Of a stretch of DNA of 64,000 nt, positions 1 to 64,000 are shown piece by piece. How positions within the stretch are numbered: the first letter of the stretch is position 1; each line of letters opens with the position of its first letter. The notes beneath the pieces are model-generated. The model was not told the DNA's origin. It was given only the letters and a program-made list of their open reading frames with translations, and searched no databases. The translations under genes were made by a program, and so were the position numbers. The DNA lies in NCBI GenBank assembly GCA_016182845.1, contig JACPFT010000001.1, positions 186,001 to 250,000 on the forward strand. Direction: 5' to 3'. The DNA comes from Gammaproteobacteria bacterium (GTDB lineage: Bacteria > Pseudomonadota > Gammaproteobacteria > Enterobacterales > Permianibacteraceae).

Positions 1-16
1 AAAGCCAAAGAATTTC

Positions 17-206
17 ACCGCCAAGGCGCCAAGAACGCCAAGGAAGATTTTCGTCATACCCGCGAAGGCGGGTATCCAGTCGGCAGCCATAGCCACTGAC
101 TGGGTCCCCGCCGAAGCCTGTCCTGAGCCTGTCGAAGGGCGGGGACGACGGCTTAATGACTCGAACTATTGTTCTTCTTCCTTGGCGTTCTTGGCGCCTT
201 GGCGGT
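17..206. repeat. Nested palindromic element with 31-bp perfect inverted ends
   Basis: Positions 17-47 and 176-206 are perfect reverse complements (core GCCAAGGCGCCAAGAACGCC). The roughly 128 bp between them carry two further motifs: a CCCGCGAAGGCGGG hairpin near 60-73, and a CCTGAGCCTGTCGAAGG stretch near 122-138 whose complement recurs near 38400. The whole could fold into one long stem or behave as a MITE-like element. No target-site duplication is visible. It ends about 28 bp before the next start codon. Confidence 0.8.
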
Positions 207-233
207 CAACCCGGATTTACAGGATTTAATGAG

Positions 234-1394
234 ATGAAAGACACGACTCACCTCGGCTTCTCCACCCGTGCCATCCACGCCGGCCAGAGTCCGGATCCCA
301 CGACCGGCGCGGTGATGGTGCCCATCTACGCCACCTCCACCTATGTCCAGGAAAGCCCCGGCGTGCACAAGGGCTTCGAGTATTCCCGTACTCAGAACCC
401 GACGCGCTTCGCCTACGAGCGCTGCGTCGCCGATCTGGAAGGCGGTATCGCCGGTTTCGCTTTCGCCTCCGGTCTCGCCAGCACGGCCACCGTGCTGGAT
501 CTGCTGAACGCCGGCGATCATGTGATCGCCATGGACGATCTCTATGGCGGTACCTTCCGCCTGTTCGACAAGGTGCGGGCACGCTCCGCCGGCCTGCAGT
601 TCAGCTTCGTGGATCTCTCCAAGCCGGAAGCCCTGGAGGCGGCCATTCGCCCCAATACCAAGCTGATCTGGGTGGAGACGCCCACCAACCCCATGCTCAA
701 GCTGGTGGATCTGGAGGCGGTGGCCGCCATCGCCAAGAAGCACGGCATCCTGGCCGTCTGCGACAACACCTTCGCCACGCCCTTTAACCAGAACCCCATC
801 GCCTACGGTTTCGACATGGTGATGCACAGCGCCACCAAGTATCTGAACGGCCACAGCGACATGGTGGGCGGCATGATCGTGGTGGGCAAGAGCCCGGAGC
901 TGGCCGAGCGCATGGCCTTCCTGCAGAACGCCGTCGGCGCGGTGCAGGGGCCTTTCGACAGCTTCCTGGCCTTGCGCGGCCTCAAGACCCTGGGCCTGCG
1001 CATGGAGCGGCACAATGCCAATGCCGCCGAATTGGCCGCCTGGCTGGAAGCCCATCCGCTCATCGATAACGTGATCTACCCGGGCCTGGAAAGCCATCCC
1101 CAGCACGCCCTCGCCAAGCGCCAGATGCGCGGTTTCGGCGGCATGATTTCCATCCACCTGAAGGGCGATCTGGCCACGGCCCGCCGCTTCCTGGAACGCG
1201 TCGAGCTGTTTGCCCTGGCCGAGTCCCTGGGCGGCGTGGAGAGCCTGATCGAGCACCCGGCCATCATGACCCATGCCTCGGTGCCGGCGGCAACCCGCGA
1301 GCAACTGGGCATCCACGACACACTCGTGCGTCTGTCGGTGGGTATCGAGAACCTGGACGATCTGAAACATGATCTGGACACGGCGCTGCGCTGA
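234..1394 (+). CDS. Cystathionine gamma-lyase/gamma-synthase-like PLP enzyme (trans-sulfuration family)
   Basis: A 386-residue PLP enzyme of the Cys/Met metabolism family, which interconverts cystathionine, homocysteine and cysteine in the cytoplasm. Family landmarks include the phosphate-binding FASGLAST segment, the YSRTQNPTR motif, and SATKYLNGHSD, where Lys202 would be the Schiff-base lysine. The late SLGGVESLIEHPA motif is also present. Length is normal. The ATG at 234 is preferred over an ATG at 156 because the extra 26 codons would be translated from the palindromic repeat. Overall similarity recalls Xanthomonas cystathionine gamma-lyase-like proteins. Gamma-lyase, gamma-synthase and O-acylhomoserine sulfhydrylase activities cannot be separated by motif alone. 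It stands alone on the plus strand. Confidence 0.9.
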   Translation: MKDTTHLGFSTRAIHAGQSPDPTTGAVMVPIYATSTYVQESPGVHKGFEYSRTQNPTRFAYERCVADLEGGIAGFAFASGLASTATVLDLLNAGDHVIAMDDLYGGTFRLFDKVRARSAGLQFSFVDLSKPEALEAAIRPNTKLIWVETPTNPMLKLVDLEAVAAIAKKHGILAVCDNTFATPFNQNPIAYGFDMVMHSATKYLNGHSDMVGGMIVVGKSPELAERMAFLQNAVGAVQGPFDSFLALRGLKTLGLRMERHNANAAELAAWLEAHPLIDNVIYPGLESHPQHALAKRQMRGFGGMISIHLKGDLATARRFLERVELFALAESLGGVESLIEHPAIMTHASVPAATREQLGIHDTLVRLSVGIENLDDLKHDLDTALR

Positions 1395-1422
1395 GCGGCC
1401 CGTGCTTATCTGTTCGCATGTT

Positions 1423-1497
1423 TGTCCGGCTTAGGCCGGACCTACACCGCCGCTTGTCCGTGTGCGGAAGCCCGTAGGTCCGACTTCAGTCGGACAG
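1423..1497. repeat. REP-like doublet (GTAGGTCCGAC family)
   Basis: Two inverted hairpin units face each other. The left is 1423-1445 (GTCCGGC-TTA-GGCCGGAC then CTAC) and the right is 1474-1496 (GTAG then GTCCGACT-TC-AGTCGGAC). The segment 1473-1497 recurs as an exact inverted copy at 7110-7134. This is the architecture of REP/BIME elements. It lies between the stop of the PLP enzyme and the greB start. Confidence 0.8.
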
Positions 1498-1514
1498 ATA
1501 AATGCCTAGTTGCC

Positions 1515-2024
1515 ATGACCAAACCTGACGACAAATCGAAGGTATTTCGTTCGAACTACATCACGCGCGCCGGCGCGGACACGCTGCAGGAAGAGCTCAA
1601 ATACCTGCTGAAAGTCCGCCGCCCGGAACTCACCCGTGCCGTGACCGAAGCCGCGGCACACGGCGATCGCTCGGAGAATGCCGAGTACATCTACGGCAAG
1701 AAGCTGCTGCGCGAGACCGACAGACGCATCCGTTACCTGGAGAAGCGCCTGGACGCGCTAACCGTGGTGGACAGGCTTCCGGCCGACCAAAGCCGGGTCT
1801 ATTTCGGTGCCTGGGTTCGCGTGGAAGATGCGATGGGCATCGAGCATGTCTACCGTATCGTCGGCCCCGACGAATTCGATGTGGAACGCGGCTGGCTCAG
1901 CGTCGACTCGCCTTTGGCCAAGGCCTTGCTCAAGAAGCAGGTCGACGACGAAGCCATCGTGATCCTGCCGCAAGGGCGAGCCGTGTACGTGGTGCTGGAG
2001 ATTGCCTACGAGTTTCTGATCTAG
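1515..2024 (+). CDS. greB: Transcription elongation factor GreB
   Basis: A 169-residue Gre factor that rescues backtracked RNA polymerase by stimulating transcript cleavage through the secondary channel. The N-terminal coiled coil has the hallmark acidic tip region (HGDRSENAEYIYGKKLL), and a C-terminal FKBP-like domain covers about residues 80-160 (VEDAMGIEHVYRIVG, ISVDSPLAKALL-like). The YIYGKKLLRETDRRIRYL segment favours GreB over GreA. An in-frame ATG at 1422 would extend the protein by 31 residues, but those codons are the repeat. ATG 1515 gives the normal family length, although no strong ribosome-binding site is visible. Confidence 0.93.
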   Translation: MTKPDDKSKVFRSNYITRAGADTLQEELKYLLKVRRPELTRAVTEAAAHGDRSENAEYIYGKKLLRETDRRIRYLEKRLDALTVVDRLPADQSRVYFGAWVRVEDAMGIEHVYRIVGPDEFDVERGWLSVDSPLAKALLKKQVDDEAIVILPQGRAVYVVLEIAYEFLI

Positions 2025-2057
2025 TGGTCCATGCGGGGTGTGCCAATCAGGGAAAAC

Positions 2058-3782
2058 TCAAATCTTGAATTGTCCGATCAGCGAATCCAGTTGCTGTGCC
2101 AGCGCGGCTAGCCTATCGCAGGCGCCCATGGTTTTCTTCGCGGCCTCACTGGTTTCCAGGGCCAGGTCGCGGATATTGACGACATTCTGGTTGATGGTTT
2201 CGGTTACCGCGCTCTGCTCTTCCGCCGCGCTGGCGATCTGCGTGTTGAGATCGGAAATTAAATCGACGGCGCCGATGATGGCATGCAGGGCATGTCCGGC
2301 ATGCTCGACCTGATTCACGCCCACACCGGCTTCACTTACGCCTTTATGCATGACATTCACGGCCGCGTGAGCGCCTTCTTGTAGGCGCGTGATCATCTCG
2401 TTGATTTCCTGGGTCGACTCACGGGTCCTTTGGGCCAGCAGACGAACTTCATCGGCCACGACGGCGAAACCTCGCCCGGCATCTCCCGCGCGTGCAGCCT
2501 CGATGGCGGCGTTCAAAGCCAATAGATTGGTTTGATCGGAGATGCCGCGAATGACCTCGAGCACCTTGCCAATCCGTTCGGTGTCGTCGGCGACGCGTTC
2601 GATGACGTCGCCGGCGCCGTTGACCTCGTTGGCCAAGCCGTGAATCGAATGGGCACTTTCGCTGACGACGCTTTGGCCCTTATGGGCTTCGACCTTGGCG
2701 CGGCTGGCGGCATCCGCCGCATCTTCGGCATTGTGGGCAACATCCTGGACGGTGTGGGCCATTTCATTGATCGCCGTGGAGACCAGGTCCGTTTCCTGTT
2801 GTTGCCGGAATATTTCCTGGGTGGTCCACTCCATGTTGGTTCGGGTTTCCTCCGAGGCCTTGCCTAGCTGCGCCGTGGCGGATGCGACCTCCTTCAGGAT
2901 GGACTGGAATTTTTCCAGCATGGCGTTGATGGCGAGGCCGGTCTGGCCTATATCGTCCTGGCAGCGAATGGGCATACGCAAACTCAAGTCGGAGTTTTTA
3001 GCCACCCGCCGGATAGAGTCCTGAAGCCGGTCTATGGGCTTGGAAATGGAACTTATCAGGGCCAGGCAAAGGCCTAGCATGGCAAGCGAGACCAGGATAA
3101 CGACGCCGACTGCCAAATTGAACAGTGTTACGTTGTTAGCATCGACTTTTTCCGCCGCGTTTTTAACGCCCGCGACAGCATTTTTCACCTGGGCGCCTAT
3201 GGCTGCGACCCTGGCCGAAAGCGCCTGGGTTTCCGTGTCGCGCTTCTTCAATAAATCGTCCAAATGGGCATCTATGGCGGCGCCATCCTGGCGGGCCTCG
3301 GCCACCAAGGAATTACCCAGCACGCGATTGTCTTCGGTATAGGCATCGACCGCCGCCAGCATTTTTTCCTGGAAGCGATTCACCTTGTCCAAGAGTAGAC
3401 CTGCGCTATCCGGATCGCTGCCCTTTAAAATTTCCAGGCGTTTAAGTAGCTCCTCCTTGGCGGTATCGGCGTTGGTCTCCGATTCATTCAGCCAGCTGAC
3501 TTGCAAGTCGTAAAGCCAATAGCGGAACGTGGCGAAGCTCTGGTTGACGGTCAGGGTCTTCCGGCGGCGTTCGATGGCGTCGTCCTGGGCCTTTAGCAGC
3601 TTTGCCTGCTCGGCGAGCACCTGGGCTTGCTCGCCGACCAATCGCGTCTGTTCGACAACGAGGTCGTGACTGGCGGAGATCACCATGACCAGGTAGGCGA
3701 GGGCGAGAGCCACGAAGACGCCGGCCCCGCCCGACATCAGGTATACCTTGGTTGCAATGCTGTAGTCGCGGAGCTTTTTCAC
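2058..3782 (-). CDS. Methyl-accepting chemotaxis protein
   Basis: A 574-residue transmembrane chemoreceptor. TM1 is at about residues 12-36 and a helical periplasmic region at about 37-217. TM2 is about 218-245, followed by HAMP at about 246-298 and a full cytoplasmic signalling domain. The highly conserved hairpin tip is visible ([20 protein letters not shown], then [12 protein letters not shown]). The C-terminus lacks a CheR-tethering pentapeptide. The start is a GTG (CAC at 3780-3782). It lies 40 bp downstream of the DUF3365 heme-protein gene on the same strand, so the two are probably co-transcribed. The periplasmic region shows no heme motif of its own. The ligand is unknown. Confidence 0.93.
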
Positions 3783-3822
3783 GAACGATCCTTAAGCAAA
3801 CTGCCTGCTTCGGCGGGTTGCC

Positions 3823-4581
3823 TTAGTCATAAATGACCAAGCTGATAGCGCCGCCTAGCTCGTCAAGCTTTCCGCCTTCTTTTGTGCCGCCGGTGATGTC
3901 TTTTGCACCCTTGGGATCGCCGTGGCAGGCCAGGCAGGAGGGGCCGTAATATTCGGGAAGGATGTAGCGGAAGGCCGCTTTGCCCTTGACATCGGCCCGC
4001 TCGGAGTAAGCCTTGCCCTTCTCATAGCCGGCCGACTTGAACATGGTTTCGATGATGTTGCTTTCCCAGGTGTCCGGCTTGTTGGCGCGATTGCGCAAGT
4101 AGGCCTTGGGGGCGGTCAGCTTGATGCTCATCTTTCCGGCCATGGCATCGCTGAAGAGCTTGGCGACGCGTCCTGCGAACACTGCCGGCAAAAAGCCCTT
4201 GAAGCCTTTGCCCTGCTCATTGATCAGGCTTTGGGCATCGTTCATTACGGATTTCACCGCATCGAGCATGGCCAACTTCGCCTTGGCGGTCGGGCTGCCA
4301 TCGTCGGTCAGGTCGAGGTCCTTGCCGGCGGCTTGTTTGAAATTGGACTTGGTGAGTTCGATGACCTTGTCGGCGGAGAGGCCCTTGTCGCCCTTGCTGG
4401 CGTCGTTGATTAAATCCTGATTATCGGACAAGACCTTTCGGGCGGCCCGAAACAAGGTCGTTAGCTCCTTGCTGGCTACTTCCACATCATTGGCATGGCT
4501 GGGCAGCGGGAAGAAGCCGAGGCTTGTCACTGCGCAAAGCGCGAATGCGAGCAGGCGACTGTGTAGGGCGTTGCGCGTCAT
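3823..4581 (-). CDS. Periplasmic DUF3365 (Tll0287-like) c-type heme protein
   Basis: A 252-residue exported protein. A signal peptide ends near ALCAVTSLGFFPLPSHA. The DUF3365 fold contains one CLACH heme c attachment motif at about residues 216-220, near the C-terminus, inside the family context YGPSCLACHGDPKG. DUF3365 domains are often fused to histidine kinases or chemoreceptors as periplasmic sensor modules. Here the domain is a stand-alone protein immediately upstream of a chemoreceptor. The likely role is a redox- or ligand-binding heme protein that informs the receptor; this is inference. A near-consensus FNR box lies about 165 bp upstream. Confidence 0.88.
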   Translation of the reverse strand: MTRNALHSRLLAFALCAVTSLGFFPLPSHANDVEVASKELTTLFRAARKVLSDNQDLINDASKGDKGLSADKVIELTKSNFKQAAGKDLDLTDDGSPTAKAKLAMLDAVKSVMNDAQSLINEQGKGFKGFLPAVFAGRVAKLFSDAMAGKMSIKLTAPKAYLRNRANKPDTWESNIIETMFKSAGYEKGKAYSERADVKGKAAFRYILPEYYGPSCLACHGDPKGAKDITGGTKEGGKLDELGGAISLVIYD

Positions 4582-5043
4582 TTGGAATTTTCTCCTGCGA
4601 TGAACGAAGTGAAGAGACGGTATGAGCGAGGGGCGGTCGAACCACGTCGAACTCGCTGCACGTCATCCGTGCTCAGCCGTCTGCCGGCTTTTTTCCAGTA
4701 CGTCGGGCAAATGGTCGCCTGTGGCACGCAAGCTCGTCGGCTTGTTTGACATTGATCAAATCGTCTGGGGCGATGTAGCTTGGTTATAGCAAAACGTGAC
4801 GCATTTGCCAGGACGGGGAGGTAGGCCCTAGGCGGCAGCTTGGAGCCAGGTTCGGGCGTTAAGGGGGAAGTGGAAGCTACAGTGCTTCACCGAAAAATGC
4901 CGGCGCGCCCATGGCGTGAATGCCTTGGGTCAGGGGGAGAAGAGACGGATTCTCGGGGGGGATGAGCCGCGGGGTATGGAAAGGCCGCGCCGTTCCATCC
5001 GGGGAGCGGTGCGGCCCACAGGGCGCCCAGGTCCGTTTTGAGC
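4582..5043. other. Intergenic region upstream of the DUF3365 gene
   Basis: This 462-bp gap has no credible gene; the open frames across it lack ribosome-binding sites and family features. Its one recognisable signal is the FNR-like palindrome at 4746-4759. Confidence 0.6.
4746..4759. promoter_or_regulatory. FNR/ANR-type binding site (one mismatch)
   Basis: TTGAC-ATTG-ATCAA differs from the FNR consensus TTGAT-N4-ATCAA at one position. The only gene reading away from it in a useful orientation is the DUF3365-chemoreceptor pair. The distance to that start codon (about 165 bp) implies a 5' leader of more than 100 nt if the site sits near -41. Confidence 0.5.
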
Positions 5044-5310
5044 CTAGAGTCGCGCCGAGCCGGGGTGAGTGGTCAGTTCGAACAGGATGTCCTGCATCAT
5101 GCTCGCCGACTGATTGTCACCGTATTTGTCGCCCAGGTATTCGCGGATGTCGCTCATCCACTGGGGGTAGACGAACTGCACGCGTCCATCGTGTTCCTGA
5201 ACATGCAGCGGCATGCTCAGCAACTGGGGCAGCCCGCCCTGAATCGAAGCCGCTTCTTCCAGGATATGGGTGATGGCCACTTGATCCTCGCTGGCGAGAT
5301 GCAAACTCAT
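5044..5310 (-). CDS. Small conserved-looking protein of unknown function
   Basis: An 88-residue soluble, acidic protein, not recognised. It has no signal peptide, membrane segment or cysteine. A very good ribosome-binding site (AAAGGAG, five bases before the ATG) supports it as a real gene. Most of the sequence looks helical, with a central hydrophobic-aromatic stretch (VQFVYPQWMSDI). It is isolated on its own transcript, with more than 200 bp of gene-free DNA on each side. Confidence 0.7.
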   Translation of the reverse strand: MSLHLASEDQVAITHILEEAASIQGGLPQLLSMPLHVQEHDGRVQFVYPQWMSDIREYLGDKYGDNQSASMMQDILFELTTHPGSARL

Positions 5311-5536
5311 GGGTCACTCCTTTGAAGGCATTGTTTAGGCCTCAGAGCCGGTTCCTAAGCCCTGTTACGGCCTGCTCGCGCATTGCAGCAAATGCGTAGC
5401 GAGGAGTATGTCGCTTGGGTCACAGAATCGACAATCTACCGGGACGTTTCTTGTCCAGGCAATCGTCCCGATTCCGTGTAAGCCAGGTCCTACACATCTG
5501 GAACGCACTTCCAAGTAGGTTCTCAAGGGAATGAAT

Positions 5537-6430
5537 TTACTCGGCTTTCAGCAAGTTTGCCGGGTTGTACTGGTCGGTGAGCACGCGAACATCCGCGGGC
5601 CAGTCGGCATCGCGGTGGATGCGCGGCAGCAGGGCCTCGACATCGACGCCCAGGGCTTGGAAGCGGGAAGCGAAGGCTTGGGCGCGCTGGCGCAGGAGGG
5701 GCTCGTCGGGCAGGGGGGCCGTGCTGGCGACGATGATGCGATTGCGCCGGTCCGGGCCGATGACGTTGAGGAAGGGTCCAAATACGGCGGCGTAGGTGGC
5801 CGATTCGTGGTGGTAGAGCCGGCTGGTGGAGAAGGTATTGGCGACGACGATCCCGCCTGGCGCCAGCAAGTCCTTGACCTCTTTAAGGAATTCCCGGGTC
5901 ATCAGGTGTTCGGGAATATAGTCGCCGTTGAAGGCATCGAGCAGGATGAGATCGTAGCGGGTCTCGCGCCGACGCGCCGCGCGCACGAACAGGCGGGCAT
6001 CGCGCACATGAGTGCGCATCTGTACGTCCTCGGCATAGCCGAAGTACTGGCGGGCGGTGCGTACCACGGCCTCGTCGATTTCCACGTTGTCGATCCGGCT
6101 GTCCGGATACAGCCGGCGCAGGGTCAGGGGCAGGGTGCCGCCCCCTAAGCCAAGGATCAGGATGCGCCCGGGTTTGGGCTGTACGAGGAGGCCGGCCAGG
6201 CTCATGCGCGCATAGTCGAAGACCAGGCGCTCCGGGTGGGCCAGCTCGAAGCAGGATTGATTCTGGGGATTCTTCAGACGCAGGCTGAATTTCATGCAGC
6301 GCCGGCCGTTATCCTCCTCCACCAGAATGTTGCGGTAGAGGGAGCGCTCCTCGTGCAGCAGCTTGGCTTGGGCGGTGCCGGCAAGCAGGCCGCCGGCCAG
6401 CAGGGCGAGCAGTAGCTTAGGCATGGGCAT
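5537..6430 (-). CDS. Exported spermidine-synthase-like methyltransferase-fold protein
   Basis: About 297 residues. A cleavable signal peptide (MPMPKLLLALLAGGLLAGTAQA region) is followed by a Rossmann domain resembling the aminopropyltransferase family. The nucleotide-binding loop is ILILGLGGGTLPL, the acidic strand is NVEIDEAVV, and LLDAFNGDYIPEHL stands where SpeE carries its catalytic Asp region. An in-frame ATG sits 16 codons upstream, but ATG 6430 begins the signal peptide, follows GGCGGA, and overlaps the end of the upstream membrane gene by 14 bp. Fused MFS/spermidine-synthase proteins contain both halves in one chain; here they are two genes. The substrate is unknown and true spermidine synthase activity is doubtful for an exported protein. 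Confidence 0.8.
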   Translation of the reverse strand: MPMPKLLLALLAGGLLAGTAQAKLLHEERSLYRNILVEEDNGRRCMKFSLRLKNPQNQSCFELAHPERLVFDYARMSLAGLLVQPKPGRILILGLGGGTLPLTLRRLYPDSRIDNVEIDEAVVRTARQYFGYAEDVQMRTHVRDARLFVRAARRRETRYDLILLDAFNGDYIPEHLMTREFLKEVKDLLAPGGIVVANTFSTSRLYHHESATYAAVFGPFLNVIGPDRRNRIIVASTAPLPDEPLLRQRAQAFASRFQALGVDVEALLPRIHRDADWPADVRVLTDQYNPANLLKAE

Positions 6431-7037
6431 TCCGCCAGGCCGCGCCGATGCGTGTCCGGGGATAGCCGCACGCCGCAAGACCGCCGAGCAGCAGGATTCC
6501 CACCAGGCCCAGGAGGATGCTGTTCACTTCCAGGTAGAGCACCAGGTAGAAGGAGGTCGCCAGGGTGCCCAGGGCACTGCCCAGGGTGGATACGAAGTAG
6601 AGCCGGCCGGCCACGTGGCCACTACGGGCGCTGTCCTCGGTGAGCAGGCGCACGCTATAGGGCGAGATCATGCCCAGGACGGTGGTGGGCAGGAAGAACA
6701 AGGCGAGTGCCGCCAGCAGCGAGCCGTAGCGTTCGTCGGCGATGCTTAAGGAAATGCCGTCCATGATGGGCGTGGCGAAGAACACCAGAGGCAGGGTGAG
6801 CAGGCCGCCGGTCATGAACAGGCTACCGTAGCGGCGCAGGGTGGGGCTGTTCAGCGACCAGCGCCCGCCGGCCAGATAACCCAGGGACAGGGAGAGCATG
6901 AAGACCGTGATGATGCTGCCCCAGACCGCGACGCTGCCGCCGAAATAGGGTGCCAGCATGCGCCCGCCCAGGAGTTCCACGGCCATGATGGCAAAGCCGG
7001 AGCTGAAGGCGAGCAGGTAAATCAGCCAGTTGGGCAT
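6417..7037 (-). CDS. Integral membrane partner of the spermidine-synthase-like protein
   Basis: 206 residues with about six membrane segments. It matches the N-terminal transmembrane half of fused MFS/spermidine-synthase proteins: a first segment with AVELLGGRMLAPYFG, then WGSIITVFMLSLSLGY. The family signature PTTVLGMISPYSVRL follows before the last helices. ATG 7037 is chosen over 7142 because the longer version would translate the REP-like repeat, and because GGGAAGAATGGA precedes 7037. Its stop overlaps the downstream start, so the two proteins are translationally coupled and probably act together at the inner membrane. Confidence 0.82.
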   Translation of the reverse strand: MPNWLIYLLAFSSGFAIMAVELLGGRMLAPYFGGSVAVWGSIITVFMLSLSLGYLAGGRWSLNSPTLRRYGSLFMTGGLLTLPLVFFATPIMDGISLSIADERYGSLLAALALFFLPTTVLGMISPYSVRLLTEDSARSGHVAGRLYFVSTLGSALGTLATSFYLVLYLEVNSILLGLVGILLLGGLAACGYPRTRIGAAWRNAHA

Positions 7038-7078
7038 TCCATTCTTCCCGATTCGATATAGTTTTTTGCGGCAGAGCA

Positions 7079-7134
7079 GTAGGTCCCGCTGAAGCGGGAC
7101 GTTCCCGGACTGTCCGACTGAAGTCGGACCTACG
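7079..7134. repeat. REP-like doublet, second copy
   Basis: Inverted pair GTAGGTCCCGCTGAAGCGGG and CCGACTGAAGTCGGACCTAC. Positions 7110-7134 are the exact reverse complement of 1473-1497. It lies in the leader of the membrane-protein gene. Confidence 0.8.
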
Positions 7135-7151
7135 AAGCCCACGAATACTCC

Positions 7152-7181
7152 AAAAACAAAGGGCGCCCGAAGGCGCCCCTA
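7152..7181 (-). terminator. Rho-independent terminator of the 2-oxoacid dehydrogenase operon
   Basis: Read on the minus strand, GGGCGCC-TTCG-GGCGCCC is followed by TTTGTTTTTG. It starts 18 bp after the E2 stop codon. Confidence 0.85.
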
Positions 7182-7199
7182 GTTTTACCACAGCAGCGC

Positions 7200-8945
7200 T
7201 TATTCCGGCTTCTCCAGGTCGGCGATCAGCGCCGCCAGGAAGCGGGCGCCTTCGCCGCCGGTGCAGGCCCGGTGATCGAAGCTCAGGGACAGGGGCAGCA
7301 TGCGCTGGTTCTCGATGCCCTTGTCGGTCAGCTTCAGCTCGTTGCGGAAGCGGCCGGCGCCGAGGATGGCCACCTGGGGCGGCACCACGATGGGCGTGCC
7401 GTAACGGCCGGCGATGGAGCCGAAATTGGACAGGGTGATGGTGGGATCCTTGCTGTCCTCGGTCTTGAGGGACTTGGTCCGGATCTTCTCGCGCAGCACT
7501 TCCACATCGGCGCGCAACTCGGCGCCGCTCTTGCGCTCGGCATTGCGCACCACCGGCACGTACAGGCCTTCCGGCATGTCCACGGCGATGCCGACGTGCA
7601 CTTCCGGATGCACCAGGCGTTCCATGTTTGACCCGTCGAACCAGGCGTTGAGGGCCGGCTCGACCTTGGCGGCGGTGCACAGGGCGCGCACGTAGCGGGC
7701 CAGGGAGTCCTCGCCCTTGCGCCACTTGCTGATATTGGCGTCGTCCATCAGGGTCACGGGCACGACCTGGGCGTGGGAGGCGCTCATGGCCATGGCCATG
7801 GCTCGGCGCACGCCGCGCACGGGTTCTGGGCTGACGGTGACTTGGACCGAGGGCAGGCGGCCGGCGGCGGCCGGAGCGGCGGCGATCGGTGCCGGAGCAC
7901 GCGGGGCTGCGGCCAGGGTCGGAGCCGCGACACCGCTGCCCTGGGCGCGCTGCACGTCTTCGCGGGTGATGGTGCCGTTCTTGCCCGAGGCCTGGCAGCG
8001 GGCCAGATCCACGCCGGAGCGGCGGGCCAGGGCGCGCACGGCCGGGGAGGCGTGGTAGGCGAGCGGGTTGGCGGTGCTGATGCCGGCCACCGGCGCGGCT
8101 ACGGCAGAGGTGGTGCTCAGCGTCGAACCGCCCGCAGCGGCAGCCTTGACATCGGCCTGGGTGATCTCGCCAGCCTTGCCCGTGCCCTTAACGCGAGTCA
8201 GATCGACTTTCAGCTTCTTGGCCAGGGCGCGCACCACCGGGGTGACGGCCACGCCGCCCACCGAGGTGGTGGATTCGGCGACGATGGTGTTACCGACCTG
8301 GACATTGCCGACCACGGTGCCGGAGTCGGCGCGCTTGCCTTCCTCGGCCTTGGCTTCGACTACTGGCGCGGGAGCTGCAGCGTGGGCCGCACTAGCAACA
8401 CCAAATTCCACCAGCACGGCGCCCACGGCAATCACATCGCCGGCCTTGCCGTGCAGCTTGGCGACGGTGCCGGCCACCGGGGCGGGCACTTCCACCACGG
8501 CCTTGGCGGTCTCCATCTCGACCATGGGCTGGTCGAGCTTGACCGTATCGCCTTCCTTCACCAGCCAGCGCACGACCGTCGCGTCCGGCAGACCCTCGCC
8601 CAAGTCGGGCAGGTGGAAGACATGGGCGCCGGCGGCCGCTGCGGCTTTCGCGGCCGGGGCGGGTGCGGCGGCGACCGGAGACGGGGCGGCCGGAGCAGGC
8701 GCGACGGCCGTGCCACCATCGAAGACCACCAGATCGGCGCCGACGGCGATGATGTCACCGGCCTTGCCGTTCAGGGCGGTGATGGTGCCGGCATAGGGCG
8801 AGGGCACTTCCACCACGGCCTTGGCGGTCTCCATCTCGACCATGGGCTGGTCCACTTTCACCGTGTCGCCGACGGCCACTAGCCAGCGCACGATGGTGGC
8901 ATCCGGCAGGCCTTCACCCAAATCGGGGAGTTTGAAAATGTTCAT
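7200..8945 (-). CDS. pdhC: 2-oxoacid dehydrogenase E2 (dihydrolipoamide acyltransferase), two lipoyl and two E3/E1-binding domains
   Basis: 581 residues. Lipoyl domains lie at about 1-77 and 108-182, with lipoylated Lys42 and Lys148 in METAKAV. Ala/Pro linkers connect them to two peripheral-subunit-binding domains (about 234-268 and 300-334), where one is usual. The catalytic domain runs from about 372 to 581. The family active-site HXXXDG appears as H558-RAC-T562-G, so Thr replaces the usual Asp, while His is kept. Its start overlaps the E1 beta stop by 4 bp. It transfers the acyl group from lipoate to CoA. Pyruvate is the likeliest substrate, but a branched-chain oxoacid is possible. Confidence 0.9.
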   Translation of the reverse strand: MNIFKLPDLGEGLPDATIVRWLVAVGDTVKVDQPMVEMETAKAVVEVPSPYAGTITALNGKAGDIIAVGADLVVFDGGTAVAPAPAAPSPVAAAPAPAAKAAAAAGAHVFHLPDLGEGLPDATVVRWLVKEGDTVKLDQPMVEMETAKAVVEVPAPVAGTVAKLHGKAGDVIAVGAVLVEFGVASAAHAAAPAPVVEAKAEEGKRADSGTVVGNVQVGNTIVAESTTSVGGVAVTPVVRALAKKLKVDLTRVKGTGKAGEITQADVKAAAAGGSTLSTTSAVAAPVAGISTANPLAYHASPAVRALARRSGVDLARCQASGKNGTITREDVQRAQGSGVAAPTLAAAPRAPAPIAAAPAAAGRLPSVQVTVSPEPVRGVRRAMAMAMSASHAQVVPVTLMDDANISKWRKGEDSLARYVRALCTAAKVEPALNAWFDGSNMERLVHPEVHVGIAVDMPEGLYVPVVRNAERKSGAELRADVEVLREKIRTKSLKTEDSKDPTITLSNFGSIAGRYGTPIVVPPQVAILGAGRFRNELKLTDKGIENQRMLPLSLSFDHRACTGGEGARFLAALIADLEKPE

Positions 8946-9922
8946 GCGTACTCCATCAGATCACGAGCGGCCGTCAGGATGCGGTCGGTGGTGGGCATGT
9001 ACATCTTTTCGAGCTTGTAATAGGGCATGACCGTGTCGTAGCCGGCCACGCGGCCGATGGGGGCCAGCAGGCTGGTCACGGCCTTCTCGGCCACTTCGGC
9101 GGCGATTTCCGAGGCCACGCCGCCGGCGCGCGGGGCTTCCTGGACGATCAGCAGGCGGCCGGTCTTGCGCACCGACTCCAGGATGGTCTCGATGTCCAGC
9201 GGGGCGATGGTGGCGACGTCGATGACTTCGGCGGACACGCCTTCCTTGGCCAGGGCCTCGGCGGCCAGCAGGGTCTCGTGCATCATGGCGCCCCAGGACA
9301 CCAGGGTGATGTCCGTGCCTTCGCGGTCGATGAAGCACATCTCCAGGGGCGCGGCTTCGCCGTTGTCTTCGACTTCCTGCTTGACGATGCGGTAGATGCG
9401 CTTGGGTTCCAGGAAGATCACCGGGTCCGGATCGCGGATGGCGGCCAGCATCAGGCCGTAGGCGCGGGTCGGGTTGGAGCACATGACGGTCTTCAGGCCC
9501 GGCGTGTGGGCGAAGATGGCTTCCGTGGATTCGTTATGGTGTTCCGGGGCGTGGATGCCGCCGCCGCAGGGCATGCGGATCACCATGGGCTGGGTGAGGC
9601 GGCCGCGGGTGCGGTTGCGCAGGCGCGCTGCATGGGAATAGATATGGTCCCAGGCCGACATCTCAAAGCCCATGAACTGGATTTCCGCGACGGGCTTGAG
9701 GCCCTGGGCGGCCATGCCCACGGACAGGCCGGCGATCATGGACTCGGCCAGCGGCGTGTCGATCACGCGCTCCTTGCCGAAACGGGCCTGCAGGCCATTG
9801 GTGGCGCGGAACACACCGCCGTTGACGCCCACGTCCTCGCCCAGCAGGACCACGTCCTTGTCGTGTTCCAGCTCGTAAGCCAAGGCCATGGTGATGGCCT
9901 CAATCATCGTGACGATAGCCAT
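8942..9922 (-). CDS. pdhB: 2-oxoacid dehydrogenase E1 component, beta subunit
   Basis: 326 residues, full length for the E1 beta family. It has the transketolase pyrimidine-binding domain (LLGEDVGVNGGVFRAT, IDTPLAESMIAGLSVGMA, EIQFMGF) and the C-terminal transketolase domain (ITLVSWGAMMHE, APLDIETILESV, IVQEAPRAGGVASEI). It pairs with E1 alpha to decarboxylate the 2-oxoacid on thiamine diphosphate and acylate E2 lipoate. One base is shared with the E1 alpha gene upstream, and 4 bp overlap the E2 gene downstream, indicating tight translational coupling. Confidence 0.93.
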   Translation of the reverse strand: MAIVTMIEAITMALAYELEHDKDVVLLGEDVGVNGGVFRATNGLQARFGKERVIDTPLAESMIAGLSVGMAAQGLKPVAEIQFMGFEMSAWDHIYSHAARLRNRTRGRLTQPMVIRMPCGGGIHAPEHHNESTEAIFAHTPGLKTVMCSNPTRAYGLMLAAIRDPDPVIFLEPKRIYRIVKQEVEDNGEAAPLEMCFIDREGTDITLVSWGAMMHETLLAAEALAKEGVSAEVIDVATIAPLDIETILESVRKTGRLLIVQEAPRAGGVASEIAAEVAEKAVTSLLAPIGRVAGYDTVMPYYKLEKMYMPTTDRILTAARDLMEYA

Positions 9923-11019
9923 TAGTGGTGGCCTCCAGCATTAGGGTTGGCGGCCACGATAGCGGCCAGCTCTTCACGCTGGGCTTTGGTCTTTTCGGGC
10001 AGCGTGGCGTACAGGTAATCGAACATGTCGGTGGGCGCGGCCTTTGCTTGCGCACGGTAGGCGGCGACGGCGGCTTCCACGGCGGTGCCGTTCTCCGCGT
10101 TCATGGCTTCCTCGTCCTTGTCGTTCCAGGCCTTGAGGCTTTCCAGGTACTTGCGCAGGCGCAGGACCGGCTCGGCCTTCCAGCCGCACTCGACCTCTTC
10201 CTTCGGGCGGTAGCGCGAGGCATCGTCGGCGGTGGTGTGGTCGCAGAGGCGGTAGCTGACGGCCTCGATCAGGGTCGGGCCCCGGCCTTCGCGGGCCTTG
10301 TTCAGGGCGTACTCGGCCACTTCGCGCATGGCCAGCATGTCGTTGCCGTCCACGCGGATGCCTTCGATGCCGGCGGCGATGGCCTTCTGGGCATAGGTCT
10401 GGCAGGCGGTCTGGATGGACGAGGGCACGGAGATGGCCCATTGGTTGTTGTTCACGATGAACACCACGCCCAGGTTCCAGATCCCGGCCACGTTCAAGGC
10501 CTCGTAGAAATCGCCCTTGGAGGTGCCGCCCTCGCCGATCTCGGTGACCACGGCGCGCTTCTCGCCGCGGTACTTGATGGCGGTGGCCACGCCGGTGGCG
10601 TGCAGGCACTGGGTCGCGATGGGCACGGCGATGGGGAAGTCCTGGCGCGCGTTCTTGAAATCGGAACCGCGCTCGTCGCCGCCCCAGTACAGCAGGATCT
10701 CGGTCATGGACACGCCGTGCTGGATCAGGCCGCCGGTGGAGCGGTAGTAGGGGATGACCACATCGTCCGGGGTCAGGGCCGAACCGTAGCCGATGCCGAT
10801 GGCTTCCTGGCCCAGGGAGGCCGGGTAAGTGCCCATGTTGCCGGTGCGCTGCAGGGCATAGGCCTTGGCGTCGAAGGCGCGCAGCAGGCACATGTCTTTA
10901 TAGAGCTTGCGGAGCAGCTCCTTGTCCTTGGCGAAGGCGGGCAGGTTTTTGCTTATGGGTTTACCCGACTCGTCCAGGTATTGGCGGTATTCGATTTCGA
11001 ACTTTGCGACCGTGCTCAA
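9922..11019 (-). CDS. pdhA: 2-oxoacid dehydrogenase E1 component, alpha subunit (pyruvate dehydrogenase type)
   Basis: 365 residues from a TTG start at 11019. That start is preceded six bases upstream by GGAGGA (complement of 11026-11031); the upstream ATG at 11091 has no such site. The ThDP motif runs from GEGGTSKGDFYEALN to the closing NNNQWAIS. The substrate/phosphorylation-loop region RLCDHTTADDASRY is present. The family matches heterotetrameric E1 enzymes annotated as pyruvate or branched-chain dehydrogenases. First gene of a three-gene operon that lacks an E3 gene, so dihydrolipoamide dehydrogenase must come from elsewhere. Confidence 0.92.
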   Translation of the reverse strand: MSTVAKFEIEYRQYLDESGKPISKNLPAFAKDKELLRKLYKDMCLLRAFDAKAYALQRTGNMGTYPASLGQEAIGIGYGSALTPDDVVIPYYRSTGGLIQHGVSMTEILLYWGGDERGSDFKNARQDFPIAVPIATQCLHATGVATAIKYRGEKRAVVTEIGEGGTSKGDFYEALNVAGIWNLGVVFIVNNNQWAISVPSSIQTACQTYAQKAIAAGIEGIRVDGNDMLAMREVAEYALNKAREGRGPTLIEAVSYRLCDHTTADDASRYRPKEEVECGWKAEPVLRLRKYLESLKAWNDKDEEAMNAENGTAVEAAVAAYRAQAKAAPTDMFDYLYATLPEKTKAQREELAAIVAANPNAGGHH

Positions 11020-11227
11020 GGCAGATCCTCCGGTGGGGTTTCGGGCTGTTGGACGCCCGTTTTCGGGTGGCCGGAACGAGCCGGCCAGCAAGCGGCGCCG
11101 ATCATACGAGGGTGAGATTCGCTTGTATAGTTTTTGTGCGTTGCGTCATCGAAGTTTTGATTAGTTTTCACAAATGTCCGCCGTGCTTGACGAAATCGGC
11201 CAAATTCGACCGAAAATCAGGTCATCC

Positions 11228-11250
11228 ATAGATTAATAAAACTAATCTAT
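11228..11250. promoter_or_regulatory. Perfect AT-rich dyad between pdhA and pepN
   Basis: ATAGATTA-(7 bp)-TAATCTAT is an exact 8-bp inverted repeat in a strikingly AT-rich patch of the divergent intergenic region. It is 77 bp from the pepN ATG and about 209 bp from the pdhA start. It could be an operator for either gene. The regulator is unknown. Confidence 0.45.
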
Positions 11251-11326
11251 AAGTCGGCCTGGAATAGCCAGGTCTAGCCGGCTCGTGCTCTAATTCGCGG
11301 ATGCATGAATAAAGGAATCTGATCCC

Positions 11327-13933
11327 ATGAAAGCTCCGGAAACGCCCCTGGTCAAATACCGCAAGGATTACCTGCCACCGGCCTATTTCATCGACAGCAT
11401 CGCCCTGCGCGTCGAGTTAGGCGCGAGCGGCACCGAAGTCCAGGCCGAGCTGGCCGTGCGCCGCAATCCGGCGAGCACCGCCCCGGCCGTGCTGGAGCTG
11501 GACGGCGAGCAGCTGGAGTTGCTGGACCTGGCCGTCGACGGGCGCCTACTTTCCGATGGCGAATACCGCCTGGGTGTAGAATCCTTGAGCATTCCCGGCG
11601 TGCCGGAGCGTTTCGTCCTGGCGACGCGCGTGCGCATCCACCCGGAGTGCAATACCGCCCTGTCGGGCCTCTACACCTCGGGGGGCAAGTTCTGCACCCA
11701 ATGCGAAGCCGAGGGTTTCCGTCGCATCACCTATTTCCCGGATCGTCCGGACATCATGGCCAAGTACCGTTGCACGATTGTGGCGGACAAGTTGGACTAT
11801 CCCTTCCTTTTATCCAATGGCAACCCGGTGGCTCGCGGCGAGCTGGATCAGGGCCGACACTACGTCACCTGGGACGATCCCTTTCCCAAGCCCTGCTATC
11901 TCTTCGCCCTGGTGGCCGGCGATCTGGACCTGCTGGAAGACGAGTTCATCACCCGCTCCGGCCGCCGCGTGGCCCTGCAAATCTATGTGGACAAGGGCCA
12001 GCTCGCCAAATGCCCCCATGCCATGGCCTCGCTGAAGAAGGCGATGGCCTGGGACGAGGCGCGCTTCGGCCTGGAGTATGACCTCGACATCTACATGATT
12101 GTCGCGGTCTCCGACTTCAACATGGGGGCCATGGAGAACAAGGGCCTCAATATCTTCAACACCAAGTACGTGCTGGCCGACGTCGATACCGCCACCGACG
12201 TGGATTTCGACGGCGTGGAGTCGGTGATCGGCCACGAATACTTTCACAACTGGACCGGCAACCGCGTCACCTGCCGTGATTGGTTCCAGTTGAGCCTGAA
12301 GGAGGGCCTGACCGTCTACCGCGATCAGGAATTCACCTCCGACGTGCAATCCCGGGCCGTGAAGCGCATCGACGACGTGAAGGTGATCCGCTCGGTTCAG
12401 TTCTCCGAGGATGCGGGGCCCATGGCCCATCCCATCCGCCCGGATGCCTATATCGAGATGAACAACTTTTATACCTCCACCGTCTACAACAAGGGCGCCG
12501 AGGTGATCCGCATGCTGGAGACGCTGATTGGCCGCGAGGCCTTCCGGCGTGGCATGGACCTGTATTTCTCCCGCCACGACGGCCAGGCGGTGACCTGCGA
12601 CGAGTTCGTGCAGGCCATGGCCGATGCCTCAGGCCGGGATCTGTCCCAGTTCCGGCGCTGGTATGCCCAGGCCGGCACACCCGAGCTCGTTGTCCGCGAT
12701 GCGTACGATGCCGCCAGCCGGGTTTACACGCTGCATATCGAGCAGCGCTGCCCCGATACCCCCGGCCAGAAGGACAAGCAGCCCTTCCTCGTGCCCATCA
12801 AGATGGGCCTGCTGGACGGGCAGGGCGCACCGCTGATCGCCGAGCGGGTGCTGGAGCTGACCGAAAACCGGCAGAGTTTCCGCTTCGAGGGCATGGCCTG
12901 CGCGCCGATCCCGGTCCTCTTGCGCGACTTCTCCGCGCCGGTGAAGCTGGACTATCCCTATAGCGACGAGCAGCTGGCACTTATTTATGCGAGGGACGGC
13001 AATGCCTTCGCGCGTTGGGATGCCGGTCAACGCTACGCCCTGCGCCTGGTCACCGCCATGATCCCGGCCATCCAGCGCGGCGAGACGCCGGCGGTGCCCG
13101 AGGCCTTTGTCGCCGCCATCGCCGGCGCCCTGCGCGGCGAGGACCAGGCCTTCGCGGCGCGGGCCATAGCCCTGCCCGACGAGAACATCATCGCCGAGAC
13201 CCTGGACGTGGTGGACGTGGACGCGGTGCGTGGGGCGCGGGAACGCCTGCGCCGCGTCGTCGCCGAGCGCCTGCGCGAGCCGCTGTTGGCGACCTATGGC
13301 GCCTGCGAAGACCAGGGCGAGTACCGCTTCGAGGCCGTTGACGTCGGCCGCCGCGCCCTGCGCAACGCCTGCCTGCATTACCTGATGGCCCTGCCCGAGC
13401 CGGAGGTCGAGGGGCTGTGCCGCCGACAGTACGAGGCCACGGACAATATGACCGAACGCTTCGCCGCCCTGCGCGAGCTGGTGCATCAGGGCTGCGCGAG
13501 CGGTGCCGAACTGCTGGCCGATTTCGAGCGGCGCTATGCCGGCGATGCCCTGGTCATGGACAAGTGGTTCGCCGTCCAGGCCAGTGCGCCCTTGCCGGGC
13601 ATTCTGGTCGAGGTCAAGCGCCTGATGACCCACCCGGCTTTCAGCCTGAACAACCCCAACAAGGTGCGCTCCTTGATAGGCGCCTTCGCCATGGCCAATC
13701 CGACCCAGTTCCATGCGGCCGACGGCAGCGGCTACCGCTTCCTCGCCGAGCAACTGGTACAACTCCAGGCCGTCAACCCGCAGATCGCGGCGCGCATGAC
13801 CTCCGCCTTCAATCGCTGGAAGAAGTATCTGCCGGCCCGCCAGGCGCAGATGCAGGGCGAGTTGAGGAAGTTGGTGGAAACGCCAGACCTGGCCAAGGAT
13901 GTGTTCGAGATAGCGAGCAAGGCGCTGGCGTAG
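11327..13933 (+). CDS. pepN: Aminopeptidase N (M1 family)
   Basis: 868 residues, the length of proteobacterial PepN. The substrate-binding GAMEN motif occurs in NMGAMENKGLNIFN, and the zinc motif is H303-E-Y-F-H307, with the third ligand Glu in KEGLTVYRDQEF. A C-terminal helical domain follows. The cytoplasmic enzyme removes N-terminal residues from peptides. ATG 11327 follows AAAGGAAT at suitable spacing. It is divergent from the dehydrogenase operon and no partner gene follows directly. Confidence 0.96.
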   Translation: MKAPETPLVKYRKDYLPPAYFIDSIALRVELGASGTEVQAELAVRRNPASTAPAVLELDGEQLELLDLAVDGRLLSDGEYRLGVESLSIPGVPERFVLATRVRIHPECNTALSGLYTSGGKFCTQCEAEGFRRITYFPDRPDIMAKYRCTIVADKLDYPFLLSNGNPVARGELDQGRHYVTWDDPFPKPCYLFALVAGDLDLLEDEFITRSGRRVALQIYVDKGQLAKCPHAMASLKKAMAWDEARFGLEYDLDIYMIVAVSDFNMGAMENKGLNIFNTKYVLADVDTATDVDFDGVESVIGHEYFHNWTGNRVTCRDWFQLSLKEGLTVYRDQEFTSDVQSRAVKRIDDVKVIRSVQFSEDAGPMAHPIRPDAYIEMNNFYTSTVYNKGAEVIRMLETLIGREAFRRGMDLYFSRHDGQAVTCDEFVQAMADASGRDLSQFRRWYAQAGTPELVVRDAYDAASRVYTLHIEQRCPDTPGQKDKQPFLVPIKMGLLDGQGAPLIAERVLELTENRQSFRFEGMACAPIPVLLRDFSAPVKLDYPYSDEQLALIYARDGNAFARWDAGQRYALRLVTAMIPAIQRGETPAVPEAFVAAIAGALRGEDQAFAARAIALPDENIIAETLDVVDVDAVRGARERLRRVVAERLREPLLATYGACEDQGEYRFEAVDVGRRALRNACLHYLMALPEPEVEGLCRRQYEATDNMTERFAALRELVHQGCASGAELLADFERRYAGDALVMDKWFAVQASAPLPGILVEVKRLMTHPAFSLNNPNKVRSLIGAFAMANPTQFHAADGSGYRFLAEQLVQLQAVNPQIAARMTSAFNRWKKYLPARQAQMQGELRKLVETPDLAKDVFEIASKALA

Positions 13934-14132
13934 GGCGTGGCGGGTTAGTCTGACATGCTTTTCCGGCAGCATCTCGTCGTCCCCTATACGCCCAGCGGAT
14001 GACCGCTGGGCATTAAGATTCCCAAGGACGCTTGGGTTTGGCGATTGCTGTCGCACGGCCGGGTCTCGCCCCGGCGGGCGACCTACTTGAGCTGCGCTGA
14101 AACTTCGTTTGCTTTGCTTGTGTGTATAGACC

Positions 14133-14172
14133 GGGGAGATGGTGGACACCTGTGCGGGGACATGGTGGACAC
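14133..14172. repeat. Two 17-bp direct repeats with a 23-bp period
   Basis: GGGGAGATGGTGGACAC (14133-14149) and GGGGACATGGTGGACAC (14156-14172) differ at one base. Such reiterated ATGGTGGACAC motifs resemble multiple transposase-binding sites at insertion-sequence ends, but no transposase is present. This may be a relic. Confidence 0.5.
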
Positions 14173-14195
14173 ATTAGCTTGCCGTTGTGGGCGCA

Positions 14196-14236
14196 CCTCC
14201 CCAACCCTCTCCCTTGATGGGAGAGGGTTGGGGAGG
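14196..14236. repeat. Long perfect palindrome (18-bp arms)
   Basis: Arms CCTCCCCAACCCTCTCCC and its exact complement flank a TTGAT loop. A related copy lies inside the batB coding region at 31657-31697. It sits about 44 bp downstream of the queD stop. Confidence 0.8.
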
Positions 14237-14279
14237 GGGTGATCTTGAAGTGCCGAGGCGGTGTAGAGCGGGAGATGGT

Positions 14280-14642
14280 TTAGGCCTTGGGCCCCTGGTA
14301 CACGCAGCCGCTGGTGCAAGTCTCCTTGACCACGACCTTGCTGAGCAGGGGCAGGACCGGTTTCATCTGGTCCCAGATCCACACGGCGATGACTTCGCTG
14401 GTGGGGTTCTCCAGGCCGGGGATATCGTTTAGATAATGATGGTCCAGACGGTCGTAGGTCGGTTTGAACGCCGCCTTGAGATCGGCATAGTCCATGATCC
14501 AGCCTGAGTGCTCGCCCAGTTCACCTCGCACATGCAGTTCGATGCGGAAGGAATGGCCGTGCAGCCGGCCGCATTTATGGCCGGATGGCACATTGGGCAG
14601 GCGATGCGCCGCCTCGAAGACAAACTCTTTATAGATTTCCAT
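14280..14642 (-). CDS. queD: 6-carboxy-5,6,7,8-tetrahydropterin synthase QueD
   Basis: 120 residues, the normal length. It converts dihydroneopterin triphosphate to 6-carboxytetrahydropterin in queuosine/7-deazaguanine synthesis. Zinc-binding histidines are visible in AAHRLPN and CGRLHGHSF, with the catalytic Cys in [10 protein letters not shown]. The signature LDHHYLND and the conserved TSE/E segment ([13 protein letters not shown]) are present. ATG 14642 is preferred over the upstream ATG at 14735 because it begins the family N-terminus [13 protein letters not shown]; its ribosome-binding site is weak. No other queuosine genes are adjacent. Confidence 0.94.
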
Positions 14643-15006
14643 AAGCCGATGATAGCAAAGCGCTCTTGAGCTGTCCTGAGTGAAGTTTGCCTGGGGCTGG
14701 CCAGCTTGGGATTTCCATCTATTCTTCTTTGCCATGAATGCTTTACGGAAATCCGCTGGATTTGGGCTGAAACCCTAGCCAACCGGGGGCCGGCTGTTGC
14801 GTCAAGTCATTGTTGCAATGCAATAAATTACCCATTACTGGCATGACCTCCACTGGTCCGATGAATTCGAGCTTTTTGCTTGCCCGGCGGAGAAAGTTGT
14901 TGCTAGTATGCGGTCAACCAACCGTAACAGAACAAAAACGGGGGGTGGTCGCAGCCGGCTTTCGCACTGCCGATTACCCAGGATTCATAACGGGGAAGGT
15001 AATAAA
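14643..15006. other. Divergent intergenic region between queD and the DUF1302 cluster
   Basis: 364 bp with no gene. It contains a plausible promoter for the rightward cluster at 14880-14909. Nothing else recognisable is seen. Confidence 0.5.
14880..14909 (+). promoter_or_regulatory. Candidate sigma-70 promoter of the DUF1302 cluster
   Basis: TTGCCC, an 18-bp spacer, and TAGTAT lie about 97 bp upstream of the DUF1302 ATG. The match is moderate and no transcript start is known. Confidence 0.35.
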
Positions 15007-16938
15007 ATGACAAAAACAGGGGTCAACCCCACGATTGGGGTCCATCAATTCGCTGCGTCCCGTAAACCCATGCTCTCCAAGGTCGCCTGTGCCGTCGTGT
15101 TCGGTATGGCCGCGTCTTCGGCTTACGCCGTCGACTTCCAATGGGGTGACAACTGGGAAGGCCGTTTCGATTCGACCTTCTCCGCCGGCGCCAGCTGGCG
15201 CGTGGAAGGCCAGGATCCCGATCTGATCGGTAAAGCCAATAACAATGGCACCGGCGTGATCCCTGGTTCGGGCGTGGTTCCGCGTGGCGCCTGGAGCAAT
15301 AATGGCGACGATGGCGATCTGAACTTCAAACGCGGCGAAACCTTCTCCAAGATTGCCAAGGGTTCCCACGAATTCAGCCTGAAATACAAGGACAGCTTTG
15401 GCGTGTATGCCAGCGGCCTGTATTTCTACGATTTCGAACTGATGGACGAGCATCGCGATTTCCGCGAGCTGGACCAGGATGTGCTCGATCAACAGGGTGC
15501 CGACGCCAAGTTCCTCAGCGCCTTCACCTATTTCAACTTCGACCTGTTCGAGCGCCCGACCAAGTTCTCCGTCGGCAAGCAAGTGATCAACTGGGGTGAG
15601 AATACCTTCATCGCCCACGGTATTTCCGAGGGCAACCAGCCCCTGGACGTCACCAAGCTGCGCACGCCGGGCGCCGAAGTCAAGGAAGCCTTCCTGCCTC
15701 TGGGCAGCGCCCTGTTCTCCATGGGCGTCACCGACACCATCGATGTCGAAGCTTATTACCAGTACCAGTGGGACTCCTTCCAGTCGGACGGTAGCGGTAC
15801 TTATTTCTCGACCACGGACTATGCCGGGCCGTTTACGCCTAGCACGGTTTTCGGCACACCTGGCGGCCGTTACGTGCATCTGCTGTTCGCGCAGCCAGTG
15901 GAAGGCGCTCCCGGTACCGTAGCTTACCGTACCGCCGACCGTGATGCCGATGATGGTGGCCAGTACGGTATCAAGGCCTCCTGGTATGCCGAGGAGCTGA
16001 ACGAGACCGAATTCGGCTTCTACTACATCAACTATCACAACCGCCGCCCGGTGATTTCCGCCTATGCCCATGACGGCGTTGTGGGCACGAAGGGCTTTTT
16101 CGAATACCCCGAGGACATCCAACTCTACGGCCTGTCCTTCAACACAACGATTCAGGCTACCGGTACCTCGGTGGGCGGCGAAATCAGCTACCGCAAGGAT
16201 GAGCCTTTACAGATCGACGACGTGGAGCTGCTGTTCGCCACCCTGGAACCGATTGGTGCCATCCCCAGCGGCACCAGTCAGATTCCGGGCGGCACGCTGC
16301 CTGGCCATGAGATCTCCGGTTACCGCCTGTTCGACACGATCCAAGCCCAGTCCACCTTCACCCAGCTGCTGGGCCCGACCTTCGGCGCCGACGAGTTCAC
16401 CCTGCTGGCCGAGCTGGGTATGAACTACATCCAGGACATGCCGGATCAGGATGAGCTGCGTCTTGAGGCCTCGGGTACTCACCGCAGTGGGAATTCGATG
16501 CGTGCCGGTAATGGCTACGCCTTTCTGGCCGGCCCCGGCCAGTGTCGGCAATTCCTGCGCAATCCCAACGGTACGACGGTGCTTGGCCCGAACAACCTTC
16601 CCCTGGCCTTCCAGTGCGAAGGGACGGAAACCAACCAGTTCGCCACTCAGTTCTCCTGGGGCTACCGCGTGCTCGCCAAGCTGGACTACAACAGCCTGTT
16701 CTGGGGCATCAACGTCAGCCCGCGCATGATTTTCCAGCATGACGTGAACGGTAGTACGCCGACTCCGATTTCCAACTTCATCGAAGACCGCAAGGCCTTG
16801 GGTGTGGGCGCCTCCTTCGATTACCAGAACCGGTGGAATATGGACGTGAGCTATAACCGCTTCTTTGGCGGTCAGACCGGCGCCGATGGTCTTTCGGACC
16901 GCGATTTTGTGTCCTTGACCGTCAAGTACTCCATTTAA
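15007..16938 (+). CDS. DUF1302 family outer-membrane protein
   Basis: 643 residues from ATG 15007 (GGGGAAGGTAAT upstream). An N-terminal signal peptide ends near AASSAYAVDF after a somewhat long leader. The family opening FQWGDNWEGRFDSTFSAG follows. The rest alternates amphipathic beta strands with turns, and the chain ends in an aromatic/hydrophobic strand (RDFVSLTVKYSI), typical of an outer-membrane barrel. DUF1302 proteins recur with DUF1329, YCF48-like and MMPL genes, often near hydrophobic-substrate metabolism. A role in moving lipidic compounds across the outer membrane is an inference. First gene of a four-gene cluster. Confidence 0.88.
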   Translation: MTKTGVNPTIGVHQFAASRKPMLSKVACAVVFGMAASSAYAVDFQWGDNWEGRFDSTFSAGASWRVEGQDPDLIGKANNNGTGVIPGSGVVPRGAWSNNGDDGDLNFKRGETFSKIAKGSHEFSLKYKDSFGVYASGLYFYDFELMDEHRDFRELDQDVLDQQGADAKFLSAFTYFNFDLFERPTKFSVGKQVINWGENTFIAHGISEGNQPLDVTKLRTPGAEVKEAFLPLGSALFSMGVTDTIDVEAYYQYQWDSFQSDGSGTYFSTTDYAGPFTPSTVFGTPGGRYVHLLFAQPVEGAPGTVAYRTADRDADDGGQYGIKASWYAEELNETEFGFYYINYHNRRPVISAYAHDGVVGTKGFFEYPEDIQLYGLSFNTTIQATGTSVGGEISYRKDEPLQIDDVELLFATLEPIGAIPSGTSQIPGGTLPGHEISGYRLFDTIQAQSTFTQLLGPTFGADEFTLLAELGMNYIQDMPDQDELRLEASGTHRSGNSMRAGNGYAFLAGPGQCRQFLRNPNGTTVLGPNNLPLAFQCEGTETNQFATQFSWGYRVLAKLDYNSLFWGINVSPRMIFQHDVNGSTPTPISNFIEDRKALGVGASFDYQNRWNMDVSYNRFFGGQTGADGLSDRDFVSLTVKYSI

Positions 16939-16957
16939 GGGCAGAGGAAATTAGACA

Positions 16958-18325
16958 ATGAGCCTCTTCAATAAAAAAACAACGCTCGTCGCTGCCATTG
17001 CGCTGGTGTTCGCCGGTGTGGTTTCGGCCAAGGTCGCCCCGGATCAGGCGGCCCGCCTGGGTCAGGACCTGACTCCGGTCGGTGGTGAGAAAGCTGGCAA
17101 TGCCGATGGTTCCATCCCGGTCTGGGAAGGCGGCATAACCTCGACGCCGGCCGGTTACAAGTCCGGCGATCATCATCCGGATCCGTTTCCGGGCGATGCC
17201 ATCAAGTTCAGCATCAGCGCCCAGAATGCCGAACAGTACAAGGACAAGTTGACCCCCGGCCAGATGGCCCTGTTCAAGGCCTATCCGACCTACAAGATGA
17301 ACGTCTACCAGACGCGCCGCACGGCCTCCTTTCCGCAGCGCATCTACGAGGCCACGGCGGCCAATGCCCCGCGCGCCGAGCTGACGGGCGACGGTAACGG
17401 CATGAAGGGCGCTGCCATCGGCATCCCCTTCCCGATCCCGGGCAATGGCCAGGAAGTGATGTGGAACCACATCATGCGTTACCACGGCACCCATGTGGCC
17501 CGCTCTGGCGGCCAGGCCGCGCCGACCCGCGAAGGCGATTTCACCCTGGTGAAGTTCCGCGACCAGCTGGACATTCCCTACGCGAAGGAAGCCACCACGC
17601 CGGAAACACTGGATCAGACCAACCGCCTGTTCTTCTTCAAGCAGTGGGTGATTTCCCCGGCCCGTCTGGCGGGCACCGCCCTGCTGGTGCACGAGCCCAT
17701 GGACCAGATCAAGGAGCCGCGCCAGGCCTGGACCTATAACACCGGCCAACAGCGCGTGCGCCGTGCCCCCAACGTCGCCTATGACGCTCCCGGCACCGCC
17801 GCCGACGGCCTGCGCACCACCGACGACTTCGACATGTTCAACGGGGCCCTGGACCGTTACGACTGGAAGCTGGTGGGCAAGCAGGAACTCTACGTCGCCT
17901 ACAACAACTACAAGCTGCACTCCGACTCCGTGAAGTATGCCGACATCATCAAGCCCGGCCATATCAACCCGGATCTGGTGCGCAACGAGCTGCACCGCGT
18001 CTGGGTGGTCGAGGCCACGCTGAAGTCCGGCGCCCGTCACCAGTACAAGAAGCGCGTGTTCTTCGTCGACGAGGACAGCTGGCAGATCCTGGTCTCGGAC
18101 ATTTATGACGACCGCGATCAGCTGTGGCGCGTGGCGGTGGCCTATGCCATCAACTACTACGAAGTGCCGACCCTGTGGACTACCCTGGAGGTCTTCCACG
18201 ATCTGCAGTCCGGCCGTTACCTGGCCTTGGGCCTGGACAACGAGGATGAAATGTACGATTTCACCACGGAATTCGGTGCCGACGACTTCAATCCGGCGTC
18301 CCTGCGCCGCGAGGGCACTCGCTAA
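16958..18325 (+). CDS. DUF1329 family periplasmic/outer-membrane-associated protein
   Basis: 455 residues beginning with a signal peptide (MSLFNKKTTLVAAIALVFAG, cleavage after VSA). The family motif LGQDLTPVGGEKAGNADGSI-like opening is present, followed by IPVWEGGIT. A repeated-strand body with TYNTGQQRVRRAPNVAYD and SWQILVSDIYDDRDQLWR is typical of DUF1329, which has a LolB-like beta fold. The gene lies 19 bp after the DUF1302 stop, preceded by GGGCAGAGGAA. It presumably works with the DUF1302 barrel as a lipid-handling partner. The biochemical function is unproven. Confidence 0.88.
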   Translation: MSLFNKKTTLVAAIALVFAGVVSAKVAPDQAARLGQDLTPVGGEKAGNADGSIPVWEGGITSTPAGYKSGDHHPDPFPGDAIKFSISAQNAEQYKDKLTPGQMALFKAYPTYKMNVYQTRRTASFPQRIYEATAANAPRAELTGDGNGMKGAAIGIPFPIPGNGQEVMWNHIMRYHGTHVARSGGQAAPTREGDFTLVKFRDQLDIPYAKEATTPETLDQTNRLFFFKQWVISPARLAGTALLVHEPMDQIKEPRQAWTYNTGQQRVRRAPNVAYDAPGTAADGLRTTDDFDMFNGALDRYDWKLVGKQELYVAYNNYKLHSDSVKYADIIKPGHINPDLVRNELHRVWVVEATLKSGARHQYKKRVFFVDEDSWQILVSDIYDDRDQLWRVAVAYAINYYEVPTLWTTLEVFHDLQSGRYLALGLDNEDEMYDFTTEFGADDFNPASLRREGTR

Positions 18326-18348
18326 GCGATTCCGGCGCAAGCCAGAAA

Positions 18349-18378
18349 AGACGGCCGATTTATTCGGCCGTTCTTTTT
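18349..18378 (+). terminator. Terminator between DUF1329 and the YCF48-like gene
   Basis: ACGGCCGA-TTTAT-TCGGCCGT is followed by TCTTTTTG. It separates the first two cluster genes from the last two and may reduce read-through. Confidence 0.8.
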
Positions 18379-18489
18379 GATGCGCCGGCGATGCTTCGGT
18401 GGCTCGGAGCTCGGCAGGGCTCTCTGCCTCGATTCACGGTCTATAGTTTGCATTCCTGCCGGCTACCGGCATTTTTGGAGCCATTTTCG

Positions 18490-19512
18490 ATGCGCAACAA
18501 GCACTTCCGCGCATTCTCCACCCCGAGTTCGTTGTTGCTGGGCGTGGCGCTGTCTTTCCTGACGGCCACCGGACCGGTCGCCGCTACCGAGGCGGCAGGC
18601 AAGGAGCCGGCAGTCATTGCCCGCAAGGCGCAATCCTCCGTGCTGTTGGACATCGTGGAAGCTGGCGGACGCTGGATTGCGGTCGGCGAGCGTGGGCACA
18701 TCCTGTATTCCGAGGACCAAGGCGCGTCCTGGGCGCAGGCCGAAGTGCCGGTGGCCTCGAACCTGACGGCGGTGTATTTCGCCAATGCCGAACAGGGCTG
18801 GGCCGTGGGGCACGATGCCACCATCCTGGCGACCGCCGATGGCGGGCGCAGCTGGAGCCTGCAATTCCGCCAGCCGGAACTGGAGAAGCCCTTTCTCGAT
18901 GTCTGGTTCCGCAATCCCCTGCGGGGTATCGCCATCGGCGCCTATGGCATGATGATGCGCACCGAGGACGGCGGGAAGACCTGGCAGACCCAGGACACCG
19001 CATCCTTGGGCGACGATATCATCGCCGAACCTCATCTCAATGCTCTGCGCCAGTTGGGCGATGGTTCCCTCTTGCTGGCTGGCGAGGCCGGTCTGGTCGC
19101 TCGCTCCAATGACGAGGGGCGCAGTTGGACGCGTATGTCTTTCCCTTACGAGGGCTCTCTGTTCGGTATCGGCGAGACCACGGGCAAGGCCTTGCTGGTC
19201 GCCGGTCTCCGCGGCCATGTGTTCCGCTCGGTGGACAACGGCGCGAGTTGGCAGGAAGTGAGCACCGACGTCGTGGGCGCCTTGAACTCGGTGCTCAATA
19301 CCGGTTCCGGCGTCTATGTCCTGGGCAATGACGGCATCGTGCTGCGCAGCCAGGACGACGGGCGCAATTTCGTCAAGGTTCAGCGCGGCGACCGCAAGGC
19401 CGTCGCCGCGGGCCTGGCTGACGAGAACGGCCTCTTGCTGGTGGGCGAGGTCGGCGTCAAGACCACCGATGCCGACGGGCGCGATCTACAAAAGCACGAT
19501 CTACAGAAGTAA
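18490..19512 (+). CDS. YCF48-like beta-propeller protein
   Basis: 340 residues. The signal peptide ends near TGPVAATEA. The rest is a series of about seven BNR/YCF48 repeats, recognised by G-x-G strands and S/T-D-D/G-G-x-S/T-W turns (VGHDATILATADGGRSW, AYGMMMRTEDGGKTW, VLRSQDDGRNF). In photosynthetic organisms YCF48 is an assembly factor; in this non-photosynthetic context it is probably a periplasmic scaffold for the neighbouring transporter. ATG 18490 follows TTTTGGAG and begins the signal peptide, so upstream in-frame ATGs are rejected. The last codons contain a small duplication (DLQKHDLQK). Confidence 0.87.
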   Translation: MRNKHFRAFSTPSSLLLGVALSFLTATGPVAATEAAGKEPAVIARKAQSSVLLDIVEAGGRWIAVGERGHILYSEDQGASWAQAEVPVASNLTAVYFANAEQGWAVGHDATILATADGGRSWSLQFRQPELEKPFLDVWFRNPLRGIAIGAYGMMMRTEDGGKTWQTQDTASLGDDIIAEPHLNALRQLGDGSLLLAGEAGLVARSNDEGRSWTRMSFPYEGSLFGIGETTGKALLVAGLRGHVFRSVDNGASWQEVSTDVVGALNSVLNTGSGVYVLGNDGIVLRSQDDGRNFVKVQRGDRKAVAAGLADENGLLLVGEVGVKTTDADGRDLQKHDLQK

Positions 19513-19530
19513 GAGGGCGGGAGCCGCTTG

Positions 19531-22119
19531 ATGGAAGTTCATAGCTTGCAACAGAGCGCCCTAAACCGGCGCATCGTCGATTTTGTCTTCGGTCACCGCC
19601 GCCTGGTCCTGGGTGTTTTCGCGGCACTGACCCTGTTCATGCTCTGGTCGGTGAGCATGCTGCGTGTCGATGCGGGATTCGAGAAGAATGTCCCGCTCAA
19701 ACACCCGTACATGCAGACCTACATGAAGTACCAGCAGCAATTCGGCGGCGGCAACCGCGTGCTGGTGGCCATCGAGGACACGCGCGGCGACATTTTCAAT
19801 CCGGAGTTCTTTGCCGTCTTGCAGGACGTCACCAACCGGGTCTTCGTGATCCCGGGCATCGACCGTCCCCTGGTGCGTTCCCTGTTCACGCCCAATACCC
19901 GCTTCGTCGAAGCCGTGGAAGACGGCCTGGCCGGCGGGCCGGTGATACCCAATGACTTCAAGCCCGATCAGCCGGGCTTGGAGCGGGTGCGCGAGAACGT
20001 GCTCAAGGCCGGCGTGGTCGGGCGCCTGGTGGCCAATGATTTCTCGGCGGCCATGGTCCAAGCCGAGCTGATGGCCATCAACCCGGAGACCAAGCAGCCC
20101 ATCAATTACATCGAGGTGGCTGGCCAGCTGGAGCAGGTCCGCGCCGAAATCGAGGCCAAGCACCCCACGATCAAGCTGCACATCATCGGCTTCGCCAAGG
20201 TCATGGGCGATGTCAGCCAGGGCGCCAAGGGCGTGGGCGTGTTCTTCGCCATCGCCATCCTGATCACGGCGGTTCTGGTCTATCTGTACTCTCATTCCAT
20301 GCGACTGACCCTGCTGCCCATCGCCTGTTCCATCATCGGCGTGATCTGGCAGCTAGGCCTGTTGCCGCTCCTCGGCTTCGGCATCGATCCCATGTCGATC
20401 CTCGTGCCCTTCCTGATCTTCGCCATCGGCGTATCCCATGGCGTGCAGATGATCAACGCCATGGGGCGCGGCGTGGCTTCTGGCCTCAGCTCTATGGAGT
20501 CCGCCAAACAGGCATGCTCGCGGCTTCTGTTTCCGGGCGGCATCGCCCTGCTCTGCGACGTGGTGGGCTTCATTACCCTGATCATCATCGAGATCAAGGT
20601 CATCCAGGATCTGGCCATCACCGCCAGCATCGGCGTCGGCGTCATCATTTTCACGAACCTGATCCTGCTGCCGGTCCTGCTGTCCTACGTGAACGTGAAA
20701 GAATCCTTCCGTAGCAAGGTGGAAGCGGGCGCCGCCAAGCAGGACAAGGTCTGGCGCACGCTCACCGCGTTCACTACGCCCAAGCTCGCTACCCTGACCA
20801 TCGTCATCGCCCTGGCCATCGGCGGCCTGTCCTATTTGCAGAGCCTGAAGCTCAAGATCGGCGATCTGCAGCGTGGCACGGCGGCCCTGCACGAGGGCTC
20901 GGTCTATAACCGCGATACGGATTTCATCACCGGGCATTTCAGCATCAGTGTCGATCTGCTCTCGGTGATCGTGGAGACCATCCCCTCGGGCTGTACCTAT
21001 CACGACGTGATGAGCGATATCGATCGTTTCGCCTGGCATATGGCCAACGTGTCGGGCGTGCAGTCCACCATCAGCCTGCCTCAGGTGGCCAAGATCCTGA
21101 ATGCCGGCTTCAACGAGGGCAATCTGAAGTGGCGCGTGCTGCCGCGAAATCAGTCCACCCTGGTGCAGTCCATCCAGTACGTGGAGACCTCCACCGGCCT
21201 GCTCAATTCCGAATGCAATGTCATGCCGCTCTTGATCTTCACCGAGGATCACAAGGCGGAGACCCTGGAGCGGGTGGTGGCCGAGGTCAAGGCCTACGAG
21301 GCCAAGGCCCAGGCCGAGAAACAGGCACGGGAAAGCCAGGCCTACGAGCTGCTCAAGGCCAAGCTTGGAAAGACCGAGGACAAGTCCGGACAGGCGGCGC
21401 TCACCGCCCTGGAGGCCTTCCGCGCCAAGCCGGATCCGGTTCAGCTGGGTAAGCTCAACAACCAGCTGGAAGACTGGCGTAAGCGCCTGGAGGATCAGGG
21501 CGCCGCCGCCGAGCAGCTGGCTGCCTTGAGCGATTACCAGTCGGCCTTCCGCCTCAACAACACCCGTTTCCTGCTGGCCACCGCGCCGGTGGGCGTCATG
21601 GCCGCCACCAACGAGGCGGTCAAGGCAGCACAGCGCCCCATGCTGATGTGGGTGTACGGCGCCGTGACCCTGCTGTGCTTCATCAGCTTCCGCTCGGTGA
21701 AGGCCACGGTCTGCGTGATCATTCCCCTGATGCTGGTCACCCTGATGGCCGAGGCCCTGATGACCTTCCTCAAGATCGGCGTCACCGTGTCCACGCTGCC
21801 GGTGATTGCCCTGGGCGTCGGCATCGGCGTCGACTACGGCATCTACATCTTCATGCGCATGAAAGACTTCCTGGCCGAAGGGCAGGGCATAGGCGATGCC
21901 TATCTCAACACCCTGCGCGCCACCGGCAATGCCGTGTTGTTCACCGGCCTAACCCTGGCCATCGGCGTCTCGACCTGGGTGTTCTCGGCCCTCAAGTTCC
22001 AGGTGGACATGGGCATCCTGCTCACCTTCATGTTCCTGGTGAACATGATCGGCGCGGTGATCCTGATCCCGGCGCTGGCCGCCTGGCTATACCGGGGGAA
22101 AAAGACCGCAACTACCTAA
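19531..22119 (+). CDS. MMPL/RND-family transporter
   Basis: 862 residues. TM1 is near 22-42, followed by a large periplasmic loop. A sterol-sensing-like bundle of about five helices covers 235-395 (VGVFFAIAILITAVLVYLYS and IGVSHGVQMINAMGRG). A second periplasmic domain with an Ala/Glu/Lys-rich coiled segment lies at about 575-660, and a second TM bundle at about 705-855 (IALGVGIGVDYGIYIFMRMK). The conserved G-x-G-x-x-x-D-Y/H motif of MMPL proton-driven transporters is present. ATG 19531 is chosen over the adjacent TTG. It ends the DUF1302 cluster and likely exports or relocates a hydrophobic substrate. Confidence 0.88.
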   Translation: MEVHSLQQSALNRRIVDFVFGHRRLVLGVFAALTLFMLWSVSMLRVDAGFEKNVPLKHPYMQTYMKYQQQFGGGNRVLVAIEDTRGDIFNPEFFAVLQDVTNRVFVIPGIDRPLVRSLFTPNTRFVEAVEDGLAGGPVIPNDFKPDQPGLERVRENVLKAGVVGRLVANDFSAAMVQAELMAINPETKQPINYIEVAGQLEQVRAEIEAKHPTIKLHIIGFAKVMGDVSQGAKGVGVFFAIAILITAVLVYLYSHSMRLTLLPIACSIIGVIWQLGLLPLLGFGIDPMSILVPFLIFAIGVSHGVQMINAMGRGVASGLSSMESAKQACSRLLFPGGIALLCDVVGFITLIIIEIKVIQDLAITASIGVGVIIFTNLILLPVLLSYVNVKESFRSKVEAGAAKQDKVWRTLTAFTTPKLATLTIVIALAIGGLSYLQSLKLKIGDLQRGTAALHEGSVYNRDTDFITGHFSISVDLLSVIVETIPSGCTYHDVMSDIDRFAWHMANVSGVQSTISLPQVAKILNAGFNEGNLKWRVLPRNQSTLVQSIQYVETSTGLLNSECNVMPLLIFTEDHKAETLERVVAEVKAYEAKAQAEKQARESQAYELLKAKLGKTEDKSGQAALTALEAFRAKPDPVQLGKLNNQLEDWRKRLEDQGAAAEQLAALSDYQSAFRLNNTRFLLATAPVGVMAATNEAVKAAQRPMLMWVYGAVTLLCFISFRSVKATVCVIIPLMLVTLMAEALMTFLKIGVTVSTLPVIALGVGIGVDYGIYIFMRMKDFLAEGQGIGDAYLNTLRATGNAVLFTGLTLAIGVSTWVFSALKFQVDMGILLTFMFLVNMIGAVILIPALAAWLYRGKKTATT

Positions 22120-22137
22120 GCTGCGGTTCACAAGTAC

Positions 22138-22166
22138 AAAAGGCGCCAACCCGGCGCCTTTTGTTT
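22138..22166 (+). terminator. Terminator of the DUF1302-MMPL cluster
   Basis: AAAAGGCGCC-AACCC-GGCGCCTTTT followed by GTTT, 18 bp after the MMPL stop. Confidence 0.88.
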
Positions 22167-22475
22167 ATCTCAAAAAGCTAAAACACTCGTTTTAAACCAT
22201 CGTTAAAAGCTTGCCAGCCTTGGAATTTTTTTCTCCCGGGCGTGCATAGGTATTCACTATGGCACGTGCCTTCACGCCTGCAATGGCCTAGAATTAGCGC
22301 ACTTCGCGCCGCGCCCGACTCGACCCGAGTCATTTTGGCCGCGACGCGCGGCCCGCCGCGCATTGGGGAGCGGTTCAGTTTGAACCGCCTAAGATGCGCC
22401 GCCAAGATTCGACCATCACGCTCGTACGCTAATAAGTACCTGTAATTCCACGGTATGCCAGAAGGGGAAACCTGC
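22167..22475. other. Upstream region of the NAD-glutamate dehydrogenase gene
   Basis: 309 bp without a gene. The first 70 bp are AT-rich; a TAGAAT hexamer near 22290 could be a -10 element, but no good -35 is seen. It presumably carries the GDH promoter and a leader. Confidence 0.4.
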
Positions 22476-25400
22476 ATGTCGACGAAGTCTTCCGATCAAC
22501 ACGCCCATCTGATCGATAAAGTTGTCGCCCTCATCAAGGACAAGTTGCCGGCCAAGCAATCGGCCCTGGTCGCGGACTTCGCCCGCCGCATCTTCAACTC
22601 CATCGCCTATGAAGATCTGGCGGCTCGCGCCACCAACGATCTCTACGGTTCGGCCTTGAGCCTGTGGAACTTCATCCAGGGTCGCAAGCCCGGCGAGACC
22701 AAGCTGCGCGTCATCAATCCGGAGTTCGCCCAGCACGGCTGGCAGTCCCCCCATACCGTCATCGAGTTGATCCACGACGACATGCCCTTCCTGGTGGACT
22801 CCATCAATATGGAGATCAACCGCCTGGGGCTTTCGACCCATCTGTTCATTCATGTGCCCACCAAGATCGTGCGCGATGCCAAGGGCATGGTCACGTCTAT
22901 CCACGGTTCCCGCGAGGACGTGAAGGGCGCCGTCTTCGAAACCCCCATGTTCCTGGAAATCGACCGCCAGACCGACGCAGCCACCATCGCGGCCATCGAG
23001 AAGGGCCTGATGACTGTGCTGGCCGATGTCGAGGCGGCCGTGGGCGATTGGAAGCCCATGTGCAAACGCTTGGAGGAGATCATCGCCGAAGTGAAGTCGG
23101 TGAAGTCCAAGCTGCCCATGGACAAGGAAAACATCGACGAGTCCATCGCCTTCCTGGAGTGGATGCAGGCCAATAACTTTACCTTCCTGGGTTACCGTAC
23201 CTATGAGTCGGTCAAGCACGCCAAGGACTGGGAACTGGCCGCCGTGCCGGGCTCCAGCCTGGGGCTAATGCGCCACACCGAGGGTACCGAGAAGAAGCGC
23301 CTGCTCTCCGGCATGACCAAGGCCGCCCAGGGCCTGGCCCTGAACAATACCCGCCTCCTGGTCCTGTCCAAGACCAATGCCGTGTCCACGGTGCACCGCC
23401 CGGCGCGTATCGACTACATCGGCGTCAAGCGCTTCAACGACAAGGGCGAAGTGGCTGGCGAATACCGCTTCCTGGGCCTGTTCACCTCGGCGGCCTACAA
23501 CACCAGCGCCCGCCAGATCCCCCTGCTGCGCCACAAGGTGCAGACCATCCTCGACCGCTCGGGCCTCGCGCCCAATGGCCATGACAGCAAGGCCCTGCTC
23601 AATATCCTGGAGACCTTCCCGCGCGACGAGCTGATCCAGATCGGCATCAACCAGCTCGTGGAAATGTCCATGGGCATCCTGCATATCGCCGAGCGTCCGC
23701 TGACTCGGCTGTTCGTGCGCCCCGACGCTTACGGCCGCTTCTTCTCCTGCCTGGTGTACACGCCGCGCGATCGCTACACGACGCGCATGCGCCTGAAGAT
23801 GCAGGCCATCCTGAAGAAGGCCTTCGGCTCCGAGCATGAAGTCGATTTCACCACCCAATTCAGCGAGTCCGTCTTGACCCGCATCCACTTCGTGGTGCGC
23901 GTCAAGAACACCGACGCGGTGCATTACGATGCACGCCAGATCGAGCAGGAGCTGATCGACGCAACCCGCTCCTGGGAAGACAATCTATCCGATGCCATGG
24001 TCGTCGCCTTCGGCGAAGGCGAGGGCAAGAAGCTCTACAACCAGTATGTCGAGGCCTTCCCGCCCGGCTACAAGGACGAGATGTCCGTGCAGAGCGCGGC
24101 CCTGGACGTCAAACACATGGAGTCCCTGTCCGAGACCAATCGCCTAGGCATGATGCTGTATCGTTCCCAGGAAGATCTGGACACCCAGGTCCGCCTCAAG
24201 CTCTACAACCTGAACGAACCCCTGGCCCTGTCCGATGTCCTGCCCATGCTGGAAAATATGGGCCTCAAGGTCATCAACGAGCATCCCTACGAAGTCGAGT
24301 TCAAGAACGGCAAGACCATCTGGGTCCTCGACTTCTCCATGGCCGCCGTCAATGGCCAGCCCCTGGATCTGGATGCCGTCAAGGACATCTTCCAGGAGTG
24401 TTTCGCCCGCGTCTGGGCCAATGACGCCGACAACGACGGCTTCAACCGCCTGACCCTGCTCGCCAAGTTGAACTGGCGCGAAGTCTCCATCCTGCGCGCC
24501 CTGGCCAAGTACATGCGCCAGCTGGGCTTCACCTACAGCCAGCAGTACATCGAGGAAACCCTGGGCGCCTACCCGCATATCGCCCAGATGCTGGTCCAAC
24601 TCTTCAACCTGAAGTTCAATCCCAAGGATCTGCGCGATCTGGCCAAGCTGAACATCACCAGCGACGCCATCTACGAGGCCCTCGAGAAGGTCAAGTCCCT
24701 GGATCAGGACCGCATCCTGCGCCGCTATCTGGACATCATGGCCGCCACCGTGCGTACCAACTTCTTCCAGAAAGATGGCAAGGGCAAGGACAAACCGTAC
24801 ATCTCCTTCAAAATCCGCCCGCGCGAGATCCCGGAAGTACCGCAGCCGACCCCGCTGTTCGAGATCTGGGTGTTCAGCCCGCGCGTCGAGGGCGTGCATC
24901 TGCGCTTCGGCATGGTTGCCCGAGGCGGCCTGCGCTGGTCGGATCGCCGCGAGGACTTCCGCACCGAAGTCCTGGGCCTGGTCAAGGCGCAGCAGGTCAA
25001 GAACACGGTGATCGTGCCCATGGGCGCCAAGGGCGGCTTCGTCTGCAAGCAGATGCCGACGGGCGCCGATCGCAAGCGCATCCAGGAAGAGGGCATCGCC
25101 TGCTACCAGACCTTCATCAAGGGCCTGCTGGACATCACCGACAACATCGTGGCCGGCAAGATCCAGCCGCCGCGCGACGTCTACCGCCACGACGAGGACG
25201 ATCCCTATCTGGTGGTCGCCGCCGACAAGGGCACGGCGACCTTCTCCGACATCGCCAATGCCATTTCCCTGGAATACAACCACTGGCTGGGCGACGCCTT
25301 CGCCTCCGGCGGCTCCAACGGCTATGATCACAAGGGCATGGGTATCACCGCCAAGGGCGGCTGGGAGTCGGTCAAGCGCCACTTCCGCGAGATGGGCATA

Positions 25401-27524
25401 GACTGCCAAACGACCGATTTTACCTGCGTGGGCATCGGCGACATGGCCGGCGACGTGTTCGGCAACGGCATGCTGCTGTCCAAGCACACCCGTCTCATCG
25501 CCGCCTTCAACCACCTACACATCTTCATCGATCCGAACCCGAATGCGGCCAAGAGCTTTGAAGAGCGCCAGCGCCTGTTCAACCTGCCGGGTTCGTCCTG
25601 GACCGATTACAACACCAAGCTGATCTCCAAGGGCGGTGGCATATTCCTGCGCTCCGAGAAGGAAATCAAACTCAGCCCGGAAATCCGCGCCCTGATCGGC
25701 ACGGACAAGGCGGCCATGGCCCCCAATGAGCTGATGAAGACCCTGCTCAAGGCCGACTACGACTTGTTGTGGAACGGCGGCATCGGCACCTACGTCAAGT
25801 CCAGCAAGGAAACCCATGCCGACGTCGGCGATCGCGCCAACGATGCCCTGCGCGTCAACGGCAACGAGCTGCGCTGCAAGGTGATCGGCGAGGGCGGCAA
25901 CCTGGGCTGCACCCAGCTGGGCCGCGTCGAGTTCGCCCTCAAGGGCGGCCGTTTGAACACCGACTTCATCGACAACGTGGGCGGCGTCGACTGCTCCGAC
26001 AACGAAGTCAACATCAAGATCCTGCTCAACGAGCTGGTGGCCGGCGGCGACATGACCATGAAGCAGCGCAACGAGCTGCTCGCCCAGATGACCGATGCCG
26101 TGGGCGACATCGTCATCGAGGACTGCTACCAGCAGAGCCAGTCCATCTCCATTACCGAGACGCGCGCCCCGGCCATGGTCAAGGAGCACATGCGCTTCAT
26201 CCATTGGCTGGAGAAGTTGGGCATCCTGGATCGCGGCCTGGAATTCCTGCCCTCCGACGAGGAGATGCTGGAGCGCCGTGCACAAGGGCGTGGCCTGACC
26301 CGTCCGGAGCTGTCCATCCTGTCCGCCTACGGCAAGATGGTGCTCAAGCAGGCCCTTCTGGATCCGGCCATCGGCGGCAACCCGTATTTCAGCCAGCTGC
26401 TCGTCAACAACTTCCCGGTGCAGCTGCAGAAGCGCTACACCGACGCCATGCAGCGTCACCGCCTGCGCGGCGAGATCATCGCCAACCAGTTGGCCAACGA
26501 GATCGTCAACCTGATGGGCTGCAATTTCGTGCATCGCCTCATCGACGAGACCGGCCATAACGGCGCCGAAATCGCCATCTGCTATACCGTAGCCAAGGAA
26601 ATCTTTGGCGTTCCGGCCCTGTTCGACGCCATCGAAGCCTTGGACAACAAGGTCCCGGCCGGCCTTCAGCTGGAAGTGATGTACCAGGCCCAGCGCCTGA
26701 TGCGCCGTTCCGTGCGCTGGTTCCTGCGCCATCGCGACCGCAGCCTGTCCATCGAGCAGAGCGTGGCGATCTACCGGGGCGGCGTCGCCGAGCTGGAAGC
26801 CAAGATCGCCTCCACCCTGGAGAAGGGCGAGGCCGCCGAGCTGGAGGCCTATGCCGCCGAGCTGGTCAATAAGGGCCTGCCCAAGGCCGTGGCCAGCAAG
26901 GTCGCCTATCTGTCGACCCTGTTCTCGGGTCTGGACATCGTGGAAGTGGCCCGCCAATCCGGCGAGTCCGTGCCCCTGGTGGCCGAGGTGTATTACAAGC
27001 TCGGTTACAAGCTGGAGCTGCACTGGTTCCTGGAGCAGATCAACGCCCAGCCGGTGGACAACCACTGGCAGGCCTTCGCCCGCGCCGCCTTCCGCGAGGA
27101 ACTGGATTGGCAGCAGCGCGCCTTGGCTGCGGCGGTCATGCGCATGACCGAGGGCAAGGCCGAACAGCGCATCCAGTCCTGGACCGAGGGCAATGCCGCG
27201 ATCATCCATCGTTGGGCGCAGATGGCGGCGGATTTCCGCTCCACCGCCGTGCACGAGTTCGCCAAGTTCTCCGTGGCTTTGCGCGAACTGCTGATCCTGG
27301 TGCAGAGCTGCAGCGCCGTCGCGGAGAGCCTGGCCAAGCCGGCGGCCAAGGCCGAGACGGCCAAGCTTGAAATCAAGGCGGCGCCCAAGGCCACCACGCC
27401 CAAGGTTGAACTCGTCAAGGCCAAGACGGCCAAGCTGGCGGCGGTCAAGAAGCCGGCCAAGGCGGAAGTCAAGCCGGCCAAGACCGAGCTCAAGAAGGCC
27501 GCCAAGCCGAAGGCGAAAGCCTAA
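22476..27524 (+). CDS. gdhB: NAD-specific glutamate dehydrogenase, large (180-kDa class)
   Basis: 1682 residues. It oxidises glutamate to 2-oxoglutarate and ammonia with NAD+. Large N-terminal regulatory ACT-like regions precede the dehydrogenase core at about residues 800-1300: MVARGGLRWSDRREDFRTEV, then VIVPMGAKGGFVCK with the catalytic Lys, and DIANAISLEYNHWLGDAFASG. The NAD-binding Rossmann part and a helical C-terminal domain follow. ATG 22476 has AAGGGGAAA upstream; an ATG seven codons earlier lacks one. The last 60-70 residues (27331-27521) are a Lys/Ala/Pro-rich tail (KPAAKAE, VKKPAKAEVKPAK) not part of the usual enzyme. Convergent with a glutamate/dicarboxylate symporter. Confidence 0.95.
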   Translation: MSTKSSDQHAHLIDKVVALIKDKLPAKQSALVADFARRIFNSIAYEDLAARATNDLYGSALSLWNFIQGRKPGETKLRVINPEFAQHGWQSPHTVIELIHDDMPFLVDSINMEINRLGLSTHLFIHVPTKIVRDAKGMVTSIHGSREDVKGAVFETPMFLEIDRQTDAATIAAIEKGLMTVLADVEAAVGDWKPMCKRLEEIIAEVKSVKSKLPMDKENIDESIAFLEWMQANNFTFLGYRTYESVKHAKDWELAAVPGSSLGLMRHTEGTEKKRLLSGMTKAAQGLALNNTRLLVLSKTNAVSTVHRPARIDYIGVKRFNDKGEVAGEYRFLGLFTSAAYNTSARQIPLLRHKVQTILDRSGLAPNGHDSKALLNILETFPRDELIQIGINQLVEMSMGILHIAERPLTRLFVRPDAYGRFFSCLVYTPRDRYTTRMRLKMQAILKKAFGSEHEVDFTTQFSESVLTRIHFVVRVKNTDAVHYDARQIEQELIDATRSWEDNLSDAMVVAFGEGEGKKLYNQYVEAFPPGYKDEMSVQSAALDVKHMESLSETNRLGMMLYRSQEDLDTQVRLKLYNLNEPLALSDVLPMLENMGLKVINEHPYEVEFKNGKTIWVLDFSMAAVNGQPLDLDAVKDIFQECFARVWANDADNDGFNRLTLLAKLNWREVSILRALAKYMRQLGFTYSQQYIEETLGAYPHIAQMLVQLFNLKFNPKDLRDLAKLNITSDAIYEALEKVKSLDQDRILRRYLDIMAATVRTNFFQKDGKGKDKPYISFKIRPREIPEVPQPTPLFEIWVFSPRVEGVHLRFGMVARGGLRWSDRREDFRTEVLGLVKAQQVKNTVIVPMGAKGGFVCKQMPTGADRKRIQEEGIACYQTFIKGLLDITDNIVAGKIQPPRDVYRHDEDDPYLVVAADKGTATFSDIANAISLEYNHWLGDAFASGGSNGYDHKGMGITAKGGWESVKRHFREMGIDCQTTDFTCVGIGDMAGDVFGNGMLLSKHTRLIAAFNHLHIFIDPNPNAAKSFEERQRLFNLPGSSWTDYNTKLISKGGGIFLRSEKEIKLSPEIRALIGTDKAAMAPNELMKTLLKADYDLLWNGGIGTYVKSSKETHADVGDRANDALRVNGNELRCKVIGEGGNLGCTQLGRVEFALKGGRLNTDFIDNVGGVDCSDNEVNIKILLNELVAGGDMTMKQRNELLAQMTDAVGDIVIEDCYQQSQSISITETRAPAMVKEHMRFIHWLEKLGILDRGLEFLPSDEEMLERRAQGRGLTRPELSILSAYGKMVLKQALLDPAIGGNPYFSQLLVNNFPVQLQKRYTDAMQRHRLRGEIIANQLANEIVNLMGCNFVHRLIDETGHNGAEIAICYTVAKEIFGVPALFDAIEALDNKVPAGLQLEVMYQAQRLMRRSVRWFLRHRDRSLSIEQSVAIYRGGVAELEAKIASTLEKGEAAELEAYAAELVNKGLPKAVASKVAYLSTLFSGLDIVEVARQSGESVPLVAEVYYKLGYKLELHWFLEQINAQPVDNHWQAFARAAFREELDWQQRALAAAVMRMTEGKAEQRIQSWTEGNAAIIHRWAQMAADFRSTAVHEFAKFSVALRELLILVQSCSAVAESLAKPAAKAETAKLEIKAAPKATTPKVELVKAKTAKLAAVKKPAKAEVKPAKTELKKAAKPKAKA

Positions 27525-27541
27525 GCGCCGGTAGCATGAAC

Positions 27542-27566
27542 AAAGGGGCTCGCGAGCCCCTTTTTC
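27542..27566. terminator. Bidirectional terminator between GDH and the symporter
   Basis: AAAGGGGCTCG abuts its exact complement CGAGCCCCTTT, with a T-run on the plus side and TTTG on the minus side. It lies between two convergent genes. Confidence 0.85.
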
Positions 27567-27573
27567 TTTGCTT

Positions 27574-28833
27574 CTACCGCAAGTCGGTCGCCTCTCCCTC
27601 GCTGCGCGCCACCACCACGCTGCCGCACATATCCCCGTAGACATTCACCGCTGTGCGCATCATGTCCAGCAGGCGATCGGTGACCATGAGCACGCCGATG
27701 GCTTCCATGGGCAGGCCGATGGCCGACAGGATGACCGTGATGGCCACCAGGCTCGCGGCCGGGATGCCGGCCACGCCCATGGAGGTGAACAGGGCGGTGG
27801 CGACGATGAGAAATTGCGCGCCGAAGCTCAGGTCCAGGCCGTAAAGCTGGGCGATGAACATGGCCGCGACGCACTCGTACAGGCCGCTGCCGTCCATGTT
27901 CACATTGGCGCCCAGGGGCAGGACGAAGCCGCCCACGCCCTCCGAGACCCGCGCCCGATGGAACACGCAGTCCAGGGTCATGGGCAGGGTCGCCGAGGAG
28001 GAGGCCGTGGAGAAGGCCATGAGCAGGGCGGGGACGAAGGCGCGCAGGGTGCGCAGCGGCGAGACCCGCGCCACCAGGCGCAGCACCAGGGACATGGTGA
28101 GGCCGGCATGCAGGACCAGGCTCAGGGCCACGGTCAGGAAGAACCAGGCCAGGGGCTGGATGGCGGCGAAGCCGGTCTCGGCCACGGTCTTGGCTACGAG
28201 GGCGAAGACTCCCAGGGGCGCGAAGCGCAACACCAGGCCGGTCATGCGCAGCATGATCTGACTCACCCCGGCCCAGAAGCGCAGCAGGGTCTCCTTGAGC
28301 TCCGGCTCCAAGCGGCCCACGAAGAAGCCGAACAACAGGCTGAAGGCGATGAGGCCCAGGATCTGGCCCTCGGCGGCCGCTTGCACGATATTGGGCGGGA
28401 AGATCTGCAGGAAGACCTGCGCGAAATCGCCGAGGTCATGCCCTTGCAGTCGCTGCGCCAGATCCGGGTCCAGCTTCTGGGCGTATTCCCGCAGCGGACT
28501 GTCGGCCGCGACCCGCCCGGGCGCCAGGGTGTTCACCCAGAACAAGCCCATCAGAATGGCCGCGAGGCCAGTGCCGAAGTAATAGGCCAGGGTCTTGAGC
28601 CCCAGGCGGCCGAAGGTCGCGCCGGAGTCCAGCTGGGCCACGGCACCGATCAGCGAGGACATGATGAGCGGCACCACCAGCAGCTTGAGCGCATTCATGA
28701 AGCCGGTGCCGACGAAGCCGTAGAGCTCGCGCAGCGGCAGGTCGCCGATCCGCAGCTCGCCGCCAAAGCCACCCGCCAGGGCGGCGAGCCCGATGGCCAG
28801 TAGGATCTGCCAGTGCAGGGCGAGCTTGGGCAT
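27574..28833 (-). CDS. Dicarboxylate/amino acid:cation symporter (DAACS, GltP/DctA family)
   Basis: 419 residues with the DAACS fold: six N-terminal helices, hairpin HP1 containing the serine-rich STASSSATLPMTL motif, and TM7/HP2/TM8. These hold VNMDGSGLYE and the substrate-contacting DRLLDMMRTAVNV. It imports glutamate, aspartate or C4-dicarboxylates with protons or sodium. A strong AAGGAGG lies ahead of the ATG. The convergent NAD-GDH gene next door makes glutamate a plausible substrate. Confidence 0.93.
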   Translation of the reverse strand: MPKLALHWQILLAIGLAALAGGFGGELRIGDLPLRELYGFVGTGFMNALKLLVVPLIMSSLIGAVAQLDSGATFGRLGLKTLAYYFGTGLAAILMGLFWVNTLAPGRVAADSPLREYAQKLDPDLAQRLQGHDLGDFAQVFLQIFPPNIVQAAAEGQILGLIAFSLLFGFFVGRLEPELKETLLRFWAGVSQIMLRMTGLVLRFAPLGVFALVAKTVAETGFAAIQPLAWFFLTVALSLVLHAGLTMSLVLRLVARVSPLRTLRAFVPALLMAFSTASSSATLPMTLDCVFHRARVSEGVGGFVLPLGANVNMDGSGLYECVAAMFIAQLYGLDLSFGAQFLIVATALFTSMGVAGIPAASLVAITVILSAIGLPMEAIGVLMVTDRLLDMMRTAVNVYGDMCGSVVVARSEGEATDLR

Positions 28834-28915
28834 GGGATGCCTCCTTGGCCTAGGGGCGGTGCGCGAGGCTTGGCTCGTGGTAGTTAGAGCCCGATCCAGC
28901 GGGGCGGTTCAGGTT

Positions 28916-29674
28916 TCAGGGTAGCTGGACGCCGACCGAGGAGAACTGTTGCTTCATGCGCTCGTAGTGCCCGCCGGGCCAGAACAGGCGATGGCAGTGG
29001 GTGCAGCGGCTGAAATCCTCGCACTGGGCATAGACCTTGGCTGGCACCTCGTCGCGTATGCCGGTCTTGTCCACCAGCTCCACCACGCCATTGCAGAGGG
29101 CGCAGCGCGCGAAGGGCTGCAGCATGCCCTCCAGCTGGAAGCGGTCCAGGACCTCCCGCAGCTGCCGCATGGGCTGGGTCGCGCGCAGGAAGGCGCCATG
29201 GCTGATGGCATTGTGCTTGAGCAGGCCGATGTCCCGGGTCAGGACGATGCGCTGCTCGTGCAAGGCGATGCCCGCGATCTCGATGTCCTGGTAGTCGTTG
29301 CGATAGGCCGTGTCGAAACCCAGGAGGCGCAAGTAGGCCGCGAGTCGCCCCAGATGGACGTCGAGCACGAAGCGCGGTTCGCGCAGCGGCCTGGGCCGCA
29401 GCCGGTAGACCGGCGTGAGGTCGAAGGCCTCGAACACCGGATAAACCGCGACGCGCTCGCCGCCGCGCAGGCGATGACCGAAGGGCACGGACTCCCCGTC
29501 CACCAGGATCAAGTCAACTTCCGTATGGGGCACGCCCAGGGCCTCGATGGGATCCTTGATGGCCGGCGCGCCGGGGAAGGCGTAATCGAAGCCGCGGTAG
29601 CGCCGCTCCGGCGCCAGGAAGTCGTTGAGCTCCTCGTAGAAGCGGAACTCGGCGTGGTTAAGCGGGGCGTCCAT
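28916..29674 (-). CDS. Mut7-C RNase-domain protein with N-terminal ubiquitin-like (MoaD/ThiS-type) domain
   Basis: 252 residues. Residues about 8-85 form a ubiquitin-like fold (FRFYEELNDFLAPERR, then VDLILVDGESVPFGHRLRGG). Residues about 95-240 form the Mut7-C PIN-like nuclease domain: RFVLDVHLGRLAAYLRLLGFD, with conserved Asp in RNDYQD, and LTRDIGLLK. A zinc ribbon has two Cys pairs (CALCNG and CTHCHR). The combination is a known family of unknown function. It lies 56 bp downstream of batD on the same strand and may be the last gene of the Bat operon. Confidence 0.9.
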   Translation of the reverse strand: MDAPLNHAEFRFYEELNDFLAPERRYRGFDYAFPGAPAIKDPIEALGVPHTEVDLILVDGESVPFGHRLRGGERVAVYPVFEAFDLTPVYRLRPRPLREPRFVLDVHLGRLAAYLRLLGFDTAYRNDYQDIEIAGIALHEQRIVLTRDIGLLKHNAISHGAFLRATQPMRQLREVLDRFQLEGMLQPFARCALCNGVVELVDKTGIRDEVPAKVYAQCEDFSRCTHCHRLFWPGGHYERMKQQFSSVGVQLP

Positions 29675-29730
29675 GATCTGAGGCTAGCAGGCAGGCGGGG
29701 TTTGTGCTGTGCCGGTTTACGAACGGTCTG

Positions 29731-31410
29731 CTACCGTTCCGATTCGGCATACAGCGCGAGTAGGGCGCCGGCATTCTTAGTCGCCGCATCCTCAGCTGAC
29801 CGGACGGCTTTCAGCGCACGGAGCAGAGCGCCGGAATCGGCGACGCCCGGCGGATTCCGCCCATAGCGTGCGCCGCGCAGCCGCTCCAATTCCCGGTCCA
29901 GCTCCCCATGGGCGAAATGCTTTTGCCATTCCAGGCAGCTGCGCCAGGGCTGGCCGGGAAAGCGTTTCGCCGCCCAGCGCGGCAGGGCCTGGCCGATCCG
30001 ACCGGCATGGCCGGACTCGACGGCGGCCAATAGCTGCGTCCAGCACTCGGCTTCATCGGCGTCGGCGACCGGTTTCTCGGGGCGAGTCGGCGCGGCGCGT
30101 CGGCCTAGCCACAGCGCCAGGGTTGCCAGCCAGCCCCCGGCGCAGAGGGCGGTGAGCCAGGGCCAGTAGTCGGCGGCTGCTTGGGGGACTGGGGCTACGG
30201 ATTCGGCGCCCGCCGGGGCGGCTTGGGGCACGGACGTCGCGACGGGGGCGGCCGGCGCGGCGGCGGCGCCGGCGATGTGCAGCTCCCGGGCGGGCAGCAC
30301 GGCGACTTGTTCCTTGTTATTGACCACATCCCACCAGCGCAGGCGGATTTCCGGCAGGCGCAGGGTTCCCGCCTGGGTGGGGACCAGGGCCAGTTTCTCG
30401 GTGCGCGTGCCGATCAGGCGCTCGTCGCTGACCCGCTGCTTGAGGCTGGGGGCATCGGGGTAGAGCTTGGCGCCGGGCAGTTGCCCGGGCTGCAGGCTAG
30501 GCAGCAGGGCGGCGGCCAGGCCGTCGGCCTCGATGTGCAGTGTCCAGGTCAGGGGCTCGCCGGCATGGCCCTTGCCGCTGTCCGGGCTGAGCTCGGCCTT
30601 GAGCATCACCGAACGGGCCGGCAGCCAGGGTGTGCTCGAGCCCGCCGGGGCGGGCTGGACCTTGAGGCTCAGGGGCTCGCTGCGCAGTTCCTGGGCCTCG
30701 GTGCGGTTGAACACGTCCAGGGGAAAGCGGCTGCGCTGGGAACTGCCCACTTCGGTGGTGAAGCGCAGGGCCGGGATGGCCAGCGTGCCCGGTTTCTGTG
30801 GGAACAGGGCATAGCGCTTCTCGATCACGCCATAGCGCCGGCCGTTGATCATCTTCTGGTACTGGCGCTCCTTGCCCAGGGGCTCGACCAGGGCATCGTC
30901 CAGCACCAGCTTCTCGAATTCGGCGCGGTTGTAGATCTGTTCGGCGTAATAGACGCGCAGGCTCAGCACGGCCTGGCTACCCACCAGGACTTCCGGTTGG
31001 TCTAGCTCGGCCTTCATGAACAGAGTGTCGGTGAGGTCCGGCAAATTCGTCTCGCTGGCCGGCAGCACGCGCAATTCCAGGGGGGCGCTGCTCTCCCCGG
31101 CCCAGCTCAGGGCGGGCAGATGGTAGATGCCGGGTTGGCGGGCGCGCAGGCTGAGCACGCGCTGGGTCTGGGCCGAAGCCTTACCGTTGATGATCTGGTG
31201 CTGCTGGGACTGGCTGCTGCCTTCGATGGCGAAGAGCTGGGTGAGTGCCTCCAGTTCCGGCTCCTGGTCGGTGGCCTTGTCCAGGCTCAGGATCAGCTGG
31301 AACTCGCCGTTGGCCTCGATGGGCGAGCGGTCCACTTCCACGGTGAATTTGGCAAGGGCCAGGTCGGGCAGCAGGGCCACGGCGATGAAGGCCAAGCGGA
31401 GCAGGTGCAT
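29731..31410 (-). CDS. batD: BatD-like protein (oxygen-tolerance/aerotolerance family)
   Basis: 559 residues. The signal peptide is LRLAFIAVALLPDLALA, followed by two immunoglobulin-like BatD domains (VEVDRSPIEANGEFQL; ADLDQPEVLVGSQAVLSLRV-like). A third beta region and one C-terminal membrane helix near 420-440 (WPWLTALCAGGWLATLALWLG) lead into a short cytoplasmic helical tail. ATG 31410 is used because it overlaps the batB stop in TGATG; a GTG pair just upstream is less likely. BatD works with the BatA/BatB von Willebrand proteins in the periplasm/inner membrane. The exact substrate process is not established. Confidence 0.88.
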   Translation of the reverse strand: MHLLRLAFIAVALLPDLALAKFTVEVDRSPIEANGEFQLILSLDKATDQEPELEALTQLFAIEGSSQSQQHQIINGKASAQTQRVLSLRARQPGIYHLPALSWAGESSAPLELRVLPASETNLPDLTDTLFMKAELDQPEVLVGSQAVLSLRVYYAEQIYNRAEFEKLVLDDALVEPLGKERQYQKMINGRRYGVIEKRYALFPQKPGTLAIPALRFTTEVGSSQRSRFPLDVFNRTEAQELRSEPLSLKVQPAPAGSSTPWLPARSVMLKAELSPDSGKGHAGEPLTWTLHIEADGLAAALLPSLQPGQLPGAKLYPDAPSLKQRVSDERLIGTRTEKLALVPTQAGTLRLPEIRLRWWDVVNNKEQVAVLPARELHIAGAAAAPAAPVATSVPQAAPAGAESVAPVPQAAADYWPWLTALCAGGWLATLALWLGRRAAPTRPEKPVADADEAECWTQLLAAVESGHAGRIGQALPRWAAKRFPGQPWRSCLEWQKHFAHGELDRELERLRGARYGRNPPGVADSGALLRALKAVRSAEDAATKNAGALLALYAESER

Positions 31411-33341
31411 CACCACGGTTCTTTGATCTCCGATTCTTGGGTAGGGGCTTTTTGGCGCAGGGACTCGCGGCGCATCTTCTCGCGCAGCAGGCCGGCCGGG
31501 TCGTCGGGTATGGCGCGCAGGCGCTGTTCCAGGTAGGGATTGGCGTCCTCGCCTTGGCCGTCCGACCCGGGCAGTGCCTGAGCGGCCTTGTCTTGGGCGG
31601 GCTCCTGGGCCGGTTCGGCTTTTTGCACCTGACCGCCGGCCGGATCCTGCGCTTCTTGTTCCCTCTCCCCTCGCGGGAGAGGGCTAGGGAGAGGGGGCGC
31701 CGGGGCGTTGTCTTCGCCAGAAGCTTGATCCTCGGGCCGCTGACCGGCGGCGTCCTGCGCCGGCTGTTCTTTCTTCCCGGAGGCCTCGCCCTTAGCCGAG
31801 TCCGAAGCGTCGCCGGTCTGCGGCTTGTCCGCTTGGCCGTCGCCATGTTCCTGCCCTGGCTTGGGTTCTTGGCCCTGGCCGGACTGGCCTTGTTGCCCGT
31901 CCTTGGATGACTGGCCTTGGGATGAGGATTGGCTGTTTTGCGGGGAGTTCTGTTCCTGTTGGCGCTTCAGCAGCTCGCGGTTGAATTTCGCATCGTCCAG
32001 ATCCGGCGCCAGGGCCAGTGCCCGTTCATAGGCCTGGATCGCCTCGTCGGTCTTGCCCTGTTTGGCCAGGGCATTGCCCCGGTTGTAATGGCCCCGGGCC
32101 GTATCGTCGGCGGCGAAGGCCTGGGCGGCCTTGGCATAGTCGCCGGCGCGATACCAGGCGGCGCCCTGCCAGGCCGGGTCGCGGAACTGCTGGGCGGCGG
32201 CCTGGGCATCGCCGGCTTGCAGCTTCTCGGCGGCCTGTTGATCGGCGCGTCGCCAGAGCTCGTCCCAAGACAGGGCCTGGGCCGGGCGAGACGCGGTCAG
32301 CATGCCCAGACCGAATACCAGAGCCAGACCCAGCCAGCGGCCCTGGAATCCGGCCAGGGCCAGGGGTAGGAGCAGGACCAGCAGCCAGGGGCCGCGATCC
32401 GCCCAGCGTTCGGTGTGGCGCGCCTGCTCGCTCTGGACGGCGTTGTCCAGGAGCAGGCTGTCGGGCAGCAGGCGGTCCAGATCGGCATCGTCGGCGGCGA
32501 GTTCGGCATAGCGCCCGCCGCCGGCCGACGCCAGGGCGCGCAGGCTCGCGGCGTCCAGGCGGGGAATGACGATGTTGCCGGCGGCGTCCTTGAGGAAGCC
32601 CCGGCCCTTGGGCAGGGGGATGGGGGCACCGTCCGCGCTGCCCACGCCCAAGATCGACAATCGGTAGGGGCTGCCGGACAGGGCATCGGCCACGGCGTCC
32701 GCCGCCTCGGTATCCACGCCGTCGGTGAGCATGAGGATCTCGCCCTGACGGAAGCCGGCTTGCTTCAATAGCTCCAGGGCCTTGGCCACGGCCAGGTCGG
32801 CCCGGCTGCCGGCCTTGGGCATGAGCTCCGGCGCCAGGGCGGGCACCAGGTTGGCGAGGGTGCGCGCGTCCGGCGTCAGAGGTGCGATGACATGGGCATC
32901 GCCGGCATAGGCGACGAGCCCGGCCTGGCCCTCGCGCTGGCGGTCCAAGAGGTCCAGGAGCTTGTAGCGGGCACGCACCAGGCGGCTGGGCGCCAGATCG
33001 GCGGCATTCATGGAGGCCGAGAGATCGAGAACGAAGACCCGCGGCGCCAGGCGTTCGTAGACCGGCTCGGGCAGGCGTTCCCAGGCCGGGCCGGCCAGCG
33101 CCAGGACGGCGATCAGCCAGGCGCTCAAGGCCAGGCGGCGCGGCCAGGCCGAGGCCCCGCCGCCGCCCCGGCCGATCAGCAGGAAGGGCAGGAGATGGGC
33201 ATCCACGGCGCGCTGCCAGAGACCGCTGCCGGCCCGGCGGGAGGCCAGGGCGCGTGCCAGCCAGGGCAGGAGCACGAGGCCCAGCAGGAAGGCCGGGCGC
33301 AGGAAATGGAAATCCGCCAAGGCGATCATGAACTTGTCCAT
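31410..33341 (-). CDS. batB: BatB-BatC fusion: VWA-domain protein with TPR and disordered tail
   Basis: 643 residues. TM helices lie near 13-32 and 68-84. The VWA domain spans about 100-300 with metal site D106-L-S108-A-S110 and DGVD at 207-210. TM helices follow at about 305-350. TPR repeats lie at about 370-440 (GHYNRGNALAKQGKTDEAIQ), then a long Gln/Ser/Pro/Ala-rich tail. The tail includes a stretch encoded by a palindromic repeat (about residues 549-562). The upstream open frame is an antisense-free shadow of batA, so ATG 33341, overlapping the batA stop (TGATG), is the start. Putative MoxR-linked chaperone or metal-insertion partner. Confidence 0.9.
   Translation of the reverse strand: MDKFMIALADFHFLRPAFLLGLVLLPWLARALASRRAGSGLWQRAVDAHLLPFLLIGRGGGGASAWPRRLALSAWLIAVLALAGPAWERLPEPVYERLAPRVFVLDLSASMNAADLAPSRLVRARYKLLDLLDRQREGQAGLVAYAGDAHVIAPLTPDARTLANLVPALAPELMPKAGSRADLAVAKALELLKQAGFRQGEILMLTDGVDTEAADAVADALSGSPYRLSILGVGSADGAPIPLPKGRGFLKDAAGNIVIPRLDAASLRALASAGGGRYAELAADDADLDRLLPDSLLLDNAVQSEQARHTERWADRGPWLLVLLLPLALAGFQGRWLGLALVFGLGMLTASRPAQALSWDELWRRADQQAAEKLQAGDAQAAAQQFRDPAWQGAAWYRAGDYAKAAQAFAADDTARGHYNRGNALAKQGKTDEAIQAYERALALAPDLDDAKFNRELLKRQQEQNSPQNSQSSSQGQSSKDGQQGQSGQGQEPKPGQEHGDGQADKPQTGDASDSAKGEASGKKEQPAQDAAGQRPEDQASGEDNAPAPPLPSPLPRGEREQEAQDPAGGQVQKAEPAQEPAQDKAAQALPGSDGQGEDANPYLEQRLRAIPDDPAGLLREKMRRESLRQKAPTQESEIKEPW
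31657..31697. repeat. Palindromic repeat inserted within the batB coding sequence
   Basis: CCCTCTCCC-(5 nt)-GGGAGAGGG at 31661-31683 is followed by a partial copy AGGGAGAGGGGG. It shares this core with the intergenic palindrome at 14196-14236. It stays in frame and encodes PLPSPLPRGERE in the disordered tail. Confidence 0.75.
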
Positions 33342-34336
33342 CAGGTCCGCCTCCGCGCCCGGCGTCCGGCGAAGCCGGAAAGGTTCAAGAGCCAAAGCGC
33401 CAGTGCCAGCCCCAGGGGCCAGGGATAGAGCGCCAGGGCAGGGCGGAAGGTCTCGCGCTCGCCGGCCACCGGTTCCAGCTCGTCCAGGAGGGCGTAGATG
33501 GCCTCCAGGCGCTCGGTGTCCCGGGCGCGGAAATAGCGGCCGCCGGTGGTCTGGGCGATCTGGCCGAGGATGGCCTCGTCCAGGCCCTCGGAGGGATTGA
33601 CCACCCGTTGGCCGAAGATGGGGTCGTTCATGATGAGCTCGTCGGCGCCCACGCCTATGGTGTAGACGCGCACGCCGGCCTCGGCCGCCAGGCGCGCGGC
33701 CTGGGCCGGGTCCAGCTCGCCGGCGTTGTTGGCGCCGTCGGTGAGGAGGATCAGCACGCGGTTCTGCGCCGGCCTGTCCTTGAGGCGCTTGATGGCCAGG
33801 CCGATGGCGTCGCCGATGGCCGTGCCGTCGCCGGCCAGGCCGATCTCGGCGTCGTTGAGGAAGTACTGCACGGTCTTGCGATCGAAGCTGAGCGGGGTTT
33901 GCAAGTAGGCGCGCAGGCCGAACAGCACCAGGCCGATGCGATCCCCCTCGCGGCGGGCCAGGAAGCGAGTCAGTACCGCCTTGATCATGGTCAGCCGGTC
34001 GGTCTGCTTGCCGCCCAGCTCCATGTCCGGGACGCGCATGGAGCCGGAGATGTCCACGGCGACCAGCAGGTCGCGTCCGCTGGTGGACAGCTCCACGCCC
34101 TCGTCCAGCCATTGGGGACGCGCCGCCGCCAGAACCAGGGCCAGCCAAATCAGCCAGGCCAGGACCTGGCCGTGCCGGGGGGCTAGCGCCGAGGCCGTGC
34201 CGGCGATGACCTTCAGATTGGTGAAGAAGGGTACGCGCAAGGCCTCCTCGCCGCGCTCGTCCTCAAGCCGGCGCAGGCTAAGCAGCCAGGGCAGGGGCAA
34301 GGTGCCCAGGAGCCAGGGCCAGGCGAATTCAAACAT
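33341..34336 (-). CDS. batA: BatA-like VWA-domain membrane protein
   Basis: 331 residues. TM helices lie near 5-20 and 56-74. The VWA domain spans about 88-290 with metal site D95-I-S97-G-S99 and LLTDGANNAGEL. A C-terminal TM helix lies near 305-322. It is inner-membrane bound with the VWA domain exposed. ATG 34336 overlaps the end of the DUF4381 gene by 8 bp; the longer open frame upstream is that gene read out of frame. It belongs to the MoxR-associated Bat operon, in which paired VWA proteins are thought to form a complex with BatD. Confidence 0.93.
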   Translation of the reverse strand: MFEFAWPWLLGTLPLPWLLSLRRLEDERGEEALRVPFFTNLKVIAGTASALAPRHGQVLAWLIWLALVLAAARPQWLDEGVELSTSGRDLLVAVDISGSMRVPDMELGGKQTDRLTMIKAVLTRFLARREGDRIGLVLFGLRAYLQTPLSFDRKTVQYFLNDAEIGLAGDGTAIGDAIGLAIKRLKDRPAQNRVLILLTDGANNAGELDPAQAARLAAEAGVRVYTIGVGADELIMNDPIFGQRVVNPSEGLDEAILGQIAQTTGGRYFRARDTERLEAIYALLDELEPVAGERETFRPALALYPWPLGLALALWLLNLSGFAGRRARRRT

Positions 34337-34823
34337 GGCGGGCTGCCTCCCGGCGCGTGTGCCGCAGCCACTGGCGAACGAGGGTGAGCAGGGCGGGTGC
34401 ATCCCATTCCAGGTCCGGACGGTAGGGCGCTTCCACCAGGTAGCGGCCTGGCCCCTCGGCGAAGCGCCCGGCGCCGCCTTGAGCGTCCAGGAAGGCCAGC
34501 CAATCCTCGCCGGTGAGGCCGGCCACGATCGGGTCCCGGTGATAGGCGAGGGCGGTGCGGCGCAGCAAGACCGACAGCTCGCTGGCCAGGGCGCGGCGGT
34601 CCCCGCAGCTCGCATAGCGGGCCTCGATGGCGGCCAGCTCCTTCAAGGCCTGGTTGGCGGCCAGCCGCCCTCGGCGGCGCCGCCACAGCCAGCGCAATGC
34701 CACGGCCGATAGGGCCAGGACCAGCAGGCCCAGCAGCCACCAGCCCGGCGCAGGAGGCCAGGCGGAGACGGGCGGCGGCAGCTGGATGTCGCGCAACTGG
34801 CTCAAGGTCTCGGCGCCGTTCAT
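34329..34823 (-). CDS. DUF4381 single-pass membrane protein
   Basis: 164 residues. A short N-terminal segment (LSQLRDIQLPPPVSAWPPAP) precedes one membrane helix at about 27-47. A helical cytoplasmic domain with LLRRTALAYHRDPIVAGLTG and WLAFLDAQGG is characteristic of the family. It overlaps the DUF58 gene by 4 bp and batA by 8 bp. DUF4381 occupies this position in many MoxR-Bat operons, and its function is unknown. Confidence 0.88.
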   Translation of the reverse strand: MNGAETLSQLRDIQLPPPVSAWPPAPGWWLLGLLVLALSAVALRWLWRRRRGRLAANQALKELAAIEARYASCGDRRALASELSVLLRRTALAYHRDPIVAGLTGEDWLAFLDAQGGAGRFAEGPGRYLVEAPYRPDLEWDAPALLTLVRQWLRHTRREAARHV

Positions 34824-35803
34824 GCTAGGCGTCCTTGGCGGCGCAGGATCTCGGCGATGGCGCCGGCCAGCTCCTGCTCGGTGCCCAGTTCTGCGTAGGC
34901 GATACCCCGGGACACGCAAAAATCGCGCACGCCCTGGCGATGTTCTGTCCACAGGGCATCGTAGCGGGCGCAGAGCGCGCGGTCCCCGGTGTCGATGCGC
35001 AGGGTGTCCACGCCGTCGCAGAAACCGTAGCGCCCGCCGGGCGGCAGATGGCGCTCCAGGGGGTCGCTGATCAAGATGACCTGGACGTCGGCATGGCGGG
35101 CCAGCTCGCCCAGCTCCAGGCGCTCGGGAGAGTCGAAGGCCAGGAAATCGCTCAGCACATAGACCAGGCTGCCGGGGCGCATGATCTTGCGCAGCCGGCG
35201 CAGGGCCATGAGCAAGACATTTTCGCGGGTCAGGGTCTGGGCGGAAAACAGGAAGGGCAGGCGGGCATTGTGCCGCTCGCAGAGCTGGCGCATGAGGCCC
35301 ATGACCGCGCGGCGGCTCTGGGCCGGCTTGAGCTCCAGGTGATCGTGGCTGCCGAACAAGAGGGCGCCGACCCGATGCCCCGCGGCTAGGGCCGCCCAGC
35401 TCAGGCAGGCGGCGGCGCGGGCGGCGGTCACGCTCTTCAAGGCCCGACGCGTACCGAAGTACAGGCTGTCGCTGTGATCGACGACCAGGTGCACCGGCCG
35501 TTCCCGTTCTTCCCGGTACAGCTTGGTGTGGGCGCGGCCGGTGCGCGCCGTGACCCGCCAATCGATGGCGCGCACGTCGTCGCCTTCCTGGTAGGGCCGC
35601 ACCTCGTCGAAGTCCATGCCCCGGCCCTTGAAGGGCGAGACATGGCCGCCGCTCAAGGCACCGGCGGCGCGGCGCGGCGCGGGCAGGCGGATGGGACCCA
35701 GGCGGGATTTGAACGCCAGGAGCTCGTCCAGGCGCAGGTGGATGCCGTCCCCCGGCTCTGTGCCGGCGGCCGAGGATTCATGGGCGGATTTTCGCCAGAG
35801 CAC
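34820..35803 (-). CDS. DUF58 domain protein of the MoxR-Bat operon
   Basis: 327 residues starting at a GTG with CTAGGAG nine bases upstream. The DUF58 signature is present (GRGMDFDEVRPYQEGDD, VRAIDWRVTARTG), followed by a VWA-like fold (VVDHSDSLYFGTRR, YVLSDFLAFDS). No membrane segment is obvious, consistent with a cytoplasmic adaptor between MoxR and the membrane VWA proteins. 17 bp separate it from moxR. Confidence 0.92.
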   Translation of the reverse strand: MLWRKSAHESSAAGTEPGDGIHLRLDELLAFKSRLGPIRLPAPRRAAGALSGGHVSPFKGRGMDFDEVRPYQEGDDVRAIDWRVTARTGRAHTKLYREERERPVHLVVDHSDSLYFGTRRALKSVTAARAAACLSWAALAAGHRVGALLFGSHDHLELKPAQSRRAVMGLMRQLCERHNARLPFLFSAQTLTRENVLLMALRRLRKIMRPGSLVYVLSDFLAFDSPERLELGELARHADVQVILISDPLERHLPPGGRYGFCDGVDTLRIDTGDRALCARYDALWTEHRQGVRDFCVSRGIAYAELGTEQELAGAIAEILRRQGRLA

Positions 35804-35820
35804 AGCCGATGCTCCTAGGC

Positions 35821-36816
35821 CTAGGGAACCGGAACCAGGTCCAGCAGCCGGCCGATCACGGCATCGCCGTCCACGCCGTCGGCTTCTGCCTCGTAGCGCA
35901 GCAGGAGGCGGTGGCGCAGCACCGGGTAGGCGACTTTCTGGATGTCGTCGGGCAGGACATAGCCGCGCTCGTTGAGCCAGGCCTCGGCGCGGGCCGCCCG
36001 ATCCAGGGCGATGGTGGCGCGCGGGCTGGCGCCGTAGTCCAGCCAGCGGGCCAGGTTCGCGTCGTAATGGGCCGGCTGGCGCGTGGCGACGACCAGCTGG
36101 ACGATGTATTCCTCCAGCTCTGGGCTCATGAACAGGCCGAGGATCTCCTGGCGCGCGGCGAGCAGGCTGCCCTGACTCAAGGGCGCGAAGGCTTGGTCGC
36201 CGACCGGAGCGCTCTTCGCTTCCTCCCGGGTCAGGCGCAGGATGGCCAGCTCGTGCGCCGCGTCCGGATAGTCCACCTTGACGTGCAGCAGGAAGCGGTC
36301 CAGCTGGGCCTCGGGCAGGGGGTAGGTGCCCTCCTGCTCGATGGGGTTCTGGGTCGCCATCACCAGGAACAGGGCCGGCAGCGGGTAGGTGGCGCGGCCC
36401 ACGGTGATCTGGCGCTCGGCCATGGCTTCCAGGAGGGCGGATTGCACCTTCGCCGGGGCGCGGTTGATCTCGTCGGCCAGGATCAGGTTGTGGAAGATGG
36501 GGCCGGGCTGGAACTCGAAGCCGCCGGTCTGGGGCCGGAAGATGTCCGTGCCGGTCAGGTCGGCGGGCAGCAGATCCGGCGTGAACTGGATGCGGTGAAA
36601 AGCCCCCTCGACGGCCTCGGACAACTCCTTGATGGCGCGGGTCTTGGCGAGGCCGGGTGCGCCCTCGACCAACAGATGTCCGTCCGCCAGGACCGCGATG
36701 AGCAACTGGCGCACCAGCGACTCCTGGCCCAGGATGCGCCGGTTCAAATGGCGTTCCAGGCGCAGGAGCTCGTCGCGCAGGGCATTATGGTTGTTGCTGG
36801 GGGCGGCGATGTTCAT
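35821..36816 (-). CDS. moxR: MoxR-family AAA+ ATPase
   Basis: 331 residues. Walker A is GAPGLAKT, Walker B LILADEINRAP, sensor 1 MATQNP, and the arginine-finger/insert region EQEGTYPLPEAQLDRF. A C-terminal lid follows (RATIALDRAARAEAWL). MoxR proteins act as chaperone-like ATPases that mature metal or cofactor-containing complexes with VWA partners. First gene of an operon of at least six genes, possibly seven. Its ribosome-binding site is weak. Confidence 0.95.
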   Translation of the reverse strand: MNIAAPSNNHNALRDELLRLERHLNRRILGQESLVRQLLIAVLADGHLLVEGAPGLAKTRAIKELSEAVEGAFHRIQFTPDLLPADLTGTDIFRPQTGGFEFQPGPIFHNLILADEINRAPAKVQSALLEAMAERQITVGRATYPLPALFLVMATQNPIEQEGTYPLPEAQLDRFLLHVKVDYPDAAHELAILRLTREEAKSAPVGDQAFAPLSQGSLLAARQEILGLFMSPELEEYIVQLVVATRQPAHYDANLARWLDYGASPRATIALDRAARAEAWLNERGYVLPDDIQKVAYPVLRHRLLLRYEAEADGVDGDAVIGRLLDLVPVP

Positions 36817-37068
36817 TGGGCGATGCTCTTGGACTTAAGGCGTCTATGCTTACGAAACTCGAAAACTGCGGGGGCACCCGATCAGGGCGCTATTTATACC
36901 GCCAAGCGCGGTCGGCTTGTAGGGGCTAAGTGCACTTCCTGGGAAAAAACTGACTGAAAAACAAGGCTGATCACGGCTTAAAACAAGTGTTTGAAAGTTT
37001 TTCGGCAAGCATTACAATCGAGCAATCAAGGTCAGACCAGTTCGGCTGACAGCGCAAGGAGATCCTGT

Positions 37069-38376
37069 ATGAACGCCAGTCGCAGCAAACCGGCCAAGGG
37101 CGAGCGCATCGCCATCGTCGCCGGCTTGCGTACCCCCTTCGCGAAGCAATTGACCCATTACCGGGGCTTGAGTTCCATCGATCTGGGCAAGCTGGTGGTC
37201 ACCGAGCTCCTGGCGCGCCTGGAGCTGGATCCCAAGCTCATCGAACGCATCGTCTACGGCCAGGTCCTGGCCCTGCCGGAAGCGCCGAACATCGCCCGCG
37301 AGATCGTCCTGGGCACCGGCATGAGCGTCACCACCGACGCCTATTCCGTGTCCCGCGCCTGCGCGACTTCCTTCCAGGCCGTGGTCTCGGTGGCCGAGTC
37401 CATCATGGCCGGCGACATCAGTATAGGCCTGGCCGGCGGCGCCGATTCCTCCTCGGTCGTGCCCATCCAGGCATCGCGCAAGCTGGCCGACACCCTGGTG
37501 CTGCTGCAAAAGGCCAAGACCCTGCCGGACCGCCTCAAGCTCCTGGCCACTCTGCGTCCCGGCGATCTGGTGCCGGTGCCACCGGCGGTCAAGGACTATT
37601 CTACCGGCCTATCCATGGGCGACTGCGCCGAGCAGATGGCCCGCGACTGGGGCATCGCCCGCAGCGATCAGGATGCCTTGGCCCATCGCTCCCATAGCTA
37701 TGCCGCGAAGGCCTGGGCCGAGGGCAAGCTCAACGATGAAGTCATGGTCGCCCATGTGCCGCCCTTCCGCGCGCCCATGCACCAGGACAATGTGGTGCGC
37801 ACCGACTCGACCCAGGAGGCCTATGCCAAGCTGCGTCCGGCCTTCGATCGGGTGCACGGCACGGTGACCGCCGGCAATGCCTCGCCGCTCACCGACGGTG
37901 CCTCGGCCGTCTTGATGATGCGCGAGGACCAGGCCAAGGCCATGGGCTATGAGCCCCTGGGCTATATCAAGTCCTATGCCTTCACCGCCAACCGCGCCGA
38001 GGTGGACGGCCTGATCGGCCCGACCTACGCCACCGCCAAGGCCCTGGACAAGGCCGGTCTCGCGCTCTCGGACCTGACTCTGGTGGACATGCACGAAGCC
38101 TTCGCCGCCCAGACCCTGACCAACTTGAAGGCCTTCGCCTCCAAGCAGTTCGCCACCGAGCGCCTGGGCCGCAGCGAGGCCATCGGCGAGGTGGACATGG
38201 ACAAGTTCAATGTCCTGGGCGGCTCCATCGCCTACGGCCACCCCTTCGCGGCCACCGGCGGCCGCATGATCACCCAGGTCTGCCGCGAGCTGAAGCGCCG
38301 CGGCGGCGGCCTGGGGCTGACCACGGCCTGCGCCGCCGGCGGCATAGGCGTGGCGATGATTCTGGAAGTCGATTAA
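37069..38376 (+). CDS. fadI: Acetyl-CoA C-acyltransferase FadI (3-ketoacyl-CoA thiolase)
   Basis: 435 residues. This thiolase cleaves 3-ketoacyl-CoA in the last beta-oxidation step. The acylated Cys sits in [10 protein letters not shown], the His residues in MHEAFAAQ and [10 protein letters not shown], and the second Cys in [10 protein letters not shown]. Length and the [20 protein letters not shown] opening match FadI rather than FadA. ATG 37069 follows AAGGAG by seven bases, so the upstream in-frame ATG at 36991 is not used. It is followed by fadJ after a repeat-containing gap of 115 bp. Confidence 0.95.
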
Positions 38377-38386
38377 GCCTCGCTTG

Positions 38387-38469
38387 AAAACCGTTCGCCC
38401 TTCGACAGGCTCAGGACGAACGGTTTTTCAAGGAACATCCCGTTCGTGCTGAGCCCGTCGAAGCACGAA
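38387..38469. repeat. Two hairpins from a dispersed repeat between fadI and fadJ
   Basis: AAAACCGTTCG (38387-38397) pairs with CGAACGGTTTT (38417-38427), which is followed by one more T. The loop contains CCTTCGACAGGCTCAGGA. TTCGTGCT (38443-38450) pairs with AGCACGAA (38462-38469). Related motifs occur at about 122-138 and 40999-41018. The first hairpin resembles a terminator, and the second ends 12 bases before the fadJ ribosome-binding site. Confidence 0.75.
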
Positions 38470-38491
38470 ACCGAGGTTTCAGGAGAAACCC

Positions 38492-40663
38492 ATGACTAGC
38501 GAAGCGAAGACCTTTTCTCTGTCCGTCCGCGAGGACGGCATCGCCCTCGTCACGATCGATGTGGCCGGCGAGGCCATGAACACCCTGAAAGCCGAGTTCG
38601 GCGCCGAAATCGGCGAGCTCTTTGCCGCCATTCGCGCTGACAAGGCCATCAAGGGCGTGGTGCTCATTTCCGGCAAGCCCGACAACTTCGTGGCCGGCGC
38701 CGATATCAATATGCTCAAGGCCTGTAAGACGGCGGAAGGCGCGGAGCAGCTGTCGCGCATGGGCCATGCCACCATGGCCGAGCTCGGCAAGCTGGGCGTG
38801 CCCGTGGTCGCCGCCATCCACGGTCCGGCCTTAGGCGGCGGCCTGGAGCTGGCCCTGGCCTGCCATGCCCGCGTGTGCACCGACGACGCCAAGACCGTGC
38901 TCGGCCTGCCGGAAGTGCAGCTGGGCCTCCTGCCCGGTTCCGGCGGTACCCAGCGCCTGCCGCGCCTGGTGGGCATCGCCGCTGCACTGGACATGATGCT
39001 GACCGGTAAGCAGCTGCGCGCCAAACAGGCCAAGAAGATCGGCCTTGTCGACGAAGTCGTGCCCAAGTCCATCCTCCTGGAAGCCGCCGTCAAGAAGGCC
39101 AAGTACCTCGCCGGCAAGAATCTGGACGACGTCCATCCCAAGCCCGGCATCCTGTCCCAGCTCACCTCCATTCCGGGCATCACCAAGCTCGCCCTGGAGG
39201 AGAATGCCTACGGCCGCAAGATCCTCTGGGAACAGGCGCGCAAGAAGCTCCTGGCCAAGACCCGGGGCAACTACCCGGCGCCGGAACGCATCGTCGATGC
39301 CGTGGAAGCCGGCATCGAGCAGGGCGCCGCCGCCGGCTACGAGGCCGAGGCCAAGGGTTTCGGCCAGCTCGTGGTCAGCCCCCAGGCCGCCCAGCTGATG
39401 AATATCTTCTTCGCCACCACCGAGATGAAGAAGGACCGCATGGTCGCCGCCGAGCCGCGTGCCCTGCACAAGATCGGCGTCCTCGGCGGCGGCCTGATGG
39501 GCGCCGGCATCGCCTACGTCACCATCGACAAGGCCAAGCTGCCGGTGCGCCTCAAGGACGCCAACGACAAGGGCGTCAACCACGGCCTGGGCTATAGCTG
39601 GAAGCTCATCAACGAGCGCGTCAAGCGCCGCCACATGACCAAGACCGAGGCCAGTGCGCGCCTGTCCCAACTGACCGGCACCACCGATTTTTCCGGCTTC
39701 AAGGGTTGCGACATGGTCGTGGAGGCCGTGTTCGAGGATCTCAAGCTCAAGCACCAGATGGTCGCCGACATCGAACGCGAATGCGGTCCAGACACCATCT
39801 TCGCCACCAATACCAGCTCCCTGCCCATCGCCAGCATCGCCGAGGCCTCGGCCAAGCCGGAGAACGTCATCGGCCTGCATTATTTCTCGCCGGTGGACAA
39901 GATGCCCCTGCTGGAAATCATCAAGACCGACAAGACCGCCCCCGAGGTCATCGCCACCGGCGTCGAGTTCGGCAAGAAGCAGGGAAAGACCGTCATCGTC
40001 GTCAACGACGGCGCCGGTTTCTACGTGAACCGCATCCTGGCGCCATACATGAACGAGGCGGGCCGCATCCTCGTCGAGGGCGTGCGCGTCGAGCAGATCG
40101 ACAAGTCCCTGCTGGACTTCGGCTTCCCGGTCGGCCCCATCACCCTCTTGGACGAAGTGGGCATCGACGTCGCCACCAAGGTCGGCCCCATCCTGGAAAA
40201 GGCCTTCGGCGAGCGCATGGCCGCGCCGGCCGCCTTCGCCCGCCTCTTGGACGACGACCGCAAGGGCAAGAAGAACGGCAAGGGCTTCTACGTCTACGGT
40301 CCCAAGGTCAAGAAGGGCGCCAAGGACGTGGACGAGTCGGTATATTCGGTCTTGGGCATCAAGCCGGGCCTGGCCATGGACAAGGCCGTGCTCGCCGAGC
40401 GCTGCGTCCTGCTCATGGTCAACGAGGCGGCACGCTGCCTGGACGAGGGCATCATCGCCTCGGCCCGGGACGGCGACATCGGCGCCATCTTCGGCATCGG
40501 CTTCCCCCCCTTCCTGGGCGGCCCCTTCCGCTATGCCGACAGCCTCGGCCTGCCGGCCCTGGTGGACAAGCTGGAGACCTATGCCGCGAAACTGGGTGAG
40601 CGCTTCCAGCCGGCGGAGCTGCTCAAGCGCATGGCGGCGGAAAATCGCCGCTTCTATGGGTGA
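38492..40663 (+). CDS. fadJ: Fatty-acid oxidation complex alpha subunit FadJ
   Basis: 723 residues, a bifunctional enzyme. The N-terminal crotonase half has the oxyanion loop VAGADINML, with catalytic Glu residues near GGGLELALAC and GLPEVQLGLLPGSGGTQ. The C-terminal L-3-hydroxyacyl-CoA dehydrogenase half has the NAD loop VLGGGLMGAGIAY and the HYFSPVDKMPLLEII catalytic His segment. Its hydration and oxidation products feed the FadI thiolase encoded just upstream. ATG 38492 follows CAGGAGAAACCC. A decayed copy of the last 35 or so codons lies near 46904-47008. Confidence 0.95.
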   Translation: MTSEAKTFSLSVREDGIALVTIDVAGEAMNTLKAEFGAEIGELFAAIRADKAIKGVVLISGKPDNFVAGADINMLKACKTAEGAEQLSRMGHATMAELGKLGVPVVAAIHGPALGGGLELALACHARVCTDDAKTVLGLPEVQLGLLPGSGGTQRLPRLVGIAAALDMMLTGKQLRAKQAKKIGLVDEVVPKSILLEAAVKKAKYLAGKNLDDVHPKPGILSQLTSIPGITKLALEENAYGRKILWEQARKKLLAKTRGNYPAPERIVDAVEAGIEQGAAAGYEAEAKGFGQLVVSPQAAQLMNIFFATTEMKKDRMVAAEPRALHKIGVLGGGLMGAGIAYVTIDKAKLPVRLKDANDKGVNHGLGYSWKLINERVKRRHMTKTEASARLSQLTGTTDFSGFKGCDMVVEAVFEDLKLKHQMVADIERECGPDTIFATNTSSLPIASIAEASAKPENVIGLHYFSPVDKMPLLEIIKTDKTAPEVIATGVEFGKKQGKTVIVVNDGAGFYVNRILAPYMNEAGRILVEGVRVEQIDKSLLDFGFPVGPITLLDEVGIDVATKVGPILEKAFGERMAAPAAFARLLDDDRKGKKNGKGFYVYGPKVKKGAKDVDESVYSVLGIKPGLAMDKAVLAERCVLLMVNEAARCLDEGIIASARDGDIGAIFGIGFPPFLGGPFRYADSLGLPALVDKLETYAAKLGERFQPAELLKRMAAENRRFYG

Positions 40664-41246
40664 ACGAGCCGGTTATGGGGGGCGGCGGTTGCGCGGTAAG
40701 CGTGCCGCCGCCCTTCGCAAAGACCGCTGCGCGAATGGTTCACGGCGAAAAACGGGGCCCAGGCCAGATAACAAAGGGCCAGAGCATACTTTGCCATCTA
40801 GTGAGAGGAAGAGTGCTTCGATACGCGCCCAAAGGGCGCTATTCAGCACTAGCGGTTATTTTTTGCACCGTTCGCCCTGAGTAGCCCGTTTTAGCGGGCG
40901 TATCGAAGGGCTCCTTGGCGTTGTTCAGAGAAGTATGCTCCGGCCCTGCCAGATAACAGCCATGGCGCCAAGCCGTGCCCTTAAGCAGAAAATGCCCGTT
41001 CGTCCTGAGCCCGTCGTCGGATGAATGGACTTTCCTCGCCCTCGGAACCCTGCCGTCGATGCGCCGACAGGGTGCGCCACGAATGCTCACCGGCTTATCT
41101 GTGCGTCGTTCAATAAGCGCTTGACAGGCGCCAGGGCGTCGAGTCTACTCGCATCGTTTCGTCCAGCCTGGCGACAAACGTCGCCGCCAGAGGAAGCCGT
41201 CAGATCCCGACTCAGGCCACTGGATCCATAACCAACAACAGACAGG
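40664..41246. other. Repeat-rich intergenic region upstream of the RHS gene
   Basis: 583 bp without a credible gene. It holds a CTTCGATACGC...GCGTATCGAAG inverted pair (near 40817 and 40898), another CGTTCGTCCTGAGCCCGTCG copy near 40999, and a good promoter at 41121-41149. Confidence 0.6.
41121..41149 (+). promoter_or_regulatory. Sigma-70 promoter upstream of the RHS gene
   Basis: A perfect TTGACA, a 17-bp spacer, and TCTACT (four of six matches) lie about 98 bp upstream of the first RHS ATG. Confidence 0.55.
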
Positions 41247-45409
<4,163 letters not shown>

Positions 45410-45410
<1 letters not shown>

Positions 45411-45877
45411 TGAATGGTGAATCAATACCCCCGCCAGTTCAAGTTGCCGACTTGCTACCAATTCGAGTCAACTCAGCTCAACAGTACTGGGGGAGCTTTG
45501 TTCGAGTTGACGGAGTCTCTTCGGCAGGCGACCAAGTTCATTTAAGAGTGTATTTGTGTGATTGGCAATTATTCCAACGTGGACAGCTTGTTGCCAGTTC
45601 AAATGCCGATATTTCGAATAACAAGATTGGCCTCAACTCGCTCGCAGGGGTGCTCATAGAAAAAATTGCTATACCGGATAAAGCTCATGTCAAATTGACA
45701 TGTTCCGAAGGTGTAGTATTGCAACTGGATGCAAATTTTTACGAGTATGATGAAGGTGATATCTTGCTCTACTTTTATTTGCCATCACGAAGCATCAGTT
45801 ACAATCCGACTTCCGGTTTTTTGAGTGAAATAGAAGGCATAGAGAAGATCGATGGGGCAAGTGACATTGATCCTTAG
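45410..45877 (+). CDS. Probable immunity protein of the RHS toxin
   Basis: 155 residues from ATG 45410, which overlaps the RHS stop as TAATG, so translation is coupled. No family is recognised. The sequence looks beta-rich and soluble with several aromatic strands (VHLRVYLCDWQLFQRGQ, DILLYFYLPSRSISYN). It is visibly AT-richer than the flanking genome, like the toxin tip, which suggests the two moved together. The immunity role is inferred only from position and pairing. Confidence 0.7.
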
Positions 45878-45891
45878 TTGAAAGCCCCACC

Positions 45892-45922
45892 ACCGCCCGG
45901 CCCTGCCGGGCGGTTCTATTTT
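45892..45922 (+). terminator. Terminator after the RHS/immunity pair
   Basis: ACCGCCCGG-CCCTG-CCGGGCGGT followed by TCTATTTT, 15 bp after the immunity gene stop. Confidence 0.85.
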
Positions 45923-45931
45923 GATGCGCTG

Positions 45932-45970
45932 AAAACGAAGAAGGCCGGATCACCCGGCCTTCTTCGTTTT
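45932..45970. terminator. Strong bidirectional hairpin with A- and T-runs
   Basis: AAAACGAAGAAGGCCGG and its exact complement form a 17-bp stem around ATCAC. A-rich left and T-rich right ends allow termination on both strands. Confidence 0.85.
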
Positions 45971-46190
45971 ATCGGTGTAGCGCTTGGCGTCGTGCATCTG
46001 CAGAATGCCGTCGAGCAGGGTGATCACCGCTGAAAAACCATCCCCAAAGCCCTGACCACATGGGGGAGTTCGGGGGCGTGCTCGCAACTCCCCCTTCCCC
46101 TCTGACCGAGTAGACCTCACCCAACCACGGCTCTGACCAGCCGGGAATTTTTATCGTTTGCCCTTAGCCGCTTTCGGTATTCGCCTGCGG
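45971..46190. other. Gene-free stretch with a possible decayed coding end
   Basis: No intact gene. On the minus strand a frame ending at the TGA 45952-45950 reads GFSAVITLLDGILQMHDAKR then YTDKTKKAG. It has no start or ribosome-binding site and could be the 3' end of a lost gene. It is not recognised. Confidence 0.3.
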
Positions 46191-46703
46191 TTAGCTGGCA
46201 TTCAGGGCTTCGTTCACTTCATTAAGTATATTGTCAAGGGTCTTTTCACCGTAGCCGACATGGACTCGTTTGATGATTCCGTTTCGATCGACGATGACAA
46301 GATGAGGAATGCCCTTCCGGCCATAGAGGTGCGAACTTTGGCCTGCTGCGTCATGGGTTAACAGTAACGTCAGACTCGACAATTGCCGTGCAAAACGAAG
46401 AAATTCACGTCGCTTTTCGATATTGACCGCAACAATCTGTAGTCGATCCGAACCTGCCGCCTTCTGCAGCGCTTCCAGTACAGGGAGTTCTTTTAGGCAG
46501 TAACCGCACCAGGATGCCCAGAACGTGACGATCAGCACTTTACCCTTGAATTCGGAAGCGGAAACTTGATCGCCATCGGAATTAATGCCGATGTCTTGCG
46601 GGGCGAGGTCTCCAGCTTGTGGTTGAGCGCCCGCAGCCGAAACCATGGCGAGTAAAACAAGTGGCATGATGAGAAAATAGCGGAACAGTCCTCGTGTCAT
46701 CAT
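46191..46703 (-). CDS. TlpA/ResA-like periplasmic thioredoxin
   Basis: 170 residues. A signal peptide (FLIMPLVLLAMVSAAGA) precedes a thioredoxin-fold domain with the redox motif WCGYC in VTFWASWCGYCLKELP, and the cis-Pro region GIPHLVIVDRNG. The family reduces or exchanges disulfides in the periplasm, for example during cytochrome c maturation. It is AT-richer than the genome average and sits alone between the RHS island and a fadJ remnant, so transfer is possible. It has no cytochrome-maturation neighbours. ATG 46703 or the adjacent ATG may be used. Confidence 0.88.
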   Translation of the reverse strand: MMTRGLFRYFLIMPLVLLAMVSAAGAQPQAGDLAPQDIGINSDGDQVSASEFKGKVLIVTFWASWCGYCLKELPVLEALQKAAGSDRLQIVAVNIEKRREFLRFARQLSSLTLLLTHDAAGQSSHLYGRKGIPHLVIVDRNGIIKRVHVGYGEKTLDNILNEVNEALNAS

Positions 46704-46903
46704 AATTATCAGTCCGTGTCGGGTGGAATATAGGGGCTTGCGAGTTATCCGTGGTCAGTCTCGGTGGTTTGACATGGACAGGCAGCGTCGGCATCCTCGA
46801 TTTTCACCCAACAGCCTACCCGACCGGAGCTCTCCGGCCAAGCGTAGAGGTTCTGATGGGCGAACTGTCCAATGGCGCGTTTCTGGAAGCAGTCTTATTA
46901 ACC

Positions 46904-47008
46904 CTGGTCGACAAGCTCGGGACCTATGCCGCAAAACTGGATGGGTTTTTCCAGCAGGCGGACCGCTTGAAGCGCATGACCCAGGAGGCAGCGTTTCTTG
47001 GTGGCGCA
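46904..47008 (+). pseudogene. Decayed fragment of a fadJ 3' end
   Basis: The translation LVDKLGTYAAKLDGFFQQAD then RLKRMTQEAAFL aligns with the FadJ C-terminus LVDKLETYAAKLGERFQPAE then LLKRMAAENRRF, and the DNA is clearly related (for example GACCTATGCCGC). It lacks the rest of the gene. It ends about 45 bp before the nitroreductase start. Confidence 0.75.
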
Positions 47009-47052
47009 TTCTTGCCGTAGAATGGCCCGCTTTGACTTCGATGGAAAACCCG

Positions 47053-47613
47053 ATGGATGCCTTAGTCGCACTGACCACCCGCGTGTCCCAAGGCCGGCTA
47101 CAAGCCCCGGCGCCCGACGGCGAGGCCCTGGAACGGATGTTCCAGGCCGCCTTGCGCGCGCCGGATCACGGGGCGCTCAAGCCCTGGCGTTTCCTGGTGG
47201 TGGAAGGCGAGGGCCTGATGCGCCTGGGCGAGGCCATGGCCGACGCGGCCGTGGCGGACAACCCGGCGCTCGGCCAGGACAAGCTGGACAAGGCGCGGCA
47301 GAACCCCCTGCGCGCGCCCATGGTGATTGTCGCGGCGGCGCGGGTGGTGGAACACCCGAAAGTGCCGGCCGTGGAGCAGTTGCTGTCGGCCGGCGCGGCG
47401 GTACAGAACCTGATGCTGGCTGCCCATGCCCAGGGCTATGCCGCCATGTGGCGCACCGGGGATTTGGCCTATAGCCGGCGTTTCATGGATGCCCTGGGGC
47501 TGGCGCCCGACGAGCGGATCGTCGGCTTCATCTATGCGGGCACGCCGACGGGGCCGGCCCGCGAGCCGCTGCCGCCGGTGTTGGCGGAGCATGTGCGGCA
47601 CTGGCCGCAGTAA
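47053..47613 (+). CDS. YdjA-type nitroreductase family oxidoreductase
   Basis: 186 residues. The small FMN-dependent nitroreductase fold closely resembles E. coli YdjA: an opening MDALVALTTR, then RAPDHGALKPWRFLVVEGEG, the KARQNPLRAPMVIVAAARV segment, and the C-terminal GFIYAGTP. ATG 47053 matches the family start and follows GGAAAACC; a second ATG four codons upstream is possible. Upstream in-frame codons come from the fadJ remnant and are excluded. The physiological substrate is unknown. A terminator follows six bases after the stop. Confidence 0.9.
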   Translation: MDALVALTTRVSQGRLQAPAPDGEALERMFQAALRAPDHGALKPWRFLVVEGEGLMRLGEAMADAAVADNPALGQDKLDKARQNPLRAPMVIVAAARVVEHPKVPAVEQLLSAGAAVQNLMLAAHAQGYAAMWRTGDLAYSRRFMDALGLAPDERIVGFIYAGTPTGPAREPLPPVLAEHVRHWPQ

Positions 47614-47618
47614 ATGCA

Positions 47619-47646
47619 AAGCCCGCCGATTGGCGGGCTTCTTCTT
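47619..47646 (+). terminator. Terminator of the nitroreductase gene
   Basis: AAGCCCGCC-GATT-GGCGGGCTT followed by CTTCTTGG. It also lies at the end of the opposing small gene. Confidence 0.8.
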
Positions 47647-47655
47647 GGTGGATTC

Positions 47656-47844
47656 TCAGAATCCGGACCAGATCTTCGAGGCCGGCTTTTCCGCCTGGAC
47701 TTCGTCGCGCAGCGCGTTGATGCGATCGTATTTCTTCACTTCCGCCTCGCGGGCCGGGGACCAGGCCTCGGGCTTGGCATCGAAATCCTGCAGGAAACGG
47801 GTGGCTTCGCTGACGAAGGCGCGGTTGAGCTTGTTCTCGGACAT
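47656..47844 (-). CDS. Small conserved-looking protein of unknown function
   Basis: 62 residues from ATG 47844 (opening MSENKLNRAFVSEATRFLQD). It is soluble, charged and predicted helical. It ends in SKIWSGF. An ATG 24 codons upstream is in frame but overlaps the preceding gene and reads unlike a natural N-terminus. It follows the SEL1-repeat gene by 35 bp on the same strand and is probably co-transcribed. I recall similar short proteins in gammaproteobacteria but cannot name the family. Confidence 0.65.
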   Translation of the reverse strand: MSENKLNRAFVSEATRFLQDFDAKPEAWSPAREAEVKKYDRINALRDEVQAEKPASKIWSGF

Positions 47845-47879
47845 GGTTTTCGCCGTGGCTGGATTGATAGACCGGTATT

Positions 47880-49145
47880 TTACTTCAGGGGCGTTGCCGG
47901 CGAAAGGCTGGCGCATTCCTTGGGAGGCGCTTTGATCGGCCGGCTCTGGGCCGTATGGAGCTTGGCCTGGCTCAGGGCGTGTTCTTGCTCGGCATAACTG
48001 AGGCTGGGCATCAGCTCCTGCTTGAGACTCTTGAATTCCTGGCGCATCTCCAGGCTGGCGCTGTTGAAGGCGCCGCTGGCGGCCAGGTGCTCGCCGTGCA
48101 GGATCCAGCTCATGGCCTCGCTGGGATGGGGCTTGAACTGGTCATTGCCGTCGCGCAGCAGACTGATGAGACTCATCATGGCGCCGGGGTGGCCCAGGCG
48201 GGCGGCGCCGCGCAAGTGGATGAGTGCCAGTTCGGTGTTGCGCGGCGTGCCCGTGCAGCCGTGGAGCCAGCAATAGGCCAGTTCCACGCGGGCCTCGACG
48301 CTGCCCTGGCGCAGGGCCTGAGTCAGGGCCTGCACCTGGGTCTGGCGCTTGCCGCCGTCGCTGCCGGTTGTGTCCGAGATCAGCATGGCCAACTCGAAGC
48401 TGGCGGTGCCGTCGCCCTGGCGCGCCGCCAGGTCCATTTGCTGGCGGGCGAAGCCGGGTTCCTGTTGATCGAGCAAGCGGGCCAGGATGCGTCTATGGCC
48501 GGCGGGCAGGCTCGCGTCCTCGGCGCGCTCGTGCAGCAGCGTGGAGAACTGGCTCGCGGCGGCATCGCTGGTGCTGACGATTTCCGGGCAGGCCTGGGCC
48601 AGGCGTTCCTGGGTACCGCGCTCCTCCTGCAGATAGGCGCGGATCTGCTCGGCGGCCTCGGGGCTTTCCCCCTGCAGCAGATAGGCTTCGCGCTGCTGGA
48701 AATCCTGCAAGGCCTCGCCCTGCATGAAGGCCGCGCACAGGCCCCGGTAGGCGTCCAACAAGCCCATGGCCGGCACGTCACCGTGCTGGGCCTTGTCGGT
48801 CGCGAGGCGCATGGCCTCCAGGTACTGTTGCCTGGCGAGCAGGGCATAGACCTCGCCGCCCACCGGGAACTCGCCGCACATGCCTAGGAGGTCGCCGCGA
48901 TGCCAGCGCTGGAAATCGCTGTCGGCGGCGGGGACTGGTGTCTGAGCCGCCGGCGCAGGCGAGGGGGGAGGCTTGGATTTGTCCTCGGTCTTGGCGGGGG
49001 GCGCGGCGGTCGACGCGGGCTTTGCCGTGGGCTGGGGTTTGGGTTGGAGCACCAGGAGCGCTTCGCGCCGCTCCCGGCCCAGCAGGAGCAGGCCTAGCGC
49101 GGCGGCAAGACAGAAAAGACCAATCCAGAGGGCGGGGCGCTTCAT
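47880..49145 (-). CDS. Membrane-anchored SEL1-repeat protein
   Basis: 421 residues. One N-terminal membrane anchor (ALWIGLFCLAAALGLLLLG) is followed by a Pro/Ala/Lys linker to about residue 75 and then helical repeats. The C-terminal half has SEL1-type motifs (GSVEARVELAYCWLHGC, ALIHLRGAARLGHPGAMMSL). Such repeats act as protein-interaction scaffolds. It is probably periplasmic. No enzymatic motif is seen and the partner is unknown. It is followed by a small gene, and preceded by asnS with an intervening terminator. Confidence 0.75.
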   Translation of the reverse strand: MKRPALWIGLFCLAAALGLLLLGRERREALLVLQPKPQPTAKPASTAAPPAKTEDKSKPPPSPAPAAQTPVPAADSDFQRWHRGDLLGMCGEFPVGGEVYALLARQQYLEAMRLATDKAQHGDVPAMGLLDAYRGLCAAFMQGEALQDFQQREAYLLQGESPEAAEQIRAYLQEERGTQERLAQACPEIVSTSDAAASQFSTLLHERAEDASLPAGHRRILARLLDQQEPGFARQQMDLAARQGDGTASFELAMLISDTTGSDGGKRQTQVQALTQALRQGSVEARVELAYCWLHGCTGTPRNTELALIHLRGAARLGHPGAMMSLISLLRDGNDQFKPHPSEAMSWILHGEHLAASGAFNSASLEMRQEFKSLKQELMPSLSYAEQEHALSQAKLHTAQSRPIKAPPKECASLSPATPLK

Positions 49146-49170
49146 CCGTTCAGCGGTTCCTGCGGAAAGA

Positions 49171-49192
49171 AATGGGGACCGTAGTCCCCATT
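49171..49192 (-). terminator. Terminator of asnS
   Basis: On the minus strand AATGGGGAC-TACG-GTCCCCATT is followed by TCTTTCC, eight bases after the asnS stop. Confidence 0.75.
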
Positions 49193-49199
49193 TTATCGC

Positions 49200-50600
<1,401 letters not shown>

Positions 50601-50633
50601 GTTTCTCTCATCGCCGGGCGGGCCGGCACAGGT

Positions 50634-50873
50634 TCACGACTCGTAGCACGAGGTTTCAGTCAGGCATTCGGCCTTGACGCGCTGCAGGCGGATGCGCAGG
50701 TTGATGGCCCGCCTTTGTTCGGCGCTGAAGCTGGCCCAGTGGGTGACTTCATGGAAGCTGCGCCCGCAACCCCGGCAGATCTCGTCGCCGAGGCCGGTCG
50801 AGCACACGCCGACGCAGGGGTTGGCGCTGTCATCGCGCTTTCCCTGGACGGTGATGGGCTTGGTGGCGGGCAT
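50634..50873 (-). CDS. DUF1289 cysteine-rich small protein
   Basis: 79 residues. The DUF1289 pattern NPCVGVCSTGLGDEICRGCG gives four cysteines, followed by the conserved R-S/T-x-x-E-x-x-x-W (RSFHEVTHWASFSAEQRRAI). This suggests a small metal or Fe-S site. ATG 50873 has GGAGTGCCCGC upstream; the longer frame upstream has no such signal. It may be co-transcribed with asnS. The function is unknown. Confidence 0.9.
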   Translation of the reverse strand: MPATKPITVQGKRDDSANPCVGVCSTGLGDEICRGCGRSFHEVTHWASFSAEQRRAINLRIRLQRVKAECLTETSCYES

Positions 50874-51199
50874 GCGGGCACTCCATGAAAACTCGGCTAT
50901 CTTACCTTGGGTCCGAGACGCGGCCAAGCCACTAGATATGGTAGCCGCTGCGCTGTTCTTGGCTAATGGGATCGCCGTGCGGAGGAATACTGAACGGGAA
51001 ACAGTGCTGCTCAAAATATGTTCTATGCTTAAGTCCATGCACCCCTAACCCGCTGCATGCCGAGCCGGTTCCTTCCTACCGACCCTGTTCACGGTCTTGA
51101 ACAGGTTCCCGACCGAACCGATTCTGAAGCCTTGGATTCGAGCATGCGTCCGCGCTCGCGCGGGCGGTCGTGCTCATGACGGAGCGGTAGGGGGTATCG
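50874..51199. other. Intergenic region between DUF1289 and the PAS-GGDEF-EAL gene
   Basis: 326 bp with no gene. It carries a dyad at 51081-51108 and a GC hairpin around 51150-51168 just ahead of the GGGGG ribosome-binding site of the downstream gene. Confidence 0.5.
51081..51108. promoter_or_regulatory. Inverted repeat upstream of the cyclic-di-GMP gene
   Basis: CCTGTTCA-CGGTCT-TGAACAGG is a perfect 8-bp dyad; the stem extends to 11 bp with one mismatch. It lies about 92 bp upstream of the start codon and could be an operator. Confidence 0.4.
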
Positions 51200-52921
51200 A
51201 TGGAGCGCCTGAAAAGTGACGGAGCCCAGGCCTTTCGCAAGACCTTGGCCTATCTCGAATCGGCGCTGCACGGCTGCCGTGAGGCGATCCTGGTCGTCGA
51301 CCGGGGTGGGAGTATCGTCTGGCTCAACCATGCCCTCGAGGAACTCTTGGCCTTGCCCCATGCGGATTGGGCCGGCCGCCCCCTGAGGGATGTGCTGGCC
51401 TTGCTCGACGAGGAGCGGCGAACACCCCTGGAATGGCGTTGCGAGCGCTTGGGGGATGTGGATTACCTCAGCGAGCTGAACCGTAGCGCCCTGGCCCTGC
51501 GCCATGACGGCCGGGAGTTCCCCTTCGAACTGCGCGTCGAGCCGGTGAGCGCCGCCGCCGGCTGGGTCTTGTTCCTGCGCGATGTCTACCAATCGCGCCT
51601 GCTCTCGGAAACCGTTTCCTTCCAGCGTTCCCACGATGCCCTGACCGGTCTGTTGAATCGCGCCGAATTCGAGCGCATGGTCCAGGGCGCCGTGGAGGAC
51701 TGCCAGGCATCCGGACGGCTGCATGCCGTGGCCTATCTGGATCTGGACAAGTTCAAGGTCATCAACAACACCTGCGGGCATTATGCCGGCGACGAGCTCT
51801 TGCGCCAGATCACCGAGATCCTGCGCGAGCAGCTCTGGCCCGAAGACCTCCTGGCGCGTATCGGCGGCGACGAATTCGGCGTGGTGTTCTGGGACGTGGA
51901 GTCGGAAACCGCCCTGGCCCGCGCCGAGCGCCTGCTCAAGGCCGTCGAGGGAGAGTTGTTCGCCTGGGGCAATAAGACCTATTCCCTGGCGGTGGGCATA
52001 GGCCTGACCGTGATCGACGCCGAATGCGACAGCTGGGCGGCCGCCATGCGCGAGGCGGAAATCGCCTGCAGCCATGCCAAGGAGCATGGCGGAAACCGTG
52101 TGTCCCTGTTCCGCGAGGACGATGGCGAGCTGGCGCGCCAGGCCACGGAAATGGAATGGGTGTCGACCATCGTCCAGGCCCTGCAGAACGACCGCTTCGT
52201 GCTCTATGGCCAGGCGATCGCCCCCCTGGGAAACCTCGCCCTGGATGAACACCTGGAAGTCTTGGTACGCATGCTCGGTCCGGACGACCGGGTGATCCCA
52301 CCTGGGGCTTTCCTGCCGGCGGCCGAGCGCTACAACCTGATCCTGATGCTGGATCGCTGGGTGGTCAGCCATACCCTGGAATGGATGGCGGCCGCGGAGC
52401 AGCGGGATTGGCAGGGCACCTGCGCCATCAACCTGTCCGGCGCCTCCATCGGCCACACGTATTTTCTGGATTTCCTGCTCTCGGAAATCCGCAATTCGCG
52501 CCTGCCGCCGGAACGCCTGTGCTTCGAGGTCACCGAGACCGTGGCGGTCTCCAATCTGAGTTCGGCGCGGGCCTTCATCGGCGCCTTGCGCGACATGGGT
52601 TGTTATTTTGCCCTGGACGATTTCGGTGCCGGCATGTCCTCCTTCGCCTATCTGAAGAACCTGCCGGTGGATTATCTGAAGATCGACGGGGTCTTCGTGC
52701 GCGACCTGGTGCGCGATCCCATCGATCACGCCATGGTGCGCTCCATCAATGACATCGGCCATGTCATGTCCATGAAGACCATCGCCGAGTTCGTCGAGGA
52801 CGAGGCGACGATCCGTTCCCTGCGCGCCATGGGCGTGGATTACGGCCAGGGTTATGGCATCGCCAAGCCGATCTCGCTGGCGGAATTCCCTTTGCGCCAG
52901 CGGCAACTGGCCGTTAAATAG
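51200..52921 (+). CDS. PAS-GGDEF-EAL cyclic-di-GMP signalling protein
   Basis: 573 residues, no membrane segment. The PAS domain covers about 20-135. The GGDEF domain covers about 145-305, with an intact active loop RIGGDEFGVVF but no RxxD inhibitory site ahead of it. The EAL domain covers about 325-565. The signature reads E353-V-L rather than EAL, but the catalytic Glu is kept. INLSG, FEVTET, LDDFGAG, LKIDG, KTIAEFVE and QGYGIAKP are all present. Both synthase and phosphodiesterase activities are therefore possible. It is monocistronic and next to the convergent RND operon. Confidence 0.93.
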   Translation: MERLKSDGAQAFRKTLAYLESALHGCREAILVVDRGGSIVWLNHALEELLALPHADWAGRPLRDVLALLDEERRTPLEWRCERLGDVDYLSELNRSALALRHDGREFPFELRVEPVSAAAGWVLFLRDVYQSRLLSETVSFQRSHDALTGLLNRAEFERMVQGAVEDCQASGRLHAVAYLDLDKFKVINNTCGHYAGDELLRQITEILREQLWPEDLLARIGGDEFGVVFWDVESETALARAERLLKAVEGELFAWGNKTYSLAVGIGLTVIDAECDSWAAAMREAEIACSHAKEHGGNRVSLFREDDGELARQATEMEWVSTIVQALQNDRFVLYGQAIAPLGNLALDEHLEVLVRMLGPDDRVIPPGAFLPAAERYNLILMLDRWVVSHTLEWMAAAEQRDWQGTCAINLSGASIGHTYFLDFLLSEIRNSRLPPERLCFEVTETVAVSNLSSARAFIGALRDMGCYFALDDFGAGMSSFAYLKNLPVDYLKIDGVFVRDLVRDPIDHAMVRSINDIGHVMSMKTIAEFVEDEATIRSLRAMGVDYGQGYGIAKPISLAEFPLRQRQLAVK

Positions 52922-55900
52922 TCAACCGGCCTTCACCACGCGCCCGGCCTTGGCCTGGGCGCTCAGTTTGACCTTGCCCGCCCAGTTGCGCAGGTTGTCC
53001 AGGCCCAGGTAGATGATGGGCAGGACCAGGAGCGTCGTCACCGTGGCATAGGACAGGCCGCCGATGATGGCGCGGGCCATGGGGAAATAGGGCGGGCCGT
53101 CGCCGCCGACCTGGGCCTCGCCCATGGACAGCGGGATCAGGGCCAGGATGGCGGTGCTGGCGGTCATCAGAATGGGGCGCAGGCGATCCCTGCCGGCCTG
53201 GACGATGGCATCCTCCCGCGACAGGCCCTCGCCGCGCAGGGTGTTGATATGGTCCACCAGAACGATGCCGTTGTTCACCACCACGCCCATCAGGACCAGG
53301 ATGCCGATCATCGCCATCATGGACAGGGTGGTATCAGTAATCCAGAAATACCAGAACACCCCGCAGATGGCGTAGACGATGGAGGTGATCACCGCCGTCG
53401 GAAACACCAGGGACTCGAACAGGGCGGCCATGACGATATAGATCAGGGCGACGGCCAGCAGCATGTTGAAACCCATGACCGCGCCGGTCTTGGCTTCGCG
53501 ATCGAAAGTGCGGCCATAGGTCCAGGAATAGCCCGGCGGAAAGCTCATGCCGTCCATGCGGGTCTTGATGGCCTCCTTGGCCTCGTCCATGGTAAGGCCG
53601 TCCAGGGCCGCCGTGATCGCTTGGCCGGTGCTGCGCTCCTCGCGCTTGATGACATTGGCGCTGGGTTCCACGGTCAGGTCGGCGACGGTCGCCAGGGCCA
53701 CCGAATCCGCGTCGGGGCGGAATAGGGGCAGGTTTTTCAGATCGTCGAGACTGCGCCGGTCCTGTTGGCCGAATTCCAGACGGATGTCGGTTTCGCTGTC
53801 GCCGGCGCGGTAGGAGCGCAGGGGCTGGCCGCGCATGGCCACCTCGATGGTCTCCGCCACCTGGCTAGGCGTCAGGCCGAGGTTCTGTGCCCGCACGCGA
53901 TCGATGTGTACGCGCACCTGCTTGTCCCCCAGCCCGCCGTCGACGCGCACGTCGCGCAGGCCCTTGATGCCCTTGAGCGCGCGCACCGCGTCCTCGGCCA
54001 GGGGTTTGAGCACTTCCGTCGAATCGCCGATGACCTGCAGGCGAATATTCTGATCGCCGCCGCCGGTGGCTTCGAATTCCAGGCTCAGATTGCCGATGGC
54101 GATCTTGGGCAGGGCCTCCACGATCTCCTTGGACAGGACATCGGCCTTCTTCTCCGAGTCGCTGAGATCCTTGAACATCAGGATGGAGACGGCGAATTCC
54201 GGGGTGTAGTAACTATAAATCTGATCGAGCTGGTACTGGTCCTTGTGCTCGTAGAGGAATTTCTCCACCCGCGCCACGGTTTCCTCAACCTTGGGCAGGG
54301 TGTAGCGACCGTTCAGTTGGTAGAAGAGTTGCACGCGGTCCGAGCTTTCCCGGGGAAACATGTCCTTCTTTACCTGGGACATGGGTAGGGCCGCGCTCAC
54401 CAGCAGGATCAGGGCGAACAAGGCCGACCAGCGGGGATGGGCCAGGGTCCAGCGTACCGTCTGACTATAACGGCCGGTCAGGCGACGGACGAGCCCGCTG
54501 TCCGAGTCCTCCTTGGGCGGCTGAAAGCGCGTGGCCAGGAGCGGGATGATGGTCTTGGCGATGAACAGCGAGGCGAACAGGGAGATGCAGATGGTGAAGG
54601 CCACATGAGACAGGAAGACCGTGATATCGACCTTCTCGCCGAAGATGTTCGGCAGGAAGACGATGGCCGTGCAGATGGTGCCGGCGGTCACGGCGATACT
54701 GACTTCCCGGACGCCAAGCTCGGTGGCGAGCAGGGGATCGTTGGGGAATTTCTTGCGGTAACGGAAGATGCTCTCGGTCACCACCACGGCGTTATCGACC
54801 AGGAGACCCACGGCCAGCATCAGGCCCATCATGGACAGGATGTTCAGGCTCTGGCCCAGGAAATACATGAAGGCCAGGGTAATGGTCAGGGCGATGGGCA
54901 CGGCCAGGGACACGATCAGGGTGGTGGACACCTGACGTAGGAAGAAATACAGGACCAGCATGGACAGTGCCGCGCCCTCCAGGCCGGAGCGCAGGATGTC
55001 GCCCAGGGATTCCTGCACGCCCTCCGCCTGGTTCTGGATGACGAACAAGCGGATGTCGCTGAACACCGGGCTCTTCTTCGCCTCCTCGATTTCCTTGAGC
55101 ACGTCCTCGGAGACCTGCACGAGATTCGCGCTGGATTCCTTGAACACGTCCATGGCGATGGCGAAGCGGCGTTCGAAATGCCGGCCTTCCTCGGCCTTCG
55201 GCTGGTCATAGACGATGTCGGCGATATCGGCGAGGCGCAGGTTGTGGGGGCCGACGATCACCGCACCGATGTCGTCGATGCTGCGGTATTCGCCGATGGG
55301 CTTGACGCGCAGGCGCTGGTTGCCGTCGGTGATCTGGCCGGCGGTCACCGAGAAATTGCTGCGCGAGAGCACATCCGAGAGCGCGTTGACGTCCACCTTG
55401 TGGGCGGCGATGCGGTCGGCGCGCAGCTGGATGCGGATCTGCTTCTTCTGCACGCCGTGCAATAAGACGCGCGAGACGCCGGGGACGCGCTCCAGGCGGC
55501 GTTTCAGGTTGCGATCCAGGAGATCGTAGGAAGTCGAGAGATCCTGCTCGCTGGCGATACGCAGCTGCAGGAAGGCTTCGTCGGCAGTCGAATACGTGTT
55601 GACGAACACGCGCTGCAAATCCGCCGGGAGCTGATCGCGGATCAAGTCCAGCTTCTCGCGGGCTTCCACGCCCTTGATGGAGGCATCGGTGTCCCAGTCG
55701 AAGAACATCTGGATGGACGCGGAGTCTTCCTTGGACTCGGAATTCATCTGCTGGATGCCGCCCATGGTGGCCAGGGTTTCCTCGATGGGCCGGGTGATCT
55801 GCTTCTCGATTTCCTCGGGGCTGGAGCCGGGGTAGGGCACTTCGACGAAAATGCCCGGGAAGGTCACGTCCGGCATGAACTCCAGGGGCAGCAGCTTCGA

Positions 55901-56011
55901 GGTGGCGATCCCGGTGATCACGAAGCAGAGGAAGAACATCAGGGTGGTGATCGGCCGGCGGAGGGCGAAGCCGGTCATGCTGAATTTGCTCAGGTGCTCA
56001 TTGGTTTCCAT
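52922..56011 (-). CDS. RND-family efflux pump subunit (second of two)
   Basis: 1029 residues, full RND length. TM1 is FALRRPITTLMFFLCFVITG. Two large periplasmic pore/docking domains and two bundles of TM helices follow. TM4 carries LLVDNAVVV, where drug pumps such as AcrB have a double Asp. Later helices include YIVMAALFESLVFPTAVITS and VNNGIVLVDHIN. It belongs to the hydrophobe/amphiphile exporter branch. AAGGAG overlaps the upstream RND stop (TAAGGAG), implying coupling. It probably pairs with the other pump and the adaptor; no TolC-type channel is nearby. Confidence 0.9.
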   Translation of the reverse strand: METNEHLSKFSMTGFALRRPITTLMFFLCFVITGIATSKLLPLEFMPDVTFPGIFVEVPYPGSSPEEIEKQITRPIEETLATMGGIQQMNSESKEDSASIQMFFDWDTDASIKGVEAREKLDLIRDQLPADLQRVFVNTYSTADEAFLQLRIASEQDLSTSYDLLDRNLKRRLERVPGVSRVLLHGVQKKQIRIQLRADRIAAHKVDVNALSDVLSRSNFSVTAGQITDGNQRLRVKPIGEYRSIDDIGAVIVGPHNLRLADIADIVYDQPKAEEGRHFERRFAIAMDVFKESSANLVQVSEDVLKEIEEAKKSPVFSDIRLFVIQNQAEGVQESLGDILRSGLEGAALSMLVLYFFLRQVSTTLIVSLAVPIALTITLAFMYFLGQSLNILSMMGLMLAVGLLVDNAVVVTESIFRYRKKFPNDPLLATELGVREVSIAVTAGTICTAIVFLPNIFGEKVDITVFLSHVAFTICISLFASLFIAKTIIPLLATRFQPPKEDSDSGLVRRLTGRYSQTVRWTLAHPRWSALFALILLVSAALPMSQVKKDMFPRESSDRVQLFYQLNGRYTLPKVEETVARVEKFLYEHKDQYQLDQIYSYYTPEFAVSILMFKDLSDSEKKADVLSKEIVEALPKIAIGNLSLEFEATGGGDQNIRLQVIGDSTEVLKPLAEDAVRALKGIKGLRDVRVDGGLGDKQVRVHIDRVRAQNLGLTPSQVAETIEVAMRGQPLRSYRAGDSETDIRLEFGQQDRRSLDDLKNLPLFRPDADSVALATVADLTVEPSANVIKREERSTGQAITAALDGLTMDEAKEAIKTRMDGMSFPPGYSWTYGRTFDREAKTGAVMGFNMLLAVALIYIVMAALFESLVFPTAVITSIVYAICGVFWYFWITDTTLSMMAMIGILVLMGVVVNNGIVLVDHINTLRGEGLSREDAIVQAGRDRLRPILMTASTAILALIPLSMGEAQVGGDGPPYFPMARAIIGGLSYATVTTLLVLPIIYLGLDNLRNWAGKVKLSAQAKAGRVVKAG

Positions 56012-56021
56012 GGCGAACTCC

Positions 56022-59000
56022 TTAGGCGTCGCGCTCGACCAGGGAATAAATCACCGGGATCACCACCAGGGTGAGCAGGGTGGCGACGAACAGGCCGCCG
56101 ATCACGGTGATGGCCATGGGCTGGCGCAGTTCGGCGCCCTCGCCGACGCCCAGGGCCAGGGGCAACATCCCTAGGACCGAGGTGAACATGGTCATCATGA
56201 TGGGGCGCAGGCGCGATTCGCCGGCCTCCTTCAGGGCCTCGACGATCTTCATGCCTTCGGCGCGCAGTTGGTTCACGCGGTCCAGGAGCACGATGGCGTT
56301 GTTGGTCACCACGCCGGCGAGCAGGATCAGGCCGATAAACACGATCACGCTGATACTGGAGCCGGTGGCCTTCAGGGCCAGGATGGCGCCCACCAGGCCC
56401 AAGGGAATGCTGAACAGGATGATCAGCGGCTGCTTCAGGGATTCAAACTGCGAGGCCATGACCAGGTAGACCAGGAACACCGCCAGCCCCAGGGCCATGT
56501 ACAGGGAGTTGAAGGAGCGCTTCATCTCCTCGTTCTGGCCGGCGACGCGGCTGGTCACGTTCGTGGGCATGGGCACCGTCGCGAGTATGGCTTCCAGCTC
56601 CTGGGCCGCCTGGCCCAGATCGCCATAGCGCAGATTGGCGCTGATCAAAGCCACGCGCTCCTGAGCCACGCGGTGGATCTCGCTGGGGCCGGTGGCGATG
56701 CCGATATCGGCCACGGCGGCCAGGGTGATGGGCTTGGTTTCGCGGGTGGCGACCACCAGCTCGCCGATCTTACGCACGGAGTTGCGCTCGCTCTCCTGGG
56801 CGCGCACCAGGACGTCGATCTTGCGGTCGCGGAAGGAATAGCGGGTGGCCACTTCGCCGCGCACCTGCTTCACCACCCGGTCGGCGATGTCCGGCACGGT
56901 CAGCCCCAGGCGGGCGATGCGCTCGTGATCGAAGCGGATCTGGACTTCCGGATGCCCGCCCTCGGTGGTGGATTTGATGTCGCTGTAGCGGTCGGATTGG
57001 CCCATCTTGGCGACAATCTGCTGGCTAACCGCCGCCAGCTTGTCGAGATCGTAGCCGACGATCTCGATTTCCAAGGGCGTCTTGAAGGAGAACAGGGTGG
57101 GGCGTTCGATCTTGTATTCCAGGCCTGCCTGCTTATCCAGCTCGCCGCGCAGCCGGTTCATCAGTTCCCGTTCGCTGTCCAGGGTCACCGGCTTCTTCAT
57201 GACCACATTGAGTTCGCCCCAGTTCTCGCCGCCCTTGTCGGGGCTGGCATCCAGGCGGTTGCCGGTACCGGACACCGAGTAGCTGCGTTCGATGGCCGGC
57301 AATGTGGCGGTGAAGCCCTGGGCTTTCAGCAAGCTGGCGTCGGTGCTGGCCAGCGGCGTGCCCGGAGGCAGGCGCATGGCGATATTGAATTCGCCTTGGG
57401 ACATCTGCGGGATCAAGTCCACACCCAGGCCGGGCACCAGGGTCAGGCTGGCGCCGAAGATGCCTAGGGCGATGGCCAGAACGGCGAAGCGATGACCCAG
57501 GGACCAGGTGAGCAGGCGGCGGTAGACGATGGCCAGGGCGGCATAGGCCTTGTTGAACACCAGGACCGCCGGCGCGAAGAGCAGATGCCCCAGGCGCGCC
57601 ACGGCGCGGCTGACGATCAAGACGCCGGTGGTGAGCACCAGGGGCAGGCCGGTGAAGATGCCCCAGCCGGCCAGGCTCAGCTTGCCCTTCACGCCCTGGC
57701 TGTCCGGGGCATGGACGCCTTGCCCGCTCGGCTTGGCGCGTGCGCCCAGGGCCGCCAGCATGGGCACCAGGGTCAGGCCTATGCCTAGGGAGATGAACTG
57801 GCCGTAGGTGACGGTCAGTGCCTGATCGCGGAACAGCTGGCCGGCGATGCCCTCGACGAAGACCAGGGGAAAGAACACCGCCACCGAGGTCAGGGTGGAG
57901 GCCAGCAAGGCGCCGGCCACCTCGGAAGTGCCGTCGCGGGCGGCGGTCAACAGGTCGGCGCCGCGCTCGCGCTTGCTGGCGATGTTCTCCAGGACCACGA
58001 TGGCGTTGTCGAGCAGCATGCCGATGGACAGGGCGATGCCCCCCAGGGACATGATGTTGAGGCCCACGTTGTTGGCGTACATCAGGTTGAAGGTGATGAC
58101 CACCGACAAGGGGATGGTGCAGGCGATGATCACCGTGACCCAGAAGTTGCGCAGGAAGAGGTAGAGCACGAGCACCGCCAGCACGCCGCCCACCAGGCCA
58201 TTTTGCACCACGTCGTCAATGGCGTTGCCGATAAAGGTGGACTGGTCGTAGAGCACGTCCAGGCTCAGGGCCTCGGGCAGGGCCTTGCGCGTGTCTTCCA
58301 GGCGCTTGGCGATGGCCTCGGCGACGCGCACGGTATTGGCGTCGCCTTCCTTGTACAGGGCGATTTCCACGGCTTCCTGGCCGTTGATGCGGGTGATGGC
58401 CGTGCGTTCCTTGAAACCTTGCTCGACGGTGGCGATATCGCGCAGGTAGATGGGCTTGCCGCCCACCTCGGCGACGATGGCGCCGGCGATTTCCTCGACG
58501 CTGCGGTATTGGTTGATGGTGCGCACCAGGAACTGCTGCTGACCCTCCTCCAGGCGTCCGCCGGAGAGGTTGACGTTCTCGGCCTTGAGCTTCTGGGCCA
58601 CTTGCTCGATGGAAAGGCCCAGCTGACCCAGTTTGCGCGGGTCCAGCTGCACCTGGATCTCGTCTTCCAGCCCGCCGCTGATCTTGACCGCCGCCACGCC
58701 CTCGGTGGCTTCCAGCTGCTTCTTGATCTGCTCGTCGGCCAGGCGGCGCAGGCTCTTCAGCTGGTCTTCCTGGCTGATGTCCTTGGGAGAGGACTTGAAG
58801 GCCAGGGACAGGCGCATGACCGGATCGTTTTCCGGATTGAAGCGCAGGAGACTGGGCCGTTTCACGTCCAGGGGCAGCTGGAGCACGTCCAGCTTCTCGC
58901 GCACGTCCAGGCCGGCGATGTCCATGTCCGTGCCCCAGTTGAACTCCAGGACCACGTCGGACTGGCCGGCCCGTGAGATGGAGCGCACTTCGCGGATGTT

Positions 59001-59225
59001 CTTGATGATGCCTAGGGTTTCTTCCACCGGCTTGGTGATGAGGTTCTCCACCTCGGCCGGCGCCGCGCCGGAATAGTCCGTGCGTATGGTCAGGCTGGGA
59101 TAGGACAGATCGGGCAGGAGGTTCATCCCCAGGCGCGACAGGGACACCATGCCGAAGATCAGCAGGGCGGTGGTGAACATCATCACCGTCACGGGGCGGC
59201 GCGTGGAGATATCGACGAGTTTCAT
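56022..59225 (-). CDS. RND-family efflux pump subunit (first of two)
   Basis: 1067 residues. It has the standard RND layout with the MKLVDISTRRPVTVMMFTTA opening, TM4 segment IGMLLDNAIVVLENIASKRE, and the final helices IVFIGLILLAGVVTNNAIVL. Between the TM2-6 bundle and the second half there is an additional hydrophobic stretch of about 60 residues (around KLSLAGWGIFTGLPLVLTTG). Its sequence is clearly distinct from the second pump gene, so the pair is not a recent duplication. It is preceded by the adaptor gene after 114 bp. Confidence 0.9.
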   Translation of the reverse strand: MKLVDISTRRPVTVMMFTTALLIFGMVSLSRLGMNLLPDLSYPSLTIRTDYSGAAPAEVENLITKPVEETLGIIKNIREVRSISRAGQSDVVLEFNWGTDMDIAGLDVREKLDVLQLPLDVKRPSLLRFNPENDPVMRLSLAFKSSPKDISQEDQLKSLRRLADEQIKKQLEATEGVAAVKISGGLEDEIQVQLDPRKLGQLGLSIEQVAQKLKAENVNLSGGRLEEGQQQFLVRTINQYRSVEEIAGAIVAEVGGKPIYLRDIATVEQGFKERTAITRINGQEAVEIALYKEGDANTVRVAEAIAKRLEDTRKALPEALSLDVLYDQSTFIGNAIDDVVQNGLVGGVLAVLVLYLFLRNFWVTVIIACTIPLSVVITFNLMYANNVGLNIMSLGGIALSIGMLLDNAIVVLENIASKRERGADLLTAARDGTSEVAGALLASTLTSVAVFFPLVFVEGIAGQLFRDQALTVTYGQFISLGIGLTLVPMLAALGARAKPSGQGVHAPDSQGVKGKLSLAGWGIFTGLPLVLTTGVLIVSRAVARLGHLLFAPAVLVFNKAYAALAIVYRRLLTWSLGHRFAVLAIALGIFGASLTLVPGLGVDLIPQMSQGEFNIAMRLPPGTPLASTDASLLKAQGFTATLPAIERSYSVSGTGNRLDASPDKGGENWGELNVVMKKPVTLDSERELMNRLRGELDKQAGLEYKIERPTLFSFKTPLEIEIVGYDLDKLAAVSQQIVAKMGQSDRYSDIKSTTEGGHPEVQIRFDHERIARLGLTVPDIADRVVKQVRGEVATRYSFRDRKIDVLVRAQESERNSVRKIGELVVATRETKPITLAAVADIGIATGPSEIHRVAQERVALISANLRYGDLGQAAQELEAILATVPMPTNVTSRVAGQNEEMKRSFNSLYMALGLAVFLVYLVMASQFESLKQPLIILFSIPLGLVGAILALKATGSSISVIVFIGLILLAGVVTNNAIVLLDRVNQLRAEGMKIVEALKEAGESRLRPIMMTMFTSVLGMLPLALGVGEGAELRQPMAITVIGGLFVATLLTLVVIPVIYSLVERDA

Positions 59226-59312
59226 GGCGGGTCCCTCGCGGGTACTGCGATTCTTATGGACGCCGCAGGGCTCGGCGTCGGTGTTTTTATTGGGGGAGAC
59301 GCTTGGCGACGG

Positions 59313-59331
59313 GCGCCCCCGGCGGGGGCGC
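59313..59331. other. Intercistronic hairpin between adaptor and first RND gene
   Basis: GCGCCCCC-GGC-GGGGGCGC, a perfect 8-bp GC stem with no T-run. It may tune mRNA stability or stoichiometry between adaptor and pumps. Confidence 0.5.
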
Positions 59332-59339
59332 GGTATCGC

Positions 59340-60386
59340 TTACATCTTTAGCAGTTCGACCTTGGTCTTGTCCTTCAGGCTGGCATGGCCGGCGGTGACC
59401 ACGGTATCGCCGGCATTCAGGCCGCCGGTGATCTCCACCAGGTTGCCGCTGCTGAAGCCGGTTTCCACGGTCTGGCGGTAGGCGACATTGTCCTTGACGA
59501 TGAACACGGTGTTGACGTTGTCTTCGGCCAGGATGGCGTCCTTGGCGACCAAGCGAGCTTCCTTGTGCAGGTCGTAGACCACGTTGACGCGGCCGAACAT
59601 GCCGGGCTTGAGCTGGACGGCCGGATCGCGCACTTCCACCGTGACCTTGAAGGTGCCCGTGGCCGGGTCGACGACAGGGGCGATGCGCTTGATCAGACCG
59701 GTGAACAGCTGATCGCTCAAGGCATCGGCACTGACCTGCGCTTCCTGGCCAGCCTTCAGCTTGGACAGCTCGCGCTCGGGCACATGCAGCACGGCGTGCA
59801 TGGGATCGAAATCGCTGATATGGAAGGTGGGCTTGTTCAATTCCACCATGTTGCCGACCTTGATCATGCGCTCGGTGACGATGCCGTCGATGGGCGCGAC
59901 GATGGTGGCGTTCTTCAGCTCCAGGGCGGCAAGATCGTAAGCGGCCTTCAGGGCCTCGACCTCGAATTTCAGCTTGTCGTGGGCGTCGGTGCTGATGAGC
60001 TTCTTGGCGTGCAAGAGGGCGCTGCGCTCCAGCTCCTTCTGCATCTTCACCAGGGTCGCCTTGTTGCGTTCGACTTCAAGGCTCAGGCGATCGGTGTCCA
60101 GCTGGGCCAGGACCTGGCCGGCCTTGACCTTGTCGCCTTCCTCCACGAACAGCTTGGTGACGATGCCGCTGGCCTTGGAGGCCACGGCGGACTCCTGTTC
60201 CGCTTCCAGGGTGGCGGTCGAGGTATAGGCGGCGGCGATTTCGCCGAGCTCCACGATCCGGGTTTCCACGGGAATGGCCGCTTCGGCCTTCTTCTCATCG
60301 GATTTGGCGTCCTCGGCGCAGCCGGTCAGGCCCAGAATGGCCAAGCAGAGCAGGGAGGGGACGAGGAGGGGCTTGGTCATGCGCAT
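59340..60386 (-). CDS. RND efflux periplasmic adaptor (membrane fusion) lipoprotein
   Basis: 348 residues. The signal peptide has lipobox LTGC (Cys23), predicting a lipid-anchored periplasmic adaptor. HlyD/AcrA-like layout: barrel-sandwich half GIVTKLFVEEGDKVKAGQVL, an alpha-hairpin (about 95-150), and the second half IVAPIDGIVTERMIKVGNMV. Beta-barrel and membrane-proximal domains follow (LKPGMFGRVNVVYD). ATG 60386 has CGGAG six bases upstream. First gene of the three-gene pump operon. The substrate is not predictable. Confidence 0.92.
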   Translation of the reverse strand: MRMTKPLLVPSLLCLAILGLTGCAEDAKSDEKKAEAAIPVETRIVELGEIAAAYTSTATLEAEQESAVASKASGIVTKLFVEEGDKVKAGQVLAQLDTDRLSLEVERNKATLVKMQKELERSALLHAKKLISTDAHDKLKFEVEALKAAYDLAALELKNATIVAPIDGIVTERMIKVGNMVELNKPTFHISDFDPMHAVLHVPERELSKLKAGQEAQVSADALSDQLFTGLIKRIAPVVDPATGTFKVTVEVRDPAVQLKPGMFGRVNVVYDLHKEARLVAKDAILAEDNVNTVFIVKDNVAYRQTVETGFSSGNLVEITGGLNAGDTVVTAGHASLKDKTKVELLKM

Positions 60387-60600
60387 GATGGACTCCGGAA
60401 AACGAAACCATGACAACTGGGGTTGATGCTGTTAAGCATAATCAATGCCAATCAATTTGTTGTTATGTAAAGCATTGAAAATGTAACTAAAAATAAATCG
60501 CTTCTAAGCCGATAACCAGGCGGTAGTGGGCATCGGACACAAGGCTTAGTAAAATTCGCCATCTATCGCCTAGCAGCCAATGCGCCCCGGAGCCTTATCC
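60387..60600. other. AT-rich divergent promoter region between the pump operon and fRMsr
   Basis: 214 bp, markedly AT-rich between 60430 and 60510. CAATGC and GCATTG lie 23 bp apart around 60445-60480. No clear hexamers could be assigned. Confidence 0.4.
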
Positions 60601-61089
60601 ATGTTCGAATTGCCTACCGCCACATCCGGCCTGTCCGGCTATGCCTTGCTCGATGCCCAGCTCCAGGCCCTGCTGTCCGGCGAGCGCGACTTTATCGCCA
60701 ATGCCGCCCAGTTCTCCGCCTTCATCTACCACGAACTGCCGGGGCTCAATTGGGCAGGCTTCTATCTCTACAAGGACGGCGGCTTGGTGCTCGGACCCTT
60801 CCAGGGCAAGGTCGCCTGCGTGCGCATCCCCCTGGGCCGCGGCGTCTGCGGCACGGCCGCCGCCAGCCGCGAGACGGTGCGCGTCGAGGACGTGCATGCC
60901 TTTCCCGGGCACATCGCCTGCGACTCGGCTTCGAGTTCGGAAATCGTCCTGCCGGTACTGGCCGGCGAGCGCCTGATCGGCGTGTTTGACATCGACAGCC
61001 CGAACCTGAACCGATTCAGTATCGAGGACCAGCAGGGTCTCGAAACCTTGGTGGCCCGCTTTGTCGCTTTGACGGATATGCCTGAGTAA
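60601..61089 (+). CDS. msrC: Free methionine-(R)-sulfoxide reductase (GAF domain)
   Basis: 162 residues, a single GAF domain. It reduces free methionine-R-sulfoxide. The three active-site cysteines are in KVACVRIPLG, GRGVCGTAAA and HIACDSASSSEI, the family pattern. The GAF signature NWAGFYLYKDG and DIDSPNLNRFS are intact. ATG 60601 follows CGGAG by eight bases; an upstream ATG at 60580 is less likely. Divergent from the RND pump operon. Confidence 0.94.
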   Translation: MFELPTATSGLSGYALLDAQLQALLSGERDFIANAAQFSAFIYHELPGLNWAGFYLYKDGGLVLGPFQGKVACVRIPLGRGVCGTAAASRETVRVEDVHAFPGHIACDSASSSEIVLPVLAGERLIGVFDIDSPNLNRFSIEDQQGLETLVARFVALTDMPE

Positions 61090-61119
61090 AAGTTTACAAG
61101 GACGGGGCAAGTACGGAAG

Positions 61120-61157
61120 GAAAAGCCGGAAGCATTTGTAAGCAAGTGCTTCCGGCT
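61120..61157 (-). terminator. Terminator of the tryptophan dioxygenase gene
   Basis: AGCCGGAAGCA (61124-61134) pairs with TGCTTCCGGCT (61147-61157); on the minus strand the stem is followed by TTTTCC. It also lies just downstream of the convergent fRMsr gene. Confidence 0.8.
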
Positions 61158-61165
61158 GTCGGGCT

Positions 61166-62263
61166 TTAGCGGGTCTTGCTGAAGTGGAAGCCGAGTTCCT
61201 TGGTGAGCTCGGCCGGTAGGACCGGCAGGGCCGAGCGCGGCAGCAGGAAGGTCGAGAGGTTGAAGAAGTCGGTGTACACGCGGTTGGCTTCGGCACCCAT
61301 CTTCAGATAGTCCACGCCGGAGGAGCCGCCGGTACCGATCTTGCTGCCCAGCATGCGGTGCACCATCAGGGCATGGCGCGAGCGCCAGGTGGTGAACAGC
61401 TCGTCCACCTCGACGAGGTTGGTGAGCAGGTGGAAGGGCAGCTGCAGGATGGGCTCGTCGCGGTACAGGTTGATGAACAGGGCGGCCAGGAGGGCGCGCC
61501 GGGATAGGCGCACTCGGCCCTGCTCGCGCACTTCGGCGTAGCGCTCGGCATCGAGGATGCTGCGGAAGTTCTCCCGGGTCGCGGCCAGTTCCTTGAGCTG
61601 GAAGGCGCGAACATCCTCGCTCAAGCCCGGGTTGCCGCGCACGATCTGCTCGTCGTCGTGCAGCATCAGATCCACGGCCTTCTCATACTCCAGCCAGAAG
61701 TTGAAGCCGGCGAACTCCAGGAAGGGCATGCGCTCCAGCCAGGCTTCGACGCTTTCCAGCAGTGAGCACTCGGCCTCGCGCTCGGCCAGGTATGCGCGGT
61801 CGGCATCGTTGATGCGGCTGTAGAAGAACTTGCGGTCCATCTCGCTGCGGAAGGCGCGCTTCAGCCCCAAGCGGATCTCGATTTCCTTGAACTGGATGCT
61901 CTGGAAGCCGGAGGCCGGGATCAGGTAATCGCGGAAGTCGAGGAAATCCAGGGGCGTCATGGTTTCCAGGATGCCGATCTGTTCCACCAGGACCTTCTGG
62001 ATGCTGCGGATGCGATCGAAGCGCGCGTTGAGGGTGCCCAGCATGCGCTCATCAACCTCGTCGTGCGCCATCATGGCCTGGGCCGAGCGCAGCTCGTGGA
62101 GAATCTGCTTGAACCAGAGCTCGTAGGCCTGGTGCACGATAATGAACAGGGTTTCGTCGTGTGCCTCGGTCCCGTAGACGCGGCTCTGCGGCAGTTGGGA
62201 GTCCAGGAGCTTGTTCAGTTGCAGGTAGTCGCCGTAGTAGCAGGGCGTGGGGTTCTTTTGCAT
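61166..62263 (-). CDS. kynA: Tryptophan 2,3-dioxygenase
   Basis: 365 residues. This heme dioxygenase opens the indole ring of tryptophan to N-formylkynurenine. Landmarks are YYGDYLQLNKLLDSQ, LFIIVHQAYELWFKQILHEL (tryptophan/heme pocket), ASGFQSIQFKEIE, and WRSRHALMVHRMLGSKIGTG containing the heme-ligand His and substrate loop. ATG 62263 gives the usual N-terminus. An ATG at 62320 is in frame with GGGGGAGG only two bases away, and a TATACT hexamer lies between the two, so the shorter form is favoured. No other kynurenine genes are adjacent. Confidence 0.92.
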   Translation of the reverse strand: MQKNPTPCYYGDYLQLNKLLDSQLPQSRVYGTEAHDETLFIIVHQAYELWFKQILHELRSAQAMMAHDEVDERMLGTLNARFDRIRSIQKVLVEQIGILETMTPLDFLDFRDYLIPASGFQSIQFKEIEIRLGLKRAFRSEMDRKFFYSRINDADRAYLAEREAECSLLESVEAWLERMPFLEFAGFNFWLEYEKAVDLMLHDDEQIVRGNPGLSEDVRAFQLKELAATRENFRSILDAERYAEVREQGRVRLSRRALLAALFINLYRDEPILQLPFHLLTNLVEVDELFTTWRSRHALMVHRMLGSKIGTGGSSGVDYLKMGAEANRVYTDFFNLSTFLLPRSALPVLPAELTKELGFHFSKTR

Positions 62264-62506
62264 GACGGAGGGACCGAGGCATGGGGGTGGGCCGATAGTA
62301 TAAGCGTCGGAACCGAACATTGCCTCCCCCGGCGGAAGCGCGGTGGCCGTTAGCCTGATCGCTGTTTAACTTCTTGAATCGGATGAATAAAATAAGTCAG
62401 TCACCGCAGGAAATCCATTTTGGATTACACTGTGGCCTGCTTGCACGCGACCTTCGAGCGACTTGCGCCCGGAAAGCATGGAGCGTTTACAAGGACGTCC
62501 TCTGGC

Positions 62507-63898
62507 ATGATTCGTTTGTTTCGTCATTACATCCCGCTTTCCCTGCTGCTGCTGGGTTCGTTCGAGTTCGTGGTGCTGTTTGCCGCCGTCTACCTGGGCG
62601 TGAACCTGCGTTTCTCCGGCGTTCCGGGCGCCGAGCTGAGTTCCGTCAGTCTGGTCTACAAGGCCCTGGTGTTCGCCGTCACCAATATGCTGGTGCTGTT
62701 TGCCATCGGCCTCTATCAGAGAGGGCTACGCGACACCTTCAAGGACACCTTGATCCGCATCCTGGCCGCCCTGGTCGTCGGCGTCGTGGCCATGATGCTG
62801 CTGTTCTATGTCTTCCCGTCCTTGTTCATCGGACGCGGCGCCTTCGGCCTGGCCGTGGTCGTCGGATTCCTCGGCGTCACGGGCTGCCGCTCGCTGTTCC
62901 TGCGCCTGGTCGATCACCATCTGCTGAACGAGCGCGTGCTGGTGGTCGGTACCGGTAAGTCGGCCAATGAGCTGGCCATGATGCGCCGCAAGAGCGATTG
63001 GCGCGGGATCAGTCTGGCGGGCTTTTACCACGTGCGCGGTGAGCACGACGTGGTCGAAGCCACGCGCATCGTCGGCCGCGAACTCAGCCTGTTCGATACG
63101 GTCAAGCAATACGGTATCGACGAACTGGTCGTGGCCATCCTCGACACGCGCAAGAGCTTTCCCTTCGACGACATCCTGGCCTGCAAGATGGCGGGAGTTC
63201 GGGTGACGGAACTGGCGGATTTTTTCGAACGCCGAACCGGTAAGATCCAGCTGGACGTCACCACGCCGAACAAGATGATCTTCCTGGACGGATTCGATCG
63301 CTCGCCGCTCTCGGCGGGCTTGAAGCGGCTCTTCGACCTCTTGACCAGCCTGGGCATGCTGCTCGCCACCTTGCCCATCATGCTGGTGACGGCCCTGGCC
63401 ATCTGGCTGGAGTCTGGTTTCCGGGGACCCATCTTCTATTCCCAGGAACGGGTCGGCCAGCGTGGCGAAGTGTTCCTGGTCCACAAGTTCCGCAGCATGA
63501 TCGTGGATGCCGAAAAGAACGGCGCCCAGTGGGCCGCGAAAAACGATGCGCGCGTCACCCGGGTCGGCGGCTTCATACGCAAGACCCGCATCGACGAACT
63601 GCCCCAGCTCTACAACGTGTGGCGCGGCGATATGAGTTTCGTCGGCCCTCGCCCCGAGCGCCCGCCGTTCGTGGAACAGCTGGAAGAGGCGATCCCCTAT
63701 TACGCCTTGCGTCACCGCGTGAAGCCCGGCATTACCGGCTGGGCGCAGATCTGCTATCCCTATGGTGATTCCATCGAGGATGCCAAGAGCAAGCTGCAAT
63801 TCGACCTGTACTACATCAAGAACTACAGCCTGTTCCTGGACTTGACGATTCTGTTCCAGACCGCTCAGGTGGTCATCTGGAACAAGGGCGCGCGCTGA
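62507..63898 (+). CDS. Undecaprenyl-phosphate sugar transferase of the exosortase/PEP-CTERM EPS locus (EpsB-like)
   Basis: 463 residues. N-terminal membrane helices (about 8-125) are followed by a nucleotide-binding-like domain (NERVLVVGTGKSANELAMM). The C-terminal bacterial sugar transferase domain (about 280-463) has KRLFDLLTSLGMLLATLPIM, then YSQERVGQRGEVFLVHKFRS and MSFVGPRPERPPFV. The type is that of TIGR03013 transferases found with exosortase XrtA. It adds the first sugar phosphate to the lipid carrier. ATG 62507 follows AAGGA; 29 upstream in-frame codons are not counted. Confidence 0.9.
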   Translation: MIRLFRHYIPLSLLLLGSFEFVVLFAAVYLGVNLRFSGVPGAELSSVSLVYKALVFAVTNMLVLFAIGLYQRGLRDTFKDTLIRILAALVVGVVAMMLLFYVFPSLFIGRGAFGLAVVVGFLGVTGCRSLFLRLVDHHLLNERVLVVGTGKSANELAMMRRKSDWRGISLAGFYHVRGEHDVVEATRIVGRELSLFDTVKQYGIDELVVAILDTRKSFPFDDILACKMAGVRVTELADFFERRTGKIQLDVTTPNKMIFLDGFDRSPLSAGLKRLFDLLTSLGMLLATLPIMLVTALAIWLESGFRGPIFYSQERVGQRGEVFLVHKFRSMIVDAEKNGAQWAAKNDARVTRVGGFIRKTRIDELPQLYNVWRGDMSFVGPRPERPPFVEQLEEAIPYYALRHRVKPGITGWAQICYPYGDSIEDAKSKLQFDLYYIKNYSLFLDLTILFQTAQVVIWNKGAR

Positions 63899-63952
63899 GC
63901 GCCGCGACGCGAATGTGGTATAAGTCTACGGACCGCATGACAGGGAAGCTTC

Positions 63953-64000
63953 ATGTACGAATCCTATTACAAGCTGACCGGTAAACCCTTCCAGCTCAGC
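63953..64000 (+). CDS. Partial: exosortase-system-associated AAA ATPase (N-terminus only)
   Basis: The first 16 codons (MYESYYKLTGKPFQLS) run off the window end. MYESYYKLTGKPFQLSPD-type openings mark the TIGR03015 XrtA-associated ATPase (ExeA/GspA-like). It sits 54 bp after the sugar transferase stop, as expected for the EPS/PEP-CTERM locus. Confidence 0.75.
   Translation, partial: MYESYYKLTGKPFQLS

Follow-up and report, generated by a model that had tools for sequence, protein, structure and literature searches.

We propose that the four genes ameABCD encode a trans-envelope carrier for degradable hydrophobic compounds, the likeliest cargo here being a fatty acid or fatty-acid ester that is loaded inwards by an RND-type pump; we give this reading a probability of about 0.4. 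Inward movement appears more likely than outward, with export as a strong rival, and the cargo in this organism would probably be fatty acids or their esters. The carrier model is built on what was observed, namely the gene content, the folds predicted for AmeA and AmeB, the terminator patterns, the joint occurrence of the genes and, in other genomes, ligases beside them; import is suggested by the genomic company of the genes, the need of Pseudomonas putida for its set on Tween 20 and the absence of FadL from the family studied here. Little is understood of how water-insoluble food gets across the periplasm. RND pumps mostly move their cargo outwards; if our proposal is true, an inward RND pump working with a LolA-fold shuttle breaks this usual exporter picture, and many degraders of oil, terpenes and aromatics, as well as FadL-less bacteria like the present family, gain a named entry route. 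Genome comparison, which suggests that the system often deals with food resembling fatty acids, makes the debated cargo and direction directly testable.

The genes were found in a stretch of 64,000 nucleotides (the window, G000:C24:186001-250000) from a 3.82-Mb gammaproteobacterial genome. Open reading frames and Pfam matches place all of them on the + strand at 15007-22119, in the span and single direction described in the first-pass annotation. The names ameA, ameB, ameC and ameD are applied to the DUF1302, DUF1329, YCF48-like and MMPL genes, respectively. The ameA-like gene (15007..16938, +) encodes a DUF1302 outer-membrane beta-barrel of 643 aa (PF06980, E 2.8e-170) and the ameB-like gene (16958..18325, +) a DUF1329 periplasmic LolA-fold carrier of 455 aa (PF07044, E 1.7e-158; LolA_like, E 2.5e-11). 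At the ameAB/ameCD boundary lies an intrinsic-terminator-like hairpin (18350..18372, +), followed by CTTTTTG. The ameC-like gene (18490..19512, +) encodes a YCF48-type propeller with a signal-like N-terminus (PF14870, PSII_BNR, E 4.3e-28), and the ameD-like gene (19528..22119, +) an MMPL/RND transporter of 863 aa counted from TTG 19528 (PF03176, E 2e-20). Another terminator-like hairpin, located by hairpin scoring and provided with a T tail, stands 3´ of ameD (~22136..22164, +). Gene starts and signal-like N-termini were judged by eye from the sequence: ameC most plausibly starts at ATG 18490 rather than at the first ATG of its frame (18391), and ATG 19531, directly beside TTG 19528, is an alternative start of ameD. 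Upstream lie pepN (11327..13933, +; TIGR02414, 1250 bits) and queD (14280-14735, -), downstream gdhB for an NAD-glutamate dehydrogenase (22455..27524, +; profile match); pepN and gdhB are neighbours outside the proposed machine. The window also holds a Rhs-repeat protein gene of 1387 codons (41247-45410) and, on the - strand at 52922-60416, two adjoining AcrB-type RND genes with a gene for a HlyD-type fusion protein, which we take to form a heteromeric pump of the MdtBC kind.

A terminator at 18349-18378 had been suggested in the first-pass annotation to split the cluster into two expression units. The hairpin is indeed present at 18350-18372 and, together with the one past ameD, delimits ameAB and ameCD as the likely units; when the 100 bases 3´ of ameB were shuffled 40 times with dinucleotides preserved, one shuffle scored equally well. 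When nine loci were scanned (the window and eight others, the ameC end being approximated in L045 and L047), T-tailed hairpins with a score of -14 or lower followed ameB in eight and ameD in seven of them, and ameA and ameC in none. The letters of these hairpins vary, so that the feature is kept while its sequence changes. A wider sample, referred to below as the named loci, comprised the best 80 of at least 593 confirmed loci (at least 595 stretches matched) and, consisting of top-ranked matches, over-represents near relatives. There, a hairpin was detected 3´ of ameB in 32 of 34 loci flanked by pepN and gdhB and in 23 of 45 others, 3´ of ameD in 24/34 and 11/39, 3´ of ameC in 4/34 and 4/41, and 3´ of ameA in 0/34 and 2/42. 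As a sequence feature, the ameB terminator would fit production of AmeA and AmeB in excess over AmeC and AmeD. In a benzene culture, the counterparts of AmeA and AmeB rank 18 and 4 in abundance, against 36 and 45 for those of AmeC and AmeD (PMC13101534, available in part), which is the order that such a terminator would predict.

The AlphaFold model of AmeA (57 sequences, pLDDT 85.2), in which about 18 long strands were counted, is consistent with the outer-membrane barrel anticipated earlier. Occ/OprD-type barrels come first among its VIA-align matches, headed by OccK11 (Z 22.1, rmsd 3.4, 302 aligned), and the export barrel AlgE follows closely (Z 20.8); since both kinds are near, the fold cannot separate uptake from export. 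AmeA was rejected as a FadL relative, for it lacks PF03349 (Toluene_X) and has DUF1302 as its sole Pfam match; FadL is missing from the 50 VIA-align matches listed, though the two may be alike in fold. For AmeB, the predicted model (56 sequences, pLDDT 90.9) found LolA3 (9tp6, E 1e-16) as its best Foldseek match and the DUF1329 protein 4z48 at E 2.7e-15, further matches being LolA-superfamily proteins and then LolB and LolA, which supports the earlier notion of an exported protein with a LolB-like fold. Sequence searches of AmeA and AmeB against solved structures gave no match.

AmeC matched Ycf48 structures at E ~1e-24 in a profile search, and its PSII_BNR match and signal-like N-terminus point to a periplasmic propeller, as had been proposed. 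A role in photosystem assembly was rejected on its score of 89.7 bits against the Ycf48 equivalog cut-off of 326. AmeD, correctly recognized as an MMPL transporter, has HAE3 (TIGR00921) as its best model (E 3.7e-50; 170.7 bits, under the cut-off of 351.9), and the AmeD lineage has been placed on a separate branch within HAE3 (PMC6394551). Profile searches also matched it to MmpL and HAE-type RND proteins, to 6r4l, a chain of an NPC1-related lipid-moving RND protein, and weakly to the HpnN model (70.7 bits, under the cut-off of 751.85). As judged from alignments, its two halves show a conserved asymmetry. The first carries an SHxxQ signature (20434..20448, +), where His replaces an acidic residue, in 9/9 aligned proteins and in all 74 AmeD frames of the named loci (best 80 of at least 593); the second carries GVDY (21826..21837, +) in 9/9, with the pattern DYxIY in 73 of the same 74 frames. 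By the RND plan, we take these sites to lie in TM4 and TM10, respectively. The window protein further contains an Ala/Glu/Lys/Gln-rich insert of about 80 codons (21325..21567, +) that is missing from eight aligned orthologs and, to judge by its composition, is probably helical. Spacing at the insert site was 31 in all 38 of 116 AmeD proteins in which the pattern could be measured; the window protein, outside those 38, has about 110 by alignment reading.

How might these parts work together? Cargo would enter through the large AmeA barrel and be carried over the periplasm by AmeB, acting as a soluble LolA-fold shuttle and proposed to be in excess because of the terminator 3´ of its gene. AmeD, with the AmeC propeller presumably docked on it, would receive the cargo from AmeB and load it into the inner membrane by means of the proton gradient, a coupling that membership in the RND family suggests. 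At the inner membrane, an acyl-CoA ligase could trap the cargo. Docking of the AmeC-AmeD type has been predicted for the P. putida pair (PMC10866462, in part), and by analogy the MMPL and LolA-like domains joined in a single chain in Thalassolituus support direct hand-over from carrier to pump (PMC6304351, in part).

No acyl-CoA ligase was found among the scanned window proteins, and the evidence for such a partner comes from other genomes. Neighbours were clustered in 55 loci (46 named loci without gdhB and nine others, L136 being excluded). Besides Ame genes, the most frequent groups were acyl-CoA synthetase, thiolase, Lipase_bact_N lipase and acyl-CoA dehydrogenase; a FadB-like group ranked lower, level with unrelated groups. 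Fixed fatty-acid queries gave at least one match in 25 of the 55 loci; among 60 control segments, sampled at constant intervals along 13 genomes that carry the Ame set, 4 had a match (p ~1e-6). Because the families had been picked on the same 55 loci, the comparison was repeated on fresh loci; there, 7 of 39 matched against the same 4 of 60 controls (one-sided p 0.08). In none of these counts are the loci independent of each other. The wide association with fatty-acid genes is therefore weaker than first apparent. The stronger signal is the narrow one, the adjacency of ligases: 10 of 140 loci have a ligase gene no more than 500 bp away from the cassette, and any such gene occurs in 1 of 60 controls. 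Three of the ten (L213, L226, L240) belong to the fresh set, the other seven (L079, L088, L089, L093, L118, L125 and L133, the last with the AB half only) do not. Several ligase families (FadD, FadD11-like, PRK07008-like, steroid-24-oyl-like) are represented, on either side of the cassette, which argues for repeated association.

In one fresh locus (L212:5557-9567), AmeD is fused in frame to an acyl-CoA ligase, giving a protein of 1336 aa with MMPL followed by AMP-binding domains. It is a single case, with none in 19 relatives searched, and an ATG at the ligase start makes a lost stop codon possible. The ten adjacent loci and the fusion all fall among the 92 of 140 loci without pepN or gdhB neighbours. 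On plasmids, where the regions of 14 out of 39 records were viewed, a ligase adjoins the cassette in three (upstream in Azoarcus and Caballeronia grimmiae, downstream in Caballeronia sp. Lep1P3) and a thiolase in one; most remaining cassettes in these regions stand among ring-cleavage, hydrolase or oxidoreductase genes. The Diaphorobacter region has DUF1329 without other ame genes, and in the Acidovorax region the MMPL gene is missing from the annotation table.

According to the published reading, which we consider quite possible though somewhat less likely than import, AmeD would pick up toxic hydrocarbons that partition into membranes, either from the inner membrane or from the periplasm, and expel them via AmeB/AmeC and AmeA. 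With ameABCD deleted, Castellaniella defragrans shows poor growth on monoterpene hydrocarbons, no longer tolerates high limonene even with acetate and accumulates slightly more Nile Red in the presence of CCCP, which was interpreted as export; real-time Nile Red efflux, however, was equal in mutant and wild type (PMC6394551). Coping with toxic aromatics was likewise proposed by the authors who described the set in aromatic regulons (PMC6449761, in part), and the matches of AmeD to MmpL and HAE-type RND proteins, like the nearness of AlgE to AmeA (Z 20.8 vs 22.1 for OccK11), suit an exporter. Yet the cluster holds neither a HlyD-type fusion protein nor a TolC-type channel. Uptake of a carbon source would account more simply, if not exclusively, for the ligases beside the cassette, for the one fused to AmeD and for the requirement on Tween 20.

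Import raises the question of FadL. In the window's genome and both searched members of its family, no PF03349 (FadL) match was found at E <= 0.001; the window itself carries beta-oxidation genes for a thiolase and a 3-hydroxyacyl-CoA dehydrogenase (36991-40663). Strong FadL matches (E <= 1e-40, tallied by hand) were present in 5 of 12 Ame-bearing relatives, which carry FadL and Ame together, against 11 of 14 others (one-sided p 0.06). The corresponding values were 3/16 against 45/98 in a sample of the class (one-sided p 0.035, two-sided 0.056) and 8/27 against 56/112 in the pooled set (one-sided p 0.044, two-sided 0.084); at E <= 1e-20, the class sample gave 6/16 against 53/98 (p 0.17). Some genomes without a match are not itemised in the class-sample results for AmeB, AmeD and FadL. 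The genome bearing the AmeD-ligase fusion has strong FadL. Strong FadL tends to be rarer in Ame-bearing genomes, a mild contrast that is suggestive only. It seems to us possible but less likely than not that ameABCD forms a second, energy-coupled import route of Gram-negative bacteria, independent of FadL, for long-chain fatty acids and hydrophobic acids akin to them, which in the window's family stands in for FadL. AmeB, as soluble lipid carrier, would then load the RND protein AmeD for delivery to the inner membrane and activation by an acyl-CoA ligase, a bacterial parallel to the hand-over from NPC2 to NPC1.

The setting of the window copy is shared widely. The pepN-ameABCD-gdhB arrangement occurs in 34 of the 80 named loci (pepN in 36, gdhB in 34; best 80 of at least 593), in genera including Colwellia, Rheinheimera, Pseudoalteromonas, Shewanella and Alteromonas, and pepN-ABCD in two Pseudomonas. 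Among relatives, gdhB stands 3´ of the set in L044, L045, L047, L049, L050, L051 and L053, and pepN is also found beside further loci of the phylum sample. Fatty-acid genes of the test set (including acyl-CoA ligase, lipase and fad genes) were found within 10 kb of none of the 34 pepN-gdhB loci; hence, the window copy belongs to the core locus rather than to a catabolic island, and the ligase argument is drawn from other lineages.

This conserved chromosomal site, kept in many genera without test-set catabolic neighbours, is what one would expect if the core copy shuttled an endogenous lipid between the membranes, much as HpnN moves hopanoids, and the catabolic copies derived from it. AmeD matches HpnN weakly, and other sets of barrel, LolA-like and MMPL genes in the same genome adjoin genes that look lipid-making. 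We nevertheless regard lipid maintenance as unlikely: the set is missing from 14 of 26 relatives, so it is no general necessity, and no lipid-synthesis gene was found in the cluster by Pfam analysis of the four proteins. One of the other sets (L041:7582-12942, G000:C18) consists of a divergent barrel (DUF1302, E 5.9e-12), a LolA_like protein and an MMPL pump, comes after ketosynthase-like, class-III aminotransferase and reductase-like genes and is perhaps an exporter of a made lipid. In another (L042:7528-15097, G000:C4), genes for a LolA_like protein, a SPOR-domain barrel and an MMPL protein are followed by those for a FeeM/autoinducer-synthase-like acyltransferase and a fatty-acid desaturase.

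Recurrence of the four genes in Proteobacteria had been noted from the start. They do recur as a set, though not in Proteobacteria alone, as records titled Opitutaceae, Thermoanaerobaculales and Nitrospirota also carry it. Among the 26 relatives, a full-type DUF1329 protein (E <= 1e-69) and AmeD are present in the same 12 genomes and both missing from the other 14, so that the neighbourhood comparison called for in the first-pass annotation found co-occurrence in 12/12 against 0/14. The class sample of 114 genomes contains AmeB in 16, AmeD in 17, both in 16, AmeD only in 1 and neither in 97 (Fisher p ~1e-18, kinship ignored). A chance array was rejected on the strength of this co-occurrence. 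The order A-B-C-D on a single strand is found in 71 of the 80 named loci (best 80 of at least 593); six of the remaining nine (L083, L089, L108, L119, L127, L130) are cut by contig ends, and L095, L120 and L133 are incomplete without such a cut. In genome G003, AB (near 2.72 Mb) and CD (near 2.22 Mb) share a contig, both pairs persisting though about 0.5 Mb apart, and on a plasmid of Azospirillum sp. B510 (L276:9375-15936) seven genes, several of them of catabolic type and with VOC, Rieske and FAH-family genes among them, stand between ameAB and ameCD. It is very improbable that four neighbours without joint function are held together by slow rearrangement, as the terminator between the halves might hint, given the near-perfect co-occurrence with split genomes included, the prevalence of the full order in those top-ranked loci and the shared fitness phenotypes in P. 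putida with the halves apart (PMC10866462, in part). The genome also has an orphan DUF1329 gene (L043:8764-10137; G000:C18:28034), 54% identical to AmeB, between alpha/beta-hydrolase-like and PEP-CTERM-like genes (named by eye), and a second DUF1329 gene is present in G009 too (L054).

Systems of this kind are already known (PMC6394551, PMC6449761, PMC10866462, PMC13101534). Since gene content and order match AmeABCD and the set is found both within regulons for aromatics and on catabolic plasmids, the earlier statement that the cargo is not established was right in part only: AmeABCD has been tied to monoterpene tolerance and the P. putida set to Tween 20. Compared by description, AmeABCD of C. 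defragrans, linked to monoterpene tolerance, has these four families, arranged identically. Its RND protein is of HAE3 type, the best though sub-cut-off model for the window AmeD, and like the window set it includes one outer-membrane protein and two proteins of the periplasm; it sits in a monoterpene island, whereas the window copy is chromosomal, between pepN/queD and gdhB, and has the terminator between ameB and ameC and the AmeD insert (PMC6394551). In P. putida, PP_0765/PP_0766 and PP_2018/PP_2019 are needed on Tween 20 (PMC10866462, in part, citing doi 10.1128/AEM.01665-20 for the data). That set comprises DUF1302, DUF1329, a periplasmic protein and a transporter termed a multidrug efflux transporter and, by its locus numbers, keeps AB and CD at two loci instead of one (same source). 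Betaproteobacterial aromatic regulons bring together DUF1302, PF07044, COG4447 and COG1033, as here, under the control of AphS/AphR/AphT; the window copy is without such neighbours (PMC6449761, in part). The 'nanopod' cluster of the benzene degrader ORM2a, a member of Desulfobacterota, likewise combines a porin-like protein, DUF1329, YCF48 and MMPL, with extra genes interspersed (PMC13101534, in part), and related DUF1302 and DUF1329 proteins are reported from Delftia nanopods (PMC3110197, in part). TOL_3187/TOL_3188 of Thalassolituus, induced by C28 alkane, have MMPL and LolA-like domains and a porin-like neighbour; MMPL and LolA-like domains share one protein there, unlike the separate AmeB and AmeD of the window, and YCF48 goes unmentioned in the passages concerned (PMC6304351).

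Of more distant systems, Lol lipoprotein sorting resembles the present one in the LolA/LolB fold of the AmeB model, but its partner is the LolCDE ABC transporter, where the ame cluster has an MMPL/RND protein. FadL and FadD together take up fatty acids and trap them by conversion to CoA esters. The proposed outcome is alike, although AmeA belongs to DUF1302 and not to PF03349, and the Ame system would draw its energy from an RND pump. A classical tripartite pump of the HAE1 AcrAB-TolC type was rejected: such efflux systems have a HlyD-type fusion protein and a TolC-type outer-membrane factor, and Pfam found neither in the four proteins. HpnN and NPC1-type RND lipid transporters are distant sequence relatives of AmeD; HpnN, unlike the Ame set, acts without partner proteins in the periplasm or outer membrane (PMC6394551). 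In the searched part of the literature on these sets, which leaves most subscription journals outside, we found neither the ameB terminator nor the pepN-gdhB locus nor the ligase fusion mentioned. To the known systems, the present comparison adds the co-occurrence of AmeB and AmeD, the pepN-gdhB locus, the conserved ameB terminator, the adjacency and fusion of acyl-CoA ligases and the absence of FadL from the window's genome and the two searched members of its family.

Follow-up and report, generated by a model that had tools for sequence, protein, structure and literature searches.

In a 64,000-nucleotide stretch of gammaproteobacterial DNA, hereafter the window, a short open frame about 6 kb downstream of an intact fadJ gene resembles the end of fadJ, which raises the questions of where this fragment came from and whether it still encodes a product. 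We compared the fragment with the resident gene, with the rest of the genome and with related genomes, and we examined the DNA that separates the two fadJ tails.

Similarity between the fragment and the end of fadJ

The features of the two tail copies are as follows.

38492–40663, plus strand: intact fadJ, the source gene, 723 aa (TIGR02440, NF008363), with a fadI-type thiolase gene directly upstream
40557–40633, plus strand: parent copy of the duplicated tail, located by alignment, genome search and repeat finder
46902–46978, plus strand: decayed duplicate of the fadJ tail
46979–47020, plus strand: remainder of the frame up to the stop codon TAG

The best local alignment between the region of the fragment (46704–47060) and the fadJ region paired 46902–46978 with 40557–40633 at the fadJ 3′ end, without a gap and with 62 of the 77 positions identical (81%). 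Its score was 82; over 300 shuffles that preserved dinucleotide content, the mean was 22.9 (sd 2.4) and the highest value 32. The original prediction, made from the sequence by eye of a reader model, had described a resemblance to the fadJ end with many substitutions; this was confirmed, the alignment score being well above the shuffled expectation. The repeat finder returned the identical pair as a direct repeat with its copies 6345 bases apart, and throughout the 3.82-Mb genome the fadJ tail was the only other significant match of the fragment (E 2e-13; next 0.6). When a profile built from a FadJ alignment was run against all six frames of the surrounding DNA, it recovered the same stretch alone, and weakly. 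Because the two tail copies differ by 19%, an assembly artefact is an unlikely source of the fragment.

The homologous part comprises 25 codons (LVDKL.TYAAKL...F.QA..LKRM). On both sides of it, alignment to fadJ was at chance level in the shuffle control, with p 0.21 for the left flank and p 0.56 for the right, and the tail homology is detectable up to 46978, which is 30 bases short of the equivalent of the end of the fadJ stop codon. The match to FadJ is real, but it had been put at about 35 residues; only the 25 codons hold, and the last 13 codons of the frame are not demonstrably FadJ.

Outside this genome, a search of 394 other genomes of the order with the fragment gave one short hit of 38 bases (G388), which was taken as a chance match, and plasmid and phage records gave none. 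A 23-base match in G002, located in a phage-tail-tape-measure-like frame, was likewise attributed to chance.

Two chromosomal blocks and the DNA between them

The two tail copies are separated by the following features, and the fragment is followed by a conserved gene.

40664–46901, no strand: inter-copy block of ~6.3 kb, containing repeats, an RHS gene, a small ORF and a TlpA-like gene
40775–40950 (40763–40960 with flanks), no strand: dispersed palindromic element with terminal inverted repeats, ~175 bp, ~110 bases past the fadJ stop codon
41247–45410, plus strand: RHS-repeat protein gene, 1387 aa (Pfam PF05593/PF20148/PF03527; TIGR03696)
45404–45877, plus strand: 157-aa ORF overlapping the end of the RHS gene, no Pfam match
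46191–46703, minus strand: TlpA/ResA-like thioredoxin-fold gene (Pfam Redoxin, 3e-21)
47053–47613, plus strand: YdjA-like nitroreductase gene (NF008088, 176.4 bits; cut-off 183), start of the right-hand conserved block

The GC content drops from ~0.65 to 0.46–0.55 at 45.0–47.0 kb, in the right part of the inter-copy block. The RHS gene is present as a single copy in the genome. From its position, the 157-aa ORF, which is low in GC, may encode an immunity protein against the RHS C-terminal domain. The product of the TlpA/ResA-like gene has NCBIfam TlpA/ResA-type matches under the cut-off, and its best family relative is 33% identical. The RHS gene, the small ORF and the TlpA-like gene are the only recognizable genes of the block; no integrase or recombinase gene was recognized in it, and no tRNA genes were detected in the window. 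The palindromic element after fadJ has the direct repeat CCAGATAACA at both sides, and its ends read AGGGCC[A/G]GAGCATACTT and the inverse. Over 30 matches to it, complete or partial, are present in the genome, and at least two of these copies, L134 and L137, likewise seem to lie between direct repeats of 9–11 bp, in a MITE-like manner. A second dispersed repeat follows the palindromic element at 40962–41100, and six or more matches to it lie at other places in the genome.

Synteny was compared with two genomes of the same family, G001 and G002. The left block, which spans 29.7–40.66 kb of the window and ends with fadJ, is collinear with G002, in which fadJ is followed by an unrelated gene on the opposite strand whose product we take, by sequence recognition, to carry a GGDEF-type end. 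The right block, which includes the nitroreductase gene, a CBU_0585-type gene and AsnS and extends to ~59.3 kb, is collinear with both G001 and G002, where it lies apart from the fadJ block and behind a tRNA-Glu gene. In G002, this tRNA-Glu is preceded by gltX and tRNA-Ala. The genome under study has its own gltX/tRNA-Ala/tRNA-Glu cluster on contig C10, followed by yebC instead of the nitroreductase block (the names gltX and yebC are presumed from sequence recognition). The tRNA-Ala/tRNA-Glu array behind gltX on this contig (L175; 4999–5700) consists of five genes, including tRNA-Glu(ctc), and that of G002 of two.

Two blocks that are apart in both family relatives thus meet here around the 6.3-kb RHS/TlpA insert, and the fragment occupies the right edge of the insert, which is the left edge of the right block, ~75 bases upstream of the start codon (47053) of the nitroreductase gene. 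In this position, the fragment borders a junction specific to this lineage, in agreement with the suggestion that it marks a boundary of an accessory block. A tRNA-Glu gene is also located near the nitroreductase gene in G009, G033 and G053, three genomes that belong to a different family. This suggests that the tRNA-Glu/nitroreductase arrangement came first and the junction described here is derived. In one distant genome of the order (G045; L187 on contig C5, also L206), the nitroreductase gene directly follows fadJ. Since the two genes are ~1.3 Mb apart in its congener G022, this adjacency probably arose independently, perhaps by chance. Adjacency of fadJ and the nitroreductase gene as the ancestral order was rejected, given the distance in G022 and its absence from all 80 other fadJ loci that were compared with up to 10 kb of flanking DNA.

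Origin and decay of the fragment

The resident gene is a clear fadJ, its product scoring 1092.9 bits against the NCBIfam FadJ model TIGR02440 (cut-off 968) and 1143.4 bits against NF008363 (cut-off 869). Aligned with this gene, the fragment reaches a score of 82, compared with no more than 25 for the fadJ tails of 105 relatives, and it retains residues of the resident FadJ that are rare in the family, namely T696 (4%), L701 (5%), Q706 (1%) and R713 (3%). Owing to these shared rare residues and to the difference in score, the fragment is identified, at the level of sequence, as a copy of the 3′ end of this lineage's own fadJ, and the proposed duplication of the fadJ end fits these results.

The best explanation, which we regard as probable, is that the fragment is a fossil of the resident fadJ end, stranded by the joining of the two blocks or by the RHS-TlpA insertion. 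The fadIJ block would have been joined to the nitroreductase-led block in this lineage, and the fadJ tail would have been duplicated in direct orientation, either at that joining or when the RHS/TlpA block entered. The duplication may have been a short tandem one that was later split by the insert, or an insertion at the end of fadJ may have copied the tail in the process; the insertion itself is a possible cause. The intact fadJ would then have remained functional, and the stranded copy would have diverged until 81% identity was left. As the longest identical run between the two copies is 12 bp, they are probably too diverged to serve as a site of homologous recombination, and recombination between them today is unlikely.

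Site-specific integration into the fadJ 3′ end could produce the same geometry: the tail carried by the element would restore the gene and the original tail would be displaced, leaving direct-orientation tails at both edges of the insert with the displaced copy beside the right flank, as seen here. We consider this origin unlikely, because the block has neither a recognizable integrase or recombinase gene nor a tRNA gene, no identical core exceeds 12 bp, no mobile relative was found in phage or plasmid records, and the homology could be followed only to 46978, whereas displaced gene ends normally keep it as far as the stop codon.

The original prediction had offered, as an alternative, the remnant of a second fadJ-like gene. 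Such a gene would be an old paralogue or one acquired horizontally, of which the end alone survived. The matching frame is open, and chance survival of a gene end is conceivable, but the fragment resembles the resident fadJ far more than it does any of the 105 FadJ genes, and no other fadJ sequence is left upstream of it. The genome's sole FadB/FadJ paralogue, of FadB type and 39% identical to the resident FadJ, does not match the fragment, and it was rejected as a source with a score at chance level. This alternative is accordingly very unlikely.

It appears highly improbable that accessory blocks repeatedly insert at the 3′ end of fadJ and rebuild it, the fragment being the original tail displaced by a kind of integration not described before. 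A search of the literature for integration into fadJ returned nothing relevant.

Turning to the present state of the stranded tail, it covers 25 of the 723 codons of its source, with no extension either way, and it has lost the near-invariant FadJ residues G702 (99%), R704 (99%) and P707 (98%). The 15 differences from fadJ are distributed over codon positions 1, 2 and 3 as 2, 6 and 7, second positions being altered about as often as third. This spread gives no sign of protein-level constraint, and with 15 differences in 77 bases it is a supporting point, weak when taken alone. Judged from its sequence, the fragment is a decayed, non-functional fossil, and most likely it has no product today. 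The notion that the enclosing frame, open over 89 codons from a GTG at 46751 to 47020, works as a small gene that has taken up the fadJ tail has only a negligible probability, given the lack of protein-level constraint, of a Pfam match of its 89-aa product (the FadJ enzyme domains included), of a relative within the order and of a promoter-like site on the plus strand. For annotators, this short frame adjoining the nitroreductase gene is not a gene, and no function is to be expected of it.

Comparison with known systems

Genomic islands of the icd or guaA type integrate at the 3′ end of a protein-coding gene, and the present locus resembles them in having a copy of the gene tail at each edge of the insert. 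It differs from them in the absence of a recognizable integrase, of a conserved core and of homology shown to the stop codon; tyrosine-recombinase islands carry a recombinase gene in the insert and an identical att core with homology reaching the stop codon, and neither was found here.

A closer likeness is to the bacterial pseudogene fragments that lie at insertion or rearrangement breakpoints, in that a short, partial and decayed direct copy is located near its intact gene at a synteny breakpoint. The features of a decayed partial gene duplicate were all found, namely significant homology, truncation, the loss of conserved residues and of constraint, and an origin within the same genome. The fragment is a genuine but ordinary gene fossil, and it matters as no more than a local landmark of the place where two chromosomal blocks that used to lie apart came together around the RHS gene. 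From other bacterial pseudogene fragments that arose by partial duplication it does not differ in kind, being an old and small remnant with 81% identity to its source.
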